A stretch of 64,000 nucleotides of DNA from Chryseobacterium sp. Marseille-Q5410 (GTDB lineage Bacteria > Bacteroidota > Bacteroidia > Flavobacteriales > Weeksellaceae), in the NCBI GenBank assembly GCA_946892665.1, contig CAMPOT010000001.1, positions 372,001-436,000 on the forward strand, read 5' to 3'. The translations under genes and the position numbers were made by a program. The notes under the pieces were generated by a model, which saw only the letters and a program-made list of their open reading frames with translations, made no database searches and was not told where the DNA came from. How positions within the stretch are numbered: position 1 is the first letter of the stretch; the number at the start of each line of letters is the position of its first letter. This document shows, piece by piece, positions 1 through 64,000 of this stretch.

Positions 1-113
1 ATTTAGCCGGAACCACTTTGGAATATTCGGGAGGATTGAACGGTAAAGGTTTTGTTTTTAATAATCCCAATGCAAGCAGAACCTGCGGTTGTGGGGAATC
101 TTTTTCCCTTTAA
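1..113 (+). CDS. HesB/IscA/SufA-family Fe-S carrier, 3' end only
   Basis: Only the last 36 codons are inside the window; the frame opens at base 3 and ends with TAA at 111-113. The C-terminus reads [11 protein letters not shown]. The Cys-Gly-Cys pair is the hallmark of A-type Fe-S carriers, where it binds a cluster together with one upstream Cys that is outside the window. It lies directly upstream of sufBCD on the same strand, as sufA-like genes often do, so it probably delivers clusters made by that machinery. The family call is firm; calling it SufA rather than IscA is inference from its position. Confidence 0.85.
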
Positions 114-206
114 TTAAAAGATCAAATGTTTTTTGTAAAATATTATAAAAAATATTATTAATCTTGAAATTTAATTAATGATTGCTAAATATTTTCCATA
201 AAGTTG

Positions 207-232
207 TCGATAATCAATCGTAAATCGATAAT
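207..232 (+). promoter_or_regulatory. Direct repeat in the sufB leader
   Basis: The 170-bp AT-rich gap upstream of sufB holds two copies of TCGATAAT (207-214 and 225-232) with an 18-bp period. A repeat of this kind could be an operator, but no regulator of suf is encoded here and no clear TAnnTTTG box was found in the gap. The repeat is directly visible; its function is speculative. Confidence 0.25.
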
Positions 233-283
233 AAAAAAAGAAACTATTTTTTTAATCATCTAATTTTTTAATCATTTAATTAA

Positions 284-1729
284 ATGAAATATACAGAAGA
301 CGACTTACGGGTCGATTTAGAAAACCAAAAATACGAATTCGGCTTCGAAACAGATATTGAGTATGAAGATTTTCCTACAGGTCTGAATGAGGACATCGTA
401 AAAATGATTTCTGCCAAGAAAAATGAGCCGGAATGGATGACCGAGTGGAGACTCGAAGCTTTTCGAATTTGGCAGAAAATGGAAGAGCCAAATTGGGCCA
501 ATGTGAAATATGAAAAACCTGATTTTCAAGCTATTAAATATTACGCTGCTCCAAAGAAAAAACCGGAATTGGCAAGTTTAGATGAAGTAGATCCGGAACT
601 TTTAAAGACTTTCGAAAAATTAGGAATCAACATCGAAGAGCAGAAAAGACTTTCCGGTGTTGCTGTAGATATCGTGATGGATTCCGTTTCGGTGAAAACA
701 ACCTTTCAGGATACTTTGATGGAGAAAGGAATCATTTTCTGCGCGATTTCCGATGCTATTCAAAATCACCCGGATTTGGTGAAAAAATACATCGGAAAAG
801 TAGTTCCTCGAGGCGATAATTTCTATGCAGCGCTCAATTCTGCAGTTTTTTCCGACGGAAGTTTTTGCTACATTCCAAAAGGAGTGAAGTGTCCGATGGA
901 GCTTTCAACTTATTTCCGAATCAACCAGTCTGGAAGTGGACAGTTTGAAAGAACACTTTTGATTGCCGATGAAGGCAGTTATGTATCTTATTTGGAAGGT
1001 TGTACTGCGCCATCACGAGACGAAAACCAATTGCACGCAGCGGTGGTGGAATTAATCGCGATGGATGATGCTGAAATTAAATATTCAACCGTTCAAAACT
1101 GGTATCCCGGAAATGAAGAAGGAAAAGGTGGCGTTTTCAATTTCGTAACCAAAAGAGGAATTTGTGAGAAAAATGCAAAAATTTCTTGGACCCAAGTGGA
1201 AACCGGTTCTGCCGTTACCTGGAAATATCCTTCCTGCATTTTGAAAGGCGATAATTCGATCGGAGAGTTTTATTCCATCGCGGTGACCAACAATCACCAA
1301 TATGCCGATACCGGAACTAAAATGATCCACATCGGAAGAAATACGAAATCAACCATTATTTCTAAAGGAATTTCTGCAGGAAAATCCAATAATTCTTACC
1401 GCGGTTTGGTGAAAGTAATGCCTTCCGCAAAGGGAGCAAGAAACTTCTCGCAATGTGATTCGCTTTTGATGGGTAATGAATGTGGAGCACACACTTTTCC
1501 TTATATCGAAATCAAAGATCCTACCGCGCAATTGGAGCACGAAGCTACCACTTCTAAAATCGGTGAAGATCAAATTTTTTACTGTAACCAACGAGGAATC
1601 AATACCGAAAAAGCCATCGCATTGATTGTAAATGGATTTGGGAAAGAAGTTTTGAACAAATTGCCAATGGAATTTGCAATCGAAGCACAAAAATTACTGG
1701 AAATTTCTCTCGAAGGATCAGTTGGATAA
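284..1729 (+). CDS. sufB: Fe-S cluster scaffold protein SufB
   Basis: A 481-residue protein of normal SufB length. In the SufBCD complex SufB is the cytoplasmic scaffold on which a new Fe-S cluster is built from persulfide sulfur and iron. The SufB/SufD beta-helix core fills the C-terminal two thirds, with the family's Cys-containing stretches ([18 protein letters not shown] near residue 195 and [16 protein letters not shown] near 238) and the C-terminal [17 protein letters not shown] segment. The start ATG follows an AT-rich leader with no competing upstream start. SufC begins 56 bp downstream and sufD follows it, an operon order typical of Bacteroidota. Confidence 0.97.
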
Positions 1730-1785
1730 AAACAGTTTAATAGAAATATTTTTTTATTAAACAAAACTCAAGAAACGAAAACATT

Positions 1786-2529
1786 ATGCTAAATATCAAT
1801 AATTTACACGCTAAAATTGAAGACGGTGTAGAAATCTTAAAAGGTATCAATTTACAAATTAATCCAGGTGAAGTTCATGCGATTATGGGACCCAACGGAG
1901 CTGGAAAATCTACCCTTTCATCGGTTATTGCCGGGAAAGAAGATTACGAAGTAACCGAAGGAGAAATCCTTTTCGAAGGGGAAAATATTAGCGAAGATGC
2001 ACCGGAAGAACGCGCTCACAAAGGAATTTTCCTTTCTTTTCAATATCCGGTAGAAATTCCGGGAGTTTCGGTAACCAACTTTATTAAAGCTGCATTAAAC
2101 GAAACCAGAAAAGCAAACGGTTTGGAAGAAATGCCTGCTAAAGAAATGTTGGCTTTAATCCGTGAAAACTCTGAAAAATTGGGCATTAAAAGAGATTTCC
2201 TTTCAAGATCTTTGAACGAAGGATTCTCCGGAGGTGAGAAAAAAAGAAACGAAATCTTCCAAATGATGATGCTGAATCCAAAATTGGCGATTCTTGATGA
2301 AACCGATTCAGGTTTGGATATCGACGCACTCAGAATTGTTGCAGATGGAGTAAATTCTTTCCGAAATGAAGGCAACGCAGTTTTGCTTATCACTCATTAC
2401 CAAAGACTTTTAGATTATATTCAGCCCGATTTTGTGCATGTTTTGGCAGACGGAAAAATCATTAAAACCGGCGACAAAAACTTAGCACTCGAACTCGAAG
2501 AAAAAGGCTACGACTGGCTTTTAAATTAA
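1786..2529 (+). CDS. sufC: Fe-S assembly ATPase SufC
   Basis: A 247-residue ABC-type ATPase that drives conformational change in the SufBCD scaffold. Visible motifs are Walker [10 protein letters not shown] near residue 35, the ABC signature [10 protein letters not shown] near 148, Walker [13 protein letters not shown] near 166, and an H-loop LLITHYQ near 203. SufC-type ATPases have a SGGE signature and are not linked to a membrane domain, as here. The gene lies between sufB and sufD with short gaps, so the three are probably cotranscribed. Confidence 0.97.
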
Positions 2530-2576
2530 TTATTTCGATTTTTTTTACAACGCCTTTGCGTTAAAACAAGTACAAA

Positions 2577-3884
2577 ATGGCTTTATTAGAAAATATACAA
2601 AATAATCACCCGGCTTTTTTAGAAACCCTGAAACACCGTTTCCTCGATAATCAGCGCCATTCAGCGTTGAATAAATTCTTCGAACTGGGAATTCCTACCA
2701 AAAAAGACGAAGAATACAGATACACCAATTTACGCGAAATTACGGAGAAAGACTATAATTTTTTCCCTACAGAAACGCATACCATCAGTAAAGAGCAAAT
2801 TGCCGAGCTTCACCTTGGGGAAGAAAATTTCGACTGGATTGTCTTTATCAATGGGCAATTGCACAAAGAACTTTCAAAAATCTCCATTGAAAATGTAGAG
2901 TTTCTGTCTTTCAACTTTGCTTTAAATGATGAAAAACACCGCGAGGTTTTCGATAATTATTTCAACACCATTGCAGCGAAATATTTGGCTTTCACCAATT
3001 TGAATGAAGCGTTCTGCAAGCACGGTTTTTTCTTGAAAGTTCCGAAAAATATGCTGATCGAGAAGCCAATTCATGTCTTCTATATCTCTCAAAATCAGCA
3101 AGAAAATACCTTTTACAACACCCGAAACTTGCTCATCGCAGAAGCGGGTTCCAAAGTTGAAATCATCGAAAGTCACCACAATTTCGACGATACTTTCGTT
3201 TTCACCAACTCGGTAACCGAAATTTTCACTTACCAAAATGCAAAAGCAGATTGGCATAAAGTGCAAAATGACAGCGATACTTCATATTTGATGGATCACA
3301 CTTTCGCAAAACAGGAACGCGATAGTTTAACCACCGTAAACACCTTTAGTTTCGGCGGAAAACTCGTGAGAAATAACCTTAGTTTCATTCATAACGGCGA
3401 AAATATCAACTCGTTTATGAATGGAATTACCATCATTGGTGGCGAGCAAACTGTGGATCACCACACCGCGGTTCACCACAAAACCCCGAATTGCGAAAGT
3501 TACCAGAACTACAAAGGAATTTTCAAGGACAAATCGCACGGCGTTTTCAACGGGAAAGTTTTTGTAGATAAGATTGCTCAAAAAACCAATGCTTATCAAC
3601 AAAACAACAACGTTTTGCTTAGCGAAGGTGCGTCAATCGATACCAAACCGCAGCTTGAAATTTTTGCTGACGATGTGAAATGTTCGCATGGCTGTACCGT
3701 AGGTCAGCTTAATGAGGATGCGCTTTTCTACCTTCGTGCGCGCGGAATTTCCAAGAAAGAAGCACAAGCGTTACTGCTCTACGCTTTCGCTAATGATGCG
3801 ATGGAAAACATTGATATCGAACCACTTAAAGTGAAAATTTCTAAACTACTCGCCGAAAAACTCGAAGTGGAATTAGAATTTTAG
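2577..3884 (+). CDS. sufD: Fe-S assembly protein SufD
   Basis: A 435-residue SufB paralogue that pairs with SufB on the SufC dimer and helps bring in iron and build the cluster. The N-terminus carries the helical SufD domain (KKDEEYRYTNLREI). The beta-helix follows, and near the C-terminus is the family motif DDVKCSHGCTVGQL with its Cys-Ser-His-Gly-Cys, then LFYLRARGISKKEAQALL. The gene closes the operon: a perfect 7-bp hairpin with a T-run lies 10 bp after the stop. No sufS or sufE follows it, so the cysteine desulfurase must be elsewhere. Confidence 0.97.
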   Translation: MALLENIQNNHPAFLETLKHRFLDNQRHSALNKFFELGIPTKKDEEYRYTNLREITEKDYNFFPTETHTISKEQIAELHLGEENFDWIVFINGQLHKELSKISIENVEFLSFNFALNDEKHREVFDNYFNTIAAKYLAFTNLNEAFCKHGFFLKVPKNMLIEKPIHVFYISQNQQENTFYNTRNLLIAEAGSKVEIIESHHNFDDTFVFTNSVTEIFTYQNAKADWHKVQNDSDTSYLMDHTFAKQERDSLTTVNTFSFGGKLVRNNLSFIHNGENINSFMNGITIIGGEQTVDHHTAVHHKTPNCESYQNYKGIFKDKSHGVFNGKVFVDKIAQKTNAYQQNNNVLLSEGASIDTKPQLEIFADDVKCSHGCTVGQLNEDALFYLRARGISKKEAQALLLYAFANDAMENIDIEPLKVKISKLLAEKLEVELEF

Positions 3885-3893
3885 AAAAATAGA

Positions 3894-3918
3894 AAACGTG
3901 TTTAGGCACGTTTTTTTT
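3894..3918 (+). terminator. Rho-independent terminator after sufBCD
   Basis: The 7-bp stem AAACGTG (3894-3900) pairs perfectly with CACGTTT (3907-3913) around a 6-nt loop and runs into eight T's. It sits just after the sufD stop codon in the transcription direction of the operon. Confidence 0.85.
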
Positions 3919-3927
3919 ATTATTTTT

Positions 3928-4031
3928 GGGCGGACAATTCGCGCTATCCGCTACTACTCCTCAGTCGGCGGCTCCGCTTCGCTCCGCCGCCTCCTTGTGG
4001 GGTAACCGCTACTATCGCGGCCGCAGATTCG
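3928..4031. repeat. GC-rich intergenic repeat-like block
   Basis: About 100 bp of sharply higher GC content sit in an AT-rich intergenic region between the suf terminator and the next gene. The block contains two direct copies of CCGCTACTA (3948-3956 and 4006-4014) flanking a GGCGG...CCGCC core (about 3966-3990) in which CTCCGCTTCGCTCC forms a low-complexity centre. The composition and the layout of flanking repeats around a hairpin suggest a dispersed REP/MITE-like element. Only one copy is in the window, so repeat status cannot be proved here. Confidence 0.45.
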
Positions 4032-4054
4032 TTATCAAAATAAATACCCGAACC

Positions 4055-4561
4055 ATGAATTTAGAGAACATCAACGATCACCTCGAAGCATATAAAAATC
4101 ACGACCAAATCATCGATGCAGCAGAATTTATCATCAGTACTTTTGGTCTGGAACATGAGAATTTCGCAGGATTTGGTTTTCGACCGGAATTGGAACCCGA
4201 CAGAATGCTTCTCACCGCAGAAGGGGAAATTGGTGACCGACAAATGGTGATGATTCCTAAAAACCTTTTCGATTTTGACCTCAACTTAGTCGTGAATATG
4301 TTGGCACATGAGATGTTGCACGTTCGCCAAAAAGCGCCGGAAAATTTGATCGAAGACAAAAACGAGCGCGAGTTTCAGGCATATTACGAAATGCTTTTCC
4401 ACGAAGTTTTCCCGAATGTTCCCGACGTTTCGGATTTCCACAAGAAATTTTTCGGTGGGAAAGCTCTTGAATACTACAAAAGAATGGGAGAGGGTTCCGA
4501 ATTGCAAAACAAATACGCCGAACAAAAATTGGAGGTTGAGCATTTAATTAATTCCCTTTAA
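4055..4561 (+). CDS. Zincin-like metallopeptidase, uncharacterised
   Basis: A 168-residue cytoplasmic-looking protein with no signal peptide. The segment [11 protein letters not shown] carries a classic HExxH zinc motif near residue 86, followed by acidic residues ([13 protein letters not shown]) that could supply the third ligand. I do not recognise a named family. The start was set at ATG 4055, because the frame stays open further upstream only by running through the GC-rich repeat block. The stop overlaps the stop of the convergent mutase gene by 4 bp. Role and substrate are unknown; the peptidase assignment rests on the motif alone. Confidence 0.65.
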
Positions 4562-6675
4562 TCCAATACTTTCTCCAGAATCTCACAAGCCGATTTTGGC
4601 AAATTCGTTCCCGGTCCGAAAATGTGATCCGCTCCGTTTTGGTAAAGAAATTCGTAATCTTGTTGTGGAATCACACCACCCACAACGATGGTAATATCGT
4701 CTGCACCCAATTTTTTCAATTCTTCAACAACTTGAGGAACCAAAGTTTTATGACCTGCCGCAAGCGAAGAAACGCCCAGAATGTGAATATCATTTTCTAC
4801 CGCCTGTTTGGCGACTTCTTCCGGAGTTTGGAAAAGAGGAGCAACATCCACATCAAATCCCATATCGGCAAATGCAGTGGCTACTACTTTTGCGCCGCGA
4901 TCGTGTCCGTCCTGACCCATTTTTACCACCATAATTCTTGGTCTGCGACCTTCCTGATCTTCAAATTTTTGCGTCAAAGCAACTGCTTTTTCAAAGTATT
5001 CGTTTTTACCTGCATTCATTGCGTAAACTCCTTGTATGGTTCTGATATTGGCTTTGTAGCGTCCGAAACTTTCTTCCATCGCATCGCTCATTTCTCCCAA
5101 AGTTACTCTTCTTCTCGCAGCTTCGATGCAGATTTCTAGTAGGTTTCCTGTTCCGGTTTTGGTGGATTCTTTTAGTTTTTCAATGATTTCGGCTACTTTT
5201 TCGGTATTTCTTTCCGCTTTTATCTGGTTGAGTCTTTCGATTTGTTTTCGGCGAACTTCGGAATTATCGATGTCTAAAATATCGAGTTCCATCTGTTTTT
5301 GGGTAGATTTAAATGAATTGACACCGATAATAAACTCCTCGCCACTATCGATTTTTGCTTGTTTTTTAGCAGCAGCTGCCTCAATTCTCATCTTCGGAAT
5401 TCCGGCTTCGATGGCTTTGGTCATTCCACCTTCTTTTTCTACTTCTTCGATGTATTTCATCGCTTCCTCAATCATTTTTTGGGTTAAACTTTCCACCAAA
5501 TGGCTTCCACCCATTGGATCTACCACATCGCAAATTCCGCTTTCTTGCTGCAGGATAATCTGGGTATTTCTCGCAATTTTCGCAGAGTAATCTGTTGGCA
5601 GAGCGATTGCCTCGTCCAGTGCGTTGGTATGTAGAGATTGTGTTCCGCCTAAAGCAGCAGAAAGTGCTTCAATCGCGGTTCGGGTGATATTGTTGAATGG
5701 TTCTTGCTCGGTTAAGCTCCAACCTGATGTTTGCGAATGGGTTCTTAAAGCTAAAGATTTTTGGTTTTGAGGATTGAATTGCGTTAATAAATTCGCCCAG
5801 ATAAAGCGAGCCGCTCTCATCTTGGCAATTTCCATAAAATGATTCATCCCGATTGCCCAGAAAAACGATAATCTCGGAGCGAAATCATCGATTTTCATTC
5901 CTGCTTTGATTCCTGTTCTGATGTATTCTAAACCATCGGCTAAGGTGTATGCCATTTCCAAAACCGGCGTCGCACCGGCTTCTTGCATGTGATAACCTGA
6001 AATTGAAATGGAATTAAACTTCGGGATATTTTTAGATGTGTATTCAAAAATATCGGCTATAATTTTCATTGATGGGGTTGGTGGATAAATGTAGGTATTT
6101 CGCACCATAAATTCCTTCAAAATATCATTCTGAATGGTGCCGGAAAGTAATTCCTGAGAAACGCCTTGCTCTTCTGCTGCTACAATGTAAAATGCTAAAA
6201 TAGGCAAAACCGCACCATTCATTGTCATCGAAACCGAAATCTGATCCAAGGGAATTTCATTAAACAAAATCTTCATATCCTCTACGGAATCAATCGCTAC
6301 ACCGGCTTTTCCCACGTCGCCCACCACTCTAGGATGGTCGGAATCATATCCTCTGTGCGTCGCCAAATCGAAAGCTACAGACAAACCTTTTTGTCCCGCT
6401 GCAAGGTTTCTACGATAAAATGCGTTGGATTCTTCGGCTGTTGAAAACCCTGCGTATTGCCTAATAGTCCATGGTTTTTGAACGTACATCGTTGAATACG
6501 GTCCGCGCAAATACGGTGAAATTCCCGCTGAGTATTTTTTGTCGGTTAAAGATTTAGAGTCGGCTTCAGTGTATGCAGATTTCATTTCCAAACCATCTTT
6601 TTCAAAAAAGTAGGGAACTTGCTCTTTGTAATCAACTGCAAAATCGGGATTTTTGCTTTGTATTTTTTTGCGCAT
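4558..6675 (-). CDS. scpA: Methylmalonyl-CoA mutase, large (catalytic) subunit
   Basis: A 705-residue B12-dependent mutase that interconverts methylmalonyl-CoA and succinyl-CoA. The N-terminal TIM-barrel holds [20 protein letters not shown] and the [16 protein letters not shown] substrate region. The C-terminal cobalamin-binding domain has DGHDRG near residue 585, SSLAAGH near 632 and GGVIP near 665, so the axial His is present. The length is that of the catalytic subunit; the small subunit (mutA) is not adjacent in the window, being either upstream or elsewhere. It could feed propionate or odd-chain and branched amino-acid carbon into the TCA cycle. It is convergent with the upstream peptidase and shares 4 bp with it. 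Confidence 0.95.
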
Positions 6676-6807
6676 TATCGTTGGCTTTGTAAAAAAGTAA
6701 AGTTACGCATTTTCGCGAAAATTTCTTAATGAAAAAATCATTGATGATAAGGTCTGAATGGTATGATGATATGAAAGCGTTGTAGTAATTCAAAATCATT
6801 TTTAGAC

Positions 6808-6840
6808 ATAAAAAAACTCCCATTTTGCAATGAGAGCTTT
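6808..6840 (-). terminator. Terminator downstream of prfA
   Basis: Read on the minus strand, CTCTCATT (6829-6836) pairs with AATGGGAG (6817-6824) around GCAA with one mismatch, and is followed by seven T's. It lies 24-56 bp past the prfA stop codon. Confidence 0.75.
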
Positions 6841-6863
6841 ACTGTTATTTTTGTAGTTTAGGT

Positions 6864-7949
6864 TTAATAATTATCCTCTTCTCCTTTCATTTTCTCGGCA
6901 TTTTCAGCCATGATCACCGCGTCGATCATTTCTTGCATATCGCCGTTCATGTAGGCGTCCAAATTATAAATCGATTTGTTCACTCGGTGATCGGTAACTC
7001 TTCCTTGCGGATAATTGTAGGTTTTAATTTTTGCGGAACGGTCGCCAGTTGAAACCATGGTTTTTCTTTGAGCAGCGATGTCTCCCTGAACTTTTTGTAA
7101 TTCAATATCATACAATTTCGTTCTAAGCATTTCCATTGCCAATTCACGGTTTGCCAATTGAGAACGTGCTTGTTGGCAAACTACCACCAGACCGGATGGT
7201 TTGTGCGTTAATTGTACTTTAGTTTCTACTTTGTTTACGTTTTGTCCACCCGCACCTCCAGAACGTGAGGTCTGCATTTCGATATCGGCAGGATTTAATT
7301 CAAAGTCAACTTCTTCCGCTTCCGGCAGAACCGCGACAGTGATCGCTGAGGTGTGAACCCTACCTTGGGATTCGGTTTCGGGAACACGCTGCACACGGTG
7401 AACACCGGATTCGAATTTCATAATTCCGTAAACGCCCTCACCTTCTACCTTCATAATGAGTTCCTTGTACCCCTTGGAAGCTTCGTTGGAATCGGTAATT
7501 TCGTGTCTCCATCCTTTTGTTTTGAAATACATGGAGTAGGCTCGGTACACATCTTCCACAAAAATTGCAGCTTCATCGCCCCCTGTTCCTGCACGAAGTT
7601 CTACGATCACGTTTTTGTCGTCAGCTGGATCTTTTGGAATTAAAAGAACTTTCAGTTCCTCTTCCAAACCGGGAATTTTTTCGATGGCGTCGTTTTTTTC
7701 CATTTTTGCCATTTCAACAAATTCTTTATCCGAGCCATCTGCAATGATTTCATCAGATTCTTCAATGGTCTTCAAAGCTTGTTTATACTGATCGAATACT
7801 GCAACGATTTTTCCCAGATCGCTATATTCTTTATTTAAAGAAGAATATTTTTTTTGATCTGAAATTACATCGGGCTGAATGATAAGGTCTGCAACTTCGT
7901 TGTAGCGTTGTTTTATGGCTTCGAGTTTTGGGATAAGAGACTTTGACAT
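6864..7949 (-). CDS. prfA: Peptide chain release factor 1
   Basis: A 361-residue class I release factor that recognises UAA/UAG in the ribosomal A site and triggers peptide hydrolysis. The catalytic GGQ lies in [22 protein letters not shown], and the C-terminal domain with [24 protein letters not shown] is typical of RF1. The glutamine of GGQ is probably methylated by PrmC, as known for the family. The start was chosen at the ATG before [12 protein letters not shown], which gives the usual RF1 N-terminus. The frame stays open 59 codons further upstream, but that extension has no RF1 homology and runs through a terminator. Confidence 0.97.
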
Positions 7950-8026
7950 TTGTAGAAATTTGTGGGTGCAAAGATATGAAAAAAGCACGTAAGAAAAGAA
8001 GCGGACCAATAGTGCGGTTTTTCGCA

Positions 8027-8060
8027 CAAAAAAATCAGTTCCTAAAAATAGAAACTGATT
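8027..8060 (-). terminator. Terminator downstream of the small membrane protein gene
   Basis: On the minus strand AATCAGTT (8053-8060) and AACTGATT (8033-8040) form a perfect 8-bp stem that runs directly into seven T's. It separates the 8127-8411 gene from prfA, so prfA needs its own promoter in the 80 bp between this hairpin and its start. Confidence 0.75.
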
Positions 8061-8126
8061 GGGTATATATTGTTTTGCTTTGTGATTGCTTTTCCCAGGA
8101 TTAATGAGGGAAAGCAATGACATCAA

Positions 8127-8411
8127 CTAGTGATGACCGTGGCTGTCGTGGCTATGCAAGAATGGACCGTGCCCTTTTGGATTGCTGTACGCCAATTCTA
8201 CACCTTCTTGTTCTGTAAGGGTTTTTCTTCTAATATCTTCCGGATCGAAAGGTTTGGTTTTACCGAAATATTCCATCAATCCGGAAGTTAACCAAATTGG
8301 GATTACATATCCGAAGAACATGAAAATACACCAGAATCCTACAAGGGCCATACATACGAAATATACGGTCCAAAGGAACTGATAGAACGGGAAAAATGCT
8401 GATAACATCAT
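8127..8411 (-). CDS. Small membrane protein with His-rich tail
   Basis: A 94-residue protein of unknown function. The first 50 residues are strongly hydrophobic (FFPFYQFLWTVYFVCMALVG followed by IFMFFGYVIPIWL) and give two likely transmembrane helices. The C-terminus is cytosolic-like and ends in a His cluster (PFLHSHDSHGHH) that could bind a divalent metal. It has its own terminator, and 96 bp separate its start from the fumarase stop, so it is probably a single-gene unit. Coding is supported by the clean hydrophobicity pattern; the function is not recognised. Confidence 0.7.
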   Translation of the reverse strand: MMLSAFFPFYQFLWTVYFVCMALVGFWCIFMFFGYVIPIWLTSGLMEYFGKTKPFDPEDIRRKTLTEQEGVELAYSNPKGHGPFLHSHDSHGHH

Positions 8412-8507
8412 TGTTGTAATAGATTTTAGGCAAAAGTAGGATATTTTTTGTTTTTAGACAAAAGATTTCTACTGATTTTTGCGTTGCATAATTGTTTTTA
8501 AGGATTA

Positions 8508-10115
8508 TTAATGTGCAATTGATGCAAAGAAATCATTTCCTTTATCATCTGAAATAATGAAGGCCGGGAAATTTTCGATCTCAATTTTTCTTACTGCTTC
8601 CATTCCGAGCTCTTCAAAATCCACGATTTCTACGGCTTTGATGTTCTCTTTGGCTAAAATCGCAGCAGGTCCACCGATAGAACCAAGATAAAAACCACCG
8701 TGTTTCGCACAAGAATCGGTTACTTCTTTGCTCCTGTTGCCTTTTGCAAGCATAATCATACTTCCGCCATGGCTTTGGAATTCGTCCACATAAACATCCA
8801 TTCTACCTGCGGTTGTAGGACCGAAACTTCCTGAAGCCATTCCTTCCGGAGTTTTAGCAGGACCCGCGTAGTAAATCGGATGGTTTTTGAAATATTCAGG
8901 CATTGGTTTTCCGCTGTCGAGCAGTTCTTTGATTTTTGCATGAGCAATATCTCGCGCAACAATTAAAGTTCCGTTGAGGCTCAAACGCGTTTTGATAGGG
9001 TATTGAGACAATTCTGCTAAAATCTCAGGCATTGGTCTGCTGAGATCAATGGAAACTGCTTTCTCCAAATGAGGTGGAGTTTCAGGCAAAAATCTCTTCG
9101 GATTGGTTTCCAATTGTTCCAAAAAGATCCCGTCGCGCGTGATTTTTCCTTTGATATTTCTGTCAGCTGAACAAGAAACTCCCATTCCGACTGGGCAAGA
9201 AGCTGCGTGACGTGGCAAACGGATAACGCGAACGTCATGGGTTAAATATTTCCCACCAAACTGAGCTCCGATGGAACTTTCCTGGCAAATTTGCTGCACT
9301 CGTTTTTCCCACTCTAAATCGCGGAATGCTTGTCCGCCCATGTTTCCTTCAGTTGGAAGGTGGTCATAATAGCCTGCGCTGGCTTTTTTCACCGCCGCTA
9401 AATTGGCTTCAGCAGAAGTTCCCCCGATCACTAACGCTAAGTGATATGGAGGACAAGCTGCAGTTCCTAAATCCATGATTCTCTCGCGAATAAAAGCTTC
9501 CAAAGATGCATCGTTCAATAGAGATTTTGTTTTTTGGTACAGGAAAGTTTTGTTGGCAGAACCACCACCTTTTGCCAAGAACAGAAATTTGTATTCCTCA
9601 CCTTTTGTGGCATAAATATCAATCTGAGCTGGGAGATTCGAACCGGAGTTTTTCTCCTCGAACATCGTCAATGGAACAACTTGCGAATATCTTAAATTTC
9701 TGTTTTGGTAAGTGTTGTAAATTCCTCGGGAAATCCATTCTGCATCCACAGCACCGGTGTACACATTTTCCCCTTTTTGGGCAACACAAATTGCGGTTCC
9801 GGTATCCTGACAACTCGGCAAAGCGCCTTCAACAGCTACTGCAGCATTTTGCAACAAATTATAGGCAACAAAACGATCGTTGTCCGTTGCTTCCGGATCG
9901 TCGATGATGTTGCGAAGTTTCTGTAAATGGGATGATCGAAGCATAAAAGAAACATCAGCCAAAGCATGTTCCGCGAGAAGTTCCAGCGCTCTTGGATCCA
10001 CACTAAGAATTTCTCTACCGCCGAGGTATTCTATTTTTAAATATTCAGAACTGAGTTTTTTGTATTGGGTATCGTCTTTTTCGATAGGAAAAGGTTCCTG
10101 GTATTGAAATTCCAT
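8508..10115 (-). CDS. Fumarate hydratase, class I ([4Fe-4S])
   Basis: A 535-residue class I fumarase that interconverts fumarate and malate with an oxygen-labile [4Fe-4S] cluster. The N-terminal catalytic domain includes [41 protein letters not shown] and [15 protein letters not shown], which contribute the conserved cluster cysteines. The C-terminal beta domain holds [24 protein letters not shown]. It is of the single-chain FumA/FumB type. Its 5' end faces fumC across 173 bp, so the two fumarases are divergently transcribed from one control region. Confidence 0.95.
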
Positions 10116-10288
10116 TTTTTAATAAACTTTTTTGAGAGTGTAAAAGTACAGAATTTAGAGTTTCTAATAAAATGTATTATCAATGGTATTATTTTAAAAT
10201 AGATATAAATTTTTCCTTATATCTGAATTACTTAACTTTATAAGGTCAAAATAAATCTATCATAAATTCTTTAATTAAAATTATTACA

Positions 10289-11671
10289 ATGAAATTTAGA
10301 ACTGAACACGATACAATGGGCGATGTACAGGTGCCCGCAGAGAAATTTTGGGGAGCGCAAACCGAGCGATCAAGAAATAATTTCAAAATAGGGCCGGAAG
10401 CTTCTATGCAGCACGAAATTATCGAAGCTTTCGCGATTTTGAAAAAAGCAGCGGCTTTTGCAAATTGCGAATTGGGAGTGCTTTCCGAAGAAAAAAGGGA
10501 TATGATTGCCAACGTTTGCGATGAAATTTTAGAAGGAAAACTCAATGATCAATTTCCGCTGGTGATTTGGCAAACCGGTTCCGGAACACAGAGTAATATG
10601 AATTTGAACGAAGTGATTTCCAACAAAGCTCATGTGAACAACGGTGGAGTTTTGGGTGAGAAATCAATTATTCATCCGAATGATGATGTGAATAAATCCC
10701 AAAGTTCAAACGATACTTTTCCCACTGCAATGCACATTGCTGCTTATAAAAAAGTGGTTGAGCATACTTTACCCGCAGTTGAGAAACTAAGAAATACGTT
10801 GAACACTAAAGCCGAAAATTTCTATAATATTGTGAAAATCGGAAGAACTCATTTGATGGATGCTACACCATTAACGCTGGGTCAAGAATTTTCCGGTTAT
10901 GTGGCTCAACTCGATTACGCGATGAAGGCCATTACCAATACGCTCGATCATTTACAGGAAATTGCACTTGGCGGAACTGCTGTTGGGACCGGACTCAATA
11001 CTCCGAAAGATTATGATGTTACCGTAGCAAAATACATTTCAGAATTCACGGATTTACCTTTTGTAACGGCTCCTAATAAGTTTGAAGCGCTCGCTGCACA
11101 CGATGCAATTGTGGAATCTCACGGAGCATTGAAGCAGCTTGCAGTGTCATTATACAAAATCGCGCAGGATATTCGTTTGCTGGCTTCCGGACCGAGATGT
11201 GGTATCGGTGAGATCTTGATTCCTGAAAACGAACCCGGCTCTTCGATCATGCCCGGAAAAGTAAATCCGACACAAAACGAAGCAATGACGATGGTTTGCG
11301 CACAAGTTTTGGGAAATGATACCACGATTTCTTTCGCCGGAACTCAGGGAAATTATGAATTAAATGTTTTCAAACCCGTGATGGCGTACAATTTCTTGCA
11401 ATCTGCTCAACTTTTGGGCGATGCTTGTATTTCTTTTAATGATCATTGTGCGGTAGGAATTGAACCCAATTTGTCAAGGATTAAAGAGTTAGTAGATCAA
11501 TCATTGATGTTGGTTACTGCCCTAAATCCGCATATTGGTTACGAAAATGCGGCAAAAATTGCCAAAGCTGCACATAAAAACGGAACTACTTTGAAGCAAG
11601 AAGCAGTGAATCTCGGTTTGCTCACCGCCGAACAGTTTGATGAATGGGTGAAGCCTGAAGATATGGTGTAA
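10289..11671 (+). CDS. fumC: Fumarate hydratase, class II
   Basis: A 460-residue iron-independent fumarase of the aspartase/fumarase superfamily. The superfamily signature is [16 protein letters not shown], with the catalytic serine in the SS pair near residue 316. [17 protein letters not shown] and [21 protein letters not shown] are the other conserved active-site stretches. It does the same reaction as the class I enzyme encoded divergently upstream but is stable to oxygen and iron shortage. A long inverted repeat follows the stop codon and probably ends both this and the convergent recN transcript. Confidence 0.97.
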
Positions 11672-11707
11672 TCAACTGACAATTAGCCGGAATTAATGAG
11701 TAAAATA

Positions 11708-11763
11708 AATCACCGCGGTGCTTAATAAAAATCGTGGCAACTAGGAAAAATACCGCGGTGATT
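11708..11763. terminator. Inverted repeat between fumC and recN
   Basis: AATCACCGCGGT (11708-11719) and ACCGCGGTGATT (11752-11763) form a perfect 12-bp inverted repeat around a 32-bp spacer, followed by a T-rich stretch. Each arm contains the self-palindrome ACCGCGGT. It lies between convergent genes, so a bidirectional terminator is the simplest reading. The long spacer and the palindromic arms also fit a protein-binding pair or a small repeat element. Confidence 0.5.
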
Positions 11764-11802
11764 ATAAATTTTTTTGGGGTAAAATATTTTTTTTATGAAA
11801 AA

Positions 11803-13452
11803 TTATTTCATTAATTCCTTCGCCTGAGAAATTGCAGCGTCTGTAATCTTGCTTCCAGAAAGCAATTGCGCAATTTCTTGAAGTTTTTGGTCATCGCTTA
11901 GTGGCAAAATCGTCGATTGTGTTTTTCCGGAAACATCATCTTTCATTACTTTGTAATTGTTGTTCCCTTTAGCGGCGACTTGTGCAAGGTGAGTAATGAC
12001 GATTAATTGCATATTTTCGGACATTTCGCGCATTACATTTCCCATTTCTTCAGCGACTTTTCCGGAAACTCCTGTATCGATTTCATCTAAAATCAAAGTT
12101 GGCAGTTCAGCGTTTTCGGCCATAATTTTCTTAACGGAAAGCATGACTCTAGATCTCTCACCACCGGAAATAGCCGACTGAATCGGCTTTAATGGAAACC
12201 CGGAATTGGCCTGAAACATCAGCTGAATTTGCTCTTTCCCGAATGGATTGAAATTTTGGCTGTCTTTCAGTTCAACTTCTATTTTTGCCTTTTCTAAGCC
12301 GAGTTGTTTCAATAATGCTTCTGTTTTTTTCACAAAATCCGGAGCATTTTTTTTTCGGTTGGCAGATAATTCTTTCGCTAACTTTTCTAAATGTTCAGAA
12401 GAAGCGTAAATTTTCTTTTCAACTTCGGAAATTCGGAATTCTAAGTCCACGAAAGTACCTTGCTCATTGGAAATTTCATCACGAATCGCTTTCAGTTCAT
12501 CGATAGAATTTGCATTGTGTTTCAACAATAAAAGATTAATTGTGTTTAATTTCTGGTTCAATTCTACCAGAATTTCAGGGCTGGTTTCCATTTTTTCAGC
12601 TTCATCCTGTAATTCAAAAAGAATGTCCTTAAATTCTACAAAATTTTCCTGAAATCTTTCGTTCAGCAAAGTAAATTCGTGAGAAAGATCGGCAACTTTC
12701 GAAAGTTTTCCTTTCACATCGTTTAAAGAATCCAAAATCCCGATTTCTTCCGCATCGATTTTGCTGAAGATTTGCGAGAGATTTTCGGTGATGGTTTCCG
12801 CGTTTTCGTGGCGTTTCACTTGGCTTTGAAGTTCTTCCAAATCGATGAGATCCAAGTTAGCCTCTAACAATTCATTTAGCAAAAATGCTTTGTAATCGCT
12901 TTCTTTGTTTCCTTCAGAAAGTTGTTTTTTTAAGTTTTCGAGTTCATTTACCAATCTTTTATGCTCAGCAAATTCTTTTTGGTAAACAGAAATCAGGGTT
13001 TTATTCTTAGATAATCCGTCGACAATTTGAAATTGGTAATCTTCATCAAACAAATTGGAAGTTTCAAACTGCGAATGAATATCGATCAGTTTGGAAGAAA
13101 GCTTTTTCAGTGTTTCCAAAGTTACCGGAACATCGTTGATGAAAGCACGGGATTTTCCGTTCGGTAGCAGTTCGCGACGGATCACGGTTTGGTTTTCGAA
13201 ATCGAGGTCGTTATCATCAAAAAAATTTCTGAAATTTTCGTTGATTAAAAATTCAGCTTCAACAATGCTTTTTGCTTCGGAATTTTGCGACGATTTCGTG
13301 TCGGCTCTTTCTCCCAAAATCAAGCGTAAAGCTCCGAGAATGATTGATTTCCCAGCACCTGTTTCACCTGTAATTACCTGTAAACCTTTGTTTAAAGTAA
13401 TTTCTAGGGAATCGATTAACGCGAAATTTTGAATGAAAATTCTTGAGAGCAT
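11803..13452 (-). CDS. recN: DNA repair protein RecN
   Basis: A 549-residue SMC-like ATPase acting in double-strand break repair by recombination. The N-terminus has the RecN start MLSRIFIQNFALID and Walker A TGETGAGKS. The middle, about residues 150-380, is predominantly coiled-coil (rich in E, K and L heptads). The C-terminus holds the ABC signature SGGERSRVML and Walker B PTLILDEIDTGVSG. Its length is normal. It is the last gene of the minus-strand block bamD-rpoZ-coaBC-DUF4835-recN. Confidence 0.97.
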   Translation of the reverse strand: MLSRIFIQNFALIDSLEITLNKGLQVITGETGAGKSIILGALRLILGERADTKSSQNSEAKSIVEAEFLINENFRNFFDDNDLDFENQTVIRRELLPNGKSRAFINDVPVTLETLKKLSSKLIDIHSQFETSNLFDEDYQFQIVDGLSKNKTLISVYQKEFAEHKRLVNELENLKKQLSEGNKESDYKAFLLNELLEANLDLIDLEELQSQVKRHENAETITENLSQIFSKIDAEEIGILDSLNDVKGKLSKVADLSHEFTLLNERFQENFVEFKDILFELQDEAEKMETSPEILVELNQKLNTINLLLLKHNANSIDELKAIRDEISNEQGTFVDLEFRISEVEKKIYASSEHLEKLAKELSANRKKNAPDFVKKTEALLKQLGLEKAKIEVELKDSQNFNPFGKEQIQLMFQANSGFPLKPIQSAISGGERSRVMLSVKKIMAENAELPTLILDEIDTGVSGKVAEEMGNVMREMSENMQLIVITHLAQVAAKGNNNYKVMKDDVSGKTQSTILPLSDDQKLQEIAQLLSGSKITDAAISQAKELMK

Positions 13453-13572
13453 GTTGATAGTAGCCGTTTACGAAATTATATTTACGAACTTGAAGCTGTA
13501 AATTTAAGGATTTTAAAGGGTATTAAAAAAAATAACCACCGAAATAGCAGAACGAAATTCAGAAAGGTGAGT

Positions 13573-14478
13573 TTATTTCCACTTATTCCATTTGCTGTCG
13601 ATTTCTCTCGGAGCCATTGTTACGAAAAGAGCTTTCAAGTCGCTCATGTTCACGGTGGCGTTGTTTCCGTTGTTGAAGATATCGAAAATTTCCTGTTTTT
13701 TGGTGTCGATGAAAAGATTCACAGGATAATTCATCTGGAAATTGTTTTCATAAGCTTTCAGTTGCAAAAGCGCATCAGCAATGATTTTCTTCGCTGAAGA
13801 TTGGTCTTGCTTGCCGAGATTGTCCAAACCGGCGCGGTGATAGGTATAGAATAGGTTTCTGAGTGTGTTTTGCTCTGGTTTTAGGATATTGTCGATCAAT
13901 GCAGCTCTGGTTTTATTACCTTCGATGAGTGACCAGCCTGCGAAATTTTGGTTTTGCGAATTATTGGATATTTTCTGCGCTTTTTCGAACCATTCTTGAC
14001 CGCCTCGAACTTTGTAGCTATCGCCATCGTATCCTAAAATGGTGTACACATAGAAACTGATTGCATCGATGAGGTTTTTACCAGAAAATTGTCTCTCGTT
14101 GAAAACCAAATTCTCGTTCTCAGTATATTCAAAACCGAAATTGGTATCGTTGATGTTCAATAAAGGAGTTTCATAAGTGGTATTAAAAACTGGTCGAACG
14201 GCTTGTACAACGATGTTTCCGCGGAAATTGCTGCTTCCTGTTCTTTCCGTAATTACGATTGCGAAATTGCATTTGATTTTTTCGAAATTCTGCAGTTTCT
14301 TTCCGGTCCAACTGGTGTTGTTAATGAAATCTCGAAGGTTTTTCTCTAACGTTCTGTAAACTTGATTGTTACTTCCTCCCAATTGCTGCGCGTTTACTTG
14401 CACGGTCGCCAAAAGTTCCTGCGAAAAGATTAGATTAAAGGAAAAAATTAGAATGAATATCGTAAAAAGTTTCTTCAT
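13573..14478 (-). CDS. DUF4835-family exported protein (possible gliding/T9SS component)
   Basis: A 301-residue protein with an N-terminal signal peptide (KKLFTIFILIFSFNLIFSQ). The body matches the Bacteroidota DUF4835 family, recognisable from NTSWTGKKLQNFEKIKCNF near residue 54 and NIVVQAVRPVFNTTYETPLL near 84. Members are reported as type IX secretion/PorD-like proteins; I state this from memory and without certainty. It sits between coaBC and recN, a conserved flavobacterial order. Location is presumably periplasmic or at the outer membrane. Confidence 0.85.
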   Translation of the reverse strand: MKKLFTIFILIFSFNLIFSQELLATVQVNAQQLGGSNNQVYRTLEKNLRDFINNTSWTGKKLQNFEKIKCNFAIVITERTGSSNFRGNIVVQAVRPVFNTTYETPLLNINDTNFGFEYTENENLVFNERQFSGKNLIDAISFYVYTILGYDGDSYKVRGGQEWFEKAQKISNNSQNQNFAGWSLIEGNKTRAALIDNILKPEQNTLRNLFYTYHRAGLDNLGKQDQSSAKKIIADALLQLKAYENNFQMNYPVNLFIDTKKQEIFDIFNNGNNATVNMSDLKALFVTMAPREIDSKWNKWK

Positions 14479-14514
14479 GTTTTGGTAAAATTAAAGAACG
14501 GAAATTTAGGAATA

Positions 14515-15720
14515 TTATTTCAGAATCTGTTCTTCTATGAAATTTAATATGTCAGATGCTACCTCATCTTTCGATTTCAACGTGAATTCTTTCTTATCTG
14601 TTTTGGTGAGTATCTTGATTTTGTTGGTATCGTTTTTGAAACCTGCGCCCTCATCACGAAGGGAATTGAGAACGATCATATCAAGATTCTTTTTCTGAAG
14701 TTTCCCTTTTGCATTTTCTTCTTCATTTTGAGTTTCCAAAGCAAAACCTACTAAAAATTGCTTGTCTTTTTTATCGCCCATCGTTTGCAAGATGTCCGGA
14801 TTTTTAACCAATTCAATCGTCAATGAATCATCGTTTTTCTTTATTTTTTCTTTGGCAATTTCCTTCGGAGCATAATCCGCAACCGCCGCACTTGCAATCG
14901 CAATATCCACATTTTGGAAATAATGGAAAACTTGCGCGTACATTTCTTTTGCGGAAGTAACTCTGTAAACTTCAATGTTTTGATGACGAATCTGCTGAGA
15001 ACTCGGTCCGGAAATCAGAATCACTTTCGCCCCTCGATTTGCGGCTTCTTGGGCAATCGAGAAGCCCATTTTCCCCGATGAATGATTTCCGATAAAACGC
15101 ACCGGATCAATCGCTTCATAAGTTGGTCCTGCAGTGATGAGGATGGTTTTTCCGGTTAAATTTTTTGACTTTTGATTGGAATTAAAAAAGGAAGCAATGG
15201 TGTTTGCAATGGTTTCAGGTTCCGCCATCCTTCCTTGTCCGATTAATCCACTGGCTAATTCACCATTTTCTGCGGGAATAATAAAATGCCCGAAATCTTC
15301 AGCCAATTCCAAGTTTTGTTTTGTAGAAGGATGTTGATACATATCCAAATCCATTGCAGGGCCAATAAAAACCGGACATTTCGCCGACATATAAGTCGCA
15401 ATTACTAAATTGTCGCAAATCCCATGAACCATTTTAGCCAAAGTATTCGCTGTACACGGAGCGATAAGCATTAAATCTGCCCAAAGCGCAAACTCAACAT
15501 GATTATTCCAAGTTCCATCTTTGGAATAAAAATCGGAGTAAACGGGCTTTTTGGAAAGGGTAGAAAGGGTAAGTTTCGATACGAAATTTTCCGCTGAAGG
15601 AGTCATCAAAACCTGAACTTCAGCGCCTTTTTTGATAAGGTCACGGATGAGGTAATTGATTTTGTAAGCGGCAATTCCGCCGGAAATACCAATGAGAATT
15701 TTTTTACCTTCTAGGATCAT
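14515..15720 (-). CDS. coaBC: Bifunctional phosphopantothenoylcysteine decarboxylase/synthetase
   Basis: A 401-residue fusion catalysing two consecutive steps of coenzyme A synthesis: CTP-dependent ligation of cysteine to 4'-phosphopantothenate, then FMN-dependent decarboxylation. The N-terminal CoaC flavoprotein domain (residues 1-185) has GISGGIAAYK, the catalytic-His region NHVEFALWADLMLIAPCTAN, and IGPAMDLDMY. The C-terminal CoaB domain begins at KTILITAGPTYEAIDPVRFI and contains the SSGKMGFSIAQEAANRGA NTP-binding stretch. Gene order with rpoZ upstream and DUF4835 downstream is typical of flavobacteria. Confidence 0.97.
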   Translation of the reverse strand: MILEGKKILIGISGGIAAYKINYLIRDLIKKGAEVQVLMTPSAENFVSKLTLSTLSKKPVYSDFYSKDGTWNNHVEFALWADLMLIAPCTANTLAKMVHGICDNLVIATYMSAKCPVFIGPAMDLDMYQHPSTKQNLELAEDFGHFIIPAENGELASGLIGQGRMAEPETIANTIASFFNSNQKSKNLTGKTILITAGPTYEAIDPVRFIGNHSSGKMGFSIAQEAANRGAKVILISGPSSQQIRHQNIEVYRVTSAKEMYAQVFHYFQNVDIAIASAAVADYAPKEIAKEKIKKNDDSLTIELVKNPDILQTMGDKKDKQFLVGFALETQNEEENAKGKLQKKNLDMIVLNSLRDEGAGFKNDTNKIKILTKTDKKEFTLKSKDEVASDILNFIEEQILK

Positions 15721-15773
15721 TAGTTTGAGATTTAGCTTGCACGAATTTAGTTAAAAATTTAAAAATCGAGATG

Positions 15774-15808
15774 AATAAAAAAATCGCAAAAGTAAAAACT
15801 TCTGCGAT
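15774..15808 (-). terminator. Hairpin with T-run between rpoZ and coaBC
   Basis: On the minus strand ATCGCAGAAG (15799-15808) pairs with CTTTTGCGAT (15783-15792), a 10-bp stem with one G-U pair, and continues into seven T's. It may attenuate or end the bamD-rpoZ transcript before coaBC. Confidence 0.7.
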
Positions 15809-15837
15809 CCTTATTTTATTGATTAGAAAAACTTGGG

Positions 15838-16167
15838 TTAATTTTGGTTTTTCTCGTCAGTGTGTCTAAAATAAATTTCTCCGTCTAGCCACTCCTGAAT
15901 TGCGATCGAAGTAGGTTTTGGGAGTTTTTCGTAATGTTTTGAGATTTCGATTTGCTCTCTGTTTTCGAAAACTTCTTCCAAGGTAGAGTTGTGAACCGCA
16001 AATTCGTCTAATTTATTATGAAGTTCAGAGCGAATTTCAGCATTGATCTGTTCTGCTCTTTTGCCCATAATTACGATGGCTTCGTAGATAGAACCTACAT
16101 TTTTTTCGATTTTATCTCTGTCGTAAGTTATTGTACTTATTTCTGCTTTAGAATCTTTTGCGCTCAT
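15838..16167 (-). CDS. rpoZ: RNA polymerase omega subunit-like protein
   Basis: A 109-residue protein resembling the Bacteroidota form of RpoZ, which helps RNA polymerase assemble and stay stable. The segment NVGSIYEAIVIMGKRAEQINAEI corresponds to the omega helix that clamps the beta' subunit. Position between bamD and coaBC matches the usual gene order, as rpoZ also precedes coaBC in many other bacteria. The start was set at the ATG before SAKDSKAEI; an ATG 11 codons further upstream is also in frame but would crowd the bamD stop. Confidence 0.8.
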   Translation of the reverse strand: MSAKDSKAEISTITYDRDKIEKNVGSIYEAIVIMGKRAEQINAEIRSELHNKLDEFAVHNSTLEEVFENREQIEISKHYEKLPKPTSIAIQEWLDGEIYFRHTDEKNQN

Positions 16168-16209
16168 TTTCAGTGGAGTTTGTGTAATTAAAGTTTGCAA
16201 ATATACAGT

Positions 16210-17184
16210 TTATTTTTGGATTTGGAAAGTGGCAGCCGGCGCAGGTGTAGAAAGTGCAGCGCTGTCTCTTTTGATCTGTGCAGCTTTCTTTTCAGCTTCT
16301 TTTTGATCTTTTTCCTGATGTTGTTTTAGTTCTTCAGCTCGAATCTTTTCTTGAAGTTCTTTTCTTCTGGTTTCTACTTTCTTTTCAACTTCAGCGAAAT
16401 TTTCTTTTTCCTTCAAAAGTTTAGCTCTCAAATCAATTGCCTGTTTTGCATTTGCGGTATTGGGCATATCTCTTTCAACTTGTTTTGTGAAAGCCAAAGC
16501 ATTTTCGATTCTTTCTTTTTTCAAGTCATAAACCGAATTTACAGCGAGTTCATACTTTGATTTTAAGATATATTCGTAGATTTTATCAATCAATTTTGTA
16601 CTGGGGAAATCATTAAGAACATTCTCGAAAGCTACATTGGCAGCTTTGTAATCAGCCATTTTGTAATATTGTCTTGCGTTTTCATAAGCTTTGAATTCAA
16701 GTTTATAACTCAACTCATCAATCAGCTCATTAATATTTTTAGACTTTTCAGAATTCGGATAGTTGTTCAAGAAATTTTGAAGTTCGTTGATCGCAAGCTC
16801 GGTACTCGATTGGTCCAGATTATAGTCCATAGATCCCTCGTAATAACACAACGCCGACATGTATGATGCGTCTTCAGCACGCTTATCCTGTGGGAAAGTT
16901 ACCGCAAAATTCTTAAATTGGTGACCTGCTAGTTTGTAGTTTTTGTCATAATAATTGGCGTAAGCAGAGTTGTATACCACGTTTGGAGCGTCGTCTGTAC
17001 CCGCTACAAGATTCGAAAGTCTTTCGTACAATGCCAAAGCATCGGACCATTTTTTCTTTTCGAAGTTTTCGTTGGCAACTTTAAGGATATAATCTTTATC
17101 CGCACTTTTCATTGCGAGTTCCTGCTGTTTGTTACAAGCCGACAATGCGAAAATTGCGAGGAGTACTATCAAATATTTTTTCAT
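16210..17184 (-). CDS. bamD: Outer membrane assembly lipoprotein BamD
   Basis: A 324-residue lipoprotein of the BAM complex, which folds beta-barrel proteins into the outer membrane. The N-terminal signal ends in the lipobox LSAC (residues 15-18). Residues about 27-240 contain tetratricopeptide-like repeats (AYANYYDKNYKLAGHQFKNF, ALCYYEGSMDYNLDQSSTEL, QYYKMADYKAANVAFENVLN), as in YfiO/BamD. The C-terminal 80 residues are a charged, probably coiled-coil tail (KEKENFAEVEKKVETRRKEL) that extends past E. coli BamD. It is probably cotranscribed with rpoZ, 42 bp downstream. Confidence 0.9.
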   Translation of the reverse strand: MKKYLIVLLAIFALSACNKQQELAMKSADKDYILKVANENFEKKKWSDALALYERLSNLVAGTDDAPNVVYNSAYANYYDKNYKLAGHQFKNFAVTFPQDKRAEDASYMSALCYYEGSMDYNLDQSSTELAINELQNFLNNYPNSEKSKNINELIDELSYKLEFKAYENARQYYKMADYKAANVAFENVLNDFPSTKLIDKIYEYILKSKYELAVNSVYDLKKERIENALAFTKQVERDMPNTANAKQAIDLRAKLLKEKENFAEVEKKVETRRKELQEKIRAEELKQHQEKDQKEAEKKAAQIKRDSAALSTPAPAATFQIQK

Positions 17185-17330
17185 AAATCTTTTATGGCAG
17201 AAATAGTTAAGAAGGTTTTCTGCACTTCAGTTTGCAAAAATATAATTTTTTTGTCAATAGATTTTTTTTTATGATAATTTAACTTATAATTTAACTCCAG
17301 TTCGTGTTTTTATTAATGTTTTGTAACAAC

Positions 17331-17957
17331 CTAGTTGGCAGTATAGCCAACTACAGAGAATATGGTTACAAGCAAATTTGCGAGAATTTTCTTTTCCGCG
17401 TCTTGCAAGTATGATTCTTCCTTTCCAGTAACATATAATTCGTAAAAATTTTTGTTCCGAATGACGAATAACGAAGAACCAACAATGAGCGTCAATATAT
17501 CTTCTGGCTTTGGTGTATTATTAAAAACTCCTGATGCAACTCCTTTTTTGATGACGTCGTCGATTTTCGCGGTGAAAGTCGTGTAAAATTCCAAAAGGTC
17601 AGTTTTCAAATGCTCAGTATGCCGAAGTTCTTGAGTTACAAATCCGTGGAAATAATTAAATTTAAATAATTGATTTACAACATATTTTATGAGTTCTTTC
17701 AATTGCATTTCAGGTTTTCCATCTTTGATGATTTCCGCAAATTCAGCGAAACTTTCCCTGGTTTTTTGAACTCGATATCGATAAAGATACGACATCATTT
17801 TTTCCTTAGAACCGAAATAGTAGGAAATCATTGCAACATTGATGTTTGCTTGCGACGAAATATCACGAATCGAAGTGCCTTCAAAGCCTTTTTTTGCGAT
17901 AAGTTTTTCCGCAACATCCAATATGTGAATCTGCTTTTCCGAGAATTTCTTCTTCAT
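17331..17957 (-). CDS. TetR-family transcriptional regulator
   Basis: A 208-residue repressor-type regulator. Residues 8-55 form the TetR helix-turn-helix (ILDVAEKLIAKKGFEGTSIRDISSQA then MISYYFGSKEKMMSYLY). The remaining 150 residues are the divergent ligand-binding domain, so the inducer cannot be guessed. It is divergently transcribed from the TatD-like gene, and a perfect 12-bp palindrome lies 45 bp upstream of its start, which suggests autoregulation and control of the neighbour. Confidence 0.9.
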   Translation of the reverse strand: MKKKFSEKQIHILDVAEKLIAKKGFEGTSIRDISSQANINVAMISYYFGSKEKMMSYLYRYRVQKTRESFAEFAEIIKDGKPEMQLKELIKYVVNQLFKFNYFHGFVTQELRHTEHLKTDLLEFYTTFTAKIDDVIKKGVASGVFNNTPKPEDILTLIVGSSLFVIRNKNFYELYVTGKEESYLQDAEKKILANLLVTIFSVVGYTAN

Positions 17958-18001
17958 AATGAGTTAATTTGAGTAAAGTTAAGGAATTCTTTGTTTATTT
18001 A

Positions 18002-18013
18002 AAACAATTGTTT
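18002..18013. promoter_or_regulatory. Palindromic operator candidate for the adjacent TetR regulator
   Basis: AAACAATTGTTT is a perfect 12-bp palindrome inside a longer near-palindrome (TTTA on the left, AAAT on the right). It sits in the 90-bp gap between divergent tetR and tatD-like genes, the usual place for a TetR dimer site. Binding is inferred. Confidence 0.45.
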
Positions 18014-18047
18014 AAATTTTTTCGACCTTTTTTTATTAATTTTGATT

Positions 18048-18677
18048 ATGGAGTTTTTTAATTTTCACCATCATGATTATACTAAGAAGTTTGGTATTTA
18101 TAATTTAAAATTAAGAGAAGTTCCACCCCTTAATTTTTTTTCGGCCGGAATTCATCCTCAAGACATTACTTGGAATTTTGAAGAAGATTTTTTATGGCTT
18201 AAAACCGTTTCTAAATCAAAAAACTGCGTCTCAATCGGGGAATGCGGCCTGGATGGTTTGATTGAAATTGACGATAATCTCCAGCATGAGATTTTCCTAA
18301 AACAAATTGAACTCGCCAACGCGCTCCAAAAACCAATCATCATCCATTGTGTTAGAAGATTTTCCCAGCTTCTTCATTTCAAAAAAAAAGCGAAAGTTCC
18401 TATGATTGTTCACGGTTTTAATAAGAGAAAAACCGTCGGTGAAGAATTACTAAAAAATCAGTTTTGTTTAAGTTTTGGAAAGTCGGCTTTGTATGACGTA
18501 AATTTGCAGGATTTTTTGAAAGAAATTCCAATCGGTCAACTTTTTCTGGAAACAGACTCTGCTGATTTTGAAATTAAAGATTTATACTACAAAATGGCAG
18601 AATTAAGAGGTTATACCATTGAAGATTTCCAAGAAAAAATCAAAGAAAACCTTAAAAATTTACAAATTACTATATAA
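18048..18677 (+). CDS. TatD-family metal-dependent hydrolase, short form
   Basis: A 209-residue protein shorter than the usual 255-265 for TatD deoxyribonucleases. Recognisable metal-site blocks are NFHHHDY at the N-terminus (in place of the usual HxHxD), SIGECGLDG near residue 63, IIHCVRR near 101, and FLETDSADF near 169. The C-terminal part after the TDS motif is short. Likely a DNase or hydrolase, substrate unknown. The start is the ATG at 18048; a TTG two codons upstream is less likely. Its stop nearly touches the next gene (1 bp gap). Confidence 0.82.
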   Translation: MEFFNFHHHDYTKKFGIYNLKLREVPPLNFFSAGIHPQDITWNFEEDFLWLKTVSKSKNCVSIGECGLDGLIEIDDNLQHEIFLKQIELANALQKPIIIHCVRRFSQLLHFKKKAKVPMIVHGFNKRKTVGEELLKNQFCLSFGKSALYDVNLQDFLKEIPIGQLFLETDSADFEIKDLYYKMAELRGYTIEDFQEKIKENLKNLQITI

Positions 18678-18678
18678 A

Positions 18679-19407
18679 ATGGAGAAAGATTGGCTGGAAA
18701 GAACTGAACTGCTCATTAAAAAAGAAGGAATTGAAAAACTACAACAGGCAAATGTTTTAGTAGTGGGTTTAGGCGGAGTTGGTTCGTTCGCAGCTGAATT
18801 TCTTGCAAGAGCAGGGATTGGAAAAATTACGATTGTTGATGGCGATGTGGTTGATATTACCAATGTTAACAGACAACTTCCGGCTCTTCATTCCACCGTT
18901 GGACAACCAAAAGTAGAATTAGTTGGTGAAAGAATGCTTGATATTAATCCGAAATTAGAACTGACGAAAATTAATGAATTTTTGGTTCCGGAAACTATTG
19001 AGCAAGTTATTGATTCGCAAGAATTTAACTATATTTTGGATTGTATCGACAGTGTCACTCCGAAAATATCTTTAATAAGAATTGCGAAAAGAAGAAAAAT
19101 AAAAGTAGTAAGTTGTATGGGCGCGGGCGGAAAAACTGATCCATCTAAAGTGATGGTACGCGACATCAGTAAAACCTATAACTGCTATCTTGCTAAAAAT
19201 GTAAGAAAACGCCTTAAAAAAGAAAAAATTAATAAAGGAATTCGTTGTGTATTTTCCAATGAAATTCAGGATGAAGATAGTCTGAAAATGACAGATGGAA
19301 CTAATTTTAAGCGTTCTTTTTATGGAACCATTAGTTTTATGCCTGCAATTTTTGGATTGTATGCTGCTGCAGAAATTATAAATTATTTAATAAAAGAAAC
19401 TAAATAA
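18679..19407 (+). CDS. ThiF/TcdA-family E1-like enzyme, probable tRNA t6A dehydratase
   Basis: A 242-residue E1-type adenylating enzyme. It has the nucleotide-binding motif VVGLGGVGSFAAEFLARAG near residue 27, the Asp/Arg region VDGDVVDITNVNRQLPA, and the YILDCIDSVTPKISLI stretch. The C-terminal INKGIRCVFSNE is typical of TcdA (CsdL/YgdL), which cyclises threonylcarbamoyladenosine in tRNA. Start ATG 18679 gives the usual N-terminus; upstream in-frame codons overlap the TatD gene. The TcdA assignment over other ThiF-like enzymes is likely but not proved. Confidence 0.85.
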   Translation: MEKDWLERTELLIKKEGIEKLQQANVLVVGLGGVGSFAAEFLARAGIGKITIVDGDVVDITNVNRQLPALHSTVGQPKVELVGERMLDINPKLELTKINEFLVPETIEQVIDSQEFNYILDCIDSVTPKISLIRIAKRRKIKVVSCMGAGGKTDPSKVMVRDISKTYNCYLAKNVRKRLKKEKINKGIRCVFSNEIQDEDSLKMTDGTNFKRSFYGTISFMPAIFGLYAAAEIINYLIKETK

Positions 19408-19430
19408 AAGCAATAATCAAAATTTTTACT

Positions 19431-19808
19431 TTGAATCAAAAATATCCAACAAAAGAAAAACTTAAACAGAAGAAAGAAATAGATTTGCTTTTTCAAAAAG
19501 GTAAATGGTTGACTTATGGAGACTTACGAGTAATTTCAATTGATTTAACTAAAAGACCACAGGAAGGTTTTTCTGTTGGAAATCTAAAGGTTGGAGTCTC
19601 GGTTTCAAAGCGTTATTTTAAAAAAGCAGTTCACAGAAACCGAATCAAACGACAACTCCGGGAGGTTTATCGATTAAATAAAACATTATTTTCGGAAGTT
19701 TTCGGTGAACATTCGATATCGATGATTTTTTGGGTAAGTTCCGAAATGCCGAAAGATTTTAAAGCATTGGGACAAAATTTTATAAGTCTCTGTAAATCAA
19801 AAAAATAA
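19431..19808 (+). CDS. rnpA: Ribonuclease P protein component
   Basis: A 125-residue basic protein that supports the RNase P RNA in 5' maturation of tRNAs. The signature block KKAVHRNRIKRQLREVYR (residues 65-82) is the RNR motif of the family, preceded by VGVSVSKRYFKKA. No ATG exists at the N-terminus; the frame opens with TTG at 19431, which gives the expected length, so a TTG start is inferred. It is not next to rpmH or dnaA, in contrast to most other phyla. Confidence 0.93.
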   Translation: MNQKYPTKEKLKQKKEIDLLFQKGKWLTYGDLRVISIDLTKRPQEGFSVGNLKVGVSVSKRYFKKAVHRNRIKRQLREVYRLNKTLFSEVFGEHSISMIFWVSSEMPKDFKALGQNFISLCKSKK

Positions 19809-19870
19809 TTCTAATCGTATTAGCATAGTTTTTGTAAATTTGATTTCATAAAACAATAAAACTAAATTAA

Positions 19871-20518
19871 ATGCTCGAAAATATTCCCTTTTTACCTTAC
19901 GCAATCAGTGCATTTATTGGAATTGGGCTTGCTGCTGCAACCGGTTTCAGAGTCTTTCTTCCGATGTTTGCGGTGAGTTTAGCTTCCTATATGGGTTGGA
20001 TTCCCATGAATGAAAATTTCGAATGGCTTGCAGGCTTACCGACGCTTATTACTACGGGGATTGCAACAGTTGTTGAGATTTTGGCTTATTATATTCCTTA
20101 TGTTGATCATCTGTTGGATACTTTATCGGTTCCACTGGCAACAGTCGCCGGATCAGTGATGTTTGCCAGTCAATTTGCGGACATTGGTACGTTTCCGCAA
20201 TGGGCTTTAGCGCTGATCGCTGGAGGCGGAACCGCAGCTGCGATAAGTTCTGGATTTGCAGGTACACGGGCCGCGTCTACAGCTACAACAGGTGGTTTGG
20301 GGAATTCCGTGGTCGCGACTACAGAAACAGCAGGCGCGGGAATTATGTCGGTTTTAGCAATGACCGCACCGATTATTGCTTTTCTAGCAGCAGTAATTTT
20401 AATTGTTATTGTAATCGTAATGGGAAGAAAATTGTGGCGAAAATTTCGACGCTTCAATTCTTCCGACAAGGCTAAAATAATAGAAGTAGAAGCTGTTGAA
20501 ACAAAAAATATTGAGTAA
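19871..20518 (+). CDS. DUF4126-family membrane protein
   Basis: A 215-residue membrane protein with about five hydrophobic segments (YAISAFIGIGLAAATGFRVF, LPTLITTGIATVVEILAYYI, AGSVMFASQ, PQWALALIAGGGTAAAISSG, VLAMTAPIIAFLAAVILIVI) and a short charged cytosolic tail. The pattern fits DUF4126, of unknown function. Gly- and Ala-rich helices around residues 115-150 could form a tightly packed bundle. It is convergent with the TPR gene, with only 8 bp between stops. Confidence 0.85.
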   Translation: MLENIPFLPYAISAFIGIGLAAATGFRVFLPMFAVSLASYMGWIPMNENFEWLAGLPTLITTGIATVVEILAYYIPYVDHLLDTLSVPLATVAGSVMFASQFADIGTFPQWALALIAGGGTAAAISSGFAGTRAASTATTGGLGNSVVATTETAGAGIMSVLAMTAPIIAFLAAVILIVIVIVMGRKLWRKFRRFNSSDKAKIIEVEAVETKNIE

Positions 20519-20526
20519 ACGACACT

Positions 20527-22191
20527 CTATTTGTTTTGCCTTAATTCTTTGATCTGATCTATTTTTTCGGAGAAATATTTTTTCTTATCTGGATTTTTTT
20601 CAACCAAAATTTCAAATGCTTTAATTGCTTTGGAATATAATCTTTGTTCAAGGTACAAATTCGCCAGGGTCTCGGTCATCAAATGCCAAATATTGTCGCC
20701 CTTTTCTTTCACGATAAAATCGGAATCTTCTTTTAATTTAGAAATTTTTGGTTCCTTTACAATAAATTCCTCAATGAGTTTTTCCTTAGAAATTGCTGCA
20801 TTTTCACTTGTTTCTCCCTCGTTTTGTCCAATTTTTAGCCACTTTTGCCAAGTATTGATGAAATTAGGGATATTGCTTTCAGAAGCGTCTGAAGTTTCAA
20901 GCGTTGTTTCTTTTGATATGTTTTGCGGTACTTCTATTTTTTGTTGATCTTGAATTGGCAAAACATTTTGAGAAAAAAAAGAAACATTGAATACTGGTCT
21001 TTCCTCGCTTTTTTCAACCGGAATTACTGAACTTTCTACAGGAGTTCTCTTGGAAGGATTTTCGGTTGTTTTTGGTTTTTCTGCAGATTTATTATTAATT
21101 AAAGAATCAGGGGTGTTGCTGATAAAACTCATGGGTTTCCATGGTTTTTCCTCTATAATATGGCCGGAAGTGGAAGTTTCTGTTTCAAATTTATGAGAAT
21201 CGGTTGATTTTATATTTTTTACCTCGAATTCAACTTGTTCTGGAATTTCTGCAATGGCTTCATTTTTTGTCTCAATAATTTCTTCTTCAGCAGTTTTTTC
21301 TTTAAGCTCAGTTTGGATAAAATCTTGGGTTTCAGCGAAATTTACTTCCGCATTTGAAATTGGAGGATCTTCGGTTTTTAGTTTTTCTTTTTTAGAATTT
21401 TTCATCTTTGCTTCGACTTCGGCAATAAGTCTTTGCATTTCTTCTTCGTGTTTGCTCAAAGTTGGTTTAGGAGCCTCATAAACAACAGCTTCCCTGTTTG
21501 TGCTAACGATTTTTACTTCTGGTAAAAACTCTTCCATACTATGAAAACTAACATCTGCATTGGTTTCTTCTTTTGCTTCAGTAGCGATATTTTCAGTATT
21601 TTCTACAATTACTTCTTGAATTTTTTCTTCTTTCGGTAGAATTTCCTCTTCTGTTTTCAGAATTTCCTCTTCTGCTTTTTCCTCTTTCTTAATGGTTTGA
21701 GTTACAATTTTCCCCGATTCCCTTGTGGATTCGATGTCGATTTTTACAGATTCATTTTCAAGGAAATTTTCTTCTCCTTCAAATAAAATTCTGTTCAGAA
21801 CTCCATCAACATAAACTGGTTTTGGAGCTTCAATTGGTATTGGAAAAACTGCATTACTCTTTTCTGACGGTGCAGAAACCTCTGTTATTTCGTCCGTGAT
21901 TTCTTGACCTAGAGGTTCAGCCTTCATAGGATTTTCGGAAATTGTAGCTTTTTCTGCAATTTCTTTTTTATTGATAAATTGATAAAGAATTTTTTTATCT
22001 GTAGTGTAAGCTGCGGTAGTGGAGAGTTCTTTAGGGTAATTTTCTGGTTGATGCGTGTAGATTCCATACAGATATAATGCTCTGATATTCTGTATATAAG
22101 GATGTTTTTTTATTTCAGAATTTAAGATTTCTAAATCTTGTTTCTGAAACAATTCCGGATTTTTTATTAATTCTAAAACTCTTGGATTCAT
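20527..22191 (-). CDS. Large acidic TPR-containing protein, unknown function
   Basis: A 554-residue protein. The first 70 residues are a folded-looking segment (NPRVLELIKNPELFQKQDLE). About residues 90-470 are low-complexity and Glu/Lys/Thr-rich, and are probably disordered. The last 55 residues are a TPR-type helical pair (ETLANLYLEQRLYSKAIKAFEILVEKNPDKK). No signal peptide is seen, so it is cytoplasmic. It follows lptE with a 1-bp gap, as the last gene of the miaB/sigma-54/lptE block. A structural or scaffolding role is possible; no function is recognised. Confidence 0.75.
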   Translation of the reverse strand: MNPRVLELIKNPELFQKQDLEILNSEIKKHPYIQNIRALYLYGIYTHQPENYPKELSTTAAYTTDKKILYQFINKKEIAEKATISENPMKAEPLGQEITDEITEVSAPSEKSNAVFPIPIEAPKPVYVDGVLNRILFEGEENFLENESVKIDIESTRESGKIVTQTIKKEEKAEEEILKTEEEILPKEEKIQEVIVENTENIATEAKEETNADVSFHSMEEFLPEVKIVSTNREAVVYEAPKPTLSKHEEEMQRLIAEVEAKMKNSKKEKLKTEDPPISNAEVNFAETQDFIQTELKEKTAEEEIIETKNEAIAEIPEQVEFEVKNIKSTDSHKFETETSTSGHIIEEKPWKPMSFISNTPDSLINNKSAEKPKTTENPSKRTPVESSVIPVEKSEERPVFNVSFFSQNVLPIQDQQKIEVPQNISKETTLETSDASESNIPNFINTWQKWLKIGQNEGETSENAAISKEKLIEEFIVKEPKISKLKEDSDFIVKEKGDNIWHLMTETLANLYLEQRLYSKAIKAFEILVEKNPDKKKYFSEKIDQIKELRQNK

Positions 22192-22192
22192 C

Positions 22193-22744
22193 TTACCAGT
22201 TGGCTACAATATCGTTAAAAATTTTATTGATGATTCTTTCATTGACAATCTTTACCTGAGAAGCCTCAATTGTATTGATGTCCAAATCACTGCTGAAAGC
22301 GGCTTCATCCGAATAGGTTCGATCAAAACTTTTATCTGGTTCGATTTTGTTTTCATAATGAACTTTTACGGTGATGGTAAGCTTGTTTTGCGCAGCTTGG
22401 ATGGTTCCGCCGGGAGCGTTTACTGCGCTGGAAATGGTCGTTGGTGTGATCGAATAATCGGTTATTTCACCTTCAATCAAAATATCCGGATTCTCGGAAG
22501 CTCCTTTCAGTGTGGTTCTTTGCAGAAATCTATTTTGTATGTCCGTCGAAAATTGCTGTGCAAGATTCGGATTCATTAACGCTGCATTATTCGGAAATTC
22601 TTTAATTTGAATTGTTTTTGTTTCAGGGCTTAGTGAGGACCCGGTGAACGAATAACAACTTTGGAGAAATAACAAATAGATGCAAAGAAAACAGACTTTC
22701 GCAAAACCGAAATTTCGGATTTTAAATTTTGATTTTTGAATCAT
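22193..22744 (-). CDS. lptE: LptE-family outer membrane LPS-assembly lipoprotein
   Basis: A 183-residue lipoprotein. The signal peptide ends in the lipobox LQSC (about residues 27-30), followed by YSFTGSSLSPETKTIQIKEF, the usual start of Bacteroidota LptE-like proteins. The rest is a compact alpha/beta domain. LptE is known to plug the LptD barrel and help place lipopolysaccharide on the cell surface. The start is 1 bp after the stop of the sigma-54 activator gene, so the two are translationally close and cotranscribed. Confidence 0.88.
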   Translation of the reverse strand: MIQKSKFKIRNFGFAKVCFLCIYLLFLQSCYSFTGSSLSPETKTIQIKEFPNNAALMNPNLAQQFSTDIQNRFLQRTTLKGASENPDILIEGEITDYSITPTTISSAVNAPGGTIQAAQNKLTITVKVHYENKIEPDKSFDRTYSDEAAFSSDLDINTIEASQVKIVNERIINKIFNDIVANW

Positions 22745-22745
22745 T

Positions 22746-24029
22746 TTAGTCTTCTAAATTATATTGTTTTATCTTTCTATAAAGCGTTCTTTGCGAAATT
22801 CCGAGCTCATCTGCAGCCTTATTTCTTCGTCCTTTATGCTTTTCGAGGGCTTTCACAATTAATTCTCTTTCATTGTTTTGTAAGGAGAGTGAATCGGGTT
22901 TCGTTTCTTCGATTTCAACGTCTTCTACTTCGTCGAAATTTTCGTTCCCATCAGAAATAATCGTGGAATTCGGAAACTGATTGGTGTTCGGGCTCTCGAA
23001 ATACAGTAGCGAATTCGAGTTCTGAACTTGTGTTTCCGGAGTGAAAACCCGGTTGATTAGATTTTTCTCCTGATTACTGAAGTCGGTATTTCCACGGTTT
23101 TTTATGAGTTCCGAAGTTAAGGATTTCAAATCATTTAAATCGTTGCGCATATCGAACAGAATTTTGTACATGATTTCCCGCTCCGAATTGAATTCTGAGT
23201 TGGAAACGCCATTTCCTGTTTTTTGAACCAACGCCGGCAAGTTCGCCTGCATCGGTATATATTCGGCAAGTTTTACAGAATTAATAGTTCTATTTTGTTC
23301 AACCACCGTCATCTGTTCCACCAAATTTCGCAGTTGGCGAACGTTTCCGGGGAAAGGATAATTTTCAAGATAATTTACGGCATCATCCGTTAGCACCAGT
23401 TCCGGCATTCTGTACTTTTCGGCAAAATCCACGGCAAATTTTCGGTAAAGCAAATGGATGTCGCCTTTTCTATCTCTTAAAGGCGGCATGTCGATTTGTA
23501 CAGTATTTAAGCGATAGTATAAATCCTCCCTGAACCTCCCGTCAACAATGGCGTTGAGCATATTCACGTTGGTTGCGGCCACAATTCTTACATCGGTTTT
23601 TTGAATTTGTGAAGAACCCACTTTCATGAATTCACCACTTTCTAAAACTCTTAGCAAGCGAACTTGCGTTTGCAAAGGCAATTCTCCAACTTCATCCAAG
23701 AAAATCGTACCGCCATCTGCCACTTCAAAATAGCCTTTTCGGGTAGAAGTTGCACCAGTAAAAGCCCCTTTTTCATGACCGAAAAGTTCGGAATCTATCG
23801 TTCCTTCCGGAATTGCGCCACAGTTTACGACGATGTACGGCTGATGTTTTCTTCGAGATTCGCTGTGAATAATTTTTGGGATGAATTCTTTCCCAACACC
23901 AGATTCACCCATTACCAAAACGGAAATATCGGTGGGTGCTACTTGGATGGCTTTTTCTAGAGCCCGATTAAGAGCGGGAAAATTCCCGATGATGCCGAAA
24001 CGTGTCTTAATGGATTGTAAATCTGTCAT
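22746..24029 (-). CDS. Sigma-54-dependent transcriptional activator without receiver domain
   Basis: A 427-residue NtrC-family activator. The AAA+ domain occupies residues 8-245, with Walker A GESGVGKE, the sigma-54 contact loop GAFTGA near residue 90, Walker B GGTIFLDEVGELP and the arginine-finger stretch YYRLNTVQIDMPPLRDR. A linker of about 140 residues leads to a C-terminal Fis-type helix-turn-helix (KHKGRRNKAADELGISQRTL). There is no N-terminal receiver or sensory domain, so activity is presumably set by expression or a partner. It lies between miaB and lptE. Confidence 0.95.
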   Translation of the reverse strand: MTDLQSIKTRFGIIGNFPALNRALEKAIQVAPTDISVLVMGESGVGKEFIPKIIHSESRRKHQPYIVVNCGAIPEGTIDSELFGHEKGAFTGATSTRKGYFEVADGGTIFLDEVGELPLQTQVRLLRVLESGEFMKVGSSQIQKTDVRIVAATNVNMLNAIVDGRFREDLYYRLNTVQIDMPPLRDRKGDIHLLYRKFAVDFAEKYRMPELVLTDDAVNYLENYPFPGNVRQLRNLVEQMTVVEQNRTINSVKLAEYIPMQANLPALVQKTGNGVSNSEFNSEREIMYKILFDMRNDLNDLKSLTSELIKNRGNTDFSNQEKNLINRVFTPETQVQNSNSLLYFESPNTNQFPNSTIISDGNENFDEVEDVEIEETKPDSLSLQNNERELIVKALEKHKGRRNKAADELGISQRTLYRKIKQYNLED

Positions 24030-24085
24030 TTTTAATTTTAATTGAGTTAAAGTAAAAAAGCAGCGATCTCTTAATGATAATTTTT

Positions 24086-25534
24086 TTATATAGAAACCTC
24101 TGTTACGGTTTTCCCCAAAAGCGTTCCCTGAGTATTACCGTGAACAAAAACAGACACAATGTCGCCCAATTTTTGTCCTCCTAGTTTATCGAACACGCAC
24201 ACTGCATTTTGCGAATTTCTGCCTTTCCATTGGTTTTCGTTCTTTTTAGAAGTCCCTTCTATCAAAATTTCATGGACTTTTCCTACATAACTCGCCATTC
24301 TTTTTCGGGAAAGCTCGCCTTGAAGCGCGATAACTTCCGCTAAACGTCTTTGTTTGACATCTGCAGGAACATCATCCTCCATTTTCTTGTGAGCTGGTGT
24401 ACCAGGTCTTTCAGAATAAGCGAACATATAGCCGTAATCGTATTCTACTTCTTTCATTAATGATAAAGTAAGTTGATGATCTTCTTCAGTTTCGCCACAA
24501 AATCCAATAATCATGTCTTGCGAAAAAGAAATATCAGGAACAATTTCTTTTCCTTTTTTAATTAAATCCAGGTATTCCTGTCGCGTGTGTTGGCGATTCA
24601 TTTTTTCTAAAATTCGGTCGCTTCCACTTTGTACAGGAAGGTGAACATATTTGCAAATATTATCGTGTTTTGCGATAACTTTGAAAACTTCCTCGGTCAT
24701 TTCGTGTGGATTGGAAGTTGAGAATCTAATTCTCATTTTTGGAACTGCAACCGCAACCATATCAAGGAGTTGGGAGAAATTAATCGCGGTCAATTTTTGC
24801 ATTTCAGTAGCGTTTTTGAAGTCCTTTTTTGCTCCACCTCCGTACCAAAGATAGGAATCCACATTTTGACCTAAAAGTGTGATTTCTTTGTAACCATTTT
24901 CCCACAAATCTTTACACTCCTGAATGATTGAATGAGGATCGCGGCTTCTTTCGCGCCCTCTGGTAAAAGGCACTACGCAAAAAGTACACATATTGTCGCA
25001 ACCTCTGGTGATGGTAACGAATGCTGTAACTCCGTTTCCGCCGAGACGAACCGGATTGATGTCTGCATAAGTTTCTTCTTTTGAGAGAATTACGTTGATA
25101 GCATCTCTTCCACCTTCCGTTTCCTTTAACAGATTGGGTAAATCTCTGTAAGCATCGGGTCCTACTACCAAATCAACCAATTGTTCTTCTTCTAAAAACT
25201 TGGTTTTCAAACGCTCTGCCATGCAACCTAAAACACCGACGGTAAGATTAGGTTTTTCTTTTTTTAAATTTTTAAATTGAGACAGGCGCATTCTCACGGT
25301 TTGTTCCGCTTTTTCACGAATTGAACAAGTGTTGAGCAGAATTAGATCTGCTTCTTCTTGTTTCAAAGTTGTATTATAGCCTTGTTTGTTAAGGATTGAA
25401 GCTACAATTTCTGAGTCGGAAAAATTCATTTGGCAGCCGTAGCTTTCCAAAAACAGTTTCTTCGTGTTTTGGGGCTTTTCGGCAATTGCAAAAGCTTCGC
25501 CTTGTTTGTTTTCGTCGATATATTTTTCTTGCAC
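24086..25534 (-). CDS. miaB: tRNA-2-methylthio-N6-dimethylallyladenosine synthase MiaB
   Basis: A 482-residue radical-SAM methylthiotransferase that adds the 2-methylthio group to i6A37 of tRNA. Three N-terminal cluster cysteines are in [26 protein letters not shown] and [10 protein letters not shown]. The radical-SAM motif CxxxCxxC appears as [21 protein letters not shown] near residue 180. A TRAM domain closes the protein ([14 protein letters not shown]). Family length is normal. It is the first gene of the minus-strand block with the sigma-54 activator and lptE. Confidence 0.97.
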
Positions 25535-25638
25535 TTTTGTAGAAATTAGATATTAAAAGAACGTTTTGCAACACACTTTTTATATGGATTTTAATTTGCA
25601 AAGATAAAGAATTTTTGTGACAGAATGTCAGAAGTTTT

Positions 25639-26358
25639 TTAATCCATCGAGAAGGCTAAAGGTAATTTAAAACGAGATCTTATTGGAAGTCCGCTGATGG
25701 ATGCAGGAATCCATTTATTTTTAATACTCGCAATCCCGCTGATTACCATATCGTCGAAATCTTTTGATCCGGTGGATTCTACCAATTTTATATTGCTCAT
25801 TTTTCCGTCTTGTTCAATAACAAAAGTTACAAGAAGTTTAAATTTTCCGTTAAATGTAAATCGTTTTAAATCCATACTTTGAAATACTTTTTTTCTGAAT
25901 TTATCAATTCCACCTTCATAATTTGCTATTTCCATTTCATTTACGGGATCGTAATTTTCTTTTAATTCCTGAAAAAGATCTCGCGGAATAATCCAAAAAC
26001 TGGTTACTGCAGCCACTTTTTTGCCATCGACAACGGCTGGATTCCAACCGGTTAAGTATTTTGCAACTTCTTTAGAAAGATCAAATGCACATTTATTTTC
26101 TTCCCAATTGCTGTCTTCATTTTTCACATACTTTATTTTGCGATCAGGATAAATGACGATTGTAAAATTGATATTTTCATTTTTGTTTTCGCAAGGCTGA
26201 TGATTTTTTTCGATAATTACCTTTCGGAAATCTTTGTAAAACTGAATATTTCCTCCAACATAATCGGTTTGTCCTTCTGGATATTTTTCATAAATATCTT
26301 GTGAAAAATAAAGTGTTGAGAATAAGAGTGCAAAAAAGAAAACGATTTTAGATTTCAT
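25639..26358 (-). CDS. TonB C-terminal-domain protein (exported)
   Basis: A 239-residue protein with an N-terminal signal peptide (KIVFFFALLFSTLYFSQ). The C-terminal 90 residues (KLLVTFVIEQDGKMSNIKLVESTGSKDFDDMVISG...) match the TonB C-terminal domain. A typical cytoplasmic-membrane anchor plus Pro-rich spacer is absent, so this is not a classical energy transducer and more likely an envelope TonB-like domain protein of unknown role. The gene just upstream (26464-26945) encodes a related protein that is frameshifted. Confidence 0.8.
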   Translation of the reverse strand: MKSKIVFFFALLFSTLYFSQDIYEKYPEGQTDYVGGNIQFYKDFRKVIIEKNHQPCENKNENINFTIVIYPDRKIKYVKNEDSNWEENKCAFDLSKEVAKYLTGWNPAVVDGKKVAAVTSFWIIPRDLFQELKENYDPVNEMEIANYEGGIDKFRKKVFQSMDLKRFTFNGKFKLLVTFVIEQDGKMSNIKLVESTGSKDFDDMVISGIASIKNKWIPASISGLPIRSRFKLPLAFSMD

Positions 26359-26428
26359 TGTTGAATAAAAGCAGATTTTTTTATCGTTTCAAATGAATTG
26401 AAACTTCTAATATTTTTTGTTTAAATAT

Positions 26429-26460
26429 AAAAAAACTTTGCAGTTGCCTACAAAGTTTTT
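26429..26460 (-). terminator. Terminator after the frameshifted TonB-like gene
   Basis: AAAAACTTTG (26431-26440) and CAAAGTTTTT (26451-26460) form a perfect 10-bp stem. On the minus strand it continues into T's. It begins 4 bp after the ancestral stop codon at 26464, supporting that position as the true gene end. Confidence 0.75.
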
Positions 26461-26463
26461 CAT

Positions 26464-26945
26464 TTAGAGATCAAAACTAGCCATTCTGAAATTTATTTTC
26501 AATCGCAAGTTGGATTCTACGGGAACTCCGTTACAGGTTGATGCTTTAAATTTTGGATTCATTCTTCTCAAAGCCAATTCCACATCGCGGTAAAGTAAAT
26601 TACTGTTCTGTACATCAGGCAAGAGTTTGAAACTTGCAAATTACCTGATTTGTTAAGGTTTAATTGTAATTCAAAAGTTCCGTTTACCGAATAAAGTCCG
26701 GAATTCAAATCGTTTTGGATATTTTTGGAAAGAACTTGTTTAAAACTGTTTTCTCCTTGAGGAAACTGAGCGTACATCGGATTTTCACATTTCAACCGAT
26801 TAAATTCCGAGGGAGCATTCAGGTCCAAAGCGATGGTTTGTTTCATCACATCTCTTGCATTTTCGGTGATATCATTATCTTCTACCACATATTGCGCAGG
26901 GGCAAATGTGAATGCAAAAACGAATAGGAACACTAAGTTTTTCAT
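26464..26945 (-). pseudogene. TonB-like exported protein, frameshifted
   Basis: The current frame encodes 125 residues starting with a signal peptide (KNLVFLFVFAFTFAPAQ) and ends early in SCLMYRTVIYFTAMWNWL. Shifting by one base at about 26626-26628 (an AAA run on the coding strand) gives a continuous C-terminus, LLPDVQNSNLLYRDVELALR then RMNPKFKASTCNGVPVESNL and a final KINFRMASFDL, with a stop at 26464 right next to a terminator. That tail is typical of TonB-C-like flavobacterial proteins. One A was probably lost from a homopolymer, by mutation or sequencing error. The intact protein would be about 160 residues. Confidence 0.85.
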
Positions 26946-26975
26946 AACATCTTTAATTAAATATAATTTACATTT

Positions 26976-28175
26976 TTAAAGAACTTCGATCTGGTTTCTC
27001 AGTAGGTCCTCGAATTCATCGCGTTTTCTGATGAGATGCGCTTTCCCATCGAGAAACAAAACTTCAGCCGGTTTCAATCTTGAGTTGAAGTTGGAACTCA
27101 TTTCAAAACCATAAGCTCCCGCATTTCTGAAAACCAGGATATCGCCTTCGCGCACTTCATGAAGTTTTCTGTCCCATGCAAAAGTGTCGGTTTCGCAGAT
27201 ATTTCCCACCACGGTATAGATTCTTTCTGCACCTTTCGGGTTCGAAAGATTCTCGATAATATGGTAAGAATCATAAAACATAGGTCGAATCAAATGGTTA
27301 AAACCAGAATTAATTCCTGCAAAAACAGTTGCTGTAGTTTGTTTGATGACATTTGTTTTTACAATCAAATGACCACTTTTGCTCACCAAATATTTCCCGG
27401 GTTCGAACCAAAGTTCAAATTTCTTTCCAGAATTTTTTGAGAATTCTGCTACTGCTTTTTCTACTTTTTTGCCCAGTTCTTTCACATCGGTTTCCATATC
27501 GCCTTCTTGATAAGGCACCTTAAAACCGCTTCCCATATCCAAATATTTCAAATTTGGGAAATGTTCCGCTAATTCGAACATGATTTCCAAACCTTGCAGG
27601 AAAACATCAGGATCTTTTATTTCGCTTCCGGTGTGCATGTGCAATCCTTCTACATTAAGGTCGGTGGTTTTCATTACCCTTTCGATATGGCGAAGCTGGT
27701 GTATAGAAATCCCAAATTTCGAGTCGATGTGACCTGTGGAAATTTTGTAGTTTCCACCTGCGAAAATATGCGGGTTAATTCTAATGAAAATTGGGTAGGA
27801 GCCACCGTATTTGTTGCCAAACTGTTCAAGAATTGAAATATTATCAATATTAATATGAACTTTTAAAGACATTGCTTCTTCGATTTCGGCTAAATCAACA
27901 CAATTCGGAGTGAAAAGAATTTTCTTCGAATCGAAACCGGCCTTCAAACCCAACTTCACTTCATTGATCGAAACACAATCGAGATTTCCGCCAAGATTTT
28001 TTACATATTTTAAAATGTTGATATTGGAAAGGGCTTTACAAGCATAGAAAAATCGGGTGCTTTTGTGGAAAGACGAAGTGAGTTTTTCATACTGAATTTT
28101 GATAGATTCAGCATCATAAACATACGTTGGAGTGCCGTATTGTTCGGCAATTTTCAGTAAATCTTTATTGGTCAT
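26976..28175 (-). CDS. lysA: Diaminopimelate decarboxylase
   Basis: A 399-residue PLP enzyme that makes lysine from meso-diaminopimelate. The PLP lysine is in FFYACKALSNINILKY (near residue 47). Later blocks are LHMHTGSEI near 179, YLDMGSGFKVPY and WFEPGKYLVS in the barrel, and GNICETDTFAW plus NAGAYGFEMSSNFNSR in the C-terminal domain, giving the second active-site half. Length and order are normal for LysA; carboxynorspermidine decarboxylase is a less likely alternative. Confidence 0.95.
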   Translation of the reverse strand: MTNKDLLKIAEQYGTPTYVYDAESIKIQYEKLTSSFHKSTRFFYACKALSNINILKYVKNLGGNLDCVSINEVKLGLKAGFDSKKILFTPNCVDLAEIEEAMSLKVHINIDNISILEQFGNKYGGSYPIFIRINPHIFAGGNYKISTGHIDSKFGISIHQLRHIERVMKTTDLNVEGLHMHTGSEIKDPDVFLQGLEIMFELAEHFPNLKYLDMGSGFKVPYQEGDMETDVKELGKKVEKAVAEFSKNSGKKFELWFEPGKYLVSKSGHLIVKTNVIKQTTATVFAGINSGFNHLIRPMFYDSYHIIENLSNPKGAERIYTVVGNICETDTFAWDRKLHEVREGDILVFRNAGAYGFEMSSNFNSRLKPAEVLFLDGKAHLIRKRDEFEDLLRNQIEVL

Positions 28176-28192
28176 TTTATATTATTTTAAAA

Positions 28193-28223
28193 TCAAAAAA
28201 GCAAGCCCCAAAAGAGCTTGCTT
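28193..28223 (-). terminator. Terminator upstream of lysA, ending the exonuclease/small-ORF transcript
   Basis: On the minus strand AAGCAAGC (28216-28223) and GCTTGCTT (28199-28206) form a perfect 8-bp stem around a 9-nt loop and continue into six T's. It lies between the exonuclease gene and lysA, directly after the small ORF at 28252-28329. Confidence 0.85.
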
Positions 28224-28251
28224 GATTATTTATTGATCAACAAAACAGCTC

Positions 28252-28329
28252 TTAATCCACAGCATTTGCTTTAGTGGAAAGTTTTTTTCCCTTTTTTGCA
28301 AATTTCTTTATTGATTTGTTGGCTGTCAT
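28252..28329 (-). CDS. Possible 25-residue basic small protein
   Basis: An ATG-started frame of 25 codons encodes a strongly basic peptide (MTANKSIKKFAKKGKKLSTK followed by ANAVD). Nine of 25 residues are Lys. It lies between the exonuclease stop and a strong terminator only 29 bp downstream, so the region is at least transcribed as a discrete end. Lys-rich peptides of this type can bind RNA or DNA or the ribosome. Coding is plausible but unproven. Confidence 0.35.
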   Translation of the reverse strand: MTANKSIKKFAKKGKKLSTKANAVD

Positions 28330-28391
28330 GTAATCGGTTATTGCGTAATTTTTTTTCAAAATTAAATTTTTTTATTTAATTCTGTGCTATT

Positions 28392-29618
28392 TTATTTCGT
28401 AGGAAGAGAAATTATTTCGAAATCCTCTTTTAGAATCGCCAGTTGAAGGTCGTTTTTTAGATCGCTGCTGGAAGATTCTACGGTGATCTTCAAAGCATCA
28501 ATTTTTTTCAAAGTACTAATTTGAGTATGCAAATCGTAGAATCCGTAAGATTTTAGTTGCCCTTTTTCAAAAATAAGGAAAGCTTTTTCGCCCAGTGTTC
28601 GTCCGGCGGAAATCCACATTTCTGTTCTGTTTTTTAAACTTATTTTTTGTTCCAAAACCGCTGGATTTGCATATTGTTCCTGTTTTTTGAGGAAGCTTAC
28701 CGCTTTCAACCCTTGGGTGAATGATTTGAATTTTAGCAAAGGTTTTACATCTTTTTGCAAGGAAACTTTCTCTACAAAATATTTGTTGTTTTTATGGAAA
28801 AGTCCGAACGGTAGCATTTCTCTTTTTTGTAAACCTTTAGTTTTCATCATCAGTTTAGCGAGAATTTCATTGCCGGTTAATTCGTAATGAATTTGTTCAA
28901 CTTCTTCCTGTATTTTTACCAGTTTTTTTGATTTGGTATTGAAAAGATTCTTTGCAAATTTACTCAGGTCATCGGTGAAATCGGAGTGAATGATTTTCCC
29001 TTCCGCGTTTTGGAAATAAATAATCCCTCTTTCTGCTGGTAAATCTTGGGTGAGGTTTCTTACTTTATTGAGGTACGTTTTAGCATTCAGTTCTTCATGA
29101 TGCTGCTGAATAATTTCGGAATCTTTGTCCTTAATCATCAGGAGTTTAAACAAATCTAACGTTGCTTTTGCGTCGCCGGAAGCTCTGTGCTGATCAACCA
29201 GTGGAATGCCCAAAAATTTTACTAATTTTCCAAGTGAATAACTTTGCGCTTCTGGAATCAGCTTTTTAGCTAAGGGAATTGTATCTAATGTATTGATTTT
29301 GAATGTATAGCCGAGTCGTTGGAATTCCTGTCTAAGCATTCGATAATCGAAATCAATATTATGACCTACCAAAGTTGTATTTTCGGTGATTTCGACCACT
29401 CTTTTAGCAATTTCGTGGAATTTTGGAGCGGTTTTCACCATTTTTGGCGAAATATTGGTAAGTTTTTGCACAAACGGAGTAATTTCGCTTTCAGGATTTA
29501 CCAAAGAGATAAATTGATCTACAATTTCATGACCATCATATTTATAAATGGCGATTTCAATGATGCTTTCTTTTCGGAAACCAGCGCCGTTGCTTTCTAT
29601 ATCGATTACTGAATACAT
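28392..29618 (-). CDS. DnaQ-type 3'-5' exonuclease with degenerate GIY-YIG-like domain
   Basis: A 408-residue protein. Residues 1-165 are a DEDDh exonuclease: Exo I YSVIDIESNG, Exo II TTLVGHNIDFDYRML, and Exo III HRASGDAKATLDL. The middle part (about 195-270: LPAERGIIYFQNAEGKIIHS followed by LTGNEILAKLM) follows the layout of the GIY-YIG domain of UvrC/Cho proteins, but the second catalytic motif is replaced and the domain looks inactive. DnaQ-UvrC-like fusions exist in Bacteroidota; this one keeps the exonuclease and has lost the endonuclease chemistry. A DNA repair or processing role is inferred. Confidence 0.82.
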   Translation of the reverse strand: MYSVIDIESNGAGFRKESIIEIAIYKYDGHEIVDQFISLVNPESEITPFVQKLTNISPKMVKTAPKFHEIAKRVVEITENTTLVGHNIDFDYRMLRQEFQRLGYTFKINTLDTIPLAKKLIPEAQSYSLGKLVKFLGIPLVDQHRASGDAKATLDLFKLLMIKDKDSEIIQQHHEELNAKTYLNKVRNLTQDLPAERGIIYFQNAEGKIIHSDFTDDLSKFAKNLFNTKSKKLVKIQEEVEQIHYELTGNEILAKLMMKTKGLQKREMLPFGLFHKNNKYFVEKVSLQKDVKPLLKFKSFTQGLKAVSFLKKQEQYANPAVLEQKISLKNRTEMWISAGRTLGEKAFLIFEKGQLKSYGFYDLHTQISTLKKIDALKITVESSSSDLKNDLQLAILKEDFEIISLPTK

Positions 29619-29657
29619 TTTTGTTTCTTCTTCTTCTTCTTCTTTGCTTGGGGGAAT

Positions 29658-31184
29658 TTATCTTTTTCTACCTCCTAAACCCAACATTCCCAAAACGAAC
29701 TTTGCACCTTCTCTCGCTAAGGTTGTGGTGAAAGTTCTTCCAGCTCGAGATTTCATTACGCTTTCAAACATCCCAGGTTCTTCTTTTACTGGTCGGGATT
29801 TTTGTGTGGTTGATGCGTTTTGTGTGGCTTGTTCCATACGATTTGCCAACATTTCGTAGGCAGATTCCTTGTTCACGGTCTGTTCATATTTCGCAACCAA
29901 AGCGGACCTCGAAGTAAGATCCGAAACTTCCGCATCGCTCAGTACATCCATTCTAGATTCCGGTGAGATCAAATAAGTGTGTACCAATGGTGTAGGAATT
30001 CCTTTTTCATCCAGCGCAGTGATAAATGCTTCACCAATTCCTAAGTTCTGAATCAATTCATCAGCCTTATAAAATTCGGTAATCGGGTAATTTTCAACGG
30101 CTTTGGAGATTTCCTTTCGGTCTTTTGCCGTAAATCCTCTTAATGCATGTTGGATTTTTAAACCTAATTGAGAAAGCACATTTTCCGGAACATCACCGGG
30201 AATTTGAGTGATAAAATAAATTCCAACTCCTTTCGAACGAATTAGTTTTACCATGGTTTCAATTTGAGCCAGTAAAGTTTTGGACGCTTCATTGAAAATT
30301 AAATGCGCTTCATCGATAAATAAAACCAACTTTGGCTTGCCGGAATCGCCTTCTTCGGGGAAAGTCATATAAATCTCCGCAAAAAGTGACAACATGAACG
30401 TAGAAAACAATTGAGGTTTACTTTGGATAGTACCGACGCGAAGAATGTTCACCACACCTTTTCCGTCTCTTTGTTTCAATAGATCTTCTACATCAAAACT
30501 TGGTTCACCGAAAAATTGTGCAGCACCTTGCTGTTCCAAAGCAACTATGGAACGCAGAATTGCGCCCAAAGAAGCCGGAGCAATGGAGCCGTAATTATTG
30601 GCTAAATCTGCTTTTCCTTGGGGATTATCTGTAACATACTGTAAAACTTTTTTCAAATCTTCTAAATCAATCAAAGGCAAACCTTTATCGTCGCAATATT
30701 TGAATACAATTGAAATTACACTTTGCTGAGTATCATTTAGTTCAAGAATTTTTGAAAGTAAAAGTGGTCCGAATTCTGTTACGGTTGCTCTTAACTTCAC
30801 ACCTTTTTCACCTGAAATGGTCATCAATTCTACCGGAAACGCTTGTGGTTGATAAGGCAATTGGGTTTTGGCGTAACGTTCGGTAATGACCGTATTTTCA
30901 GAGCCCGGTTCTGCAATTCCAGAAAAATCTCCCTTGATGTCTAGAACCAAAGAAGGAATTCCGGCGTGCGACAATTGTTCCGCAAATACTTGCAGAGTTT
31001 TGGTTTTTCCGGTACCCGTAGCTCCAGCAATTAAACCATGTCGGTTGATCGTTTTCAGAGGGATTTTCACATCAACTTCCGTTACCACTTCTCCCTCGAG
31101 CATTGCTTTTCCTAAAGTGATAGATTCGCCTTTTGATGTATATCTCTTGGAAAGCTCCTCGATAAATTTTGCTTTATCTGCCAT
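29658..31184 (-). CDS. HerA-like DUF853 ATPase
   Basis: A 508-residue P-loop ATPase of the HerA/FtsK superfamily. Walker A is GATGTGKTKTLQ near residue 55, Walker B is PKLVLFIDEAHLIF near 288, and an arginine-rich stretch IRSKGVGIYFITQIPGDVPE with the sensor QIPGD follows. It resembles the bacterial DUF853/YjgR group rather than the archaeal HerA that works with NurA. No nuclease partner lies next to it. A role in DNA translocation or stress is possible. Confidence 0.88.
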   Translation of the reverse strand: MADKAKFIEELSKRYTSKGESITLGKAMLEGEVVTEVDVKIPLKTINRHGLIAGATGTGKTKTLQVFAEQLSHAGIPSLVLDIKGDFSGIAEPGSENTVITERYAKTQLPYQPQAFPVELMTISGEKGVKLRATVTEFGPLLLSKILELNDTQQSVISIVFKYCDDKGLPLIDLEDLKKVLQYVTDNPQGKADLANNYGSIAPASLGAILRSIVALEQQGAAQFFGEPSFDVEDLLKQRDGKGVVNILRVGTIQSKPQLFSTFMLSLFAEIYMTFPEEGDSGKPKLVLFIDEAHLIFNEASKTLLAQIETMVKLIRSKGVGIYFITQIPGDVPENVLSQLGLKIQHALRGFTAKDRKEISKAVENYPITEFYKADELIQNLGIGEAFITALDEKGIPTPLVHTYLISPESRMDVLSDAEVSDLTSRSALVAKYEQTVNKESAYEMLANRMEQATQNASTTQKSRPVKEEPGMFESVMKSRAGRTFTTTLAREGAKFVLGMLGLGGRKR

Positions 31185-31345
31185 TTCTAAAATAGTTTGA
31201 AAGGATAAAGATAAAAAATATTAAATATTATAAAGTTTTATTTTCCGCTTAGTAGGGCAGTCTTTATTAATTATTTACAAGGAGATTTTTTTTAATAATT
31301 CATTGGTCATGGTATCGGTTGTTCTTTCATCCATTAATTTTTGAG

Positions 31346-31353
31346 TAAATTTG
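31346..31353 (+). promoter_or_regulatory. -7 box candidate for the sulfur operon
   Basis: TAAATTTG matches the Bacteroidota TAnnTTTG -7 element and lies 57 bp before the TauE start. The best -33 partner, a TTG at 31319-31321, is 24 bp away, slightly long, so this is a moderate candidate. Confidence 0.4.
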
Positions 31354-31410
31354 TTTCCTGTCAATTGTAAAAAGGATTAATTACTGGCAGGCTTTTTATT
31401 AAGAGATTTT

Positions 31411-32211
31411 ATGGAAATTATCGGATACCTTTCTGCGATCATTATTGGTTTAGTAATGGGACTTATTGGCGGCGGCGGAAGTATCCTGAGTGTGCCGATT
31501 TTTGTGTATGTTTTTAATTTTGATGCGGTTACGGCTACGGCACTTTCGCTTTTTGTGGTTGGTGTTACAAGTTTGGTCGGTTCTGCAGGTTTTATCAAAC
31601 AAGGGCAAGTTGATTTCAAAACAGCGTTTACATTTGGTATCCCATCGATTTTGGGCGTATTATTTTCCCGAAGGCTTGTACTGCCACACTTGCCTCATTA
31701 TATTATTCATCGCTGGGGAATTACCCTTACGAAAGAAATGTTTCTGCTGCTCCTCTTTGCTATTTTAATGCTAATTGCATCATTTAAAATGATCAGAAAA
31801 TCAGAACGGGTAAGACTTAGAAAAGATGATGATACCAATTATACCATTCTAATTTCGCAAGGGCTTTTGGTGGGAATTATTACCGGTTTGATCGGAGCTG
31901 GCGGTGGTTTTTTAATTGTTCCCGCTTTGGTAATGCTTTTAGGTGTTAATATGAAAAAAGCAGTGGCAACATCACTTTTCATTATTTCGATGAATTCAAT
32001 ACTTGGATTTTTTAGCACAATGTCGATGGTGAAACACGATTGGACTTTTCTTCTATCTTTCACTGCGTTATCCGTTGTCGGAATATTTATTGGTCTGGGA
32101 ATTGCAAAAAAAATGGATGGAAAAAAACTAAAACCCATTTTCGGGTGGACTGTCTTAGCAATGGGAATCTTCATCATCATCAAGGAAATATTTTTAAAAC
32201 AACAATTTTGA
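31411..32211 (+). CDS. TauE/SafE-family anion permease
   Basis: A 266-residue inner-membrane protein of the sulfite exporter TauE/SafE family with about eight transmembrane segments. It has two Gly-rich family repeats, IIGLVMGLIGGGGSILSVPI near residue 9 and LLVGIITGLIGAGGGFLIVP near 151. It is the first gene of a plus-strand cluster rich in persulfide/thiosulfate genes, so sulfite, sulfonate or another sulfur anion is a plausible substrate. The exact ion is not readable from the sequence. Confidence 0.9.
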   Translation: MEIIGYLSAIIIGLVMGLIGGGGSILSVPIFVYVFNFDAVTATALSLFVVGVTSLVGSAGFIKQGQVDFKTAFTFGIPSILGVLFSRRLVLPHLPHYIIHRWGITLTKEMFLLLLFAILMLIASFKMIRKSERVRLRKDDDTNYTILISQGLLVGIITGLIGAGGGFLIVPALVMLLGVNMKKAVATSLFIISMNSILGFFSTMSMVKHDWTFLLSFTALSVVGIFIGLGIAKKMDGKKLKPIFGWTVLAMGIFIIIKEIFLKQQF

Positions 32212-32286
32212 TAATAGATTAATCCGCTTGGAAAAAGATTGTTTTTAGTGAATTATTATAGAAATTTGTAGTTTAATATTTAGTAA

Positions 32287-33693
32287 ATGAAAATAGAACA
32301 AATATACACTGGCTGTTTAGCTCAAGGGGCTTATTACATTGTTTCTGGCAATGAAGCGGCGATTATCGATCCTTTGAGAGAAACAAAACCTTATATCGAA
32401 AGACTTGAAAAAGATGAAGTAAGATTGAAATACATTTTTGAGACTCATTTTCATGCCGATTTTGTATCCGGACATTTAGATCTTTCCAAAAAAACCGGTG
32501 CTCCAATTGTTTATGGACCAACTGCAGAACCCGATTTTGAAGCGATTATCGCAGAAGATAATCAGATTTTTGAATTAGGTGATATTAAAATTAAAGTACT
32601 TCATACGCCAGGTCATACAATGGAAAGTTCAACTTTTTTATTGATTGATGAGCACGGCAAAGAAACCGCTATTTTTTCAGGAGATACTCTATTTCTAGGA
32701 GATGTCGGAAGACCGGATTTGGCGCAGAAATCATCACATATGACTCAGGAGGAACTTGCGGGATTGTTGTACGACAGTCTTCAGAATAAAATTATGCCTC
32801 TTGCAGACGACATTACCGTTTATCCTGCACATGGAGCCGGTTCCGCATGTGGAAAAAATATGCAAAAAGAAACTGTTGACACTTTAGGAAATCAGAAAAA
32901 GACGAATTACGCTTTAAATCAGCCTACCAAAGAAGCATTTATTCATGAAGTTTTGGACGGACTTTCTGCCCCTCCAAAATATTTTGGGATGAATGTAGCG
33001 ATGAACAAAGGCGGTTACGAAAGCTTCGAAAATGTGTTGGAAAAAGCGCACACTCCTGTTCCTGCAGAAGATTTTGAAAGCGTAGTGGAAGAAACCGGTG
33101 CTTTGGTTTTGGATACAAGAAGCGCTGCAGATTTTCACAAAGGATTTGTTCCGAATTCCATCAACATTGGCTTGAAAGGAGATTTCGCACCGTGGGTTGG
33201 AGCAATGATTGTGGATGTTCATCAGCCAATTCTTTTAGTTTCGGATGCCGGAACGGAAGAAGAAGTTATTACAAGACTTTCCCGTGTTGGGTTTGATAAT
33301 GTTTTGGGTTATTTGAATGGCGGTTTTGAGGCTTGGAAAAATGCAGGAAAGGAAATCGACAAAATCAACAGAATTACTCCCGAAGAATTTGAAAATCAAT
33401 ACAATAAAGATTCAAAAATTATTGATGTAAGAAAAGATTCTGAATATGAAGCAGAACATGTGGAAAATGCTTTCAGCAGACCTCTTTCCGAAATTAATGA
33501 TTGGGCAGATTCTCTAAATAACGACGAACATTTCTTCATCCATTGCGCAGGAGGTTACAGAAGTATGATTGCTTCGAGTATCTTAAACTCACGTGGAATC
33601 AGAAATTTCACAGAAATTGAAGGTGGTTTTGGTAAGATTAAAGAAACTTCAGTTCCGAAAAGTAATTTCGTTTGTCAGTCCAAAAAATTGTAA
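32287..33693 (+). CDS. Persulfide dioxygenase-like MBL fold with two rhodanese domains
   Basis: A 468-residue fusion. Residues 1-245 are a metallo-beta-lactamase domain of the ETHE1/persulfide dioxygenase type, with the metal motif ETHFHADFVSGHLDL (the classical second His region reads HFHADF), HTPGHTMESSTF and FSGDTLFLGDVGRPDL. Two rhodanese domains follow. The first (ETGALVLDTRSAADFHKGFV) has lost its catalytic Cys (LLVSDAGTEEE); the second keeps it in FIHCAGGYRS near residue 419. The protein probably oxidises glutathione- or protein-bound persulfide and passes sulfur on. It sits at the start of a sulfur-handling operon. Confidence 0.92.
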   Translation: MKIEQIYTGCLAQGAYYIVSGNEAAIIDPLRETKPYIERLEKDEVRLKYIFETHFHADFVSGHLDLSKKTGAPIVYGPTAEPDFEAIIAEDNQIFELGDIKIKVLHTPGHTMESSTFLLIDEHGKETAIFSGDTLFLGDVGRPDLAQKSSHMTQEELAGLLYDSLQNKIMPLADDITVYPAHGAGSACGKNMQKETVDTLGNQKKTNYALNQPTKEAFIHEVLDGLSAPPKYFGMNVAMNKGGYESFENVLEKAHTPVPAEDFESVVEETGALVLDTRSAADFHKGFVPNSINIGLKGDFAPWVGAMIVDVHQPILLVSDAGTEEEVITRLSRVGFDNVLGYLNGGFEAWKNAGKEIDKINRITPEEFENQYNKDSKIIDVRKDSEYEAEHVENAFSRPLSEINDWADSLNNDEHFFIHCAGGYRSMIASSILNSRGIRNFTEIEGGFGKIKETSVPKSNFVCQSKKL

Positions 33694-33694
33694 A

Positions 33695-34063
33695 ATGAAA
33701 CTTTTTAAATTTTCTTGTCTTGTCTTGATTTTTGCCCTTTTTTCGTGCAAAACTGCAACTCCTGAAATCGCGGAAAGACCTGACATGAAAGCTTTAGTGA
33801 AAAATCCTGCAACAACTATTGTGGATGTAAGAATTCCCGAACAGTTTAAAGAAAATGGTGTAAAAGAAGTCACCAATATTCCATTGGCTGAAATTGAAAA
33901 CAACCTCGATTTCTTCCGAAGCAAAGAAAATATTGTGGTGTACTGCAACCGAGGAAGACAAGCCGAAGAGGCCGTGGAAATTTTGAAAAAGAATGGCATC
34001 AATAATGTCTACAGCGCTAAAACAGTAGAAAATGTGAAAGCCATCCAAAACGAAAAAAAGTAA
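33695..34063 (+). CDS. Rhodanese-domain lipoprotein
   Basis: A 122-residue protein with a lipoprotein signal (lipobox LFSC, residues 15-18) and a single rhodanese domain. The catalytic Cys is present in NIVVYCNRGRQAEEAV. It would act at the periplasmic face as a sulfurtransferase. The start was set at ATG 33695, one base after the stop of the fusion upstream, which gives a clean signal peptide; the frame stays open further upstream inside that gene. The next gene starts at its stop codon (A shared). Confidence 0.88.
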   Translation: MKLFKFSCLVLIFALFSCKTATPEIAERPDMKALVKNPATTIVDVRIPEQFKENGVKEVTNIPLAEIENNLDFFRSKENIVVYCNRGRQAEEAVEILKKNGINNVYSAKTVENVKAIQNEKK

Positions 34064-34359
34064 TGAACATTTTTGAAAACATACAGTTCAGCACAGATAA
34101 AGCCAATGTTGTTCATATTAAAAAGAGCGATAAAATTAAATATTTCGCGGTGGCTCTTGGCAACGGTGCAGTTTTGAAAAAGCATTCCACGTCGGTTCCA
34201 GCAACTTTGGTGGTTTTGAAAGGCGAAATTAATTTCGTGTTTCACGACAGAGAAATTATCTTGCGCGAGTTCGATACTTTCGAAATTCCTGTGGATGAAG
34301 TTCATGAAGTTGTGGGCGTTTTGGAGCAGAATTTATTTTTCGTAACTCAGGAATTATAA
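34063..34359 (+). CDS. Cupin-domain protein
   Basis: A 98-residue single-domain cupin. The conserved pattern is spread over LKKHSTSVPATLVVLKGEIN and FDTFEIPVDEVHEVVGV, with His residues that could hold one metal. It starts at the stop of the rhodanese lipoprotein and is followed 5 bp later by the next gene, so it belongs to the operon. Substrate unknown; in sulfur operons such proteins may bind a small thiol or act as a sensor. Confidence 0.75.
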   Translation: MNIFENIQFSTDKANVVHIKKSDKIKYFAVALGNGAVLKKHSTSVPATLVVLKGEINFVFHDREIILREFDTFEIPVDEVHEVVGVLEQNLFFVTQEL

Positions 34360-34363
34360 AAAA

Positions 34364-34567
34364 ATGACAAATTTTTTCATCAAATATAAACTCGGGATTG
34401 CCGGAATTATCGTTGGCGGAATTTTAGGATTCGCTTATTATTACTTTATAGGTTGTAATACCGGAAATTGTGCGATTACTTCGAAGCCCATCAATTCATC
34501 GGTTTACGGAATGGTGATGGGATATTTGATGTTTTCTGTTTTTGAAAAACCTAAGAAAAATGACTAA
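34364..34567 (+). CDS. DUF6132-like small membrane protein with GCNTGNC motif
   Basis: A 67-residue membrane protein with two hydrophobic helices (LGIAGIIVGGILGFAYYYFI and SVYGMVMGYLMFSV). Between them lies IGCNTGNCAITSKP, a Cys-x4-Cys motif. The next gene repeats the pattern GCxxGNC, so the two short proteins probably have a shared redox or persulfide-carrying role at the membrane. It overlaps that gene by 8 bp. The family match to DUF6132 is from memory. Confidence 0.8.
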   Translation: MTNFFIKYKLGIAGIIVGGILGFAYYYFIGCNTGNCAITSKPINSSVYGMVMGYLMFSVFEKPKKND

Positions 34568-34760
34568 CTATATTCAAATTTTCAGACGCTGGATTTATTT
34601 ACTCGGCGGAATTTTCTTCATTGTTCTGGCCATTAAAGACCAAACGTGGTGGCTCATTCCGTTCGGATTATATTTTGCCGCGATGTCCATTTTCAAATTC
34701 GGTTGCGCTTCCGGAAACTGCGAATTGCCGCTTCAGAAAAACGACAACTCTCAACCTTAA
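34560..34760 (+). CDS. Small membrane protein with GCASGNC motif
   Basis: A 66-residue protein with two hydrophobic stretches (WIYLLGGIFFIVLAIKDQTW and WLIPFGLYFAAMSIFKF) followed by GCASGNCELPLQ at the C-terminus. The GCxxGNC element matches that in the previous gene, in a different position relative to the helices. Start ATG 34560 was chosen because it overlaps the upstream stop in translational-coupling style; a longer frame begins 6 codons earlier. Probably works with the preceding protein and the thioredoxin downstream. Confidence 0.75.
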   Translation: MTNYIQIFRRWIYLLGGIFFIVLAIKDQTWWLIPFGLYFAAMSIFKFGCASGNCELPLQKNDNSQP

Positions 34761-34772
34761 AAATTAATTAAA

Positions 34773-35075
34773 ATGTCACAGAAATTTCAGGAACTCATCA
34801 ATTCGGAAAGACCGGTATTAATTGATTTTTTTGCCACTTGGTGTGGTCCGTGCAAAGTGCAGTCTTCCGTATTAAATTCTGTAAAAGAAAATGTTGGGGA
34901 ATTGGCAAGAATTGTAAAAATAGATGTCGACCAATTTCCTTCAATCGCTGCAACTTATGGTGTGAGAGGTGTTCCAACTTTAGCTATTTTCAAAAAAGGC
35001 GAACTGTTATGGAAAGAAAGCGGCGTTCATGATGTGAATACGCTTACCGACCTTCTAAATCATTACGCTAACTAA
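34773..35075 (+). CDS. Thioredoxin
   Basis: A 100-residue thioredoxin fold protein with the active-site WCGPC ([16 protein letters not shown], residues 20-24 region) and the cis-proline [11 protein letters not shown]. There is no signal peptide, so it is cytosolic. It lies between the small Cys-x4-Cys membrane proteins and the YeeE-type transporters and is likely to reduce persulfides or disulfides made by that pathway. It is a dedicated extra thioredoxin rather than the housekeeping one, as far as context can tell. Confidence 0.93.
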
Positions 35076-35119
35076 TAATATATTTCTGAATTTTCAGATT
35101 TAAAATCAATAAAATTTTT

Positions 35120-35683
35120 ATGCTCGAATTTATTAAACAACCATGGCCTTGGTATGTTGCAGGACCTTTAATTGGTCTTACCGTACCTGCGCTTTTGCTT
35201 TTGGGGAACAAATCTTTTGGCATCAGTTCTTCGCTGAGACACATTTGTGCAGCCTGTTTACCTGCCAATATTCCTTTCTTTCAATACAACTGGAAAAAGG
35301 AAATGTGGAATTTATTTTTCGTTGTGGGAATTTTAATTGGCGGAATCGTTGCTGCACAGTTTCTTGCCAATCCAAACGACATTGAAATCAGTGCAAAAAC
35401 TGCGGATTATTTAGCATCAAAAGGAATTTTCGAAAAAGGGGTTTTAGTTCCCGCAGATTTATTCACTTGGGACAATCTGTTGACCGTGAAAGGATTTTTA
35501 CTCATGGTTGTTGGCGGATTTTTGGTGGGATTCGGAACGCGTTATGCGGGTGGCTGCACAAGCGGACACTCCATCATGGGAATTGCGAATTTGCAGTGGC
35601 CATCGTTGGTTGCAACTATCTGTTTTATGATTGGCGGTTTTATTATGGCTAATTTTATTTTACCACATATTTTAAATTTATAG
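35120..35683 (+). CDS. YeeE/YedE-family transporter, first half-size protein
   Basis: A 187-residue membrane protein with about five hydrophobic segments. The hallmark YeeE/YedE (TsuA-like) motif [20 protein letters not shown] is at residues 142-161; its Cys is one of those used to relay thiosulfate in TsuA. Full-length TsuA is about twice this size; here the second half is a separate gene starting 3 bp downstream. A heterodimeric thiosulfate or sulfane-sulfur importer is the natural model. Confidence 0.88.
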
Positions 35684-35686
35684 AAA

Positions 35687-36181
35687 ATGAATCAGGAAGA
35701 TTTAGAAGATTTGCAGCAGCGTGAACTGGATTCTGTTTGTGTGAATGAAAGCGAATTGTCGCATCCAACGTGGTATAATATCAAATATTTAATTGTGGGA
35801 ATTCTGTTCGGGATTATTTTCGTTAAAGCTGAAATTATCAGTTGGTTCCGAATTCAGGAAATGTTCAGGTTAGAATCCTTTCACATGTACGGCGTTATCG
35901 GAAGTGCGATTGCAACTGCGATGCTTTCATTATTCATCATTAAAAAACTGAAGTTGAAAAGCATTTACGGAGAACCCATCAAAATCGCGAACAAGGAATT
36001 CAATAAAGGAAATATTTATGGCGGACTTATTTTTGGATTGGGTTGGGCAATGACGGGAGCTTGTCCCGGTCCTTTGTTTGCACAGATTGGAACAGGTGCC
36101 ACCGTTATTATCGTGACTTTACTTTCCGCAATTTTTGGAACTTGGATATACGGAAAATTTCGGGATAAACTTCCTCATTAA
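35687..36181 (+). CDS. YeeE/YedE-family transporter, second half-size protein
   Basis: A 164-residue membrane protein with four to five hydrophobic helices and the conserved GWAMTGACPGPLFAQIGTGA (residues 117-136), the second Cys-containing motif of YeeE/YedE. An N-terminal acidic stretch of about 25 residues precedes the first helix. It completes the half-transporter encoded just upstream and closes the sulfur operon. Confidence 0.88.
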   Translation: MNQEDLEDLQQRELDSVCVNESELSHPTWYNIKYLIVGILFGIIFVKAEIISWFRIQEMFRLESFHMYGVIGSAIATAMLSLFIIKKLKLKSIYGEPIKIANKEFNKGNIYGGLIFGLGWAMTGACPGPLFAQIGTGATVIIVTLLSAIFGTWIYGKFRDKLPH

Positions 36182-36185
36182 AAAT

Positions 36186-36212
36186 CAAAAAAGCGATGAA
36201 CTCCAACGCTTT
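36186..36212 (-). terminator. Hairpin between the sulfur operon and the convergent nitrilase gene
   Basis: AAAGCG (36190-36195) pairs with CGCTTT (36207-36212) around an 11-nt loop, and on the minus strand is followed by T's. It overlaps the stop codon of the nitrilase gene. The stem is short, so it is a moderate candidate. Confidence 0.45.
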
Positions 36213-36972
36213 AATGCTTTATTTCAAAATCATCTCTGTCGTTCAAAAACTGAAACTTTTCCCTGAATTTTTTCAGTTCATCCATGTTGAATTCCGCAGA
36301 AACAATATCATTGTCAACAAAAGAAACTTCGCTGCCATTCGCGAAATAACAGTAAGAACTTTCTGTGTAGGTAAGATTGTTTCCATCCGTTCCGATTCTG
36401 TTTAAACCAAAAACATAGCTTTGATTTTCAATGGCACGAGCTTTCAATAAATGTTTCCAGGCTTCAACGCGCGTTTCAGGCCAGTTTGCAACATAGAAAA
36501 CCGCATCATAATCATTTTTATTTCTTGAAAAAACCGGAAATCTTAAATCATAGCAAACCTGCAGCAAGATTCTCCAGCCCTTATATTCAACAATAACCCT
36601 TTCTTTTCCGGGTGAATAAACTTTATCCTCGCCCGAATAAGAAAAAAGATGCCTTTTATCGTAATAGTCGAAAGTTCCATCTGGCTTTACAAAATAGAAA
36701 CGGTTGTAAAAATTCCCATTTTCAAAAACTGAAGCGCTACCACAAACTCCTGAATTTTTAGAAGAAGCCAAATCTTTCATCCAATGAAGCGTCTCCTCGT
36801 TTCTGTCGGCAATTTCTGCGGCATCCATACAGAATCCAGTAGGAAACATTTCCGGCAATACTATGAGGTCCACTGAAATATTTTTTACTTTTTCTTCAAT
36901 GAAGATTAAATTTTTATTTTTATCTTTCCATAAGATATCAAAATTTAAACCTGCAATTTTTAAACTATCCAT
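36211..36972 (-). CDS. Carbon-nitrogen hydrolase (nitrilase/omega-amidase family)
   Basis: A 253-residue amidase-type hydrolase. The Glu-Lys-Cys catalytic triad is visible as LIVLPEMFPTGF near residue 46, FDYYDKRHLF near 110, and LLQVCYDLRFPVF near 143. It resembles YafV/omega-amidases, which hydrolyse alpha-ketoglutaramate-type substrates. Start ATG 36972 (MDSLKIAGLNFDILW) gives the normal family N-terminus. It is convergent with the sulfur operon and unrelated to it in function as far as one can see. Confidence 0.9.
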   Translation of the reverse strand: MDSLKIAGLNFDILWKDKNKNLIFIEEKVKNISVDLIVLPEMFPTGFCMDAAEIADRNEETLHWMKDLASSKNSGVCGSASVFENGNFYNRFYFVKPDGTFDYYDKRHLFSYSGEDKVYSPGKERVIVEYKGWRILLQVCYDLRFPVFSRNKNDYDAVFYVANWPETRVEAWKHLLKARAIENQSYVFGLNRIGTDGNNLTYTESSYCYFANGSEVSFVDNDIVSAEFNMDELKKFREKFQFLNDRDDFEIKH

Positions 36973-37085
36973 ATAGAATTTCTGTAAAACGTTATATAAT
37001 CTTAGTAAAATTACATATAAATATTTAAACGAGCATGTTTTGGTCTTGTTTTTGATGTTTGCGAATAATATTTTAAACAAATTTT

Positions 37086-37526
37086 ATGAAGAAACTATTT
37101 TTAGCACTGTTATTTGCCGGATTTTCTCACACAGCCTTTTCGCAGGCCTGGAACGGACAGGGAGACCAAAAAGTGCAGATTGGATTAAGCGGTTGGGGAA
37201 ATGGAACCGGTATTACAGGGACTTATGATTACGGTATTACGGATTTAATCTCTCTTGGCGGTGGTGCAAACCTTTATTTTGATGATTATAAAGACAATGA
37301 TAAGGACAATAAATTCTTCGTATTTGGACGCGTAAATTTCCACTTACAAAACATTTTGGAAATGCCTGAAAAGTGGGATGTTTATCCCGGAGCAGATGTA
37401 GGTGTAATTGGGAACACTTTCGGACTTGGTGTTCACTTGGGAGCAAGATACTTTATCAACGACAAGTTTGGAATATTCGTTGAAGCAGGAAATAATGGCA
37501 GTTTAGGTGTCTCTATCAACCTTTAA
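37086..37526 (+). CDS. Small outer-membrane beta-barrel-like protein (DUF6646-like)
   Basis: A 146-residue exported protein with a signal peptide ending near FSHTAFSQA. The body alternates Gly and aromatic residues (LISLGGGANLYFDDYKD, FFVFGRVNFHLQN, GLGVHLGARYFIN), a beta-barrel pattern, and ends in SLGVSINL, a plausible barrel C-terminus. It resembles the flavobacterial DUF6646 family. A second, unrelated small barrel protein follows 40 bp later. Confidence 0.75.
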   Translation: MKKLFLALLFAGFSHTAFSQAWNGQGDQKVQIGLSGWGNGTGITGTYDYGITDLISLGGGANLYFDDYKDNDKDNKFFVFGRVNFHLQNILEMPEKWDVYPGADVGVIGNTFGLGVHLGARYFINDKFGIFVEAGNNGSLGVSINL

Positions 37527-37565
37527 AATACATTAAACAAAATATAACAAATTAAAATTACTATT

Positions 37566-38027
37566 ATGAAAAAGTTATTCGCAGTTGCAGCATTCGCTGC
37601 AGCAACACTATTCGGAGTTTCCCAAGCACAAGCACAAACGTATAAAACCGGAGCTGGTGTATTGGTAGATTTTGGTGATGGCTCAACCTTCGTTGGTCCA
37701 CATGTGAAACATTTCTTCCAACCAAATCACGCAGGAGAATTCAGCGTATTGTTTGCAGATGGTGCAACTTTAGCGCAGGCAAACTATCAGTACCACCAAC
37801 CTTTTGCAGGAGCGAGCGGACTACAGTGGTATGTTGGTGCAGGTCCTGGAATCATCTTTGGTGATGGATTTACAGAATTTGCTCCATCCGCAATGTTAGG
37901 TTTGGATTTTAAAATTCCTGGAGCTCCACTTGATTTTTCAATGGACTGGAGACCTAGATTCGTCATTGGTGACAACTCTGATGCTGAAGCTGGAAGATTT
38001 AACGCTGGTTTCAGATTTACTTTCTAA
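37566..38027 (+). CDS. Outer-membrane beta-barrel-like protein
   Basis: A 153-residue exported protein with signal peptide (KKLFAVAAFAAATLFGVSQA, cleaved after AQA). Beta-strand periodicity (GAGVLVDFGDG, WYVGAGPGIIFGDGF, FSMDWRPRFVIG) and the terminal Phe of FNAGFRFTF, the usual signal for BAM recognition, identify it as an outer-membrane barrel of about eight strands. Function unknown. A terminator follows directly. Confidence 0.78.
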   Translation: MKKLFAVAAFAAATLFGVSQAQAQTYKTGAGVLVDFGDGSTFVGPHVKHFFQPNHAGEFSVLFADGATLAQANYQYHQPFAGASGLQWYVGAGPGIIFGDGFTEFAPSAMLGLDFKIPGAPLDFSMDWRPRFVIGDNSDAEAGRFNAGFRFTF

Positions 38028-38049
38028 GAAAACCTTAAAAATAAAACTA

Positions 38050-38073
38050 AAGGTTCCCATTTGGGAGCCTTTT
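38050..38073 (+). terminator. Terminator after the beta-barrel gene
   Basis: AAGGTTCCCA (38050-38059) pairs with TGGGAGCCTT (38062-38071) with one G-U and a TT loop, followed by a T-rich stretch. Confidence 0.8.
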
Positions 38074-38075
38074 CG

Positions 38076-38107
38076 TTTTGGCATACTTTTGATAATTCGT
38101 ATCTTCG
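38076..38107 (+). promoter_or_regulatory. Promoter candidate for rseP
   Basis: TTTTG (38076-38080) and TATCTTCG (38100-38107) are 19 bp apart, matching the Bacteroidota -33/-7 arrangement with one mismatch in the -7 box (C for T). It lies 28 bp upstream of the rseP start and immediately after a terminator. Confidence 0.5.
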
Positions 38108-38135
38108 CAATTATTTAAAATTTTATTAAAAATAA

Positions 38136-39473
38136 ATGACACTCATCCAATTATTTCAATTCATACTCAGTATTTCAATATTGGTAATTCTACATGAATT
38201 AGGGCATTTCATCCCCGCAAAACTCTTCAAAACAAAAGTTGAAAAATTCTACCTCTTCTTCGATCCGTGGTTTTCATTACTTAAGAAAAAAGTAGGCGAT
38301 ACCGAATATGGTATTGGTTGGCTGCCTTTTGGTGGTTACGTAAAAATCGCTGGAATGGTAGACGAAAGCATGGATACCGAACAACTCAAAAAACCGGCTG
38401 AACCTTGGGAATTTCGAAGCAAACCGGCTTGGCAAAGACTCATCATCATGATGGGTGGTGTTACCGTGAACTTCTTTTTAGCTTGGTTCATATATTCTAG
38501 TTTAAGTTATTTTAAAGGAGAAACTTTCCACGATAATGCCAAATTCGAAAATGGAATTGCGGTTTCCGAAGCCGGAAAAAAAATGGGATTGCAAACAGGT
38601 GATAAAATCTTAAAAATCGATGGTAAACCAGCAGAAAGAATGGAAACTTCTACCATCAATATGCTTTTTGCGGATAATGCGACAGTTCTTAGAAACGGAA
38701 AAGAAGTAACTTTTCCTATCGATGAAAATGGTGTCGCAGCAGTTTTGTCAGAGAATGAAGCAAAGGCTTATTTTATGCCAAGATATCCGGTCGTAATCGA
38801 TAGTCTTTTGCCTAATAGCCCAGCGAAAATTGCTGGATTAATGAAAGGCGATAAAATTGTTGGGATTAATGGTAAATCGGTTAGCTTTTTCGATGAATTT
38901 GGTGCTGAACTTTTAAAATTCAAAAACCAAAATATCAATTTAACGGTTGAAAGAAATAATACAACACAGGAACTCAGTGCAAAAGTTGATGCAAACGGAA
39001 AACTAGGTTTTTCACAGGATTTAAAAATCGCTCAAGCTGAGTTCGATAAAACGAAAGTTACCAAAGAATATAGCTTTTTAGCCGCAATTCCAAGAGGTCT
39101 TGAAAGGACAATAGATGTATTGACCATGCAGATTAAGCAATTTAAAATTGTTTTCAACAGCACAACTCAGGGTTATAAAAAAGTTTCCGGACCAATCGGG
39201 ATCATCAAACAAATGCCAGAAACCATCAATTGGGAATTTTTCTGGAGCTTTACCGCGATGTTTTCTGTATGGTTGGCATTCCTTAACTTAATTCCCATTC
39301 CTGGTTTAGATGGAGGACATGTGGTCTTTACCCTTTGGGAAATGATTACCGGAAAGCCAGTTCCGCAGAAAGTTTTGGAAAACGCACAAATGATTGGGGT
39401 AATTTTCTTGTTAGGTTTAATGATCTTAATCTTTGGAAACGACATAGTTAAGTGGATTACTGGAAAATTTTAA
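38136..39473 (+). CDS. rseP: Site-2 intramembrane metalloprotease RseP
   Basis: A 445-residue M50-family zinc protease. The first transmembrane helix holds HELGHF near residue 20, and the third metal ligand is in NLIPIPGLDGGHVVF near 387. Two PDZ domains fill the periplasmic part, about residues 130-290 (GLQTGDKILKIDGKPAERM, GLMKGDKIVGINGKSVSFF). In other bacteria RseP releases envelope-stress sigma factors from their anti-sigma factors. The gene stands alone between a terminator and tRNA-Asn. Confidence 0.96.
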   Translation: MTLIQLFQFILSISILVILHELGHFIPAKLFKTKVEKFYLFFDPWFSLLKKKVGDTEYGIGWLPFGGYVKIAGMVDESMDTEQLKKPAEPWEFRSKPAWQRLIIMMGGVTVNFFLAWFIYSSLSYFKGETFHDNAKFENGIAVSEAGKKMGLQTGDKILKIDGKPAERMETSTINMLFADNATVLRNGKEVTFPIDENGVAAVLSENEAKAYFMPRYPVVIDSLLPNSPAKIAGLMKGDKIVGINGKSVSFFDEFGAELLKFKNQNINLTVERNNTTQELSAKVDANGKLGFSQDLKIAQAEFDKTKVTKEYSFLAAIPRGLERTIDVLTMQIKQFKIVFNSTTQGYKKVSGPIGIIKQMPETINWEFFWSFTAMFSVWLAFLNLIPIPGLDGGHVVFTLWEMITGKPVPQKVLENAQMIGVIFLLGLMILIFGNDIVKWITGKF

Positions 39474-39503
39474 TAAAATTTTAGTAAAATTTTTGCAAAA
39501 ATA

Positions 39504-39535
39504 TTTTGGAGAAATTAAAAAAGTTTTTATATTTG
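39504..39535 (+). promoter_or_regulatory. Promoter of tRNA-Asn
   Basis: TTTTG (39504-39508), a 19-bp spacer and TATATTTG (39528-39535) form an exact Bacteroidota -33/-7 promoter. The tRNA begins 26 bp downstream. Confidence 0.75.
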
Positions 39536-39561
39536 CACACGCTTAAAGCAAAGGAAAACAC

Positions 39562-39635
39562 TCCTCTTTAGCTCAGTTGGTTAGAGCATCTGACTGTTAA
39601 TCAGAGGGTCGCTGGTTCGAGCCCAGCAAGAGGAG
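39562..39635 (+). tRNA. tRNA-Asn(GTT)
   Basis: A 74-nt cloverleaf with perfectly paired 7-bp acceptor arms (TCCTCTT with AAGAGGA) and discriminator G. D-arm GCTCAGTTGGTTAGAGC and T-arm with GGTTCGAGCC are canonical. The anticodon GTT is at 39596-39598 within the loop CTGTTAA. CCA is not encoded. Its 3' end marks the junction between core genome and accessory DNA, the usual integration point for tyrosine-recombinase elements. Confidence 0.98.
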
Positions 39636-39647
39636 CGCTGAAAATGA

Positions 39648-39678
39648 GACACTTACAGAAATGTGAGTGTCTTTTTTT
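39648..39678 (+). terminator. Terminator after tRNA-Asn
   Basis: GACACTTACA (39648-39657) and TGTGAGTGTC (39662-39671) form a 10-bp stem with one G-U around a 4-nt loop, followed by seven T's. It ends the tRNA transcript and insulates it from the inserted DNA. Confidence 0.9.
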
Positions 39679-39686
39679 ATATTTGT

Positions 39687-39705
39687 CACGAACATTTCAC
39701 GAACA
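39687..39705 (+). repeat. Tandem CACGAACA repeat at the element edge
   Basis: Two copies of CACGAACA (39687-39694 and 39698-39705) with an 11-bp period lie about 50 bp past the tRNA 3' end, just after the terminator. One-helical-turn spacing next to an integration site suits arm-type binding sites of an integrase or excisionase. This interpretation is inferred. Confidence 0.35.
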
Positions 39706-39759
39706 AAAGTATTTTATTTTAATGCTACTTTTGTGTAAGAATATTTTAGTACGTTATCT

Positions 39760-40695
39760 ATGACTGACTTCTATATCGCAACATATATTCTAATGGTAAC
39801 CTTTACAATCCTTGTCCCCTTCTATCTTGCAGGGCGGCTTTGGTTTGCGTTCAGTCCGTTTGCGATAAACTATTACTCCAAGGAAAGGGCAAACTGGTAT
39901 AACGACTGGAACACCCAGCGGTTTTTAATCGTTTTGAATTTATTTTTGGTTTCATTGTCGCTTTCCTTTTTCTGGGGCGGGAAAATACTGGAAGATATCC
40001 ATGCCGAGAAGATCGACTTTACCCAAATCCTATTCTATATCATTCTTCAAATTCTTGCCGTAATACTGTTCGAGGTAAAAATGGAACACCCATTTAAGCC
40101 AATTCAGGCATTCAAAAAATTCAAGAAAAACAGTTATAGCGAAAGGTTTGAGTTCCGAGAAAAGCAAGACGCGGCAGATAAAATAGAACACCATTCCAAT
40201 GAGTTAAAAAGAGAATTTTTGAAAGTTGGCACTAAGATTTCAAACGAATTAAATAATCAACAAATCATTTTATCTGAAACCAACGAACTCGCAAAACACA
40301 ACAATATTATCCTACAGGAATCCGATTTTGCTTTTGAAATAAAAAAGAATCCGAATATGGTCATTGATGACATTTTGCGGGATTATTTTATTTCTAAAGA
40401 TTCCGAGAGGGTTTTATCGGACTTTTTACTGCGGAAGAAAAACTCTGGAAAGATTCTGTTTACAAAGCCTGCAAGGAACGGCGTGAGCGTAAAGCCTATT
40501 TTGGACTTTTTCTCGACCTTTACTAATGTTATGGAAAGTTGTAAATCCGGCACAATAACCCAAGCCGAAACCTGCAAAATTATCAACGCCGTCACCTCGG
40601 CAAAAGACAGGCTCGGAAATATCGCAGAAGAGCCAATAAACAGCAGGAACCTCTCAAAATATCTTTCCAACAGCGATGTTCAGGATGATATATAG
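39760..40695 (+). CDS. Membrane protein of the integrated element, unknown function
   Basis: A 311-residue protein with three hydrophobic segments in the first 110 residues (IATYILMVTFTILVPFYLAG, FLIVLNLFLVSLSLSFFWGG, ILFYIILQILAVILFEVKM), then a mainly helical cytosolic region of 200 residues rich in Asn, Lys and Glu (KREFLKVGTKISNELNNQQI). No family recognised. It is the first gene inside the element after tRNA-Asn; a TAnnTTTG-type box (39726-39733) lies 27 bp upstream but has no clear -33 partner. A hairpin ends it. Confidence 0.6.
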   Translation: MTDFYIATYILMVTFTILVPFYLAGRLWFAFSPFAINYYSKERANWYNDWNTQRFLIVLNLFLVSLSLSFFWGGKILEDIHAEKIDFTQILFYIILQILAVILFEVKMEHPFKPIQAFKKFKKNSYSERFEFREKQDAADKIEHHSNELKREFLKVGTKISNELNNQQIILSETNELAKHNNIILQESDFAFEIKKNPNMVIDDILRDYFISKDSERVLSDFLLRKKNSGKILFTKPARNGVSVKPILDFFSTFTNVMESCKSGTITQAETCKIINAVTSAKDRLGNIAEEPINSRNLSKYLSNSDVQDDI

Positions 40696-40756
40696 TCTAA
40701 AATCCAAAAAAACATTTTCTCTTTAAAAATCATATTTGTCTGATAACCAGAATTAT

Positions 40757-40802
40757 AAAGGCGACAGTTAGTCGCTTTTAATGGTTTATTGACTAAACCA
40801 TT
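40757..40802 (+). terminator. Tandem hairpins between the membrane protein and HTH genes
   Basis: Two adjacent stem-loops. The first (40757-40779) pairs AAAGGCGAC with GTCGCTTTT (one G-U) around AGTTA and has a short T-run. The second (40780-40802) pairs AATGGTTTA with TAAACCATT perfectly around TTGAC. The first is a terminator candidate; the second has no T-run and may be an operator or attenuator element in the leader of the replication genes. Confidence 0.55.
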
Positions 40803-40928
40803 ATCAAACAAAACCTCCTATTGAACGCACATTTCTTTAGGTTGTTTTATTTTACAAAAAACTTTTTAAGTCGCTTTTAGGCGGCTATTTCTTTGGGAAA
40901 TATCTTGGCCTCAACAAAATTCAACGAA

Positions 40929-41270
40929 ATGAAAGACCAAGAAAGACTAGCTGCGCTAGAAAGCCAAATGTCCACCTTGGTAAACTCGCAAAAAGAGTTT
41001 ACCTCCAAGGCGCTACAGATGCTCGCCCTCGGAACCAAGAAGATCTATTCCAAGGAAGAGGCCGCGCTGTTCCTCAACCTGGATCCGGACTATCTCTACC
41101 AACTCAAACACCACGGCAAACTGAAGGCCTACAAAAAGAAGGGGCAAAAGAAAATCTACTTTCGCAAAGAGGACCTCGAAGCTTATCTTCTGGGGGATAA
41201 TGTGGAGGAAATACAAAATGATGACTATGACGCATTCGAGCAGGAAATTCTGGAGCGATGGAAGAAATAA
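40929..41270 (+). CDS. Helix-turn-helix (excisionase/MerR-like) DNA-binding protein
   Basis: A 113-residue protein. The N-terminal 40 residues are a coiled-coil-like helix (QERLAALESQMSTLVNSQKE). Residues 50-90 are an HTH_17-type domain (IYSKEEAALFLNLDPDYLYQ followed by LKAYKKKGQKKIYFRKEDLE), typical of excisionases and of small replication-control proteins in Bacteroidota elements. The ATG at 40929 is preferred over an upstream TTG. The next gene starts inside its last 13 bp, so the two are translationally coupled. GC content is clearly higher than in the neighbouring genes. Confidence 0.75.
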   Translation: MKDQERLAALESQMSTLVNSQKEFTSKALQMLALGTKKIYSKEEAALFLNLDPDYLYQLKHHGKLKAYKKKGQKKIYFRKEDLEAYLLGDNVEEIQNDDYDAFEQEILERWKK

Positions 41271-42445
41271 CCAACAAGCCGGCTGAGGAGCAAAAAATCC
41301 CTGTTCTGTACCAAACCGATTCCGAGACCACTACCATTTTCGATATGGTGATGAAGTATCTTGAAAGCAAGTATGACCTTCGCTTTAACGCCATCGCCCT
41401 GGAGATAGAAATATCGCTCAAGGGAAAGGATGACTGGACAGAGCTAAACATCAACTCCCTGCTGATAGAACTCGTACAGGCCGGGATGCAGATCACCATG
41501 CAGAAGTTGGAGATCCTCGTACGGAGCCACTTGATAAAGAGATACAACCCGATAGCGGAATACTTTAAAAAACTCGCGGGCTGGGACGGCGAAGACCATA
41601 TCCGGAAGCTGGCGGGATTTGTTCGGACCAACGACAGCGAAGCGTTCCGCTACCATCTCGAGAAGTGGCTGACCCGCGCCGTGCTTTGCGCATTGAAGAA
41701 AGACTATGTCAACAAGCAGTGCTTCGTGCTGGCAAGCTTCAAACAGAACACGGGCAAGACCACTTTCCTGCGGTTCCTCATCCCGGACGGGCTCAGGGAT
41801 TATTATTCCGAAAATGTCACAGTGGACAAGGACGGCATCATTGCCATCTGCAAAAACTTTATCCTCAATGCGGACGAGCTGGCCGTGCTGTCCAAATCGG
41901 ATGTCAACACGCTGAAATCCTTTATCTCGATGGGCGGCGCAAAGGTGAGGGTGCCTTACGGGAGAAAGCCGGAGAACATGGACAGGATCTGTTCCTTTGT
42001 TGCCTCCACCAACAGAACAGATTTCCTTACCGACGAGACAGGAAGCGTAAGGTGGCTGGTTTTCGAAGTTTTAAGCATTGACTTCAATTATTCCAAGGAA
42101 ATAGACATAGACAAGGTATGGGCGCAGGCGTACCACAATGCTTTTGAAAGAAAAAATTACCAACCGGAAATGACGCTCTCGGACATAGAGGCCAACGAGC
42201 TGAGGAACGAGCAGTTTTCCCAGCTTTCAGTTGAGCAGGAAATCGTTTCCGCACACTTCGAGAAATCGAAGGACATCAAGGATTTTCTTACGGCGACGGA
42301 CATCGTTGTGGCAATGAACAACGCCCTGAATTTAAGATTGAACAACATCAAGGTCGGAAAGGCGCTCACCAGGCTCAAGTATGAAAGAATCAAGCATCCG
42401 AAACTCCAGGTTTACGGCTACCTGATCCGAAGAAAGATTGACTGA
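41258..42445 (+). CDS. VirE-domain P-loop ATPase (element replication protein)
   Basis: A 395-residue protein of the VirE/VapE-like ATPase family, found in mobile elements together with primases. A Walker A-like SFKQNTGKTTFLRFL lies near residue 160; later come ILNADELAVLSK (Walker B-type region) and ICSFVASTNRTDFLTDETG with the sensor residues. It is probably a helicase-type initiator of element replication. It overlaps the HTH gene by 13 bp. It shares that gene's high GC, unlike the primase downstream, which suggests a mosaic module. Confidence 0.78.
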   Translation: MEEITNKPAEEQKIPVLYQTDSETTTIFDMVMKYLESKYDLRFNAIALEIEISLKGKDDWTELNINSLLIELVQAGMQITMQKLEILVRSHLIKRYNPIAEYFKKLAGWDGEDHIRKLAGFVRTNDSEAFRYHLEKWLTRAVLCALKKDYVNKQCFVLASFKQNTGKTTFLRFLIPDGLRDYYSENVTVDKDGIIAICKNFILNADELAVLSKSDVNTLKSFISMGGAKVRVPYGRKPENMDRICSFVASTNRTDFLTDETGSVRWLVFEVLSIDFNYSKEIDIDKVWAQAYHNAFERKNYQPEMTLSDIEANELRNEQFSQLSVEQEIVSAHFEKSKDIKDFLTATDIVVAMNNALNLRLNNIKVGKALTRLKYERIKHPKLQVYGYLIRRKID

Positions 42446-42718
42446 AAGAAAGTTTAAATCCTTGACATTCAATTTATCCTACCTACTTACCTAAGTGGAC
42501 TTACAGAACTCATTTCCAAATTTTTATGAAGGTAATAAAATAGCTAAGGCTTTACCTAAACTACCATAGTTAAAGAAGGGATCCAATTAACAGGTAACAA
42601 CAAGGTAAGTCATAAAATGATATAACTAACTGATATTCAATATTTAGGTAGGCAGGTATGGAAAAACGGTAAAAACATAACTGGATATAAAAAAAATAAA
42701 CTTTAAAAAACACAAAAA
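42446..42718. other. Candidate replication-origin/iteron region
   Basis: This 273-bp AT-rich gap separates the ATPase gene from the primase gene. It carries many AGGTA/TACCT words. TACCTACTTACCTAA (42480-42494) and TTAGGTAGGCAGGTA (42644-42658) are inverted copies that match at 13 of 15 positions, and AAGGTAAGT (42602-42610) repeats the core. The words are spread over 180 bp, as expected for iterons or initiator sites. Origin function is inferred from this layout and from the flanking replication genes. Confidence 0.4.
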
Positions 42719-43642
42719 ATGAACTGCAAACAAGCGAACGAGAATATCAGCATCAAAGAAGTAATGGAAAGTTTTTCTCTATTCCCAAGCAAAGAACATC
42801 CGAAAACAGCCTATTATTATGCTATCAATCGACAAGAACGAACGCCAAGTTTATTAGTGAATTATGTGAAAAATATTGCCTTTGATTTTGGCACTGGAAA
42901 ACAATACGATGTCGTGTCGATAGTTCAGGAGCTCAAACAATGCACTGTATCCGATGCTCTTGAATATCTTGAAAAGTTTGATTTTTCTTTTCAAAAGCAA
43001 AAGGGAAATTTAAACAATCCAAAAGAAGAAACTAAATCTTATCAAATATTAGAAGTAAAAGAAGTGTCACATCCAGCGTTGATTGAATATTTAAAATATA
43101 GAAAACTCGAATCTCAAAAATCTGAACTTCAGGAAATTCATTACGAAATGAATGGGAAGAATTATTTCGGATTAGGATTCAAAAACGATTCGGGAGGCTA
43201 CGAGATCCGCAGCAGGTTTTCCAAAATCTGTCTTGGAAAAAAGGATATCACCACGATAAAAAATAATTCTGAAAACCTCAAGGTTTTCGAGGGCTTTACC
43301 GACTACCTTTCCTTTAAAATTTTAGCACAAGAAAAGACACCCTCCGACTATCTAATTCTGAACTCAGTCGCCATGGTTCACAAGGTATCAGGGATTTTTG
43401 GAAATTATAAATCTGTCGAAATGTACCTGAATAACGACCGCGCCGGCGAACAGTGCAGGGATTCGATTTTGAAAATTTTCCCGAAGGCAGATGACCGATC
43501 GAGCGAATATTTCCCCCATCAAGATCTGAATGATTTCCTGATATCACAAGAAGAAAAGACTCTTGAAAATAAGCTTGAAAAAAATCAAACAGCCATACAC
43601 GAGCCCGAGGGAAACAGGAATATTTACAGGAGAAAAAGATGA
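42719..43642 (+). CDS. Toprim-domain primase of the element
   Basis: A 307-residue primase-like protein. The N-terminal 100 residues follow the CHC2 zinc-finger layout of bacterial primases (RQERTPSLLVNYVKNIAFDF followed by GTGKQYDVVSIVQELKQCTV) but without the Cys/His ligands, so no zinc site is visible. The Toprim domain has LKVFEGFTDYLSFK near residue 183 with the acidic Glu, and EMYLNNDRAGEQCRD near 237 with the DxD-like acidic region. It probably makes primers during conjugal or autonomous replication. Lower GC than the ATPase gene upstream. Confidence 0.78.
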   Translation: MNCKQANENISIKEVMESFSLFPSKEHPKTAYYYAINRQERTPSLLVNYVKNIAFDFGTGKQYDVVSIVQELKQCTVSDALEYLEKFDFSFQKQKGNLNNPKEETKSYQILEVKEVSHPALIEYLKYRKLESQKSELQEIHYEMNGKNYFGLGFKNDSGGYEIRSRFSKICLGKKDITTIKNNSENLKVFEGFTDYLSFKILAQEKTPSDYLILNSVAMVHKVSGIFGNYKSVEMYLNNDRAGEQCRDSILKIFPKADDRSSEYFPHQDLNDFLISQEEKTLENKLEKNQTAIHEPEGNRNIYRRKR

Positions 43643-43879
43643 AGATTCATACAAGCCGGCCTGCGCAAAATAAGCACAGGTGGAATGCTCTAAAAAGGCT
43701 GGGTAAAAACTTGCCATGTGTCTAGTGCAAAAAGTACCCAATGTTTACAACAAGCGTGGGGCTTGTCGTAAAAATCGGGCTTTTTGGTTTCCTCCTGTCG
43801 TCGGAAACACTTGTTTGGAAATGGAATTCAAGCCCATTATTTAAAATCATAAAAAAATTAAACACAAAATAAACACAAG
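43643..43879 (+). other. Candidate oriT upstream of the mobilization genes
   Basis: This 237-bp stretch precedes the mobC-like and relaxase genes, the usual place of oriT in mobilizable Bacteroidota elements. It holds ACAAGC/GCTTGT with a 5-nt loop (43750-43766) and TTTCC/GGAAA with a 10-nt spacer (43788-43807), plus G/C-rich words between them. A 28-codon frame (43639-43725) starts with an ATGA overlap at the primase stop but has no other support as a gene. oriT function is inferred. Confidence 0.35.
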
Positions 43880-44356
43880 ATGAAAAATGACTTTTTAAAA
43901 CAGTTTGTCAGGCAGATTTCCGAGCAGCAAATTGCAAAGGTTGCAGAAGAAAAAAGAAAGAACCGCTTTCGCGAAATTGGTCGAAAGGGAGGTTTGAAAA
44001 AGAAGACGGCGAACCAATTTTCGAAGGTAGTCTCAGTTCGTTTTACCGAAAAGGAGTTTGAGAAAATTCAAAAGGAGGCTGACTTCTACAAACTCAAAAT
44101 ATCAAAATATTTAAGACTGGTTTCAACCGAAAAAGAACTCAAAATAAACGAGTTTCAAACCGACGCGGTTCTGTTGAATTACGGCAACAATTTTATAAGG
44201 ATATCCAATCTGCTCCGGAACAGAGAATGGAATGAGTTTGAAAACAAGAAAGAGATCCTTGAGGAAATTCAAACCACAACGAGGTTGATCCGGGAATACC
44301 TCTACCAACAAATCATCAAGCATGAACAATTCGGCAACGACGAGGAGGATCAGTAA
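43880..44356 (+). CDS. MobC-like mobilization accessory protein
   Basis: A 158-residue basic protein of the bacterial mobilization (MobC) type. The N-terminal 60 residues are highly charged (KVAEEKRKNRFREIGRKGGL), followed by a ribbon-helix-helix-like stretch (VVSVRFTEKEFEKIQKEADF) near residues 49-68 and a helical C-terminal part (LNYGNNFIRISNLLRNREWN). MobC proteins nick-prime the relaxosome by opening oriT. The relaxase gene starts 35 bp before its stop, so the two overlap and are translationally coupled. Confidence 0.8.
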   Translation: MKNDFLKQFVRQISEQQIAKVAEEKRKNRFREIGRKGGLKKKTANQFSKVVSVRFTEKEFEKIQKEADFYKLKISKYLRLVSTEKELKINEFQTDAVLLNYGNNFIRISNLLRNREWNEFENKKEILEEIQTTTRLIREYLYQQIIKHEQFGNDEEDQ

Positions 44357-45230
44357 GATTGCGATTGAATACAATGGCAATGACAAAGGCACGGCGGAAT
44401 GTATTTATTCCAACAACCTGCTTTCAACAATGCCGGAGGAAAGATTTGAAGAGATGAAGATTGTCGCCGAGAGAAATCCGAATGTAAAGAAATGGGCTCT
44501 CACAGGTTACATTTCTCCGGCAAAGGAAATTGGAGACATACTGACCAACGACGAATTGAAGGAACTGGCTATAAAATCATTGAAAGACGTGGGACTTACA
44601 GAAAATAACCAGGTCGTCCTGGATGTCCACAATTCCACGAAGTAGAAACATATCCATTTCATCGTGAACCGCATAGATGTTTATGGTAAATGCACGGTAA
44701 AATCTGCCAATATCGGGAAACGCTTTGGTGTCTCAGTGAGAAATGTTTGCAAAGAGATGAACCTGAAAACAGATGTGGAAATAGGGAAAGAGAAAAAGCA
44801 GCAGATGCTGAAAGTTCTGCAAAACTGTCTGAAGGTCTCAAGAAATTTTGATGACTTGGTGGATTATATGCGGAGATGTGGTTACAGAGTGACGCTCTCG
44901 CAGAATGTGAAGGACGGTATTTCGGGGATGCGGATTGTTAGATTAAAGGACATCAACGACCAAACCCAGAGGCAGTACCATCCAGGTTACAAACTTTCGG
45001 AGATCACCAGCAAACTGAAGATTAAGGACATCAAAGAAATCCTAAACCGGAATGCGGAAAACCACCAGTCGGCAATTTTCAGTCAGAGTAATCCGCAAAC
45101 GAATGAAATAAAACATCCGGAAAAATCAGCCCTCAAGGAGATTGAGAATGCTGTGAAGGAACTCCTCAAACCGAGCTACGCACCGGCGGCAGACGATGAA
45201 TTGCTGAGGAAAAGAAAAAGAAGGCGATAA
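44322..45230 (+). pseudogene. MobB/MobA-type relaxase interrupted by an amber stop
   Basis: One frame of 303 codons encodes a relaxase/mobilization nuclease (PF03432-like) that should nick oriT and lead DNA into the recipient. An in-frame TAG at 44643-44645 cuts it after residue 107. The text before the stop ends DVHNSTK and after it continues KHIHFIVNRIDVYGK, so the stop falls inside the His-x-His metal motif itself. The downstream half (IGKRFGVSVRNVCKEMNLKT onward) is otherwise intact and in the same frame. Overlap with mobC and coherent codon use show the gene was recently functional. Confidence 0.85.
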
Positions 45231-45259
45231 GTTTAAAAAAACATCAATAAAAAAAGAAA

Positions 45260-45844
45260 ATGAACAACAACGAATTTAACAACCAAGAGAATACAGAAAA
45301 TTATTCTTCACAAGATGCAGGCATCGAACTTTTGCACCGCGTCATAGAAAGCAATAAGGCGGTAGAAATTTCGGGGAAGGCGATTTTCCACATGTATTGC
45401 GACATCAAGGAGGATGTAAAGAAAATCCAAGCACTGGCACATGAAGAAAATCTAAAACGGCAGGAATTGCTTAAATCCATCCCCAACAATATTATCGCAG
45501 AATTATCTCCGGACGTTATAAAGCATCTGGAAAAATTCCATCAGAAATCAGATACAGTTAAATATTGGTTTTTCGGAATCCTGGCTCTATTGCTGGTTGC
45601 ATTTTTTATTTTAACAGCAACTGTTTATCTAGGAAAAATCTGGTACCGCGAAAGCATCCGCACCAAGACCGAGGTTCGAGAGGAAATCCTCAAGGAGATC
45701 AAGGATGAAAACAAGGCGATTTATGAAACAGAGCAAGTAAAACAGCTGGAGCACAATACCGCACTAATGAAAAAATGGATGAAGAAAAATCCTAAAGACG
45801 CAGAAAAGTTCTTGAAGTTTAAGGAGGGGTATGAGAGTAGGTAG
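45260..45844 (+). CDS. Element-encoded protein with one membrane helix
   Basis: A 194-residue protein. Residues 1-105 are hydrophilic and largely helical, with LLHRVIESNKAVEISGKAIF and QALAHEENLKRQELLKSIPN. One transmembrane helix (WFFGILALLLVAFFILTATV) is near residues 108-130. The C-terminal 60 residues are a charged coiled coil (EVREEILKEIKDENKAIYET). Similar proteins accompany relaxase genes in Bacteroidota mobilizable elements and may help recruit the relaxosome to a coupling protein; that is inference. It starts 30 bp after the relaxase gene. Confidence 0.65.
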   Translation: MNNNEFNNQENTENYSSQDAGIELLHRVIESNKAVEISGKAIFHMYCDIKEDVKKIQALAHEENLKRQELLKSIPNNIIAELSPDVIKHLEKFHQKSDTVKYWFFGILALLLVAFFILTATVYLGKIWYRESIRTKTEVREEILKEIKDENKAIYETEQVKQLEHNTALMKKWMKKNPKDAEKFLKFKEGYESR

Positions 45845-45855
45845 ACTAAAAATTA

Positions 45856-45887
45856 TTTGTCCATTCTAAAATAATTCCCTATCTTTG
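45856..45887 (+). promoter_or_regulatory. Promoter of the Cys-rich cargo gene
   Basis: TTTG (45856-45859), 20 bp, and TATCTTTG (45880-45887) match the Bacteroidota -33/-7 consensus exactly. The ATG of the first metal-cargo gene lies 16 bp downstream, so the leader is very short. Confidence 0.75.
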
Positions 45888-45902
45888 TGCTGTTTACTTA
45901 CA

Positions 45903-46319
45903 ATGGTCGGAAATTTTAAAATACTGTTGCTTTCCCTTACACTCGCGTTATTTCTGGCGCCAGGGATTTCTCAGGCTTGCAGTACAAAGGAGAAGCAGGT
46001 TATTAAAACCGCGACCAGTTCGCAAACTTTCATAAAACAGTCATTCGCACAGATACAGCCGTCTTGCGACAGCGGCGATTGCAAAGATGAGTGCTGTCAC
46101 CCCAAATCACACAATTGTCAAACGGAAGGATGCTCAGGAAACTGTAGCGGAAACCTTTGCAGTTCTGCTCAATACACTGTTTTAGCGGATAGTAAATTTT
46201 TAGAGGATTCTAAAAATGAAGACTCCGGCTATTATAGCAACAATTCCAATTTCTATTATCAGAATCCCCATTACTCTGGTGGATTCCATACCATTTGGGA
46301 ACCGCCCAAAATAGGTTAA
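45903..46319 (+). CDS. Exported cysteine-rich protein of the metal island
   Basis: A 138-residue protein with a signal peptide (ILLLSLTLALFLAPGISQA). Residues 52-92 hold ten cysteines in short-spaced pairs (SCDSGDCKDECCHPKSHNC followed by CSGNCSGNLC) plus His, a pattern for soft-metal binding. The C-terminal 50 residues are Asn/Tyr/Ser-rich. It opens the metal-resistance region with its own promoter and ends before a hairpin. Family not recognised; a periplasmic or outer-surface copper or silver binder is the likely role. The frame extends six codons upstream to a TTG, less likely as start. Confidence 0.7.
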   Translation: MVGNFKILLLSLTLALFLAPGISQACSTKEKQVIKTATSSQTFIKQSFAQIQPSCDSGDCKDECCHPKSHNCQTEGCSGNCSGNLCSSAQYTVLADSKFLEDSKNEDSGYYSNNSNFYYQNPHYSGGFHTIWEPPKIG

Positions 46320-46328
46320 TCACTTTCT

Positions 46329-46436
46329 TTTACAGCCCGAATTATGCCCGGTCGTGAAGTGTTTTTTAACACTTTATCGCTGTTATTTTCGCGGCGCTGT
46401 AAATGAATTTGAACTTCTACTACTCTTTTAAGAGTA
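46329..46436 (+). other. Nested inverted repeats between cargo genes
   Basis: The 225-bp gap holds an outer inverted repeat TTTACAGC (46329-46336) / GCTGTAAA (46396-46403) that encloses a perfect hairpin AAGTGTT/AACACTT with a TTTT loop (46357-46374). A second perfect 7-bp palindrome-like stem, TACTCTT/AAGAGTA (46421-46436), follows. The first could fold as a long stem with an inner terminator-like hairpin; the second is a candidate operator before the efflux operon. The rest of the gap shows nothing further. Confidence 0.4.
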
Positions 46437-46544
46437 AATCTTTCAAAATAGATTCCTTTTGATTAAGGACACTGTTGAAGATCTGGATGTTCGTAAGCAG
46501 TTTCTAAAAACGGAAGCTTAAATTAACCTGTAATCTAAAATTTA

Positions 46545-46931
46545 ATGAAGAATATTCTTTTGGGAATACTGGCTTTTGCATCGGTATTTCTCGTTTCCTG
46601 CAACAATTCAAAAGCCGAAAATACACAAATCGCGGTCGCAAAGTTCACCACGGGCGATATTGTTCCGCACGATCAGGTATGTATGGTAAACAACGCCTAT
46701 ATGGGTAAAAAACAACTCGAAGTACAGTACGACGGTAAAACCTACTACGGTTGCTGCGAAAACTGCAAACTCAGAATCCCGCAGGAAGAAAATGCGCGGA
46801 TGGCATACGATCCGATTTCTCACCAACTTATCGATAAAGCAACCGCAATTATAGCGATATCCGATAAAAACGACAATGTCGTGTACTTCGAAAACAAAGC
46901 AAACTACGAAGCCTTTTTCAATAAAAAATAA
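46545..46931 (+). CDS. Lipoprotein with TRASH/YHS-like metal-binding motif
   Basis: A 128-residue lipoprotein (lipobox LVSC, residues 16-19). The core reads HDQVCMVNNAYMGKKQLEVQ and YYGCCENCKLRIPQEE, which resembles a TRASH/YHS-type cysteine site (Cys, then Cys-Cys-x2-Cys) used in copper and heavy-metal sensing or trafficking. First gene of the efflux operon; with the DUF3347 lipoprotein 23 bp downstream it likely delivers periplasmic metal to the pump. Exact family not certain. Confidence 0.75.
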   Translation: MKNILLGILAFASVFLVSCNNSKAENTQIAVAKFTTGDIVPHDQVCMVNNAYMGKKQLEVQYDGKTYYGCCENCKLRIPQEENARMAYDPISHQLIDKATAIIAISDKNDNVVYFENKANYEAFFNKK

Positions 46932-46954
46932 ATAAACTTTAAACTTATAAAATA

Positions 46955-47578
46955 ATGAAAACAGTACTATTCAGCCTTTTGGCAGTCGGAACATTTGCAC
47001 TTACTTCCTGCAAAGAAAACAAAGAACAGAAAAGCACCACTGAAACTTCCATGAAGCACGATATGAGCACAATGTCCGATAGTGCAGCGATGGGCAATAT
47101 GGCAACGGATAAAGAGATAACCGTTACTGAAGCCAAAAAGTCTTCCGCTGATCTTACGGAGCTTTATTCCCATTACACCCACCTTACATTCGCTTTGTCC
47201 GGTGATGATGATAAAGAAGCGGTTAGTGCAGCGAAAGGGATCCTGGCCTCTTTTCCTAAAATAGACAAAAATGGGTTTTCCGATGAACAGAAGAAAGAAT
47301 TTGCAGAACTGGAAGCCAGCATCCGGGAACACGCCGAGCACATTGCAGATAATGCCGGAAACATTGATCATCAGCGCGAACACCTGGACATAATGAGTGC
47401 AGATTTTTACGACCTTTTGAAAGATTTCGGAACTCCAAAACCGGTGTATAAAGTATTCTGCCCGATGTATAATGACAAAAAAGGAGCCTTCTGGCTCAGC
47501 GATTCACGCGAGATCAAGAACCCTTATTACGGCAAAAAAATGGCTTCATGTGGCGAGGTTCAGGAAGAAATTAAGTAA
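46955..47578 (+). CDS. DUF3347-family metal-binding lipoprotein
   Basis: A 207-residue lipoprotein (lipobox LTSC, residues 16-19) with a Met/His/Asp/Ser-rich linker (MKHDMSTMSDSAAMGNMATD) suited to copper. A helical DUF3347-type domain spans about residues 55-150 (LTELYSHYTHLTFALSGDDD). The C-terminus VFCPMYNDKKGAFWLSD ... NPYYGKKMASCGEV holds Cys and Met residues that probably bind metal. In Bacteroidota such domains are found alone or fused to CusB. The RND pump gene starts 14 bp after its stop. Confidence 0.85.
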   Translation: MKTVLFSLLAVGTFALTSCKENKEQKSTTETSMKHDMSTMSDSAAMGNMATDKEITVTEAKKSSADLTELYSHYTHLTFALSGDDDKEAVSAAKGILASFPKIDKNGFSDEQKKEFAELEASIREHAEHIADNAGNIDHQREHLDIMSADFYDLLKDFGTPKPVYKVFCPMYNDKKGAFWLSDSREIKNPYYGKKMASCGEVQEEIK

Positions 47579-47592
47579 AACCGTACAGAACC

Positions 47593-48876
47593 ATGATTCA
47601 AAATTTAATCAAACTGTCCCTCCGCAACAGGTATTTCGTTTTGCTGATTGCAATCGGCCTTTTTATCTGGGGTATTTTTGCGGTAAGGGACAATCCCATC
47701 GATGCCATTCCGGATCTGAGTGAGAACCAGGTCATCGTTTTTACGGAGTGGATGGGCAGAAGTCCCCAGATTATTGAAGATCAGGTGACTTTCCCGCTGG
47801 TCAGCAACCTACAGGGAATTCCGAAAATTAAGAACATCCGCGCCTCTTCCATGTTTGGGATGAGCTTCGTATATGTTATTTTCGAAGATAATGTGGATAT
47901 TTATTGGGCCAGAACCCGCGTAATGGAACGGCTCAATTATGCGCAGCGATTACTCCCGCAGGATGTTACCCCTACGCTCGGACCCGATGGCACCGGTGTA
48001 GGTCACGTCTTCTGGTATCATTTCGATGCACCCAAAATGGATTTGGGAGACCAGCGTGCCCTTCAGGACTGGTATGTAAAGTTTGCGCTTCAGACGGTTC
48101 CCGGCGTGGCGGAAGTAGCCTCCTTTGGCGGCTTCGAAAAACAGTACCAACTCATTGTAGATCCTGTAAAACTGCAGTACTATAACGTCTCTCTGATGGA
48201 TGTCATGAACAAAGTCAAAGCCAACAATAATGATGTGGGCGGACGTAAATTTGAGATGGCTGATATGGCATACATCATTCGCGGACTGGGGTACATAAAG
48301 AACGTAGCCGATATCGAGGAAATTGCTTTGGGAAATTACAACGGTATTCCTGTGCGTGTGAAAGATATTGGCTCTGTACAGATGGGTGGTGATCTCCGCC
48401 TGGGTATTTTCGACGCGGATGGGGAAGGAGAAGTGGTAGGCGGTATCGTGGTGGCGCGGTATGGCGAAAATGCGGATAAGGTCATCAACGATGTGAAAGA
48501 GAAAATGAAGGACGTGGAAAAAGGTCTCCCCGAAGGCGTTACCTTCAAAACATCTTACGACCGCAGTACGCTGATTGAAGGGGCAATAGACAATATCAAA
48601 ACCAAGCTGATCGAAGAGATCATCGTGGTCGCTATCATTGTGATTCTGTTCCTGTTCCACTGGCGAAGTGCATTCAGTATCATTATTCAGATTCCGGTCA
48701 CCATTGCCATCAGCTTTATTCTGCTCAATGCGTTCGGACTTTCATCAAATATTATGTCGCTTACCGGAATTGCACTGGCAATCGGGGTGATTGTAGATAA
48801 CGGAATTATCATGTCTGAAAATGCGTATAAAAATCTCTCCGATTGGCAGAACCATCAACAAAATAAAAACCCATAA
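47593..48876 (+). CDS. CusA-type RND efflux pump, N-terminal half-protein
   Basis: A 427-residue protein covering transmembrane helices 1-4 and the first periplasmic porter domains of a heavy-metal RND transporter. It begins LRNRYFVLLIAIGLFIWGIF and ends in TM4, ALAIGVIVDNGIIMSENAYK. The TM4 motif keeps the second acidic residue and the Glu but has Ala where divalent-metal pumps (CzcA) have the first Asp, a CusA-like pattern that points to Cu(I)/Ag(I). The protein stops in the cytosolic linker before TM5; the rest is encoded by the next gene, 2 bp later in another frame. Confidence 0.85.
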   Translation: MIQNLIKLSLRNRYFVLLIAIGLFIWGIFAVRDNPIDAIPDLSENQVIVFTEWMGRSPQIIEDQVTFPLVSNLQGIPKIKNIRASSMFGMSFVYVIFEDNVDIYWARTRVMERLNYAQRLLPQDVTPTLGPDGTGVGHVFWYHFDAPKMDLGDQRALQDWYVKFALQTVPGVAEVASFGGFEKQYQLIVDPVKLQYYNVSLMDVMNKVKANNNDVGGRKFEMADMAYIIRGLGYIKNVADIEEIALGNYNGIPVRVKDIGSVQMGGDLRLGIFDADGEGEVVGGIVVARYGENADKVINDVKEKMKDVEKGLPEGVTFKTSYDRSTLIEGAIDNIKTKLIEEIIVVAIIVILFLFHWRSAFSIIIQIPVTIAISFILLNAFGLSSNIMSLTGIALAIGVIVDNGIIMSENAYKNLSDWQNHQQNKNP

Positions 48877-48878
48877 CA

Positions 48879-50837
48879 ATGAAAACCAACTGGTTTAAAA
48901 ATATATTCAGAAAGAAAGATAAGGAGAAAGACAGTTACGTTAAAATTCCCGAAGATATTCGGATGAAGATTATCGAAAAATCATCCTTACAGGTATCCAG
49001 AGGGGTCTTTTTCTCTACGGTGATTATCGTGGTTTCCTTTCTCCCCGTATTTATGTTGACAGGTCAGGAAGGTAAACTTTTTCACCCGTTGGCGTACACC
49101 AAAACTTTTATCCTGATCGTTGATGCGATCTTGGTACTTACCCTTGCGCCGGTACTTATCTCCTTTTTTATGAAGGGAAAGTTTAAAGACGATAAGAAAA
49201 ACCCAATAAATCGGGGCTTGGAACGGGTTTACGAACCCATCATTCGCTGGTGCATGGAATGGAAAAAAACAACGCTTGGCATTAATATTCTTGCCCTTCT
49301 TATCAGCATCCCTTTAATTATGAACCTCGGCCGTGAGTTTATGCCGCCCTTAGATGAAGGCTCACTACTCTTTATGCCGGTCACTTTGCCTGATATTTCG
49401 AACTCTGAAGCCAAAAGATTACTTCAGGTGCAGGATAAAATCATTAAAGGAGTTCCGGAAGTGGATCATGTCCTCGGAAAAGCCGGAAGAGCAAACACGG
49501 CGACAGATAATTCACCCATTTCAATGATTGAAACCATCATTCTGTTGAAACCTCAGGACGAATGGCGCGACGGCCTTACAAAAGACGATCTTATTAATGA
49601 ATTGAATGCCAAACTGCAGATTCCCGGCGTAACCAATGGCTGGACCATGCCGATTTCCAACCGGATCAATATGCTTTCAACAGGGATTAGAACGGATGTG
49701 GGCGTAAAAGTGTACGGACAGAACCTGGACAGTATCGCGGTCCTTTCCGAAAAAATAAAAAAGGAACTCACCGGTATTGAAGGAATCAAGGATATGTACG
49801 TAGAACCCATTACCGGCGGAAAATATGTGGATATTGAAGTGAAACGCGAAGAAATAGGAAGATACGGCCTAAGTGTGGATGATGTAAATGCCGTCGTGGA
49901 AAGTGCGCTCGGCGGAATGAAACTCACCACCACAGTGGAAGGCCGACAGCGCTTTTCGGTAAATGCCAGATACGGCCAGGATTTCAGAAATAATTTGGAA
50001 TCTCTGAGAAGATTGCCCATGCAGACGATGGAATTTGGTTCCATTCCGCTAAGTGCAGTAGCCGACATCCGTCTTACAGAAGGACCACCAATGATCAATT
50101 CTGAAAATGCAATGTTGCGTGGAACTGTTCTATTCAACGTACGCGACCGGGATTTAGGCAGTACCGTAAAAGAAGCCCAGGCAAAACTCAATAACATGGT
50201 GAACAAAATGCCAAAAGGTTATTTCGTGGAATGGAGCGGTCAGTACGAAAACCTGATTCGGGGCGAGCAGACTTTAAAAATGATTATGCCCCTCGTATTA
50301 ATAGTGATTTTCCTTTCGATGTATTTTGCGTTCAATTCTTACCGCGAAGCTTTCTTTAATCTCATCAGTATTCCTTTTGCCCTAATCGGGGGTGTCTTTA
50401 TGATTTCGATTTGGGGGGTGAACCTTTCCGTAGCCGTAGCAGTTGGTTTTATTGCGTTGTTCGGACTTGCGGTAGAAACCGGAATCGTGATGGTTATCTA
50501 CCTGAACGATGCCATGATTCAGCTTACCACGAAGAATGGCAACTCCCGGGAGACCATTAGCAATGAAGAACTTCGTGAATATGTCATCCATGGTGCAGCA
50601 AAAAGATTAAGACCGAAGATTATGACGGTTTGTGTGACCCTCTTCGGCCTAGTCCCCATCCTGTGGAGCCACGGTGTGGGAAGTGATATGATGAAACCCA
50701 TTGTATTACCGATGGTCGGTGGCGTTTTCACTTCGGCCATTCACATTCTTTTGGTAACGCCTATTATCTTTTATATGCAGAAGGAATGGGAACTGAACAA
50801 GTTGGGTAAAATTGACGTGCTCGACGCTTCCCATTAA
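48879..50837 (+). CDS. CusA-type RND efflux pump, C-terminal half-protein
   Basis: A 652-residue protein that begins with a basic linker (KTNWFKNIFRKKDKEKDSYV) and continues with TM5 (QVSRGVFFSTVIIVVSFLPV), the second porter domain with Met-rich stretches (NGWTMPISNRINMLSTGIRT), and TM7-12 ending in the RND motif GVGSDMMKPIVLPMVGGVFT. With the upstream half it totals 1,079 residues, the normal CusA length. Its frame has a stop codon at 48864-48866, just before its ATG, so it cannot come from a simple frameshift of the upstream gene. Separate translation is the simplest reading. Confidence 0.87.
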   Translation: MKTNWFKNIFRKKDKEKDSYVKIPEDIRMKIIEKSSLQVSRGVFFSTVIIVVSFLPVFMLTGQEGKLFHPLAYTKTFILIVDAILVLTLAPVLISFFMKGKFKDDKKNPINRGLERVYEPIIRWCMEWKKTTLGINILALLISIPLIMNLGREFMPPLDEGSLLFMPVTLPDISNSEAKRLLQVQDKIIKGVPEVDHVLGKAGRANTATDNSPISMIETIILLKPQDEWRDGLTKDDLINELNAKLQIPGVTNGWTMPISNRINMLSTGIRTDVGVKVYGQNLDSIAVLSEKIKKELTGIEGIKDMYVEPITGGKYVDIEVKREEIGRYGLSVDDVNAVVESALGGMKLTTTVEGRQRFSVNARYGQDFRNNLESLRRLPMQTMEFGSIPLSAVADIRLTEGPPMINSENAMLRGTVLFNVRDRDLGSTVKEAQAKLNNMVNKMPKGYFVEWSGQYENLIRGEQTLKMIMPLVLIVIFLSMYFAFNSYREAFFNLISIPFALIGGVFMISIWGVNLSVAVAVGFIALFGLAVETGIVMVIYLNDAMIQLTTKNGNSRETISNEELREYVIHGAAKRLRPKIMTVCVTLFGLVPILWSHGVGSDMMKPIVLPMVGGVFTSAIHILLVTPIIFYMQKEWELNKLGKIDVLDASH

Positions 50838-50855
50838 TACTTAAATGATTACAAA

Positions 50856-52103
50856 ATGAAAAAATTAATAATAACAGGAGCACTGGCCTTGCTTTACACC
50901 AATATTGATGCTCAGCGGATGCCGTTGCCCGCTGTAATGGACAGTATCGCAGCCAACCATCCGGTGGTTAAAATGTATAATGCGGAAGTCCGGTCAATGG
51001 ACGCTGCGGCCAAAGGCGCAAGAAGCTGGATGCCCCCAACCGTTGGAGCCGGGTTGTTTATGACGCCCTATAATCCAAAACTCTGGCAGCGCGACGGCGA
51101 TATGCTCGGCATGGGCTCAGTAGCAGTTTCGGTGGAACAGATGTTTCCTAACAGAAAGAAACTCAACGCCAACGAAAATCTGATGAAGGCAATGTCGGCT
51201 GTAGAAAAGGAAAAACTTTATGCCGCCCTCAATGAAAACTTTCAGGATGCAAAAAAACTGTATTACAGTTCAATCGTCTTGGATAAAAAGCTGAAGGTCG
51301 TTAAGGAAAACGAAAAGATGCTGGATTTCATGATCAGAAACGCCGAGATCCGGTACAAAAACGGACTTTCCAAAATATCCGCCTATTACAAAGCCAAAGC
51401 GGCCCTCGGAAGTTCAAAAAACATGCAGCTCATGTATGAGAATGACCTGCGCGTCAACCGCATCCGGTTGAATGCCCTCATGGGAAGAGACGCCCTGTCA
51501 CCGCTGGAAATCCTGCCTGAGTACAACTTGAACGATTATTCCCTGGAGACCTTTGGTCAGGATCTTTTTGAGCAGAACAGAAGTGACTTGCGTAGCATCG
51601 ACCGGGAAATTAATATTGCCAAACTCAAACAGGATCTGGAAAAGCAGAATCTAAAGCCGGAATTTGGCGTAAAGTTCGAAAACATGTTTGGTTTTGGTGG
51701 CCAGCCCATGCAGTTTTCTCTGATGCTGATGGCAAAACTGCCTTTCGTATCCTGGGCTTCAGGCATGAATAAAGCCAATATTGAAAGCCTGAAACTGAAA
51801 GAAGAGGCCTTGCAGGCGCAGAAAGAAATGATGGTGAACGAATACAGTGGAATGGCCTACGGAATGCGCAATGAACTGGACCTGAATAAAAATCAGCTGA
51901 AACTCTATGAAGACACCATTATTCCGGCCTTAAAAAACAACTACAAATCCATGCAGTTGGGCTATGAGCAGAATACGGAAGAACTCTTCATGTTATATGA
52001 CGCATGGGAACAGCTGAATATGGCCCAACTGGAATATTTCGAGATCCTTACCAAAGCACTGCAGACGCAAACTGAAATTGACCGCTTAATTGAAAGAAGA
52101 TGA
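50856..52103 (+). CDS. TolC-family outer-membrane channel (CusC-like)
   Basis: A 415-residue protein with signal peptide (KKLIITGALALLYTNIDAQ). Two OEP/TolC-type helical-hairpin repeats are visible: VVKMYNAEVRSMDAAAKGAR and later GLSKISAYYKAKAALGSSKN, with a second set near LYEDTIIPALKNNYKSMQLG. It would span the outer membrane and dock on the RND pump for direct export of metal. It lies 18 bp after the pump and overlaps the next gene start by 4 bp (ATGA). Confidence 0.88.
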   Translation: MKKLIITGALALLYTNIDAQRMPLPAVMDSIAANHPVVKMYNAEVRSMDAAAKGARSWMPPTVGAGLFMTPYNPKLWQRDGDMLGMGSVAVSVEQMFPNRKKLNANENLMKAMSAVEKEKLYAALNENFQDAKKLYYSSIVLDKKLKVVKENEKMLDFMIRNAEIRYKNGLSKISAYYKAKAALGSSKNMQLMYENDLRVNRIRLNALMGRDALSPLEILPEYNLNDYSLETFGQDLFEQNRSDLRSIDREINIAKLKQDLEKQNLKPEFGVKFENMFGFGGQPMQFSLMLMAKLPFVSWASGMNKANIESLKLKEEALQAQKEMMVNEYSGMAYGMRNELDLNKNQLKLYEDTIIPALKNNYKSMQLGYEQNTEELFMLYDAWEQLNMAQLEYFEILTKALQTQTEIDRLIERR

Positions 52104-53350
52104 GAAAAATTATAATATTCACTATGCTTTTATTTGGTTTGACGGCGTGTGACAAAGTTAAGTTCTGGGAAGATAAGCACTCGGCAGAAGATGCAATGCA
52201 TACTTATACCTGTCCGATGCACCCGGAAGTGATTTCAGACAAACCCGGCAAATGTCCCAAATGTGGGATGGATTTGGTCCTGAAAGATGCCCCTGAAAAA
52301 AAGGAAGAGGGGATTAAACTCGACGATCTGTTGAAACCAACCAATGAATTTGTAGTGTCGGAACAGCCCGTAATAAAAGTAAAAAGAGAAAACATACCCA
52401 CCACGGTTGATGCTTTAGGGACGGTAGAATACGATACTCGACAGATTGGCAGTATTTCCTCGCGCGTTGCGGGCCGTATCGAGAAACTCTATGTGCGGTA
52501 TAAATACCAGAAAGTGTCGAAAGGGCAGCGTATTTTAGATATATACAGCCCGGAACTTTTAACCGCACAGCAAAACCTGCTCTTCGTTATTAAAAATGAC
52601 CGCTCAAACAAAACGATGATCGATGCTTCACGCCAGAAACTCCTTCTTTTGGGAATGCCGGCTTCACAGATTCAGAAAGTCATCCAGCGAGGGAAACCTG
52701 ATCTCACAATTCCGGTTTTCAGCAATTACAGCGGACACATTCAGCAGGCAGGATCGGCCGGAAGCATGGGGTCATCACCACAATCTGCACCCGCAATGGC
52801 TTCAAATACGGCAGTCACCGCTGAACTACCCCTAAAAGAGGGAATGTACCTCCAGAAAGGACAGAATATTTTCAGTGTCTACAATCCCAACAGAACCTGG
52901 GCCCAGATCAATATTTTTTCTGAAGACATTGCACTGGTCAGCAAAGGACAGTCAGTCATGATCATCCCGGAAGCCAATCCTGAAAATCGCTTCAAAGGAA
53001 CCATCGGTTTTATTGAACCGTTTTTCAGGCAGGGCAGCAAAACCGTAACGGCGCGCGTCTATTTTGATAATTCCACCGCAAAAATTCCTGTCGGAAGTCA
53101 GGTTAAAGCGGAGATTATGAGCCACAACAGAATGGCAGACTGGCTGCCGAAATCAGCGGTGGTTTCTTTAGGGATTGATAAAATCGCGTTCAAAAAAGTA
53201 GAAGGCGGTTTTATTGCCCATAAAGTTGTTACCGGCGCGGTGGTAGGCGATAAAATTCAGATCGTCAGTGGTTTGCTTCCTGAAGATGGAGTTGCCGAAA
53301 ATGCACAGTACCTGATGGACAGCGAAAGTTTCATAAAAATTAACAGATAA
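52100..53350 (+). CDS. CusB-like membrane-fusion protein with MHPxV metal-binding domain
   Basis: A 416-residue lipoprotein (lipobox LTAC, residues 14-17). Residues 33-57 hold a heavy-metal-binding domain, YTCPMHPEVISDKPGKCPKC then GMDLV. A CusB-type adaptor follows: barrel-sandwich halves SRVAGRIEKLYVRYKYQKVS and LKEGMYLQKGQNIFSVYN flanking a helical hairpin, then a beta barrel. Between them is a Ser/Met/Pro-rich insert (GSAGSMGSSPQSAPAMASNT). It links the inner-membrane pump to the channel. A second, related adaptor follows 11 bp later. Confidence 0.9.
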   Translation: MRKIIIFTMLLFGLTACDKVKFWEDKHSAEDAMHTYTCPMHPEVISDKPGKCPKCGMDLVLKDAPEKKEEGIKLDDLLKPTNEFVVSEQPVIKVKRENIPTTVDALGTVEYDTRQIGSISSRVAGRIEKLYVRYKYQKVSKGQRILDIYSPELLTAQQNLLFVIKNDRSNKTMIDASRQKLLLLGMPASQIQKVIQRGKPDLTIPVFSNYSGHIQQAGSAGSMGSSPQSAPAMASNTAVTAELPLKEGMYLQKGQNIFSVYNPNRTWAQINIFSEDIALVSKGQSVMIIPEANPENRFKGTIGFIEPFFRQGSKTVTARVYFDNSTAKIPVGSQVKAEIMSHNRMADWLPKSAVVSLGIDKIAFKKVEGGFIAHKVVTGAVVGDKIQIVSGLLPEDGVAENAQYLMDSESFIKINR

Positions 53351-53361
53351 AAATTGATAAG

Positions 53362-54567
53362 ATGAAATTCAATATTTTAATGCTTGCCTTGCTGGTTTTT
53401 CTTTACTCCTGTAAAAAGGAGGAAGATCCGCATGCCGGCCACGATATCTACTACACCTGTTCCATGCACCCGCAGGTAGTCTCCGATAAACCCGGAAAAT
53501 GCCCCATTTGTCACATGGATTTGGTGCCTGTGGAGAAGAAAAAGAATGCGGATCCTAACGAAATTGTTTTGAATGACGAGCAGGTTAAACTTGGGAATAT
53601 CAAAACAGTCGCGCTCTCTGACGGTTCCATGGCTGATAAGCTCACGCTTACCGGAACACTTAATTTTAACCAGTACCAAATGCAGGCAGTAAGTTCCAGA
53701 GTAATGGGCAGAGTTGAACGGTTGTATTATAAAAACATTGGCGATTTTGTTCCGAAGGGGGCGCCGTTGGTCGATATTTACAGTGAAGAACTCAATAATG
53801 CAAAGCAGGAATATTTGCTGGCGCTTGAAAGACGCAAGCTGTTCGTCGGTAATACTTCCATTGATTTTGATCAGTTGCTCCAAAGTTCCCGCAACAAGCT
53901 TTATTTATGGGGAATGTCCGAAGGCCAGATCAAACAGCTGGAAAGATCAGGAAAAGCCACGCCAACCACTACCGTGTTCAGCAATGCAGCCGGTTACATC
54001 ACCGATCTGAGCATTGCCGAAGGCGATTATCTTGCCGAAGGTGGCACCATCGTGAATCTGGCAGATCTTTCATCGCTTTGGGCAGAGGCGCAGGTCTATT
54101 CGTCCCAAATGGCTCTCCTTCAGAAAGACAGCAAGGTCACCGTATATATTCCCGATCTGGATAATCTGAAGATTAATGGGAAGGTTGATTTTACAAACCC
54201 GGAAATAAGCGCCTCCAGCAGGATAAATCTGGTTCGCATTTCCGTGCCCAACAAAGGAAATCTGCTGAAACCCGGCATGCCGGTATATGTTCTGGTGGAA
54301 AACAAATCCCGTGATGGTCTTTCAATGCCTGTGGATGCGGTAATCAGGGATGGCAAATCTTCCACGGTGTGGGTGAAAACCGCGAAGAACACCTTCGTCA
54401 ACAGAATGGTGGAAACGGGTCTCGAATATGAAGACAGAATAGAAATCACATCAGGAATTAAGGCGGGAGACGAAGTAGTGGTCTCCGGGGCCTACCTTCT
54501 GAACAGCGAATATATATTTAAGAAAGGGGCAGATCCCATGGCGGGTCACGATATGAGCACCATGTAA
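53362..54567 (+). CDS. Second CusB-like membrane-fusion protein with MHPxV domain
   Basis: A 401-residue lipoprotein (lipobox LYSC, residues 14-17). Residues 29-55 contain YTCSMHPQVVSDKPGKCPIC followed by HMDLVPV, the same metal-binding domain as in the previous protein. The adaptor core (SRVMGRVERLYYKNIGDFVP, GDYLAEGGTIVNLADLSSLW, VDFTNPEISASSRINLVRI) is complete. Two adaptors in one operon suggest a hetero-assembly or metal-specific exchange of adaptors. The C-terminus is Met/His-rich (MAGHDMSTM). It ends 1 bp before the next start. Confidence 0.9.
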   Translation: MKFNILMLALLVFLYSCKKEEDPHAGHDIYYTCSMHPQVVSDKPGKCPICHMDLVPVEKKKNADPNEIVLNDEQVKLGNIKTVALSDGSMADKLTLTGTLNFNQYQMQAVSSRVMGRVERLYYKNIGDFVPKGAPLVDIYSEELNNAKQEYLLALERRKLFVGNTSIDFDQLLQSSRNKLYLWGMSEGQIKQLERSGKATPTTTVFSNAAGYITDLSIAEGDYLAEGGTIVNLADLSSLWAEAQVYSSQMALLQKDSKVTVYIPDLDNLKINGKVDFTNPEISASSRINLVRISVPNKGNLLKPGMPVYVLVENKSRDGLSMPVDAVIRDGKSSTVWVKTAKNTFVNRMVETGLEYEDRIEITSGIKAGDEVVVSGAYLLNSEYIFKKGADPMAGHDMSTM

Positions 54568-54568
54568 T

Positions 54569-55030
54569 ATGAGAAAATTGAATATGATAGGCTGGCTGGC
54601 GGTGATAGTAGTGGCGGTTGTTTTAGCCATTCAGGTCATACCGGTGGAGCGTAATGTCTCCACCGTTCCGCCAGGTCAAAGTTTTCAAAAAACCGAAAAG
54701 GTGCCCGCCAACGTGGCTGCAATCCTTAAAGTTTCCTGCTATGACTGTCATTCAAATAATACCCGTTATCCCTGGTATTCGGAATTACAGCCGGGCGCGT
54801 GGTTCATGGCCCGGCATATTAAAAAAGGGAAAGAAGAACTCAACTTTGATGAGTTCGATGACTATTCAAAAAGACGAAAAAAAGCAAAAATAAAAAGCAT
54901 CATCAGCCAGATTGAAAAAGATGAAATGCCGCTTCCATCGTACCTTTGGATGCATCACGATGCAGGATTATCTCCAGCTGGAAAAGAACAGCTTCTAAAA
55001 TTTTTCCGCGCCTATGAGTATTATAAATAA
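54569..55030 (+). CDS. Haem-binding-domain protein (CxxCH)
   Basis: A 153-residue protein anchored by an N-terminal helix (IGWLAVIVVAVVLAIQVIPV). KVSCYDCHSNNTRYPWYSEL near residue 55 is the CxxCH haem-attachment site of the Haem_bd domain, followed by the helical rest with LPSYLWMHHDAGLSPAGKEQ. It starts 1 bp after the second adaptor stop and ends the efflux operon. It may oxidise Cu(I) or report redox state, a role inferred from its position only. Confidence 0.85.
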   Translation: MRKLNMIGWLAVIVVAVVLAIQVIPVERNVSTVPPGQSFQKTEKVPANVAAILKVSCYDCHSNNTRYPWYSELQPGAWFMARHIKKGKEELNFDEFDDYSKRRKKAKIKSIISQIEKDEMPLPSYLWMHHDAGLSPAGKEQLLKFFRAYEYYK

Positions 55031-55177
55031 GACAGGATATCAAAGGCACACCGATTATGCTTTTTAATTAGTCACTGATGGTTTTTCTCTGTTTATGATA
55101 AACTATAAGGCATTATTAAAATAAAAATACAGATCGTTCAGAAGAAAAAGTAACCAAAAAAAGCATTTAAAACTAAG

Positions 55178-55747
55178 ATGAAATTAAATATTAAAAATAT
55201 GGTTTGCAGCCGATGTCTCAAAGTGCTTAGGCAAGAGCTTGAACAACTGGGAATTAAGGTTTCATCAATTGAACTCGGGGTATTGGTAATCGACGAGATG
55301 GCTGGTAATCATACTGAAATCTTGGCGAAAATTGAAAGCGTTCTCCATACCAATAAATTTGAAATAATCCATAGTCCAGAGGAAGTGCTCGTCGAAAAAA
55401 TTAAACATTTTTTGCTTTGTAAAATAGAAGAGCTACCTCTCGATTCCACGGTAAACCTATCTCAAATTTTAAGCACGGAGTTCAACCATGAATATAAATC
55501 GTTAAGCAAGCTATTCTCCCACATTGAAAATATAACTGTGGAAAAATATTTTATTAAATTAAAAATAGAGAAAGTAAAAGAACTTATTCAACTCAGGCAG
55601 TACACCTTTTCAGAAATAGGGCATCTCCTGGATTACAGCAGCGTCAACCACCTATCTAGACAGTTTAAAGAGATTACCGGAGAGAGCATGACTGAGTATA
55701 AAAATGCTGAACTAGCCAATCGAAGACCCTATGATGAAATTAGTTAA
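55178..55747 (+). CDS. AraC-type regulator with N-terminal HMA-like Cys-x2-Cys domain
   Basis: A 189-residue fusion. Residues 1-65 fit a ferredoxin-like HMA fold (KLNIKNMVCSRCLKVLRQEL), with Cys-Ser-Arg-Cys at the position of the CopZ metal site. Residues 90-180 are an AraC-type HTH with both helix-turn-helix units: SKLFSHIENITVEKYFIKLK and TFSEIGHLLDYSSVNHLSRQ. The compact size and missing effector domain make it a likely one-component metal sensor. A 21-bp-periodic direct repeat lies 136 bp downstream, before the chaperone gene. Confidence 0.82.
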   Translation: MKLNIKNMVCSRCLKVLRQELEQLGIKVSSIELGVLVIDEMAGNHTEILAKIESVLHTNKFEIIHSPEEVLVEKIKHFLLCKIEELPLDSTVNLSQILSTEFNHEYKSLSKLFSHIENITVEKYFIKLKIEKVKELIQLRQYTFSEIGHLLDYSSVNHLSRQFKEITGESMTEYKNAELANRRPYDEIS

Positions 55748-56080
55748 CCTTAGAACTTAGGCGTATGAAATTATAAATAGGAAATAGTTGCGAAATAGAA
55801 ACGGCAATCACAGGGACGTTTGCGCAACTCTCGATAAACTTCAGGTATAGTTTTGATGTTACTTGGCCTTTTTTTCAAAGCGAAATTATACAGAAACTAA
55901 CGAAAATTATGCAGAACATCCGTTTAAGAAACTTGTACTTTTACAGTAGTAATTACAACCAGCTCGCTTTCAAAAAACTATTTTATTGCAACACGAGTTT
56001 GGCCAAGTAAGGCTCACAGAACTTATTGTAAAACGGATAGTCGGAAAGTAACAATATATAAAAGAATAAAATCAAACAAA
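55748..56080 (+). promoter_or_regulatory. 333-bp control region with 21-bp-periodic direct repeat
   Basis: This gap between the regulator and the CopZ-like gene contains AAATTATACAGAA (55883-55895) and AAATTATGCAGAA (55904-55916), identical at 12 of 13 positions and exactly 21 bp apart. AraC-family dimers typically bind two such direct half-sites spaced by two helical turns. TTGTA (from about 55933) and TACAA form a further inverted pair. No coding region and no strong TAnnTTTG box were recognised in the rest. Regulation of the copZ-like gene by the adjacent AraC-type protein is inferred. Confidence 0.5.
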
Positions 56081-56332
56081 ATGAAACAACAAATTGATAT
56101 AACAGGAATGTCCTGCGAAGGCTGCGTTAAAAATGTCGAAAAAGCGTTGAAAGAAATTGATGGCGTACAGAATGTAAAAGCGAGTCTGCATCCACCACGC
56201 GCAGTTATTGAAGCAGAGAAATCGATTAATACAGCGCAGTTAACGCAAGCCTTGGCGAAAGTAGGTTATAGTATTGCCGGCGCTTCCGTAGATGAGAATT
56301 TAAAAAAGTCTGGTGGCTCCTGTTGCTGTTGA
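56081..56332 (+). CDS. HMA-domain copper chaperone, CopZ-like
   Basis: An 83-residue cytosolic protein with one HMA domain. The metal loop GMSCEGCVKNVEKAL is near residue 9, and DGVQNVKASLHPPRAVIE follows with the usual strands. It ends in a Cys-Cys-Cys tail (GGSCCC), which adds three thiols to the two in the loop. Such chaperones carry Cu(I) to ATPases or storage proteins. It lies between the AraC-type regulator and the four-helix copper store. Confidence 0.92.
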   Translation: MKQQIDITGMSCEGCVKNVEKALKEIDGVQNVKASLHPPRAVIEAEKSINTAQLTQALAKVGYSIAGASVDENLKKSGGSCCC

Positions 56333-56524
56333 AAAGTATGAACTGCGCGGGCAAGTATAACGTTAGTACGATGTGAACGATAACGGTAGAAATGCTCCGC
56401 TGAAAACTAAGTGAAAGAAGCAAATAAATTTTTTAAAAAAAATCAAAGTAGCCAGCAATAGCTTGCCTGATCAAACGCACTTATGATTTTGACAGGATCA
56501 GCGCAGGAACTGCATATTTATTGA

Positions 56525-56558
56525 AAAAACCAACCTATTTATTAACATAAAAACCAAC
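56525..56558 (+). promoter_or_regulatory. Direct repeat in the leader of the copper-storage gene
   Basis: AAAAACCAAC occurs twice (56525-56534 and 56549-56558) with a 24-bp period, ending 4 bp before the start codon. The rest of the 230-bp gap upstream of this gene shows no clear promoter box. The repeat could be an operator or a leader element; its position so close to the start argues for post-transcriptional or repressor action. Confidence 0.3.
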
Positions 56559-56562
56559 AATT

Positions 56563-56904
56563 ATGACAGGTTATCACACGTACCAAAGTTGTATTGAAGC
56601 ATGTTTAAAATGTGCTGCAATATGTAATCACTGTGCTTCATCATGCACTGAGGAAGAAGATGTAAAAATGATGGCGAGATGCATTCAGTTAGACATGGAA
56701 TGCGCAGCGATCTGCTATGCCTCAGCACAGTTAATGAGCCTCGGCAGCGACAAAGCAAAAGAAATTTGCCGCATTTGTGCCGACATCTGTGAAGCATGTG
56801 CTGCAGAATGTGAAAAACATGCACAACATGGAATGGATCATTGCCGTGAATGTGCAGAAGCTTGTAGAAAATGCGCCGAAGAATGCCGGAAAATGGCAGC
56901 GTAA
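56563..56904 (+). CDS. Four-helix-bundle copper-storage protein (Csp/DUF326 type)
   Basis: A 113-residue protein with 19 cysteines spread along four predicted helices in Cys-x3-Cys and Cys-x2-Cys spacing (SCIEACLKCAAICNHCASSC, CRICADICEACAAECEKHA, HCRECAEACRKCAEECRKMA). This is the hallmark of Csp/DUF326 proteins, in which the thiols line the bundle and hold many Cu(I) ions. There is no signal peptide, so it is a cytosolic Csp3-like store. It follows the copZ-like gene. Confidence 0.93.
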   Translation: MTGYHTYQSCIEACLKCAAICNHCASSCTEEEDVKMMARCIQLDMECAAICYASAQLMSLGSDKAKEICRICADICEACAAECEKHAQHGMDHCRECAEACRKCAEECRKMAA

Positions 56905-56979
56905 TTTAAAACGGGTGGTGATTGTAATGATTGCCACTCTTTTTATCTACATCCTAACGACCAAATTAAAATCTATTAA

Positions 56980-58070
56980 ACGAAAAAATTTTTTACCCCG
57001 ACATTGGTTGTCATAATGACAATGCTATTTGGTATGGTCAGCAGTTGCGGCAATAACGATAATAGCAATACCAATAGTAGTAAAACTGACAAACCACCTT
57101 CATTGCCATCGGCTAAAGGATATGTTGCCAACGAAGCCGGAGGCAGTGTTTCAGTTATAGATCTTCAGGATAGCTTAAAAACCACAAGCATTGACTTCAG
57201 TGATAGCGCCGGAACTATGTTTATGGCCCATAATGTGCAGGTGGCCCCCAATGGAAAATCTGTTTGGGTGGCGGGAGCAGGTATGGACAGCAGTAAAACA
57301 AATTACTTAATAGTTATTGACCCAAACAGCGGTACAATAAAAGAGCGTGTGCTGTTAGGTAAAGATCTACACGTGGCCCATGTGGTTTTAGACGATCAAT
57401 CAAAGAATGCATTTGTAACCGCAGGTGAAACGAATGAAGTCATACAAGTAGATGCAACGACCTATCAAGTGGTACGGAAGTTTGATTTAGGTGCAAAACA
57501 TGCACCACATGGTTTGCGCTACGCTAATGGCAAATTGTATGTAGCCAATATGGACGGAAAAAGCATGTCTGTCATTACTGTAGCTGATGGCAAAGTAACT
57601 GATATTCCTCTTGGCGGAATAGCTCCACAGGTGGCAGTTACCCGTGATGATAAATTTATTTTCATCTCTTTATACGACACAAAAGAGGTGATACAGTATG
57701 ACCTTAAAAATGGTCAACTAAACAGAATACCATTACCTGCTACTGCTCAAGGTCCAATTCAGTTGTATGCTACCCCTGATAGTAAGTTACTGTATGTGGC
57801 TGACCAAGGAGAGTTACTCGGAAGACCGGTTTCAAACGAGATTTATGTAATAGACATACCAAACGCAAAAGTGATAAGTACCATTAAAGTTGGTAAGAAG
57901 GCTCACGGTGTAGTAGTAAGCAACGATGGTAAATCAGTTTTTGTAACAAATACTATAGATAATACCGTTTCTGTGATGATGTGGCAAGTCAAAAAGTGAT
58001 CCACACAATCCCGGTTGGCAAAGGCCCTAATGGAATAAGCTATTGGTTTGAAACTGGTGGAATGCCATAA
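56980..58070 (+). pseudogene. YncE-type beta-propeller lipoprotein, decayed start and frameshift
   Basis: A YVTN-type propeller (repeat units such as YVANEAGGSVSVIDLQDSLK, KLYVANMDGKSMSVITVADG) of about 363 residues if intact. A lipoprotein signal KKFFTPTLVVIMTMLFGMVS followed by SC can be read from ACG at 56980, where ATG would be expected; the longest frame now starts at a TTG (57004) inside the signal. Near 57977 one base is missing: the current frame ends MWQVKK, while the next frame continues DVASQKVIHTIPVGKGPNGI to SYWFETGGMP and TAA at 58070. Two lesions suggest real decay, not one sequencing error. Confidence 0.8.
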
Positions 58071-58137
58071 ACAGAATATTAAAGGAAATACACATCGGAA
58101 ACCTTTTAATTTAATCGATAAGCTAAATATATATATT

Positions 58138-59169
58138 ATGAAAAAAATAAGAGTTGCCATTAACGGATATGGTGTCATTGGCAAACGGGTTGCCGATGCA
58201 GTGCATTTGCAAGAAGATATGGAACTGGCAGGTGTATGCGATGTAATAACAGACTGGCGCATTCAAATGGCAGTATTGAAAAAATATCCCGTGTTTGCTT
58301 CCGATGACATGTTTAAAACAAAGATGAACGAAGCAGGCATAAATTCATCAGGCACGTTGAACGATCTGCTTGCATCCTCAGATATTATTGTGGATTGTAC
58401 GCCCAAAAAAATTGCGGCTCAAAATATAGAGCTTTATAAAAAACTTGGTAAAAAGTTTATCTTACAAGGAGGTGAAAAGCATGAAGCAACCGGTCATTCC
58501 TTTAGTGCCGAAAATAATTATGCAACTGCAATTAACCTTGATGCTACAAGAGTAGTTTCCTGTAACACTACTTCCATTGTAAGAACACTAACCGCACTGA
58601 AGAATGCAGGCTTGCTCTTAAAAGCAAGAGGCACTTTACTTCGTCGTGCAACCGACCCATGGGAAAGCCATTTGACCGGGATTATGAATACCCTGGTTCC
58701 CGAAAAAGATATACCCAGCCATCAGGGACCGGATGCGCAATCTGTTGACCCCTCTTTTAACGTTATCACATCGGCAGTTAAAGTGCCGGAAACGTTAAGC
58801 CATCTACATTACTGGAATGTACAGTTGACCAGAAAGGCCGATAAGGAAGAAGTTTTGGATGCGTTCAATAAATCTACCAGAATTGCAATGATTAAATACA
58901 GCGATGAGTTAGCCGCTAATAATACAGTTAAGGAATTAATGCTTGCAATAGGCCGCCCTTATGGAGATATGTATGAAGTAGCCTTGTGGCAAGACATGCT
59001 GAAAGTGGTTGGAGATGAAGTGTTCTATGCTTACCTAGTCGATAATCAGGCTATCGTAATCCCCGAAACCATTGACGCTATCCGTGCCCTAACCGGAATT
59101 GAACCAGACGCTGAAAAGTCGATACTTAAGACCAACGAAAGCCTTGGAGTTAAACAGAGTTTTTATTAG
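58138..59169 (+). CDS. Type II (archaeal-type) glyceraldehyde-3-phosphate dehydrogenase
   Basis: A 343-residue dehydrogenase of the class II/archaeal GAPDH family, distinct from the usual bacterial GapA. The N-terminal Rossmann motif is VAINGYGVIGKRVADAV and the catalytic Cys lies in RVVSCNTTSIVRTLTA near residue 140. Archaeal enzymes of this family use NADP or NAD without the bacterial S-loop. Start ATG 58138 gives the canonical MKKIRVAINGYG; a longer frame upstream runs into the decayed propeller gene. It is followed by a class I aldolase, another archaeal-style glycolytic enzyme. Confidence 0.9.
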   Translation: MKKIRVAINGYGVIGKRVADAVHLQEDMELAGVCDVITDWRIQMAVLKKYPVFASDDMFKTKMNEAGINSSGTLNDLLASSDIIVDCTPKKIAAQNIELYKKLGKKFILQGGEKHEATGHSFSAENNYATAINLDATRVVSCNTTSIVRTLTALKNAGLLLKARGTLLRRATDPWESHLTGIMNTLVPEKDIPSHQGPDAQSVDPSFNVITSAVKVPETLSHLHYWNVQLTRKADKEEVLDAFNKSTRIAMIKYSDELAANNTVKELMLAIGRPYGDMYEVALWQDMLKVVGDEVFYAYLVDNQAIVIPETIDAIRALTGIEPDAEKSILKTNESLGVKQSFY

Positions 59170-59321
59170 GAGTAAGCAAAAAGTAAATTATCAAATTAAT
59201 AAAACGGAATGTTAAGGAAAATGGTTTTGTACCCTGCAAATATTTGTAAGACGCGCACTTCCGCAAATGCCTATTTCTAAAATATATAGAAATTTAGGGA
59301 TTAAATTAAAGTTTAAAAAAA

Positions 59322-60383
59322 ATGAAAATGAACGATAACATTGCAGACTTATTAGGCAAGAAGGCCGCCTTCTATTTGGATCACGTTTGCCAAAAAATTA
59401 CAAAAGATGAACTGCTGACTCCAGGCAAATACAGTCTGAAAAAGGTCTTTGGCGATAGCAACAGAAACCCGCAGGTTCTGCGGAGTCTCGCTCAACTTTA
59501 TGGTCAGGGTAATCTTGGCGGCACGGGTTATCTGAGCATTCTTCCTGTTGATCAGGGTATTGAGCATAGTGCTGTATACTCAATTTATAAAAACCCCGAC
59601 TATTTCGACCCTGAAAACATTTTAAAACTTGCACTCGAAGCCGGCTGTAACGGTGTGGCTTCTACCTTCGGCGGGTTAGCCTTGAATGCCCGAAAATATG
59701 CGCACAGAATCCCTTTCATTGTAAAGATTAACCACAATGAATTACTGAGCTTTCCAAATAAATATGACCAAACGCTATTTGGAAAAGTTAAAAACGCCTG
59801 GGATATGGGGGCCCTTGCCATAGGAGCAACCATCTATTTTGGTTCCGAAGAAAGCGACAGACAGATCAAAGAAATTGCCGAGGCGTTTGAGCACGCCCAT
59901 CAGCTCGGTATGGCGACTATATTATGGTGCTATCTTCGAAATGAGGCATTTAAAACAGCAGATCAGGATTATCACTCCGCTGCGGATTTGACAGGACAAG
60001 CCAATCATATCGGAGTAACAATTCAAGCTGATATTATTAAACAAAAATTGCCGACAAATAATTTTGGATTCAAAAACATTAAGTTCGGTAAATACGATGA
60101 CGCGATGTATGAGGCACTAACAACTCCCCACCCGATTGACCTTTGCAGGCTGCAAGTGGCGAACTGTTACATGGGCAAAATAGGATTAATTAACTCCGGC
60201 GGCGGTTCAAAAGGCGAATCAGATCTGGTGGAGGCCATTACCACAGCAGTTATCAACAAAAGAGCGGGCGGCTCTGGACTCATCCTGGGTAGGAAGGCGT
60301 TTCAGCGACCGTTTAAAGAAGGTGTAAATCTGTTACAAATGGTACAGAATGTTTATCTCGATCATGAGATAACGGTTGCATAA
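59322..60383 (+). CDS. fbaB: Class I fructose-bisphosphate aldolase (FbaB/DhnA type)
   Basis: A 353-residue Schiff-base aldolase of the DhnA/FbaB family. Blocks visible are [35 protein letters not shown] with a Lys, [20 protein letters not shown] and [13 protein letters not shown], which together build the phosphate and Lys sites. It needs no metal, unlike the class II aldolase common in bacteria, which could matter under copper or zinc stress. It follows type II GAPDH by 152 bp and precedes the ATP-cone gene by 25 bp. Confidence 0.93.
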
Positions 60384-60408
60384 CGTAAGTCTTAACAAAA
60401 TTTAAAAA

Positions 60409-61251
60409 ATGAACAGTCTCATTAACATCGTAAAAAAATCCGGAGATATTGCCGCATTTGATGTGGAAAAACTCATTAACTCGCTTAGGCGCGCGCATGC
60501 CTCGGAAGATATTATTCAGCAGATTGTTAGTCAGGTTCAGTCCACGATTTATGAAGGCATGACCACTACAAGGATCTATAAAATTGCTTTTGATTTGTTA
60601 AAAAAACACTCCCGCGTGAGCGCTTCAAAATACAAACTTAAAAATGCACTCTTTGAATTGGGTCCCTCCGGTTTTCCCTTTGAAAAATTAGTGGGCAAAC
60701 TGATGGCTCATGAAGGTTTTTCCACCCAGGTTGGGGTCATTGTTCAGGGAAATTGCGTGTCGCATGAAATAGATGTCATCGCTGACAAAGACGACCAGCA
60801 CTGTTTTATTGAATGTAAATTTCACAGCGACCAAGGGAGATTTTGCAATGTAAAAATTCCTCTGTATGTCAATTCCAGATTTCTGGATGTAGAAAAACAG
60901 TGGAAAAAACAAAAAAGTAACGAAGGAAAAATATCTAAAGGAGGTGTGTACACCAATACAAGATTCACTTCTGATGCCACACAATATGGGAAATGTGCAG
61001 GTTTACTAATGGCAAGCTGGGACTATCCTTTTGGGAACGGTTTAAAAGAGAGAATAGACAAATCCGGTTTGCACCCATTAACCGCTTTAACAACCCTGAC
61101 CAAAAACGAGAAAACAAAATTATTAGAACTGGGTTTAGTCCTCTGTAGAGAAATTTACGAACACCCGCAGGTCTTAAACAAAATCGGCATTTCAAAAGCA
61201 CGCCATAAAAATATCGTAGAAGACGCAAAGGAATTATGCATTCAACATTAA
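60409..61251 (+). CDS. ATP-cone domain fused to a restriction-endonuclease-like nuclease
   Basis: A 280-residue two-domain protein. Residues 1-85 are an ATP-cone (IVKKSGDIAAFDVEKLINSL followed by IVSQVQSTIYEG), the nucleotide-sensing domain of NrdR and ribonucleotide reductases. Residues about 90-230 carry a PD-(D/E)xK-type core: VGVIVQGNCVSHEIDVIADK ending in CFIECKFHSDQG, which supplies the D...ExK residues. A C-terminal helical part follows. A nuclease gated by ATP/dATP is inferred. It sits 13 bp before the RNase gene, a likely operon. Confidence 0.85.
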   Translation: MNSLINIVKKSGDIAAFDVEKLINSLRRAHASEDIIQQIVSQVQSTIYEGMTTTRIYKIAFDLLKKHSRVSASKYKLKNALFELGPSGFPFEKLVGKLMAHEGFSTQVGVIVQGNCVSHEIDVIADKDDQHCFIECKFHSDQGRFCNVKIPLYVNSRFLDVEKQWKKQKSNEGKISKGGVYTNTRFTSDATQYGKCAGLLMASWDYPFGNGLKERIDKSGLHPLTALTTLTKNEKTKLLELGLVLCREIYEHPQVLNKIGISKARHKNIVEDAKELCIQH

Positions 61252-61264
61252 AACAATCTGACCA

Positions 61265-62638
61265 ATGAAAAACACTAAAATTACCATTCATTTTTTGGGC
61301 GCTGCGGGTACAGTAACCGGTTCCAAATATTTAATCGATACAGGAGCACATCAACTCCTAATCGACTGCGGAGTTTTTCAAGGATTAAAGGAATTACGGC
61401 TTAAAAACTGGGAATATCCGCCTGTGGACGTTTCAGCCATTGATGCCGTTTTATTGACTCATGGCCATTTCGACCACACAGGATACCTTCCCCGATTGGT
61501 AAAATATGGTTTTAGTGGATTAGTTTACGGAACAAATCCAACTTTGGATATTGCCACAATCATTCTGAATGACAGTGCCAAAATCCAGGAACAGGAAGCG
61601 GCGCGAGCTAATAAAGAAGGTTACTCCAAACACAGTCCGGCAGAACCGCTGTATGGTGTGAAGGATGTAGCAAAAACCATTTCCCATTTTAAGGAGGTTC
61701 CACCATCACAGTGGATTCCGTTGTTTGAGGGCATCAGTGCCCGATTTCAATACAATGGGCATATCTTGGGTTCTACTTTCATAGAGCTGGAGATACATGA
61801 AAAACGTTTTGTTTTTTCCGGGGATATTGGACGCACAAATGATTTATTGTTGTTTCCACCCCTGAAACCAGAAAAGGCGGATGTTCTTTTCATAGAGTCG
61901 ACCTACGGAGGAAGGTTTCATCCGGATGAAGTGGAAGCGGTTCCGGAGATTGAAAAATTAGTCAACGACACCATTAACCGTGGAAGCAGCCTGTTTATCC
62001 CAAGTTTTTCGGTTGAACGTGCTCAACTGATGATGCTTATTTTATGGAGGTTGCTTAACGAAAATAAAATACCCAAAGTACCGATAATCATGGACAGTCC
62101 GATGGGAGCCAGCATACTCGATCTGTTTTACCGTACCAGAGATTGGCACCGGTTAACAACCGACGAATGTGATGAAATGTGCGATCATTTCACGGTGGTC
62201 AGCAGCTATCAGGAAACCATGGAGTTGCGTTCCGACAACAAACCAAAAATTGTTATCGCCGGCAGCGGGATGCTCACCGGTGGCAGAATGCTCAACTACC
62301 TTGAAACCCAGGCACAAAACTATGATAATACCCTGCTTTTTGTGGGCTATCAGGCCGAAGGAACCCGTGGAAGAAAATTATTGGAGGGTGAGAAAGAATT
62401 AAAAGTGTACGGAAAATGGGTGCCGTTCAATATGGAAGTAGCGGAAATTGAAGGACTGTCTTCACATGCAGACCACAATGAACTCCTTGGCTGGATGAAT
62501 GGAATAACAAATATTCCGGAAAGAATTTTCATCGTACATGGGGAGAAGGAAGGCGCAGAAGCGCTGCAGCTGGGCATAAAAGAAACCTACGGCTGGGATT
62601 CCCAAATCCCGCAACTTTATGATATTGAAGAATTATAA
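61265..62638 (+). CDS. MBL-fold beta-CASP ribonuclease-type protein
   Basis: A 457-residue metallo-beta-lactamase of the beta-CASP group (CPSF/Ysh1-like), whose known members cut or trim RNA. Motif 2 is LLTHGHFDHTGYLPRLVKYG near residue 63, motif 3 SGDIGR, then the beta-CASP domain with PSFSVERAQLMML and SGMLTGGRML, and motif C SSHADHNELLGW near 403. The catalytic set is complete. It lies in the same transcription unit as the ATP-cone/nuclease and the NTPase downstream, so an RNA-turnover function within that module is likely. Confidence 0.93.
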   Translation: MKNTKITIHFLGAAGTVTGSKYLIDTGAHQLLIDCGVFQGLKELRLKNWEYPPVDVSAIDAVLLTHGHFDHTGYLPRLVKYGFSGLVYGTNPTLDIATIILNDSAKIQEQEAARANKEGYSKHSPAEPLYGVKDVAKTISHFKEVPPSQWIPLFEGISARFQYNGHILGSTFIELEIHEKRFVFSGDIGRTNDLLLFPPLKPEKADVLFIESTYGGRFHPDEVEAVPEIEKLVNDTINRGSSLFIPSFSVERAQLMMLILWRLLNENKIPKVPIIMDSPMGASILDLFYRTRDWHRLTTDECDEMCDHFTVVSSYQETMELRSDNKPKIVIAGSGMLTGGRMLNYLETQAQNYDNTLLFVGYQAEGTRGRKLLEGEKELKVYGKWVPFNMEVAEIEGLSSHADHNELLGWMNGITNIPERIFIVHGEKEGAEALQLGIKETYGWDSQIPQLYDIEEL

Positions 62639-62647
62639 TTTGGAGAT

Positions 62648-63208
62648 ATGAATCATATAAGGGACAGTAAAATCAAGCATTCAGAAGAGACCAACTGGTA
62701 TGTGATTACCGGCGGACCCAGTACCGGAAAAACAACGACCATTGATTTGCTTCAGAAGCAAGGTTACCATACGACAATAGAACACGCAAGGCATTACATT
62801 GATACCATGCATAATGAAGGAAATTCCGTTAAAGAAATTAGAAGCAATAAGAAGAAATTTCAATTGGGCGTGTTAGATATGCAGATTGCCCAAGAAGGAT
62901 CGCTCAATAAGGAGGATATGGTTTTTTTGGACAGGGCTATCCCGGACGCAATGGCTTATTATCAATTTTTAAACTTGGATTATGATGAAAAGTTACTTAA
63001 TGCCGTCAACGGGGTTTCCTACAAAAAAATCTTTATTTTAGACCGATTGCCTTTTACCAAAGACTATGCGAGAACCGAAAATGAAGACGATCAAAAACTA
63101 ATTCATCAGTTGATAATAGAAAGCTATACCAATCTCGGTTTCACTATCGTTTTTGTTCCGGTTTTGCCTCCCGAAGAAAGAGTGAAATTCATTTTAGATA
63201 ATTTATGA
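62648..63208 (+). CDS. AAA_28-type NTPase, possible nucleotide or cofactor kinase
   Basis: A 186-residue P-loop protein with Walker A ITGGPSTGKTTTIDLLQKQG near residue 19, Asp-rich VFLDRAIPDAMAYY near 92 (Walker B-like DR) and lid-like FTKDYARTENED. This is the AAA_28/NadR-kinase-like family, found as ribosylnicotinamide kinase domains or as stand-alone NTPases. Substrate unknown. It starts 9 bp after the RNase gene, so the ATP-cone, RNase and NTPase genes form a tight set. Confidence 0.8.
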   Translation: MNHIRDSKIKHSEETNWYVITGGPSTGKTTTIDLLQKQGYHTTIEHARHYIDTMHNEGNSVKEIRSNKKKFQLGVLDMQIAQEGSLNKEDMVFLDRAIPDAMAYYQFLNLDYDEKLLNAVNGVSYKKIFILDRLPFTKDYARTENEDDQKLIHQLIIESYTNLGFTIVFVPVLPPEERVKFILDNL

Positions 63209-63254
63209 ACAAAAAATATTCATCCAAATTGTTAACATATAAGAAATTATTATT

Positions 63255-63827
63255 ATGAAAAATTCAGAACATGATCACAACATGCTTAAGGATACTGATT
63301 CAGCAACAGGCAATCATTCCAACCATGAAATGGAATCGGGCAAGGAGTCTGTACAGCACGCGCAAAAAAGCCATGCCTCTGCATACAAAAAGTTATTTTG
63401 GATGCTTCTGATTTCCTTTATTTCAATGTTTATACTAATGTATGCGATGGTGGACAAGCTGGCTAACGTAATTCCAAACATAAACCAGTTATACATGGCA
63501 GGCCTGATGGCTTCTCCTATGTTGATCATCGAACTGCTGTTAATGGGGAAGATGTATCCCAATAAAAAACTCAACAAAGTCCTTATGGGTGTCGGTGTGT
63601 TGGCGATGGTGCTGTTTTGGTCTGGCATTCGGCAGCAGACCGCCGTTGGAGACATACAGTTTCTAAAGTCCATGATTCCACACCATGCAGGGGCTATTCT
63701 TATGGTCGAAGAAAGTAATCTGGTCGATCCGGAAGTGAGAAAGTTGGGCGAGGAAATTATCAAAGCACAGGAGGAAGAAATTGCCGTCATGAGGGCGAAA
63801 ATTAAGGAACTTCAAACCCGGAAGTAA
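63255..63827 (+). CDS. DUF305-domain membrane protein
   Basis: A 190-residue protein with a His/Ser/Met-rich N-terminus (EHDHNMLKDTDSATGNHSNH and MESGKESVQHAQKSHA) that could bind copper. Three hydrophobic helices follow (KLFWMLLISFISMFILMYAM, YMAGLMASPMLIIELLLMGK, VLMGVGVLAMVLFWSGI), then a DUF305 C-terminal helical domain: SMIPHHAGAILMVEESNLVD with the family HHxxAI motif near residue 145. DUF305 proteins are often found beside copper-resistance genes. It lies between the NTPase and the next MHPxV gene. Confidence 0.88.
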   Translation: MKNSEHDHNMLKDTDSATGNHSNHEMESGKESVQHAQKSHASAYKKLFWMLLISFISMFILMYAMVDKLANVIPNINQLYMAGLMASPMLIIELLLMGKMYPNKKLNKVLMGVGVLAMVLFWSGIRQQTAVGDIQFLKSMIPHHAGAILMVEESNLVDPEVRKLGEEIIKAQEEEIAVMRAKIKELQTRK

Positions 63828-63864
63828 TCTCAAATAGCAGAATTTAACGCAAAAAAATTGAATT

Positions 63865-64000
63865 ATGAAAAAATACACTTGTCCTATGCACCCGCAGGTG
63901 CTGAAAGATGAACCCGGAAAATGCCCTCTTTGTGGTATGGACTTAGTGCCAATGGGCGGCGGCAGTCAATCCGCAGGGCATTCTCATAAAATGAACCACG
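63865..64000 (+). CDS. MHPxV heavy-metal-binding protein, 5' end (possible P-type ATPase)
   Basis: The gene runs off the window. Its first 45 residues are [20 protein letters not shown] then [12 protein letters not shown] and a His/Ser stretch ([10 protein letters not shown]). The YTCPMHPxV...CGMDLVP domain is the third in this island. At the N-terminus of a gene in such a place it often precedes a CopB/CopA-type Cu P-type ATPase, but it could be a small stand-alone binder. This is undecided without the downstream sequence. Confidence 0.75.

What the first reader, a model, noticed from the sequence alone, without database searches (positions are those of the whole stretch)
44322..45230. Relaxase broken by an amber codon exactly inside its catalytic His-x-His motif
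Two frames that look like separate ORFs (107 and 188 codons) are in the same frame, separated only by TAG at 44643-44645. The text reads HNSTK-stop-KHIHFIVNRI. This is either a point mutation that immobilised the element, or a sense-recoded or suppressed stop that controls relaxase dose. The rest of the gene and the mobC overlap are intact, so the lesion is young.
Basis: partly seen in the sequence, partly recalled or inferred. Interest (0 to 1): 0.6.

Follow-up and report, generated by a model that had tools for sequence, protein, structure and literature searches.

The report
Metal-resistance island with broken relaxase
A transferable metal-resistance island in a bacterium has lost its DNA-nicking (relaxase) gene to what looks like an ordinary stop mutation, yet keeps a start site for transfer much like those of two intact islands in the same cell, so it might still be moved by them.

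Summary
TAG at 44643-44645 is codon 108 of a 302-codon MobA/VirD2-type relaxase gene. It lies between H103 and the H110-x-H112 pair, not inside H-x-H. A regulated or recoded stop is not supported: 58 of 58 other distinct homologue sequences have a sense codon there, none of the 38 tRNA genes found has a CUA anticodon, and TAG ends neighbouring genes. The nearest copies differ by 14 bases of 909, one in this codon. A sister island in another genus (G110) has its own TAG at codon 182, so loss recurs at different places.

The gene belongs to a 41-kb metal-resistance island between repeats of the tRNA-Asn 3' end, with an open integrase gene. 'Immobilised' is too strong. A 26-bp oriT-like core occurs three times in this genome, before each of three related relaxase genes; the other two are open, and a CTnDOT-like conjugative element is present. 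Rescue in trans is plausible but untested: hairpins differ and accessory proteins are 48-57% identical. A sequencing error at this base cannot be excluded.

The parts
44322..45230 (+). relaxase gene (PF03432), 302 codons with the internal stop counted; interrupted
44643..44645 (+). in-frame TAG, codon 108, between H103 and H110-x-H112
43880..44356 (+). mobC-like accessory protein (NikA-like, PF21983), open, overlaps the relaxase start by 35 bp
43725..43750 (+). 26-bp oriT-like core, found at 3 places in the genome (up to 3 mismatches allowed), each upstream of a relaxase gene of this family
43750..43766 (+). predicted hairpin directly after the core (43750-43755 with 43761-43766)
42719..43642 (+). 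primase-like gene (Toprim_2; CHC2 zinc finger below cut-off) of the island backbone
41258..42445 (+). VapE-like gene of the island backbone
40893..41270 (+). HTH_17 gene of the island backbone (excisionase-like by inference only)
39760..40695 (+). conserved 311-codon ORF without Pfam or NCBIfam match, first gene of the island
39562..39636 (+). tRNA-Asn(gtt); its last 45 bp (39592-39636) are the left attachment repeat; the right copy (98%) is at G000:C1:452550-452594, outside the window
45260..45844 (+). conserved 194-codon ORF after the relaxase, no Pfam or NCBIfam match; ends in TAG
46545..55030 (+). metal-resistance cargo: CusA/CzcA-type RND pump in two ORFs, a 415-codon ORF, two HlyD/CusB-type proteins, haem-binding protein; more cargo and the tyrosine integrase (L082:15118-16329, - strand) lie beyond the window

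Best explanation
A single-base nonsense mutation has recently inactivated the relaxase of a 41-kb metal-resistance island integrated at tRNA-Asn in a Kaistella-group bacterium. Shown: the stop, the sense codon in the homologues examined, open neighbouring backbone genes, att repeats, an open integrase gene. Inferred: the 107-residue product lacks H110 and H112, so it cannot form the three-His metal site, and the 188-codon remainder lacks the motif, so the island makes no working relaxase of its own. Inferred, less sure: the island can still excise, and because its oriT-like site shares a 26-bp core with two co-resident islands whose relaxase genes are open, it may still be nicked in trans and sent through the type IV secretion system of the co-resident CTnDOT-like element. 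It would then have gone from an oriT-plus-relaxase hitchhiker to an oriT-only one.
For: Stop real and in frame. 58 of 58 other distinct homologue sequences have a sense codon there; all 11 close loci compared differ by one base in that codon. Siblings L032/L033 differ elsewhere by 10 synonymous and 2 nonsynonymous codons, so the lesion is young. Against 14 other distinct genes of the same island type only codons 108 and 137 are unique to the window. G110 has an independent TAG at codon 182 and a more distant G003 copy a TAA: with this one, 3 of 118 copies (E up to 1e-60) in 71 of 320 genomes have an internal stop. Island limits: att repeats, integrase. Island 93-97% alike against 67-79% in the adjoining chromosome at 7 of 8 places. 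Shared core at 3 genome sites, reversed-pattern control 0; the other two relaxases open, 318 and 313 codons from stop to stop; helper with TraG, J, K, M, N, MobB and MobC. G024's sister island carries a short oriT patch of another island type.
Against: No reads were available, so an error at the base is possible. For rescue in trans: over 64 bp the oriT-like site is 78% and 81% identical to the two co-resident ones, the hairpin differs, and the accessory proteins are 48% and 57% identical. In the staphylococcal pWBG749 family the accessory protein sets oriT specificity (PMC8136818, abstract). nic was not mapped; no excision or transfer was observed.
Confidence: 0.85

Rival explanations
1. Sequencing or assembly error: the true genome has a sense codon and the relaxase is intact.
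For: One base differs from the closest relatives; codon 137, also window-unique, has two changed bases close by; no reads to check.
Against: The neighbouring backbone ORFs have the same length as in relatives, within 2 codons for the primase-like one in L033. The genome is listed as 99.94% complete with 0.17% contamination in 5 contigs. Nonsense copies exist elsewhere in the family.
Confidence: 0.1
2. Regulated or suppressed stop: read-through of TAG sets the relaxase dose.
For: The frame after the stop is open to its normal end, and most differences from the sibling are synonymous.
Against: Column 108 is sense in 58 of 58 other distinct sequences; the other TAG-broken sister is broken at codon 182; no CUA anticodon among the 38 tRNA genes found (the search scored 150 of 211 candidates); TAG ends 7 of 62 long ORFs, two of them on this island's backbone; the two window-unique codons both change the product. 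The open frame is equally expected for a young lesion.
Confidence: 0.02
3. The two fragments are made separately and assemble into a working enzyme.
For: Both fragments are ORFs, of 107 and 188 codons.
Against: The split runs through the metal-binding motif; the downstream ORF starts at GTG 44664, after H110 and H112, so neither product carries those residues.
Confidence: 0.01

Closest known systems
Integrative mobilizable elements with (iMOB) and without (iOriT) a relaxase, and the reductive model of hitcher origin (PMC11389934: passages, and section 24 part 1 of 2)
   Same: Integrated element with integrase and oriT-like site whose relaxase gene is lost by an inactivating mutation, possible helpers in the same cell; the review names shared oriT motifs as one way to find compatible pairs
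   Different: Here the relaxase gene is still almost whole; mobility is not shown
Bacteroides IMEs such as NBU1 and Tn4399, with MobP relaxases helped by CTnDOT-type elements (PMC5704250: passages only)
   Same: NBU1: tyrosine integrase, 3' end of a tRNA gene, MobP relaxase; a CTnDOT-like element is present here too
   Different: 41 kb with metal cargo, tRNA-Asn, VapE/primase backbone, relaxase broken
MbpA/MbpB mobilization proteins (NCBIfam NF041418, NF041420)
   Same: Best NCBIfam matches of the accessory protein and of the intact sibling relaxase
   Different: Both far below the curated cut-offs (24.4 against 90; 60.7 against 400 bits)
Staphylococcal pWBG749 oriT mimics (PMC8136818: abstract and outline only)
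   Same: Elements using another element's transfer proteins through a similar oriT
   Different: Plasmids with another accessory protein; shown by experiment there, not here

Membership tests
PF03432 relaxase with H-x-H motif | profile match over the cut-off | tested here: met
   76.4 bits across the stop, cut-off 24.6; N part alone 40.1
PF03432 relaxase with H-x-H motif | three-His motif in one polypeptide | tested here: not met
   H103 lies before and H110/H112 after the stop
NCBIfam MbpB (NF041420) | score over the curated cut-off | tested here: not met
   intact sibling 60.7 against 400 bits
Integrative and mobilizable element | integrase and flanking attachment repeats | tested here: met
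   403-aa tyrosine integrase; 45-bp repeat, 98%
Integrative and mobilizable element | oriT | tested here: inconclusive
   conserved block upstream of the relaxase in 71 of 73 loci; the other two hold only about 600 and 430 bases upstream; short hairpin predicted; nic not mapped
Integrative and mobilizable element | own working relaxase | tested here: not met
   TAG at codon 108
Integrative and mobilizable element | no conjugation apparatus of its own, possible helper available | tested here: met
   tested with TraG only: the single match in the genome lies about 0.57 Mb from the island, among other tra genes
oriT-only hitcher (iOriT) | transfer by a relaxase acting in trans | not testable with these tools
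   needs nicking or mating assays
Programmed read-through gene | stop conserved among homologues | tested here: not met
   0 of 58 other distinct sequences
Programmed read-through gene | decoding tRNA | tested here: not met
   no CUA anticodon among the 38 tRNA genes found

The most novel reading that the evidence does not exclude
This family of metal-resistance islands repeatedly loses its own relaxase and persists by sharing oriT with other islands in the same cell, so that co-resident islands form a relaxase-sharing community and short oriT patches are exchanged between them.
Probability: 0.25. Interest if true: 0.55.

Novelty: new member of a known kind. Interest (0 to 1): 0.3.

Why it matters
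It replaces a possible recoding story with a plain explanation. It also gives a natural test case for the proposed step from relaxase-bearing to oriT-only hitchhiker: one broken and two open relaxase genes with a shared oriT core, and a conjugative element, in one genome. That matters for predicting whether 'broken' resistance islands can still spread.

Tried and rejected
Recoding or suppression: rejected. The pattern scan for CTA anticodons was uninformative by itself: 62 matches against 146 for the reversed control. The tRNA family search (38 matches, 150 of 211 candidates scored) with ARAGORN on every one of the 38 places settled it as far as it goes.

A conserved stop: the TAG in G110 first looked like a second case of the same codon; it is codon 182.

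Rescue shown by association: all three genomes with a broken copy (G000, G003, G110) hold another open one, but by my hand count, 76 of 118 copies lie in genomes with two or more, so this has about a one-in-four chance and proves nothing.

Split cusA as decay: rejected, the same 427+652 split is in the four relatives looked at, L033, L035, L037 and L041.

Other carriers of the allele: no match in viral contigs to a pattern with the codon left open, none in plasmids by blastn; tblastn of the C part in plasmids gave 5 records, all below 60% identity. No other strain of the same species was available.

Literature (search listings only, unless said elsewhere). No title or abstract listed concerns this island; the Kaistella search returned nothing. 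Searches listed 20 of 40 and 20 of 51 papers. Only the held open-licence library was searched.

Full report
OBSERVATION. Pfam Relaxase PF03432 continues across the break: profile 1-89 before it, 93-132 after it, 76.4 bits when scored across it. The alignment of the intact sibling L033 with eight relatives places invariant histidines at 103, 110 and 112. The stop is therefore inside the three-His motif but two codons before H-x-H. A stop could fall almost anywhere: 114 of 302 codons of the intact sibling are one substitution from a stop, 3 of them in H103-H112.

WHOSE GENE. The window is part of a 2.69-Mb genome in 5 contigs. One genus mate has the same contig numbers and coordinates as Kaistella haifensis DSM 19056 contigs 32 and 54, so I take the genus to be Kaistella or what GTDB groups with it; the species is unknown. 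The relaxase lies in an island that starts at tRNA-Asn 39562-39636. A 45-bp repeat of the tRNA 3' end, 98% identical, is at G000:C1:452550-452594, 41 kb to the right and beyond the window, with a 403-aa tyrosine integrase just inside it. The backbone is a 311-codon ORF, HTH_17, VapE-like, primase-like, NikA-like accessory protein, relaxase and a 194-codon ORF. The cargo includes metal efflux pumps, P-type ATPases and a multicopper oxidase.

THE ISLAND FAMILY. Among copies of the same island type, the tRNA-Asn core lies to the left of the island at 8 distinct places (L087, L033/L172, L032/L174, L034/L176, L040, L170, L171, L173; slashes mark one place fetched twice). Three further places whose stretch reaches that far (L039, L035, L037) do not show it, so not all copies sit at this tRNA or keep this end. 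At 7 of the 8 places the island backbone is 93-97% identical to the window while the matched part of the adjoining chromosome is 67-79%; at the eighth, L040, the flank is 93%, a close relative without contrast. This is what horizontal transfer of the island would give.

THE LESION IS YOUNG AND PRIVATE. The first searches gave 73 loci, with some copies fetched twice from two collections; they hold 59 distinct aligned gene sequences, some of them partial. In all 58 others the column is a sense codon, one base from TAG in 18 and two in 40. All 11 close loci compared differ by one base there. L032 and L033, identical to each other, differ from the window elsewhere by 10 synonymous and 2 nonsynonymous codons. 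Against 14 other distinct genes of this island type, only two codons are unique to the window, 108 and 137. Codon 137 has two changed bases and gives V where 58 other sequences have E 40, K 15, A 2, D 1. That fits relaxed constraint after the stop, or a local sequence error, but two codons are too few to tell. Difference counts jump along the gene (for L008, 0-4 per 60 nt in the first 300 nt and up to 13 later), so the gene looks like a recombination mosaic.

NOT A REGULATED STOP. The tRNA family search found 38 tRNA genes (150 of 211 candidates scored); ARAGORN read an anticodon at each of these places and none is CUA. TAG ends 7 of 62 non-overlapping ORFs of at least 150 codons in the window and the adjoining 20 kb, among them the ORFs at 39760 and 45260 on this island. 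In 320 genomes of the family, 71 hold a match at E up to 1e-60; by hand count there are 118 copies, and 3 have an internal stop: this one (TAG), G110 (TAG) and G003 (TAA). G110 lies in another genus. Its gene is 95% identical to the query L033, its island sits beside the same tRNA core, and its oriT-like site is the same as the window's over the first 72 bases, but its TAG is codon 182. Inactivation has thus happened separately. Of the 19 copies with at least 94% identity to the query, 2 are broken. That search scored at most 7 candidates a genome, so copy numbers are lower bounds. Other backbone genes are broken in sisters too: the 311-codon ORF in L040 and VapE in L035.

IS THE ISLAND IMMOBILE? 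Upstream of mobC is a block conserved in 71 of 73 loci; the other two hold only about 600 and 430 bases upstream of the gene. It has a 26-bp core and a short hairpin whose sequence varies; in a few members, among them one co-resident copy, the predicted stem is weak. In this genome the core occurs at three places with up to 3 mismatches allowed, each time without mismatch, and the reversed control gives none. The other two sites precede relaxase genes that are open. The genome also has a CTnDOT-like element: MobB, MobC, TraG, J, K, M and N score over their NCBIfam cut-offs. The parts that rescue in trans would need are therefore in the cell.

FOR AND AGAINST RESCUE IN TRANS. For: the sister island in G024, 98% identical in the C-terminal relaxase part, carries about 63-73 bp of oriT sequence matching that of the co-resident island p84 (L084) of the window's genome, inside window-type DNA; a few single sites further right also agree with p84. 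In 44 of 1540 pairs of distinct copies the oriT block is at least 95% identical while the relaxases are below 70%; these pairs are not independent events. Against: over 64 bp the window's block is 78% and 81% identical to the two co-resident ones, and the accessory proteins are 48% and 57% identical. In a staphylococcal system the accessory protein decides oriT specificity (PMC8136818, abstract). I put rescue in trans near 0.4 (my estimate).

KNOWN KIND. The review PMC11389934 (passages and section 24 part 1 of 2 read) describes integrated elements with a relaxase and oriT (iMOB) or oriT only (iOriT), proposes a model in which hitchers arise by gene loss or inactivating mutations, and holds that many such proto-hitchers are lost. 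PMC5704250 (passages read) lists Bacteroides elements with tRNA integration, MobP relaxases and CTnDOT-type helpers. This island fits that frame, so I file it as a new member of a known kind with a broken defining gene. By NCBIfam it is not MbpB: the intact sibling scores 60.7 bits against a cut-off of 400.

LIMITS. No reads, no other strain of the species, one genome per species. The oriT, excision and transfer are inferred from sequence. Names such as MOBP and CTnDOT-like rest partly on recall and on the two reviews.

Noticed in passing
L086 (G024), oriT core at 1327-1352 of the reverse strand: A patch of about 63-73 bp at the oriT-like site matches another island type while both flanks are window-type, as if the oriT alone had been exchanged.
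   Followed up: partly
47593-48876 and 48879-50837: A CusA/CzcA-type pump is encoded as two ORFs in different frames (427 and 652 codons); the same split is in four relatives looked at, so it looks like a fixed two-piece form rather than decay.
   Followed up: partly
L082:5556-9884 (beyond the window): A 1442-codon ORF joins an RND pump (ACR_tran) to an outer-membrane efflux domain (OEP).
   Followed up: no
58048-60383: A GAPDH-like and a DeoC/LacD-type aldolase gene sit side by side on the island among metal-resistance cargo.
   Followed up: no
G110:C1:1020909-1021814 (in L170); L030 (G003): Two further relaxase copies of this family with their own internal stops, TAG at codon 182 and a TAA.
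   Followed up: partly
after 45844-45864: The junction behind the 194-codon ORF holds extra DNA in relatives, about 1.1 kb in L032 and 0.4 kb in L170 (G110), possibly an insertion hot spot between backbone and cargo.
   Followed up: no
L039, L035, L037: Three copies of the island type whose stretch reaches the left end lack the exact tRNA-Asn core there; they may sit at another site.
   Followed up: no
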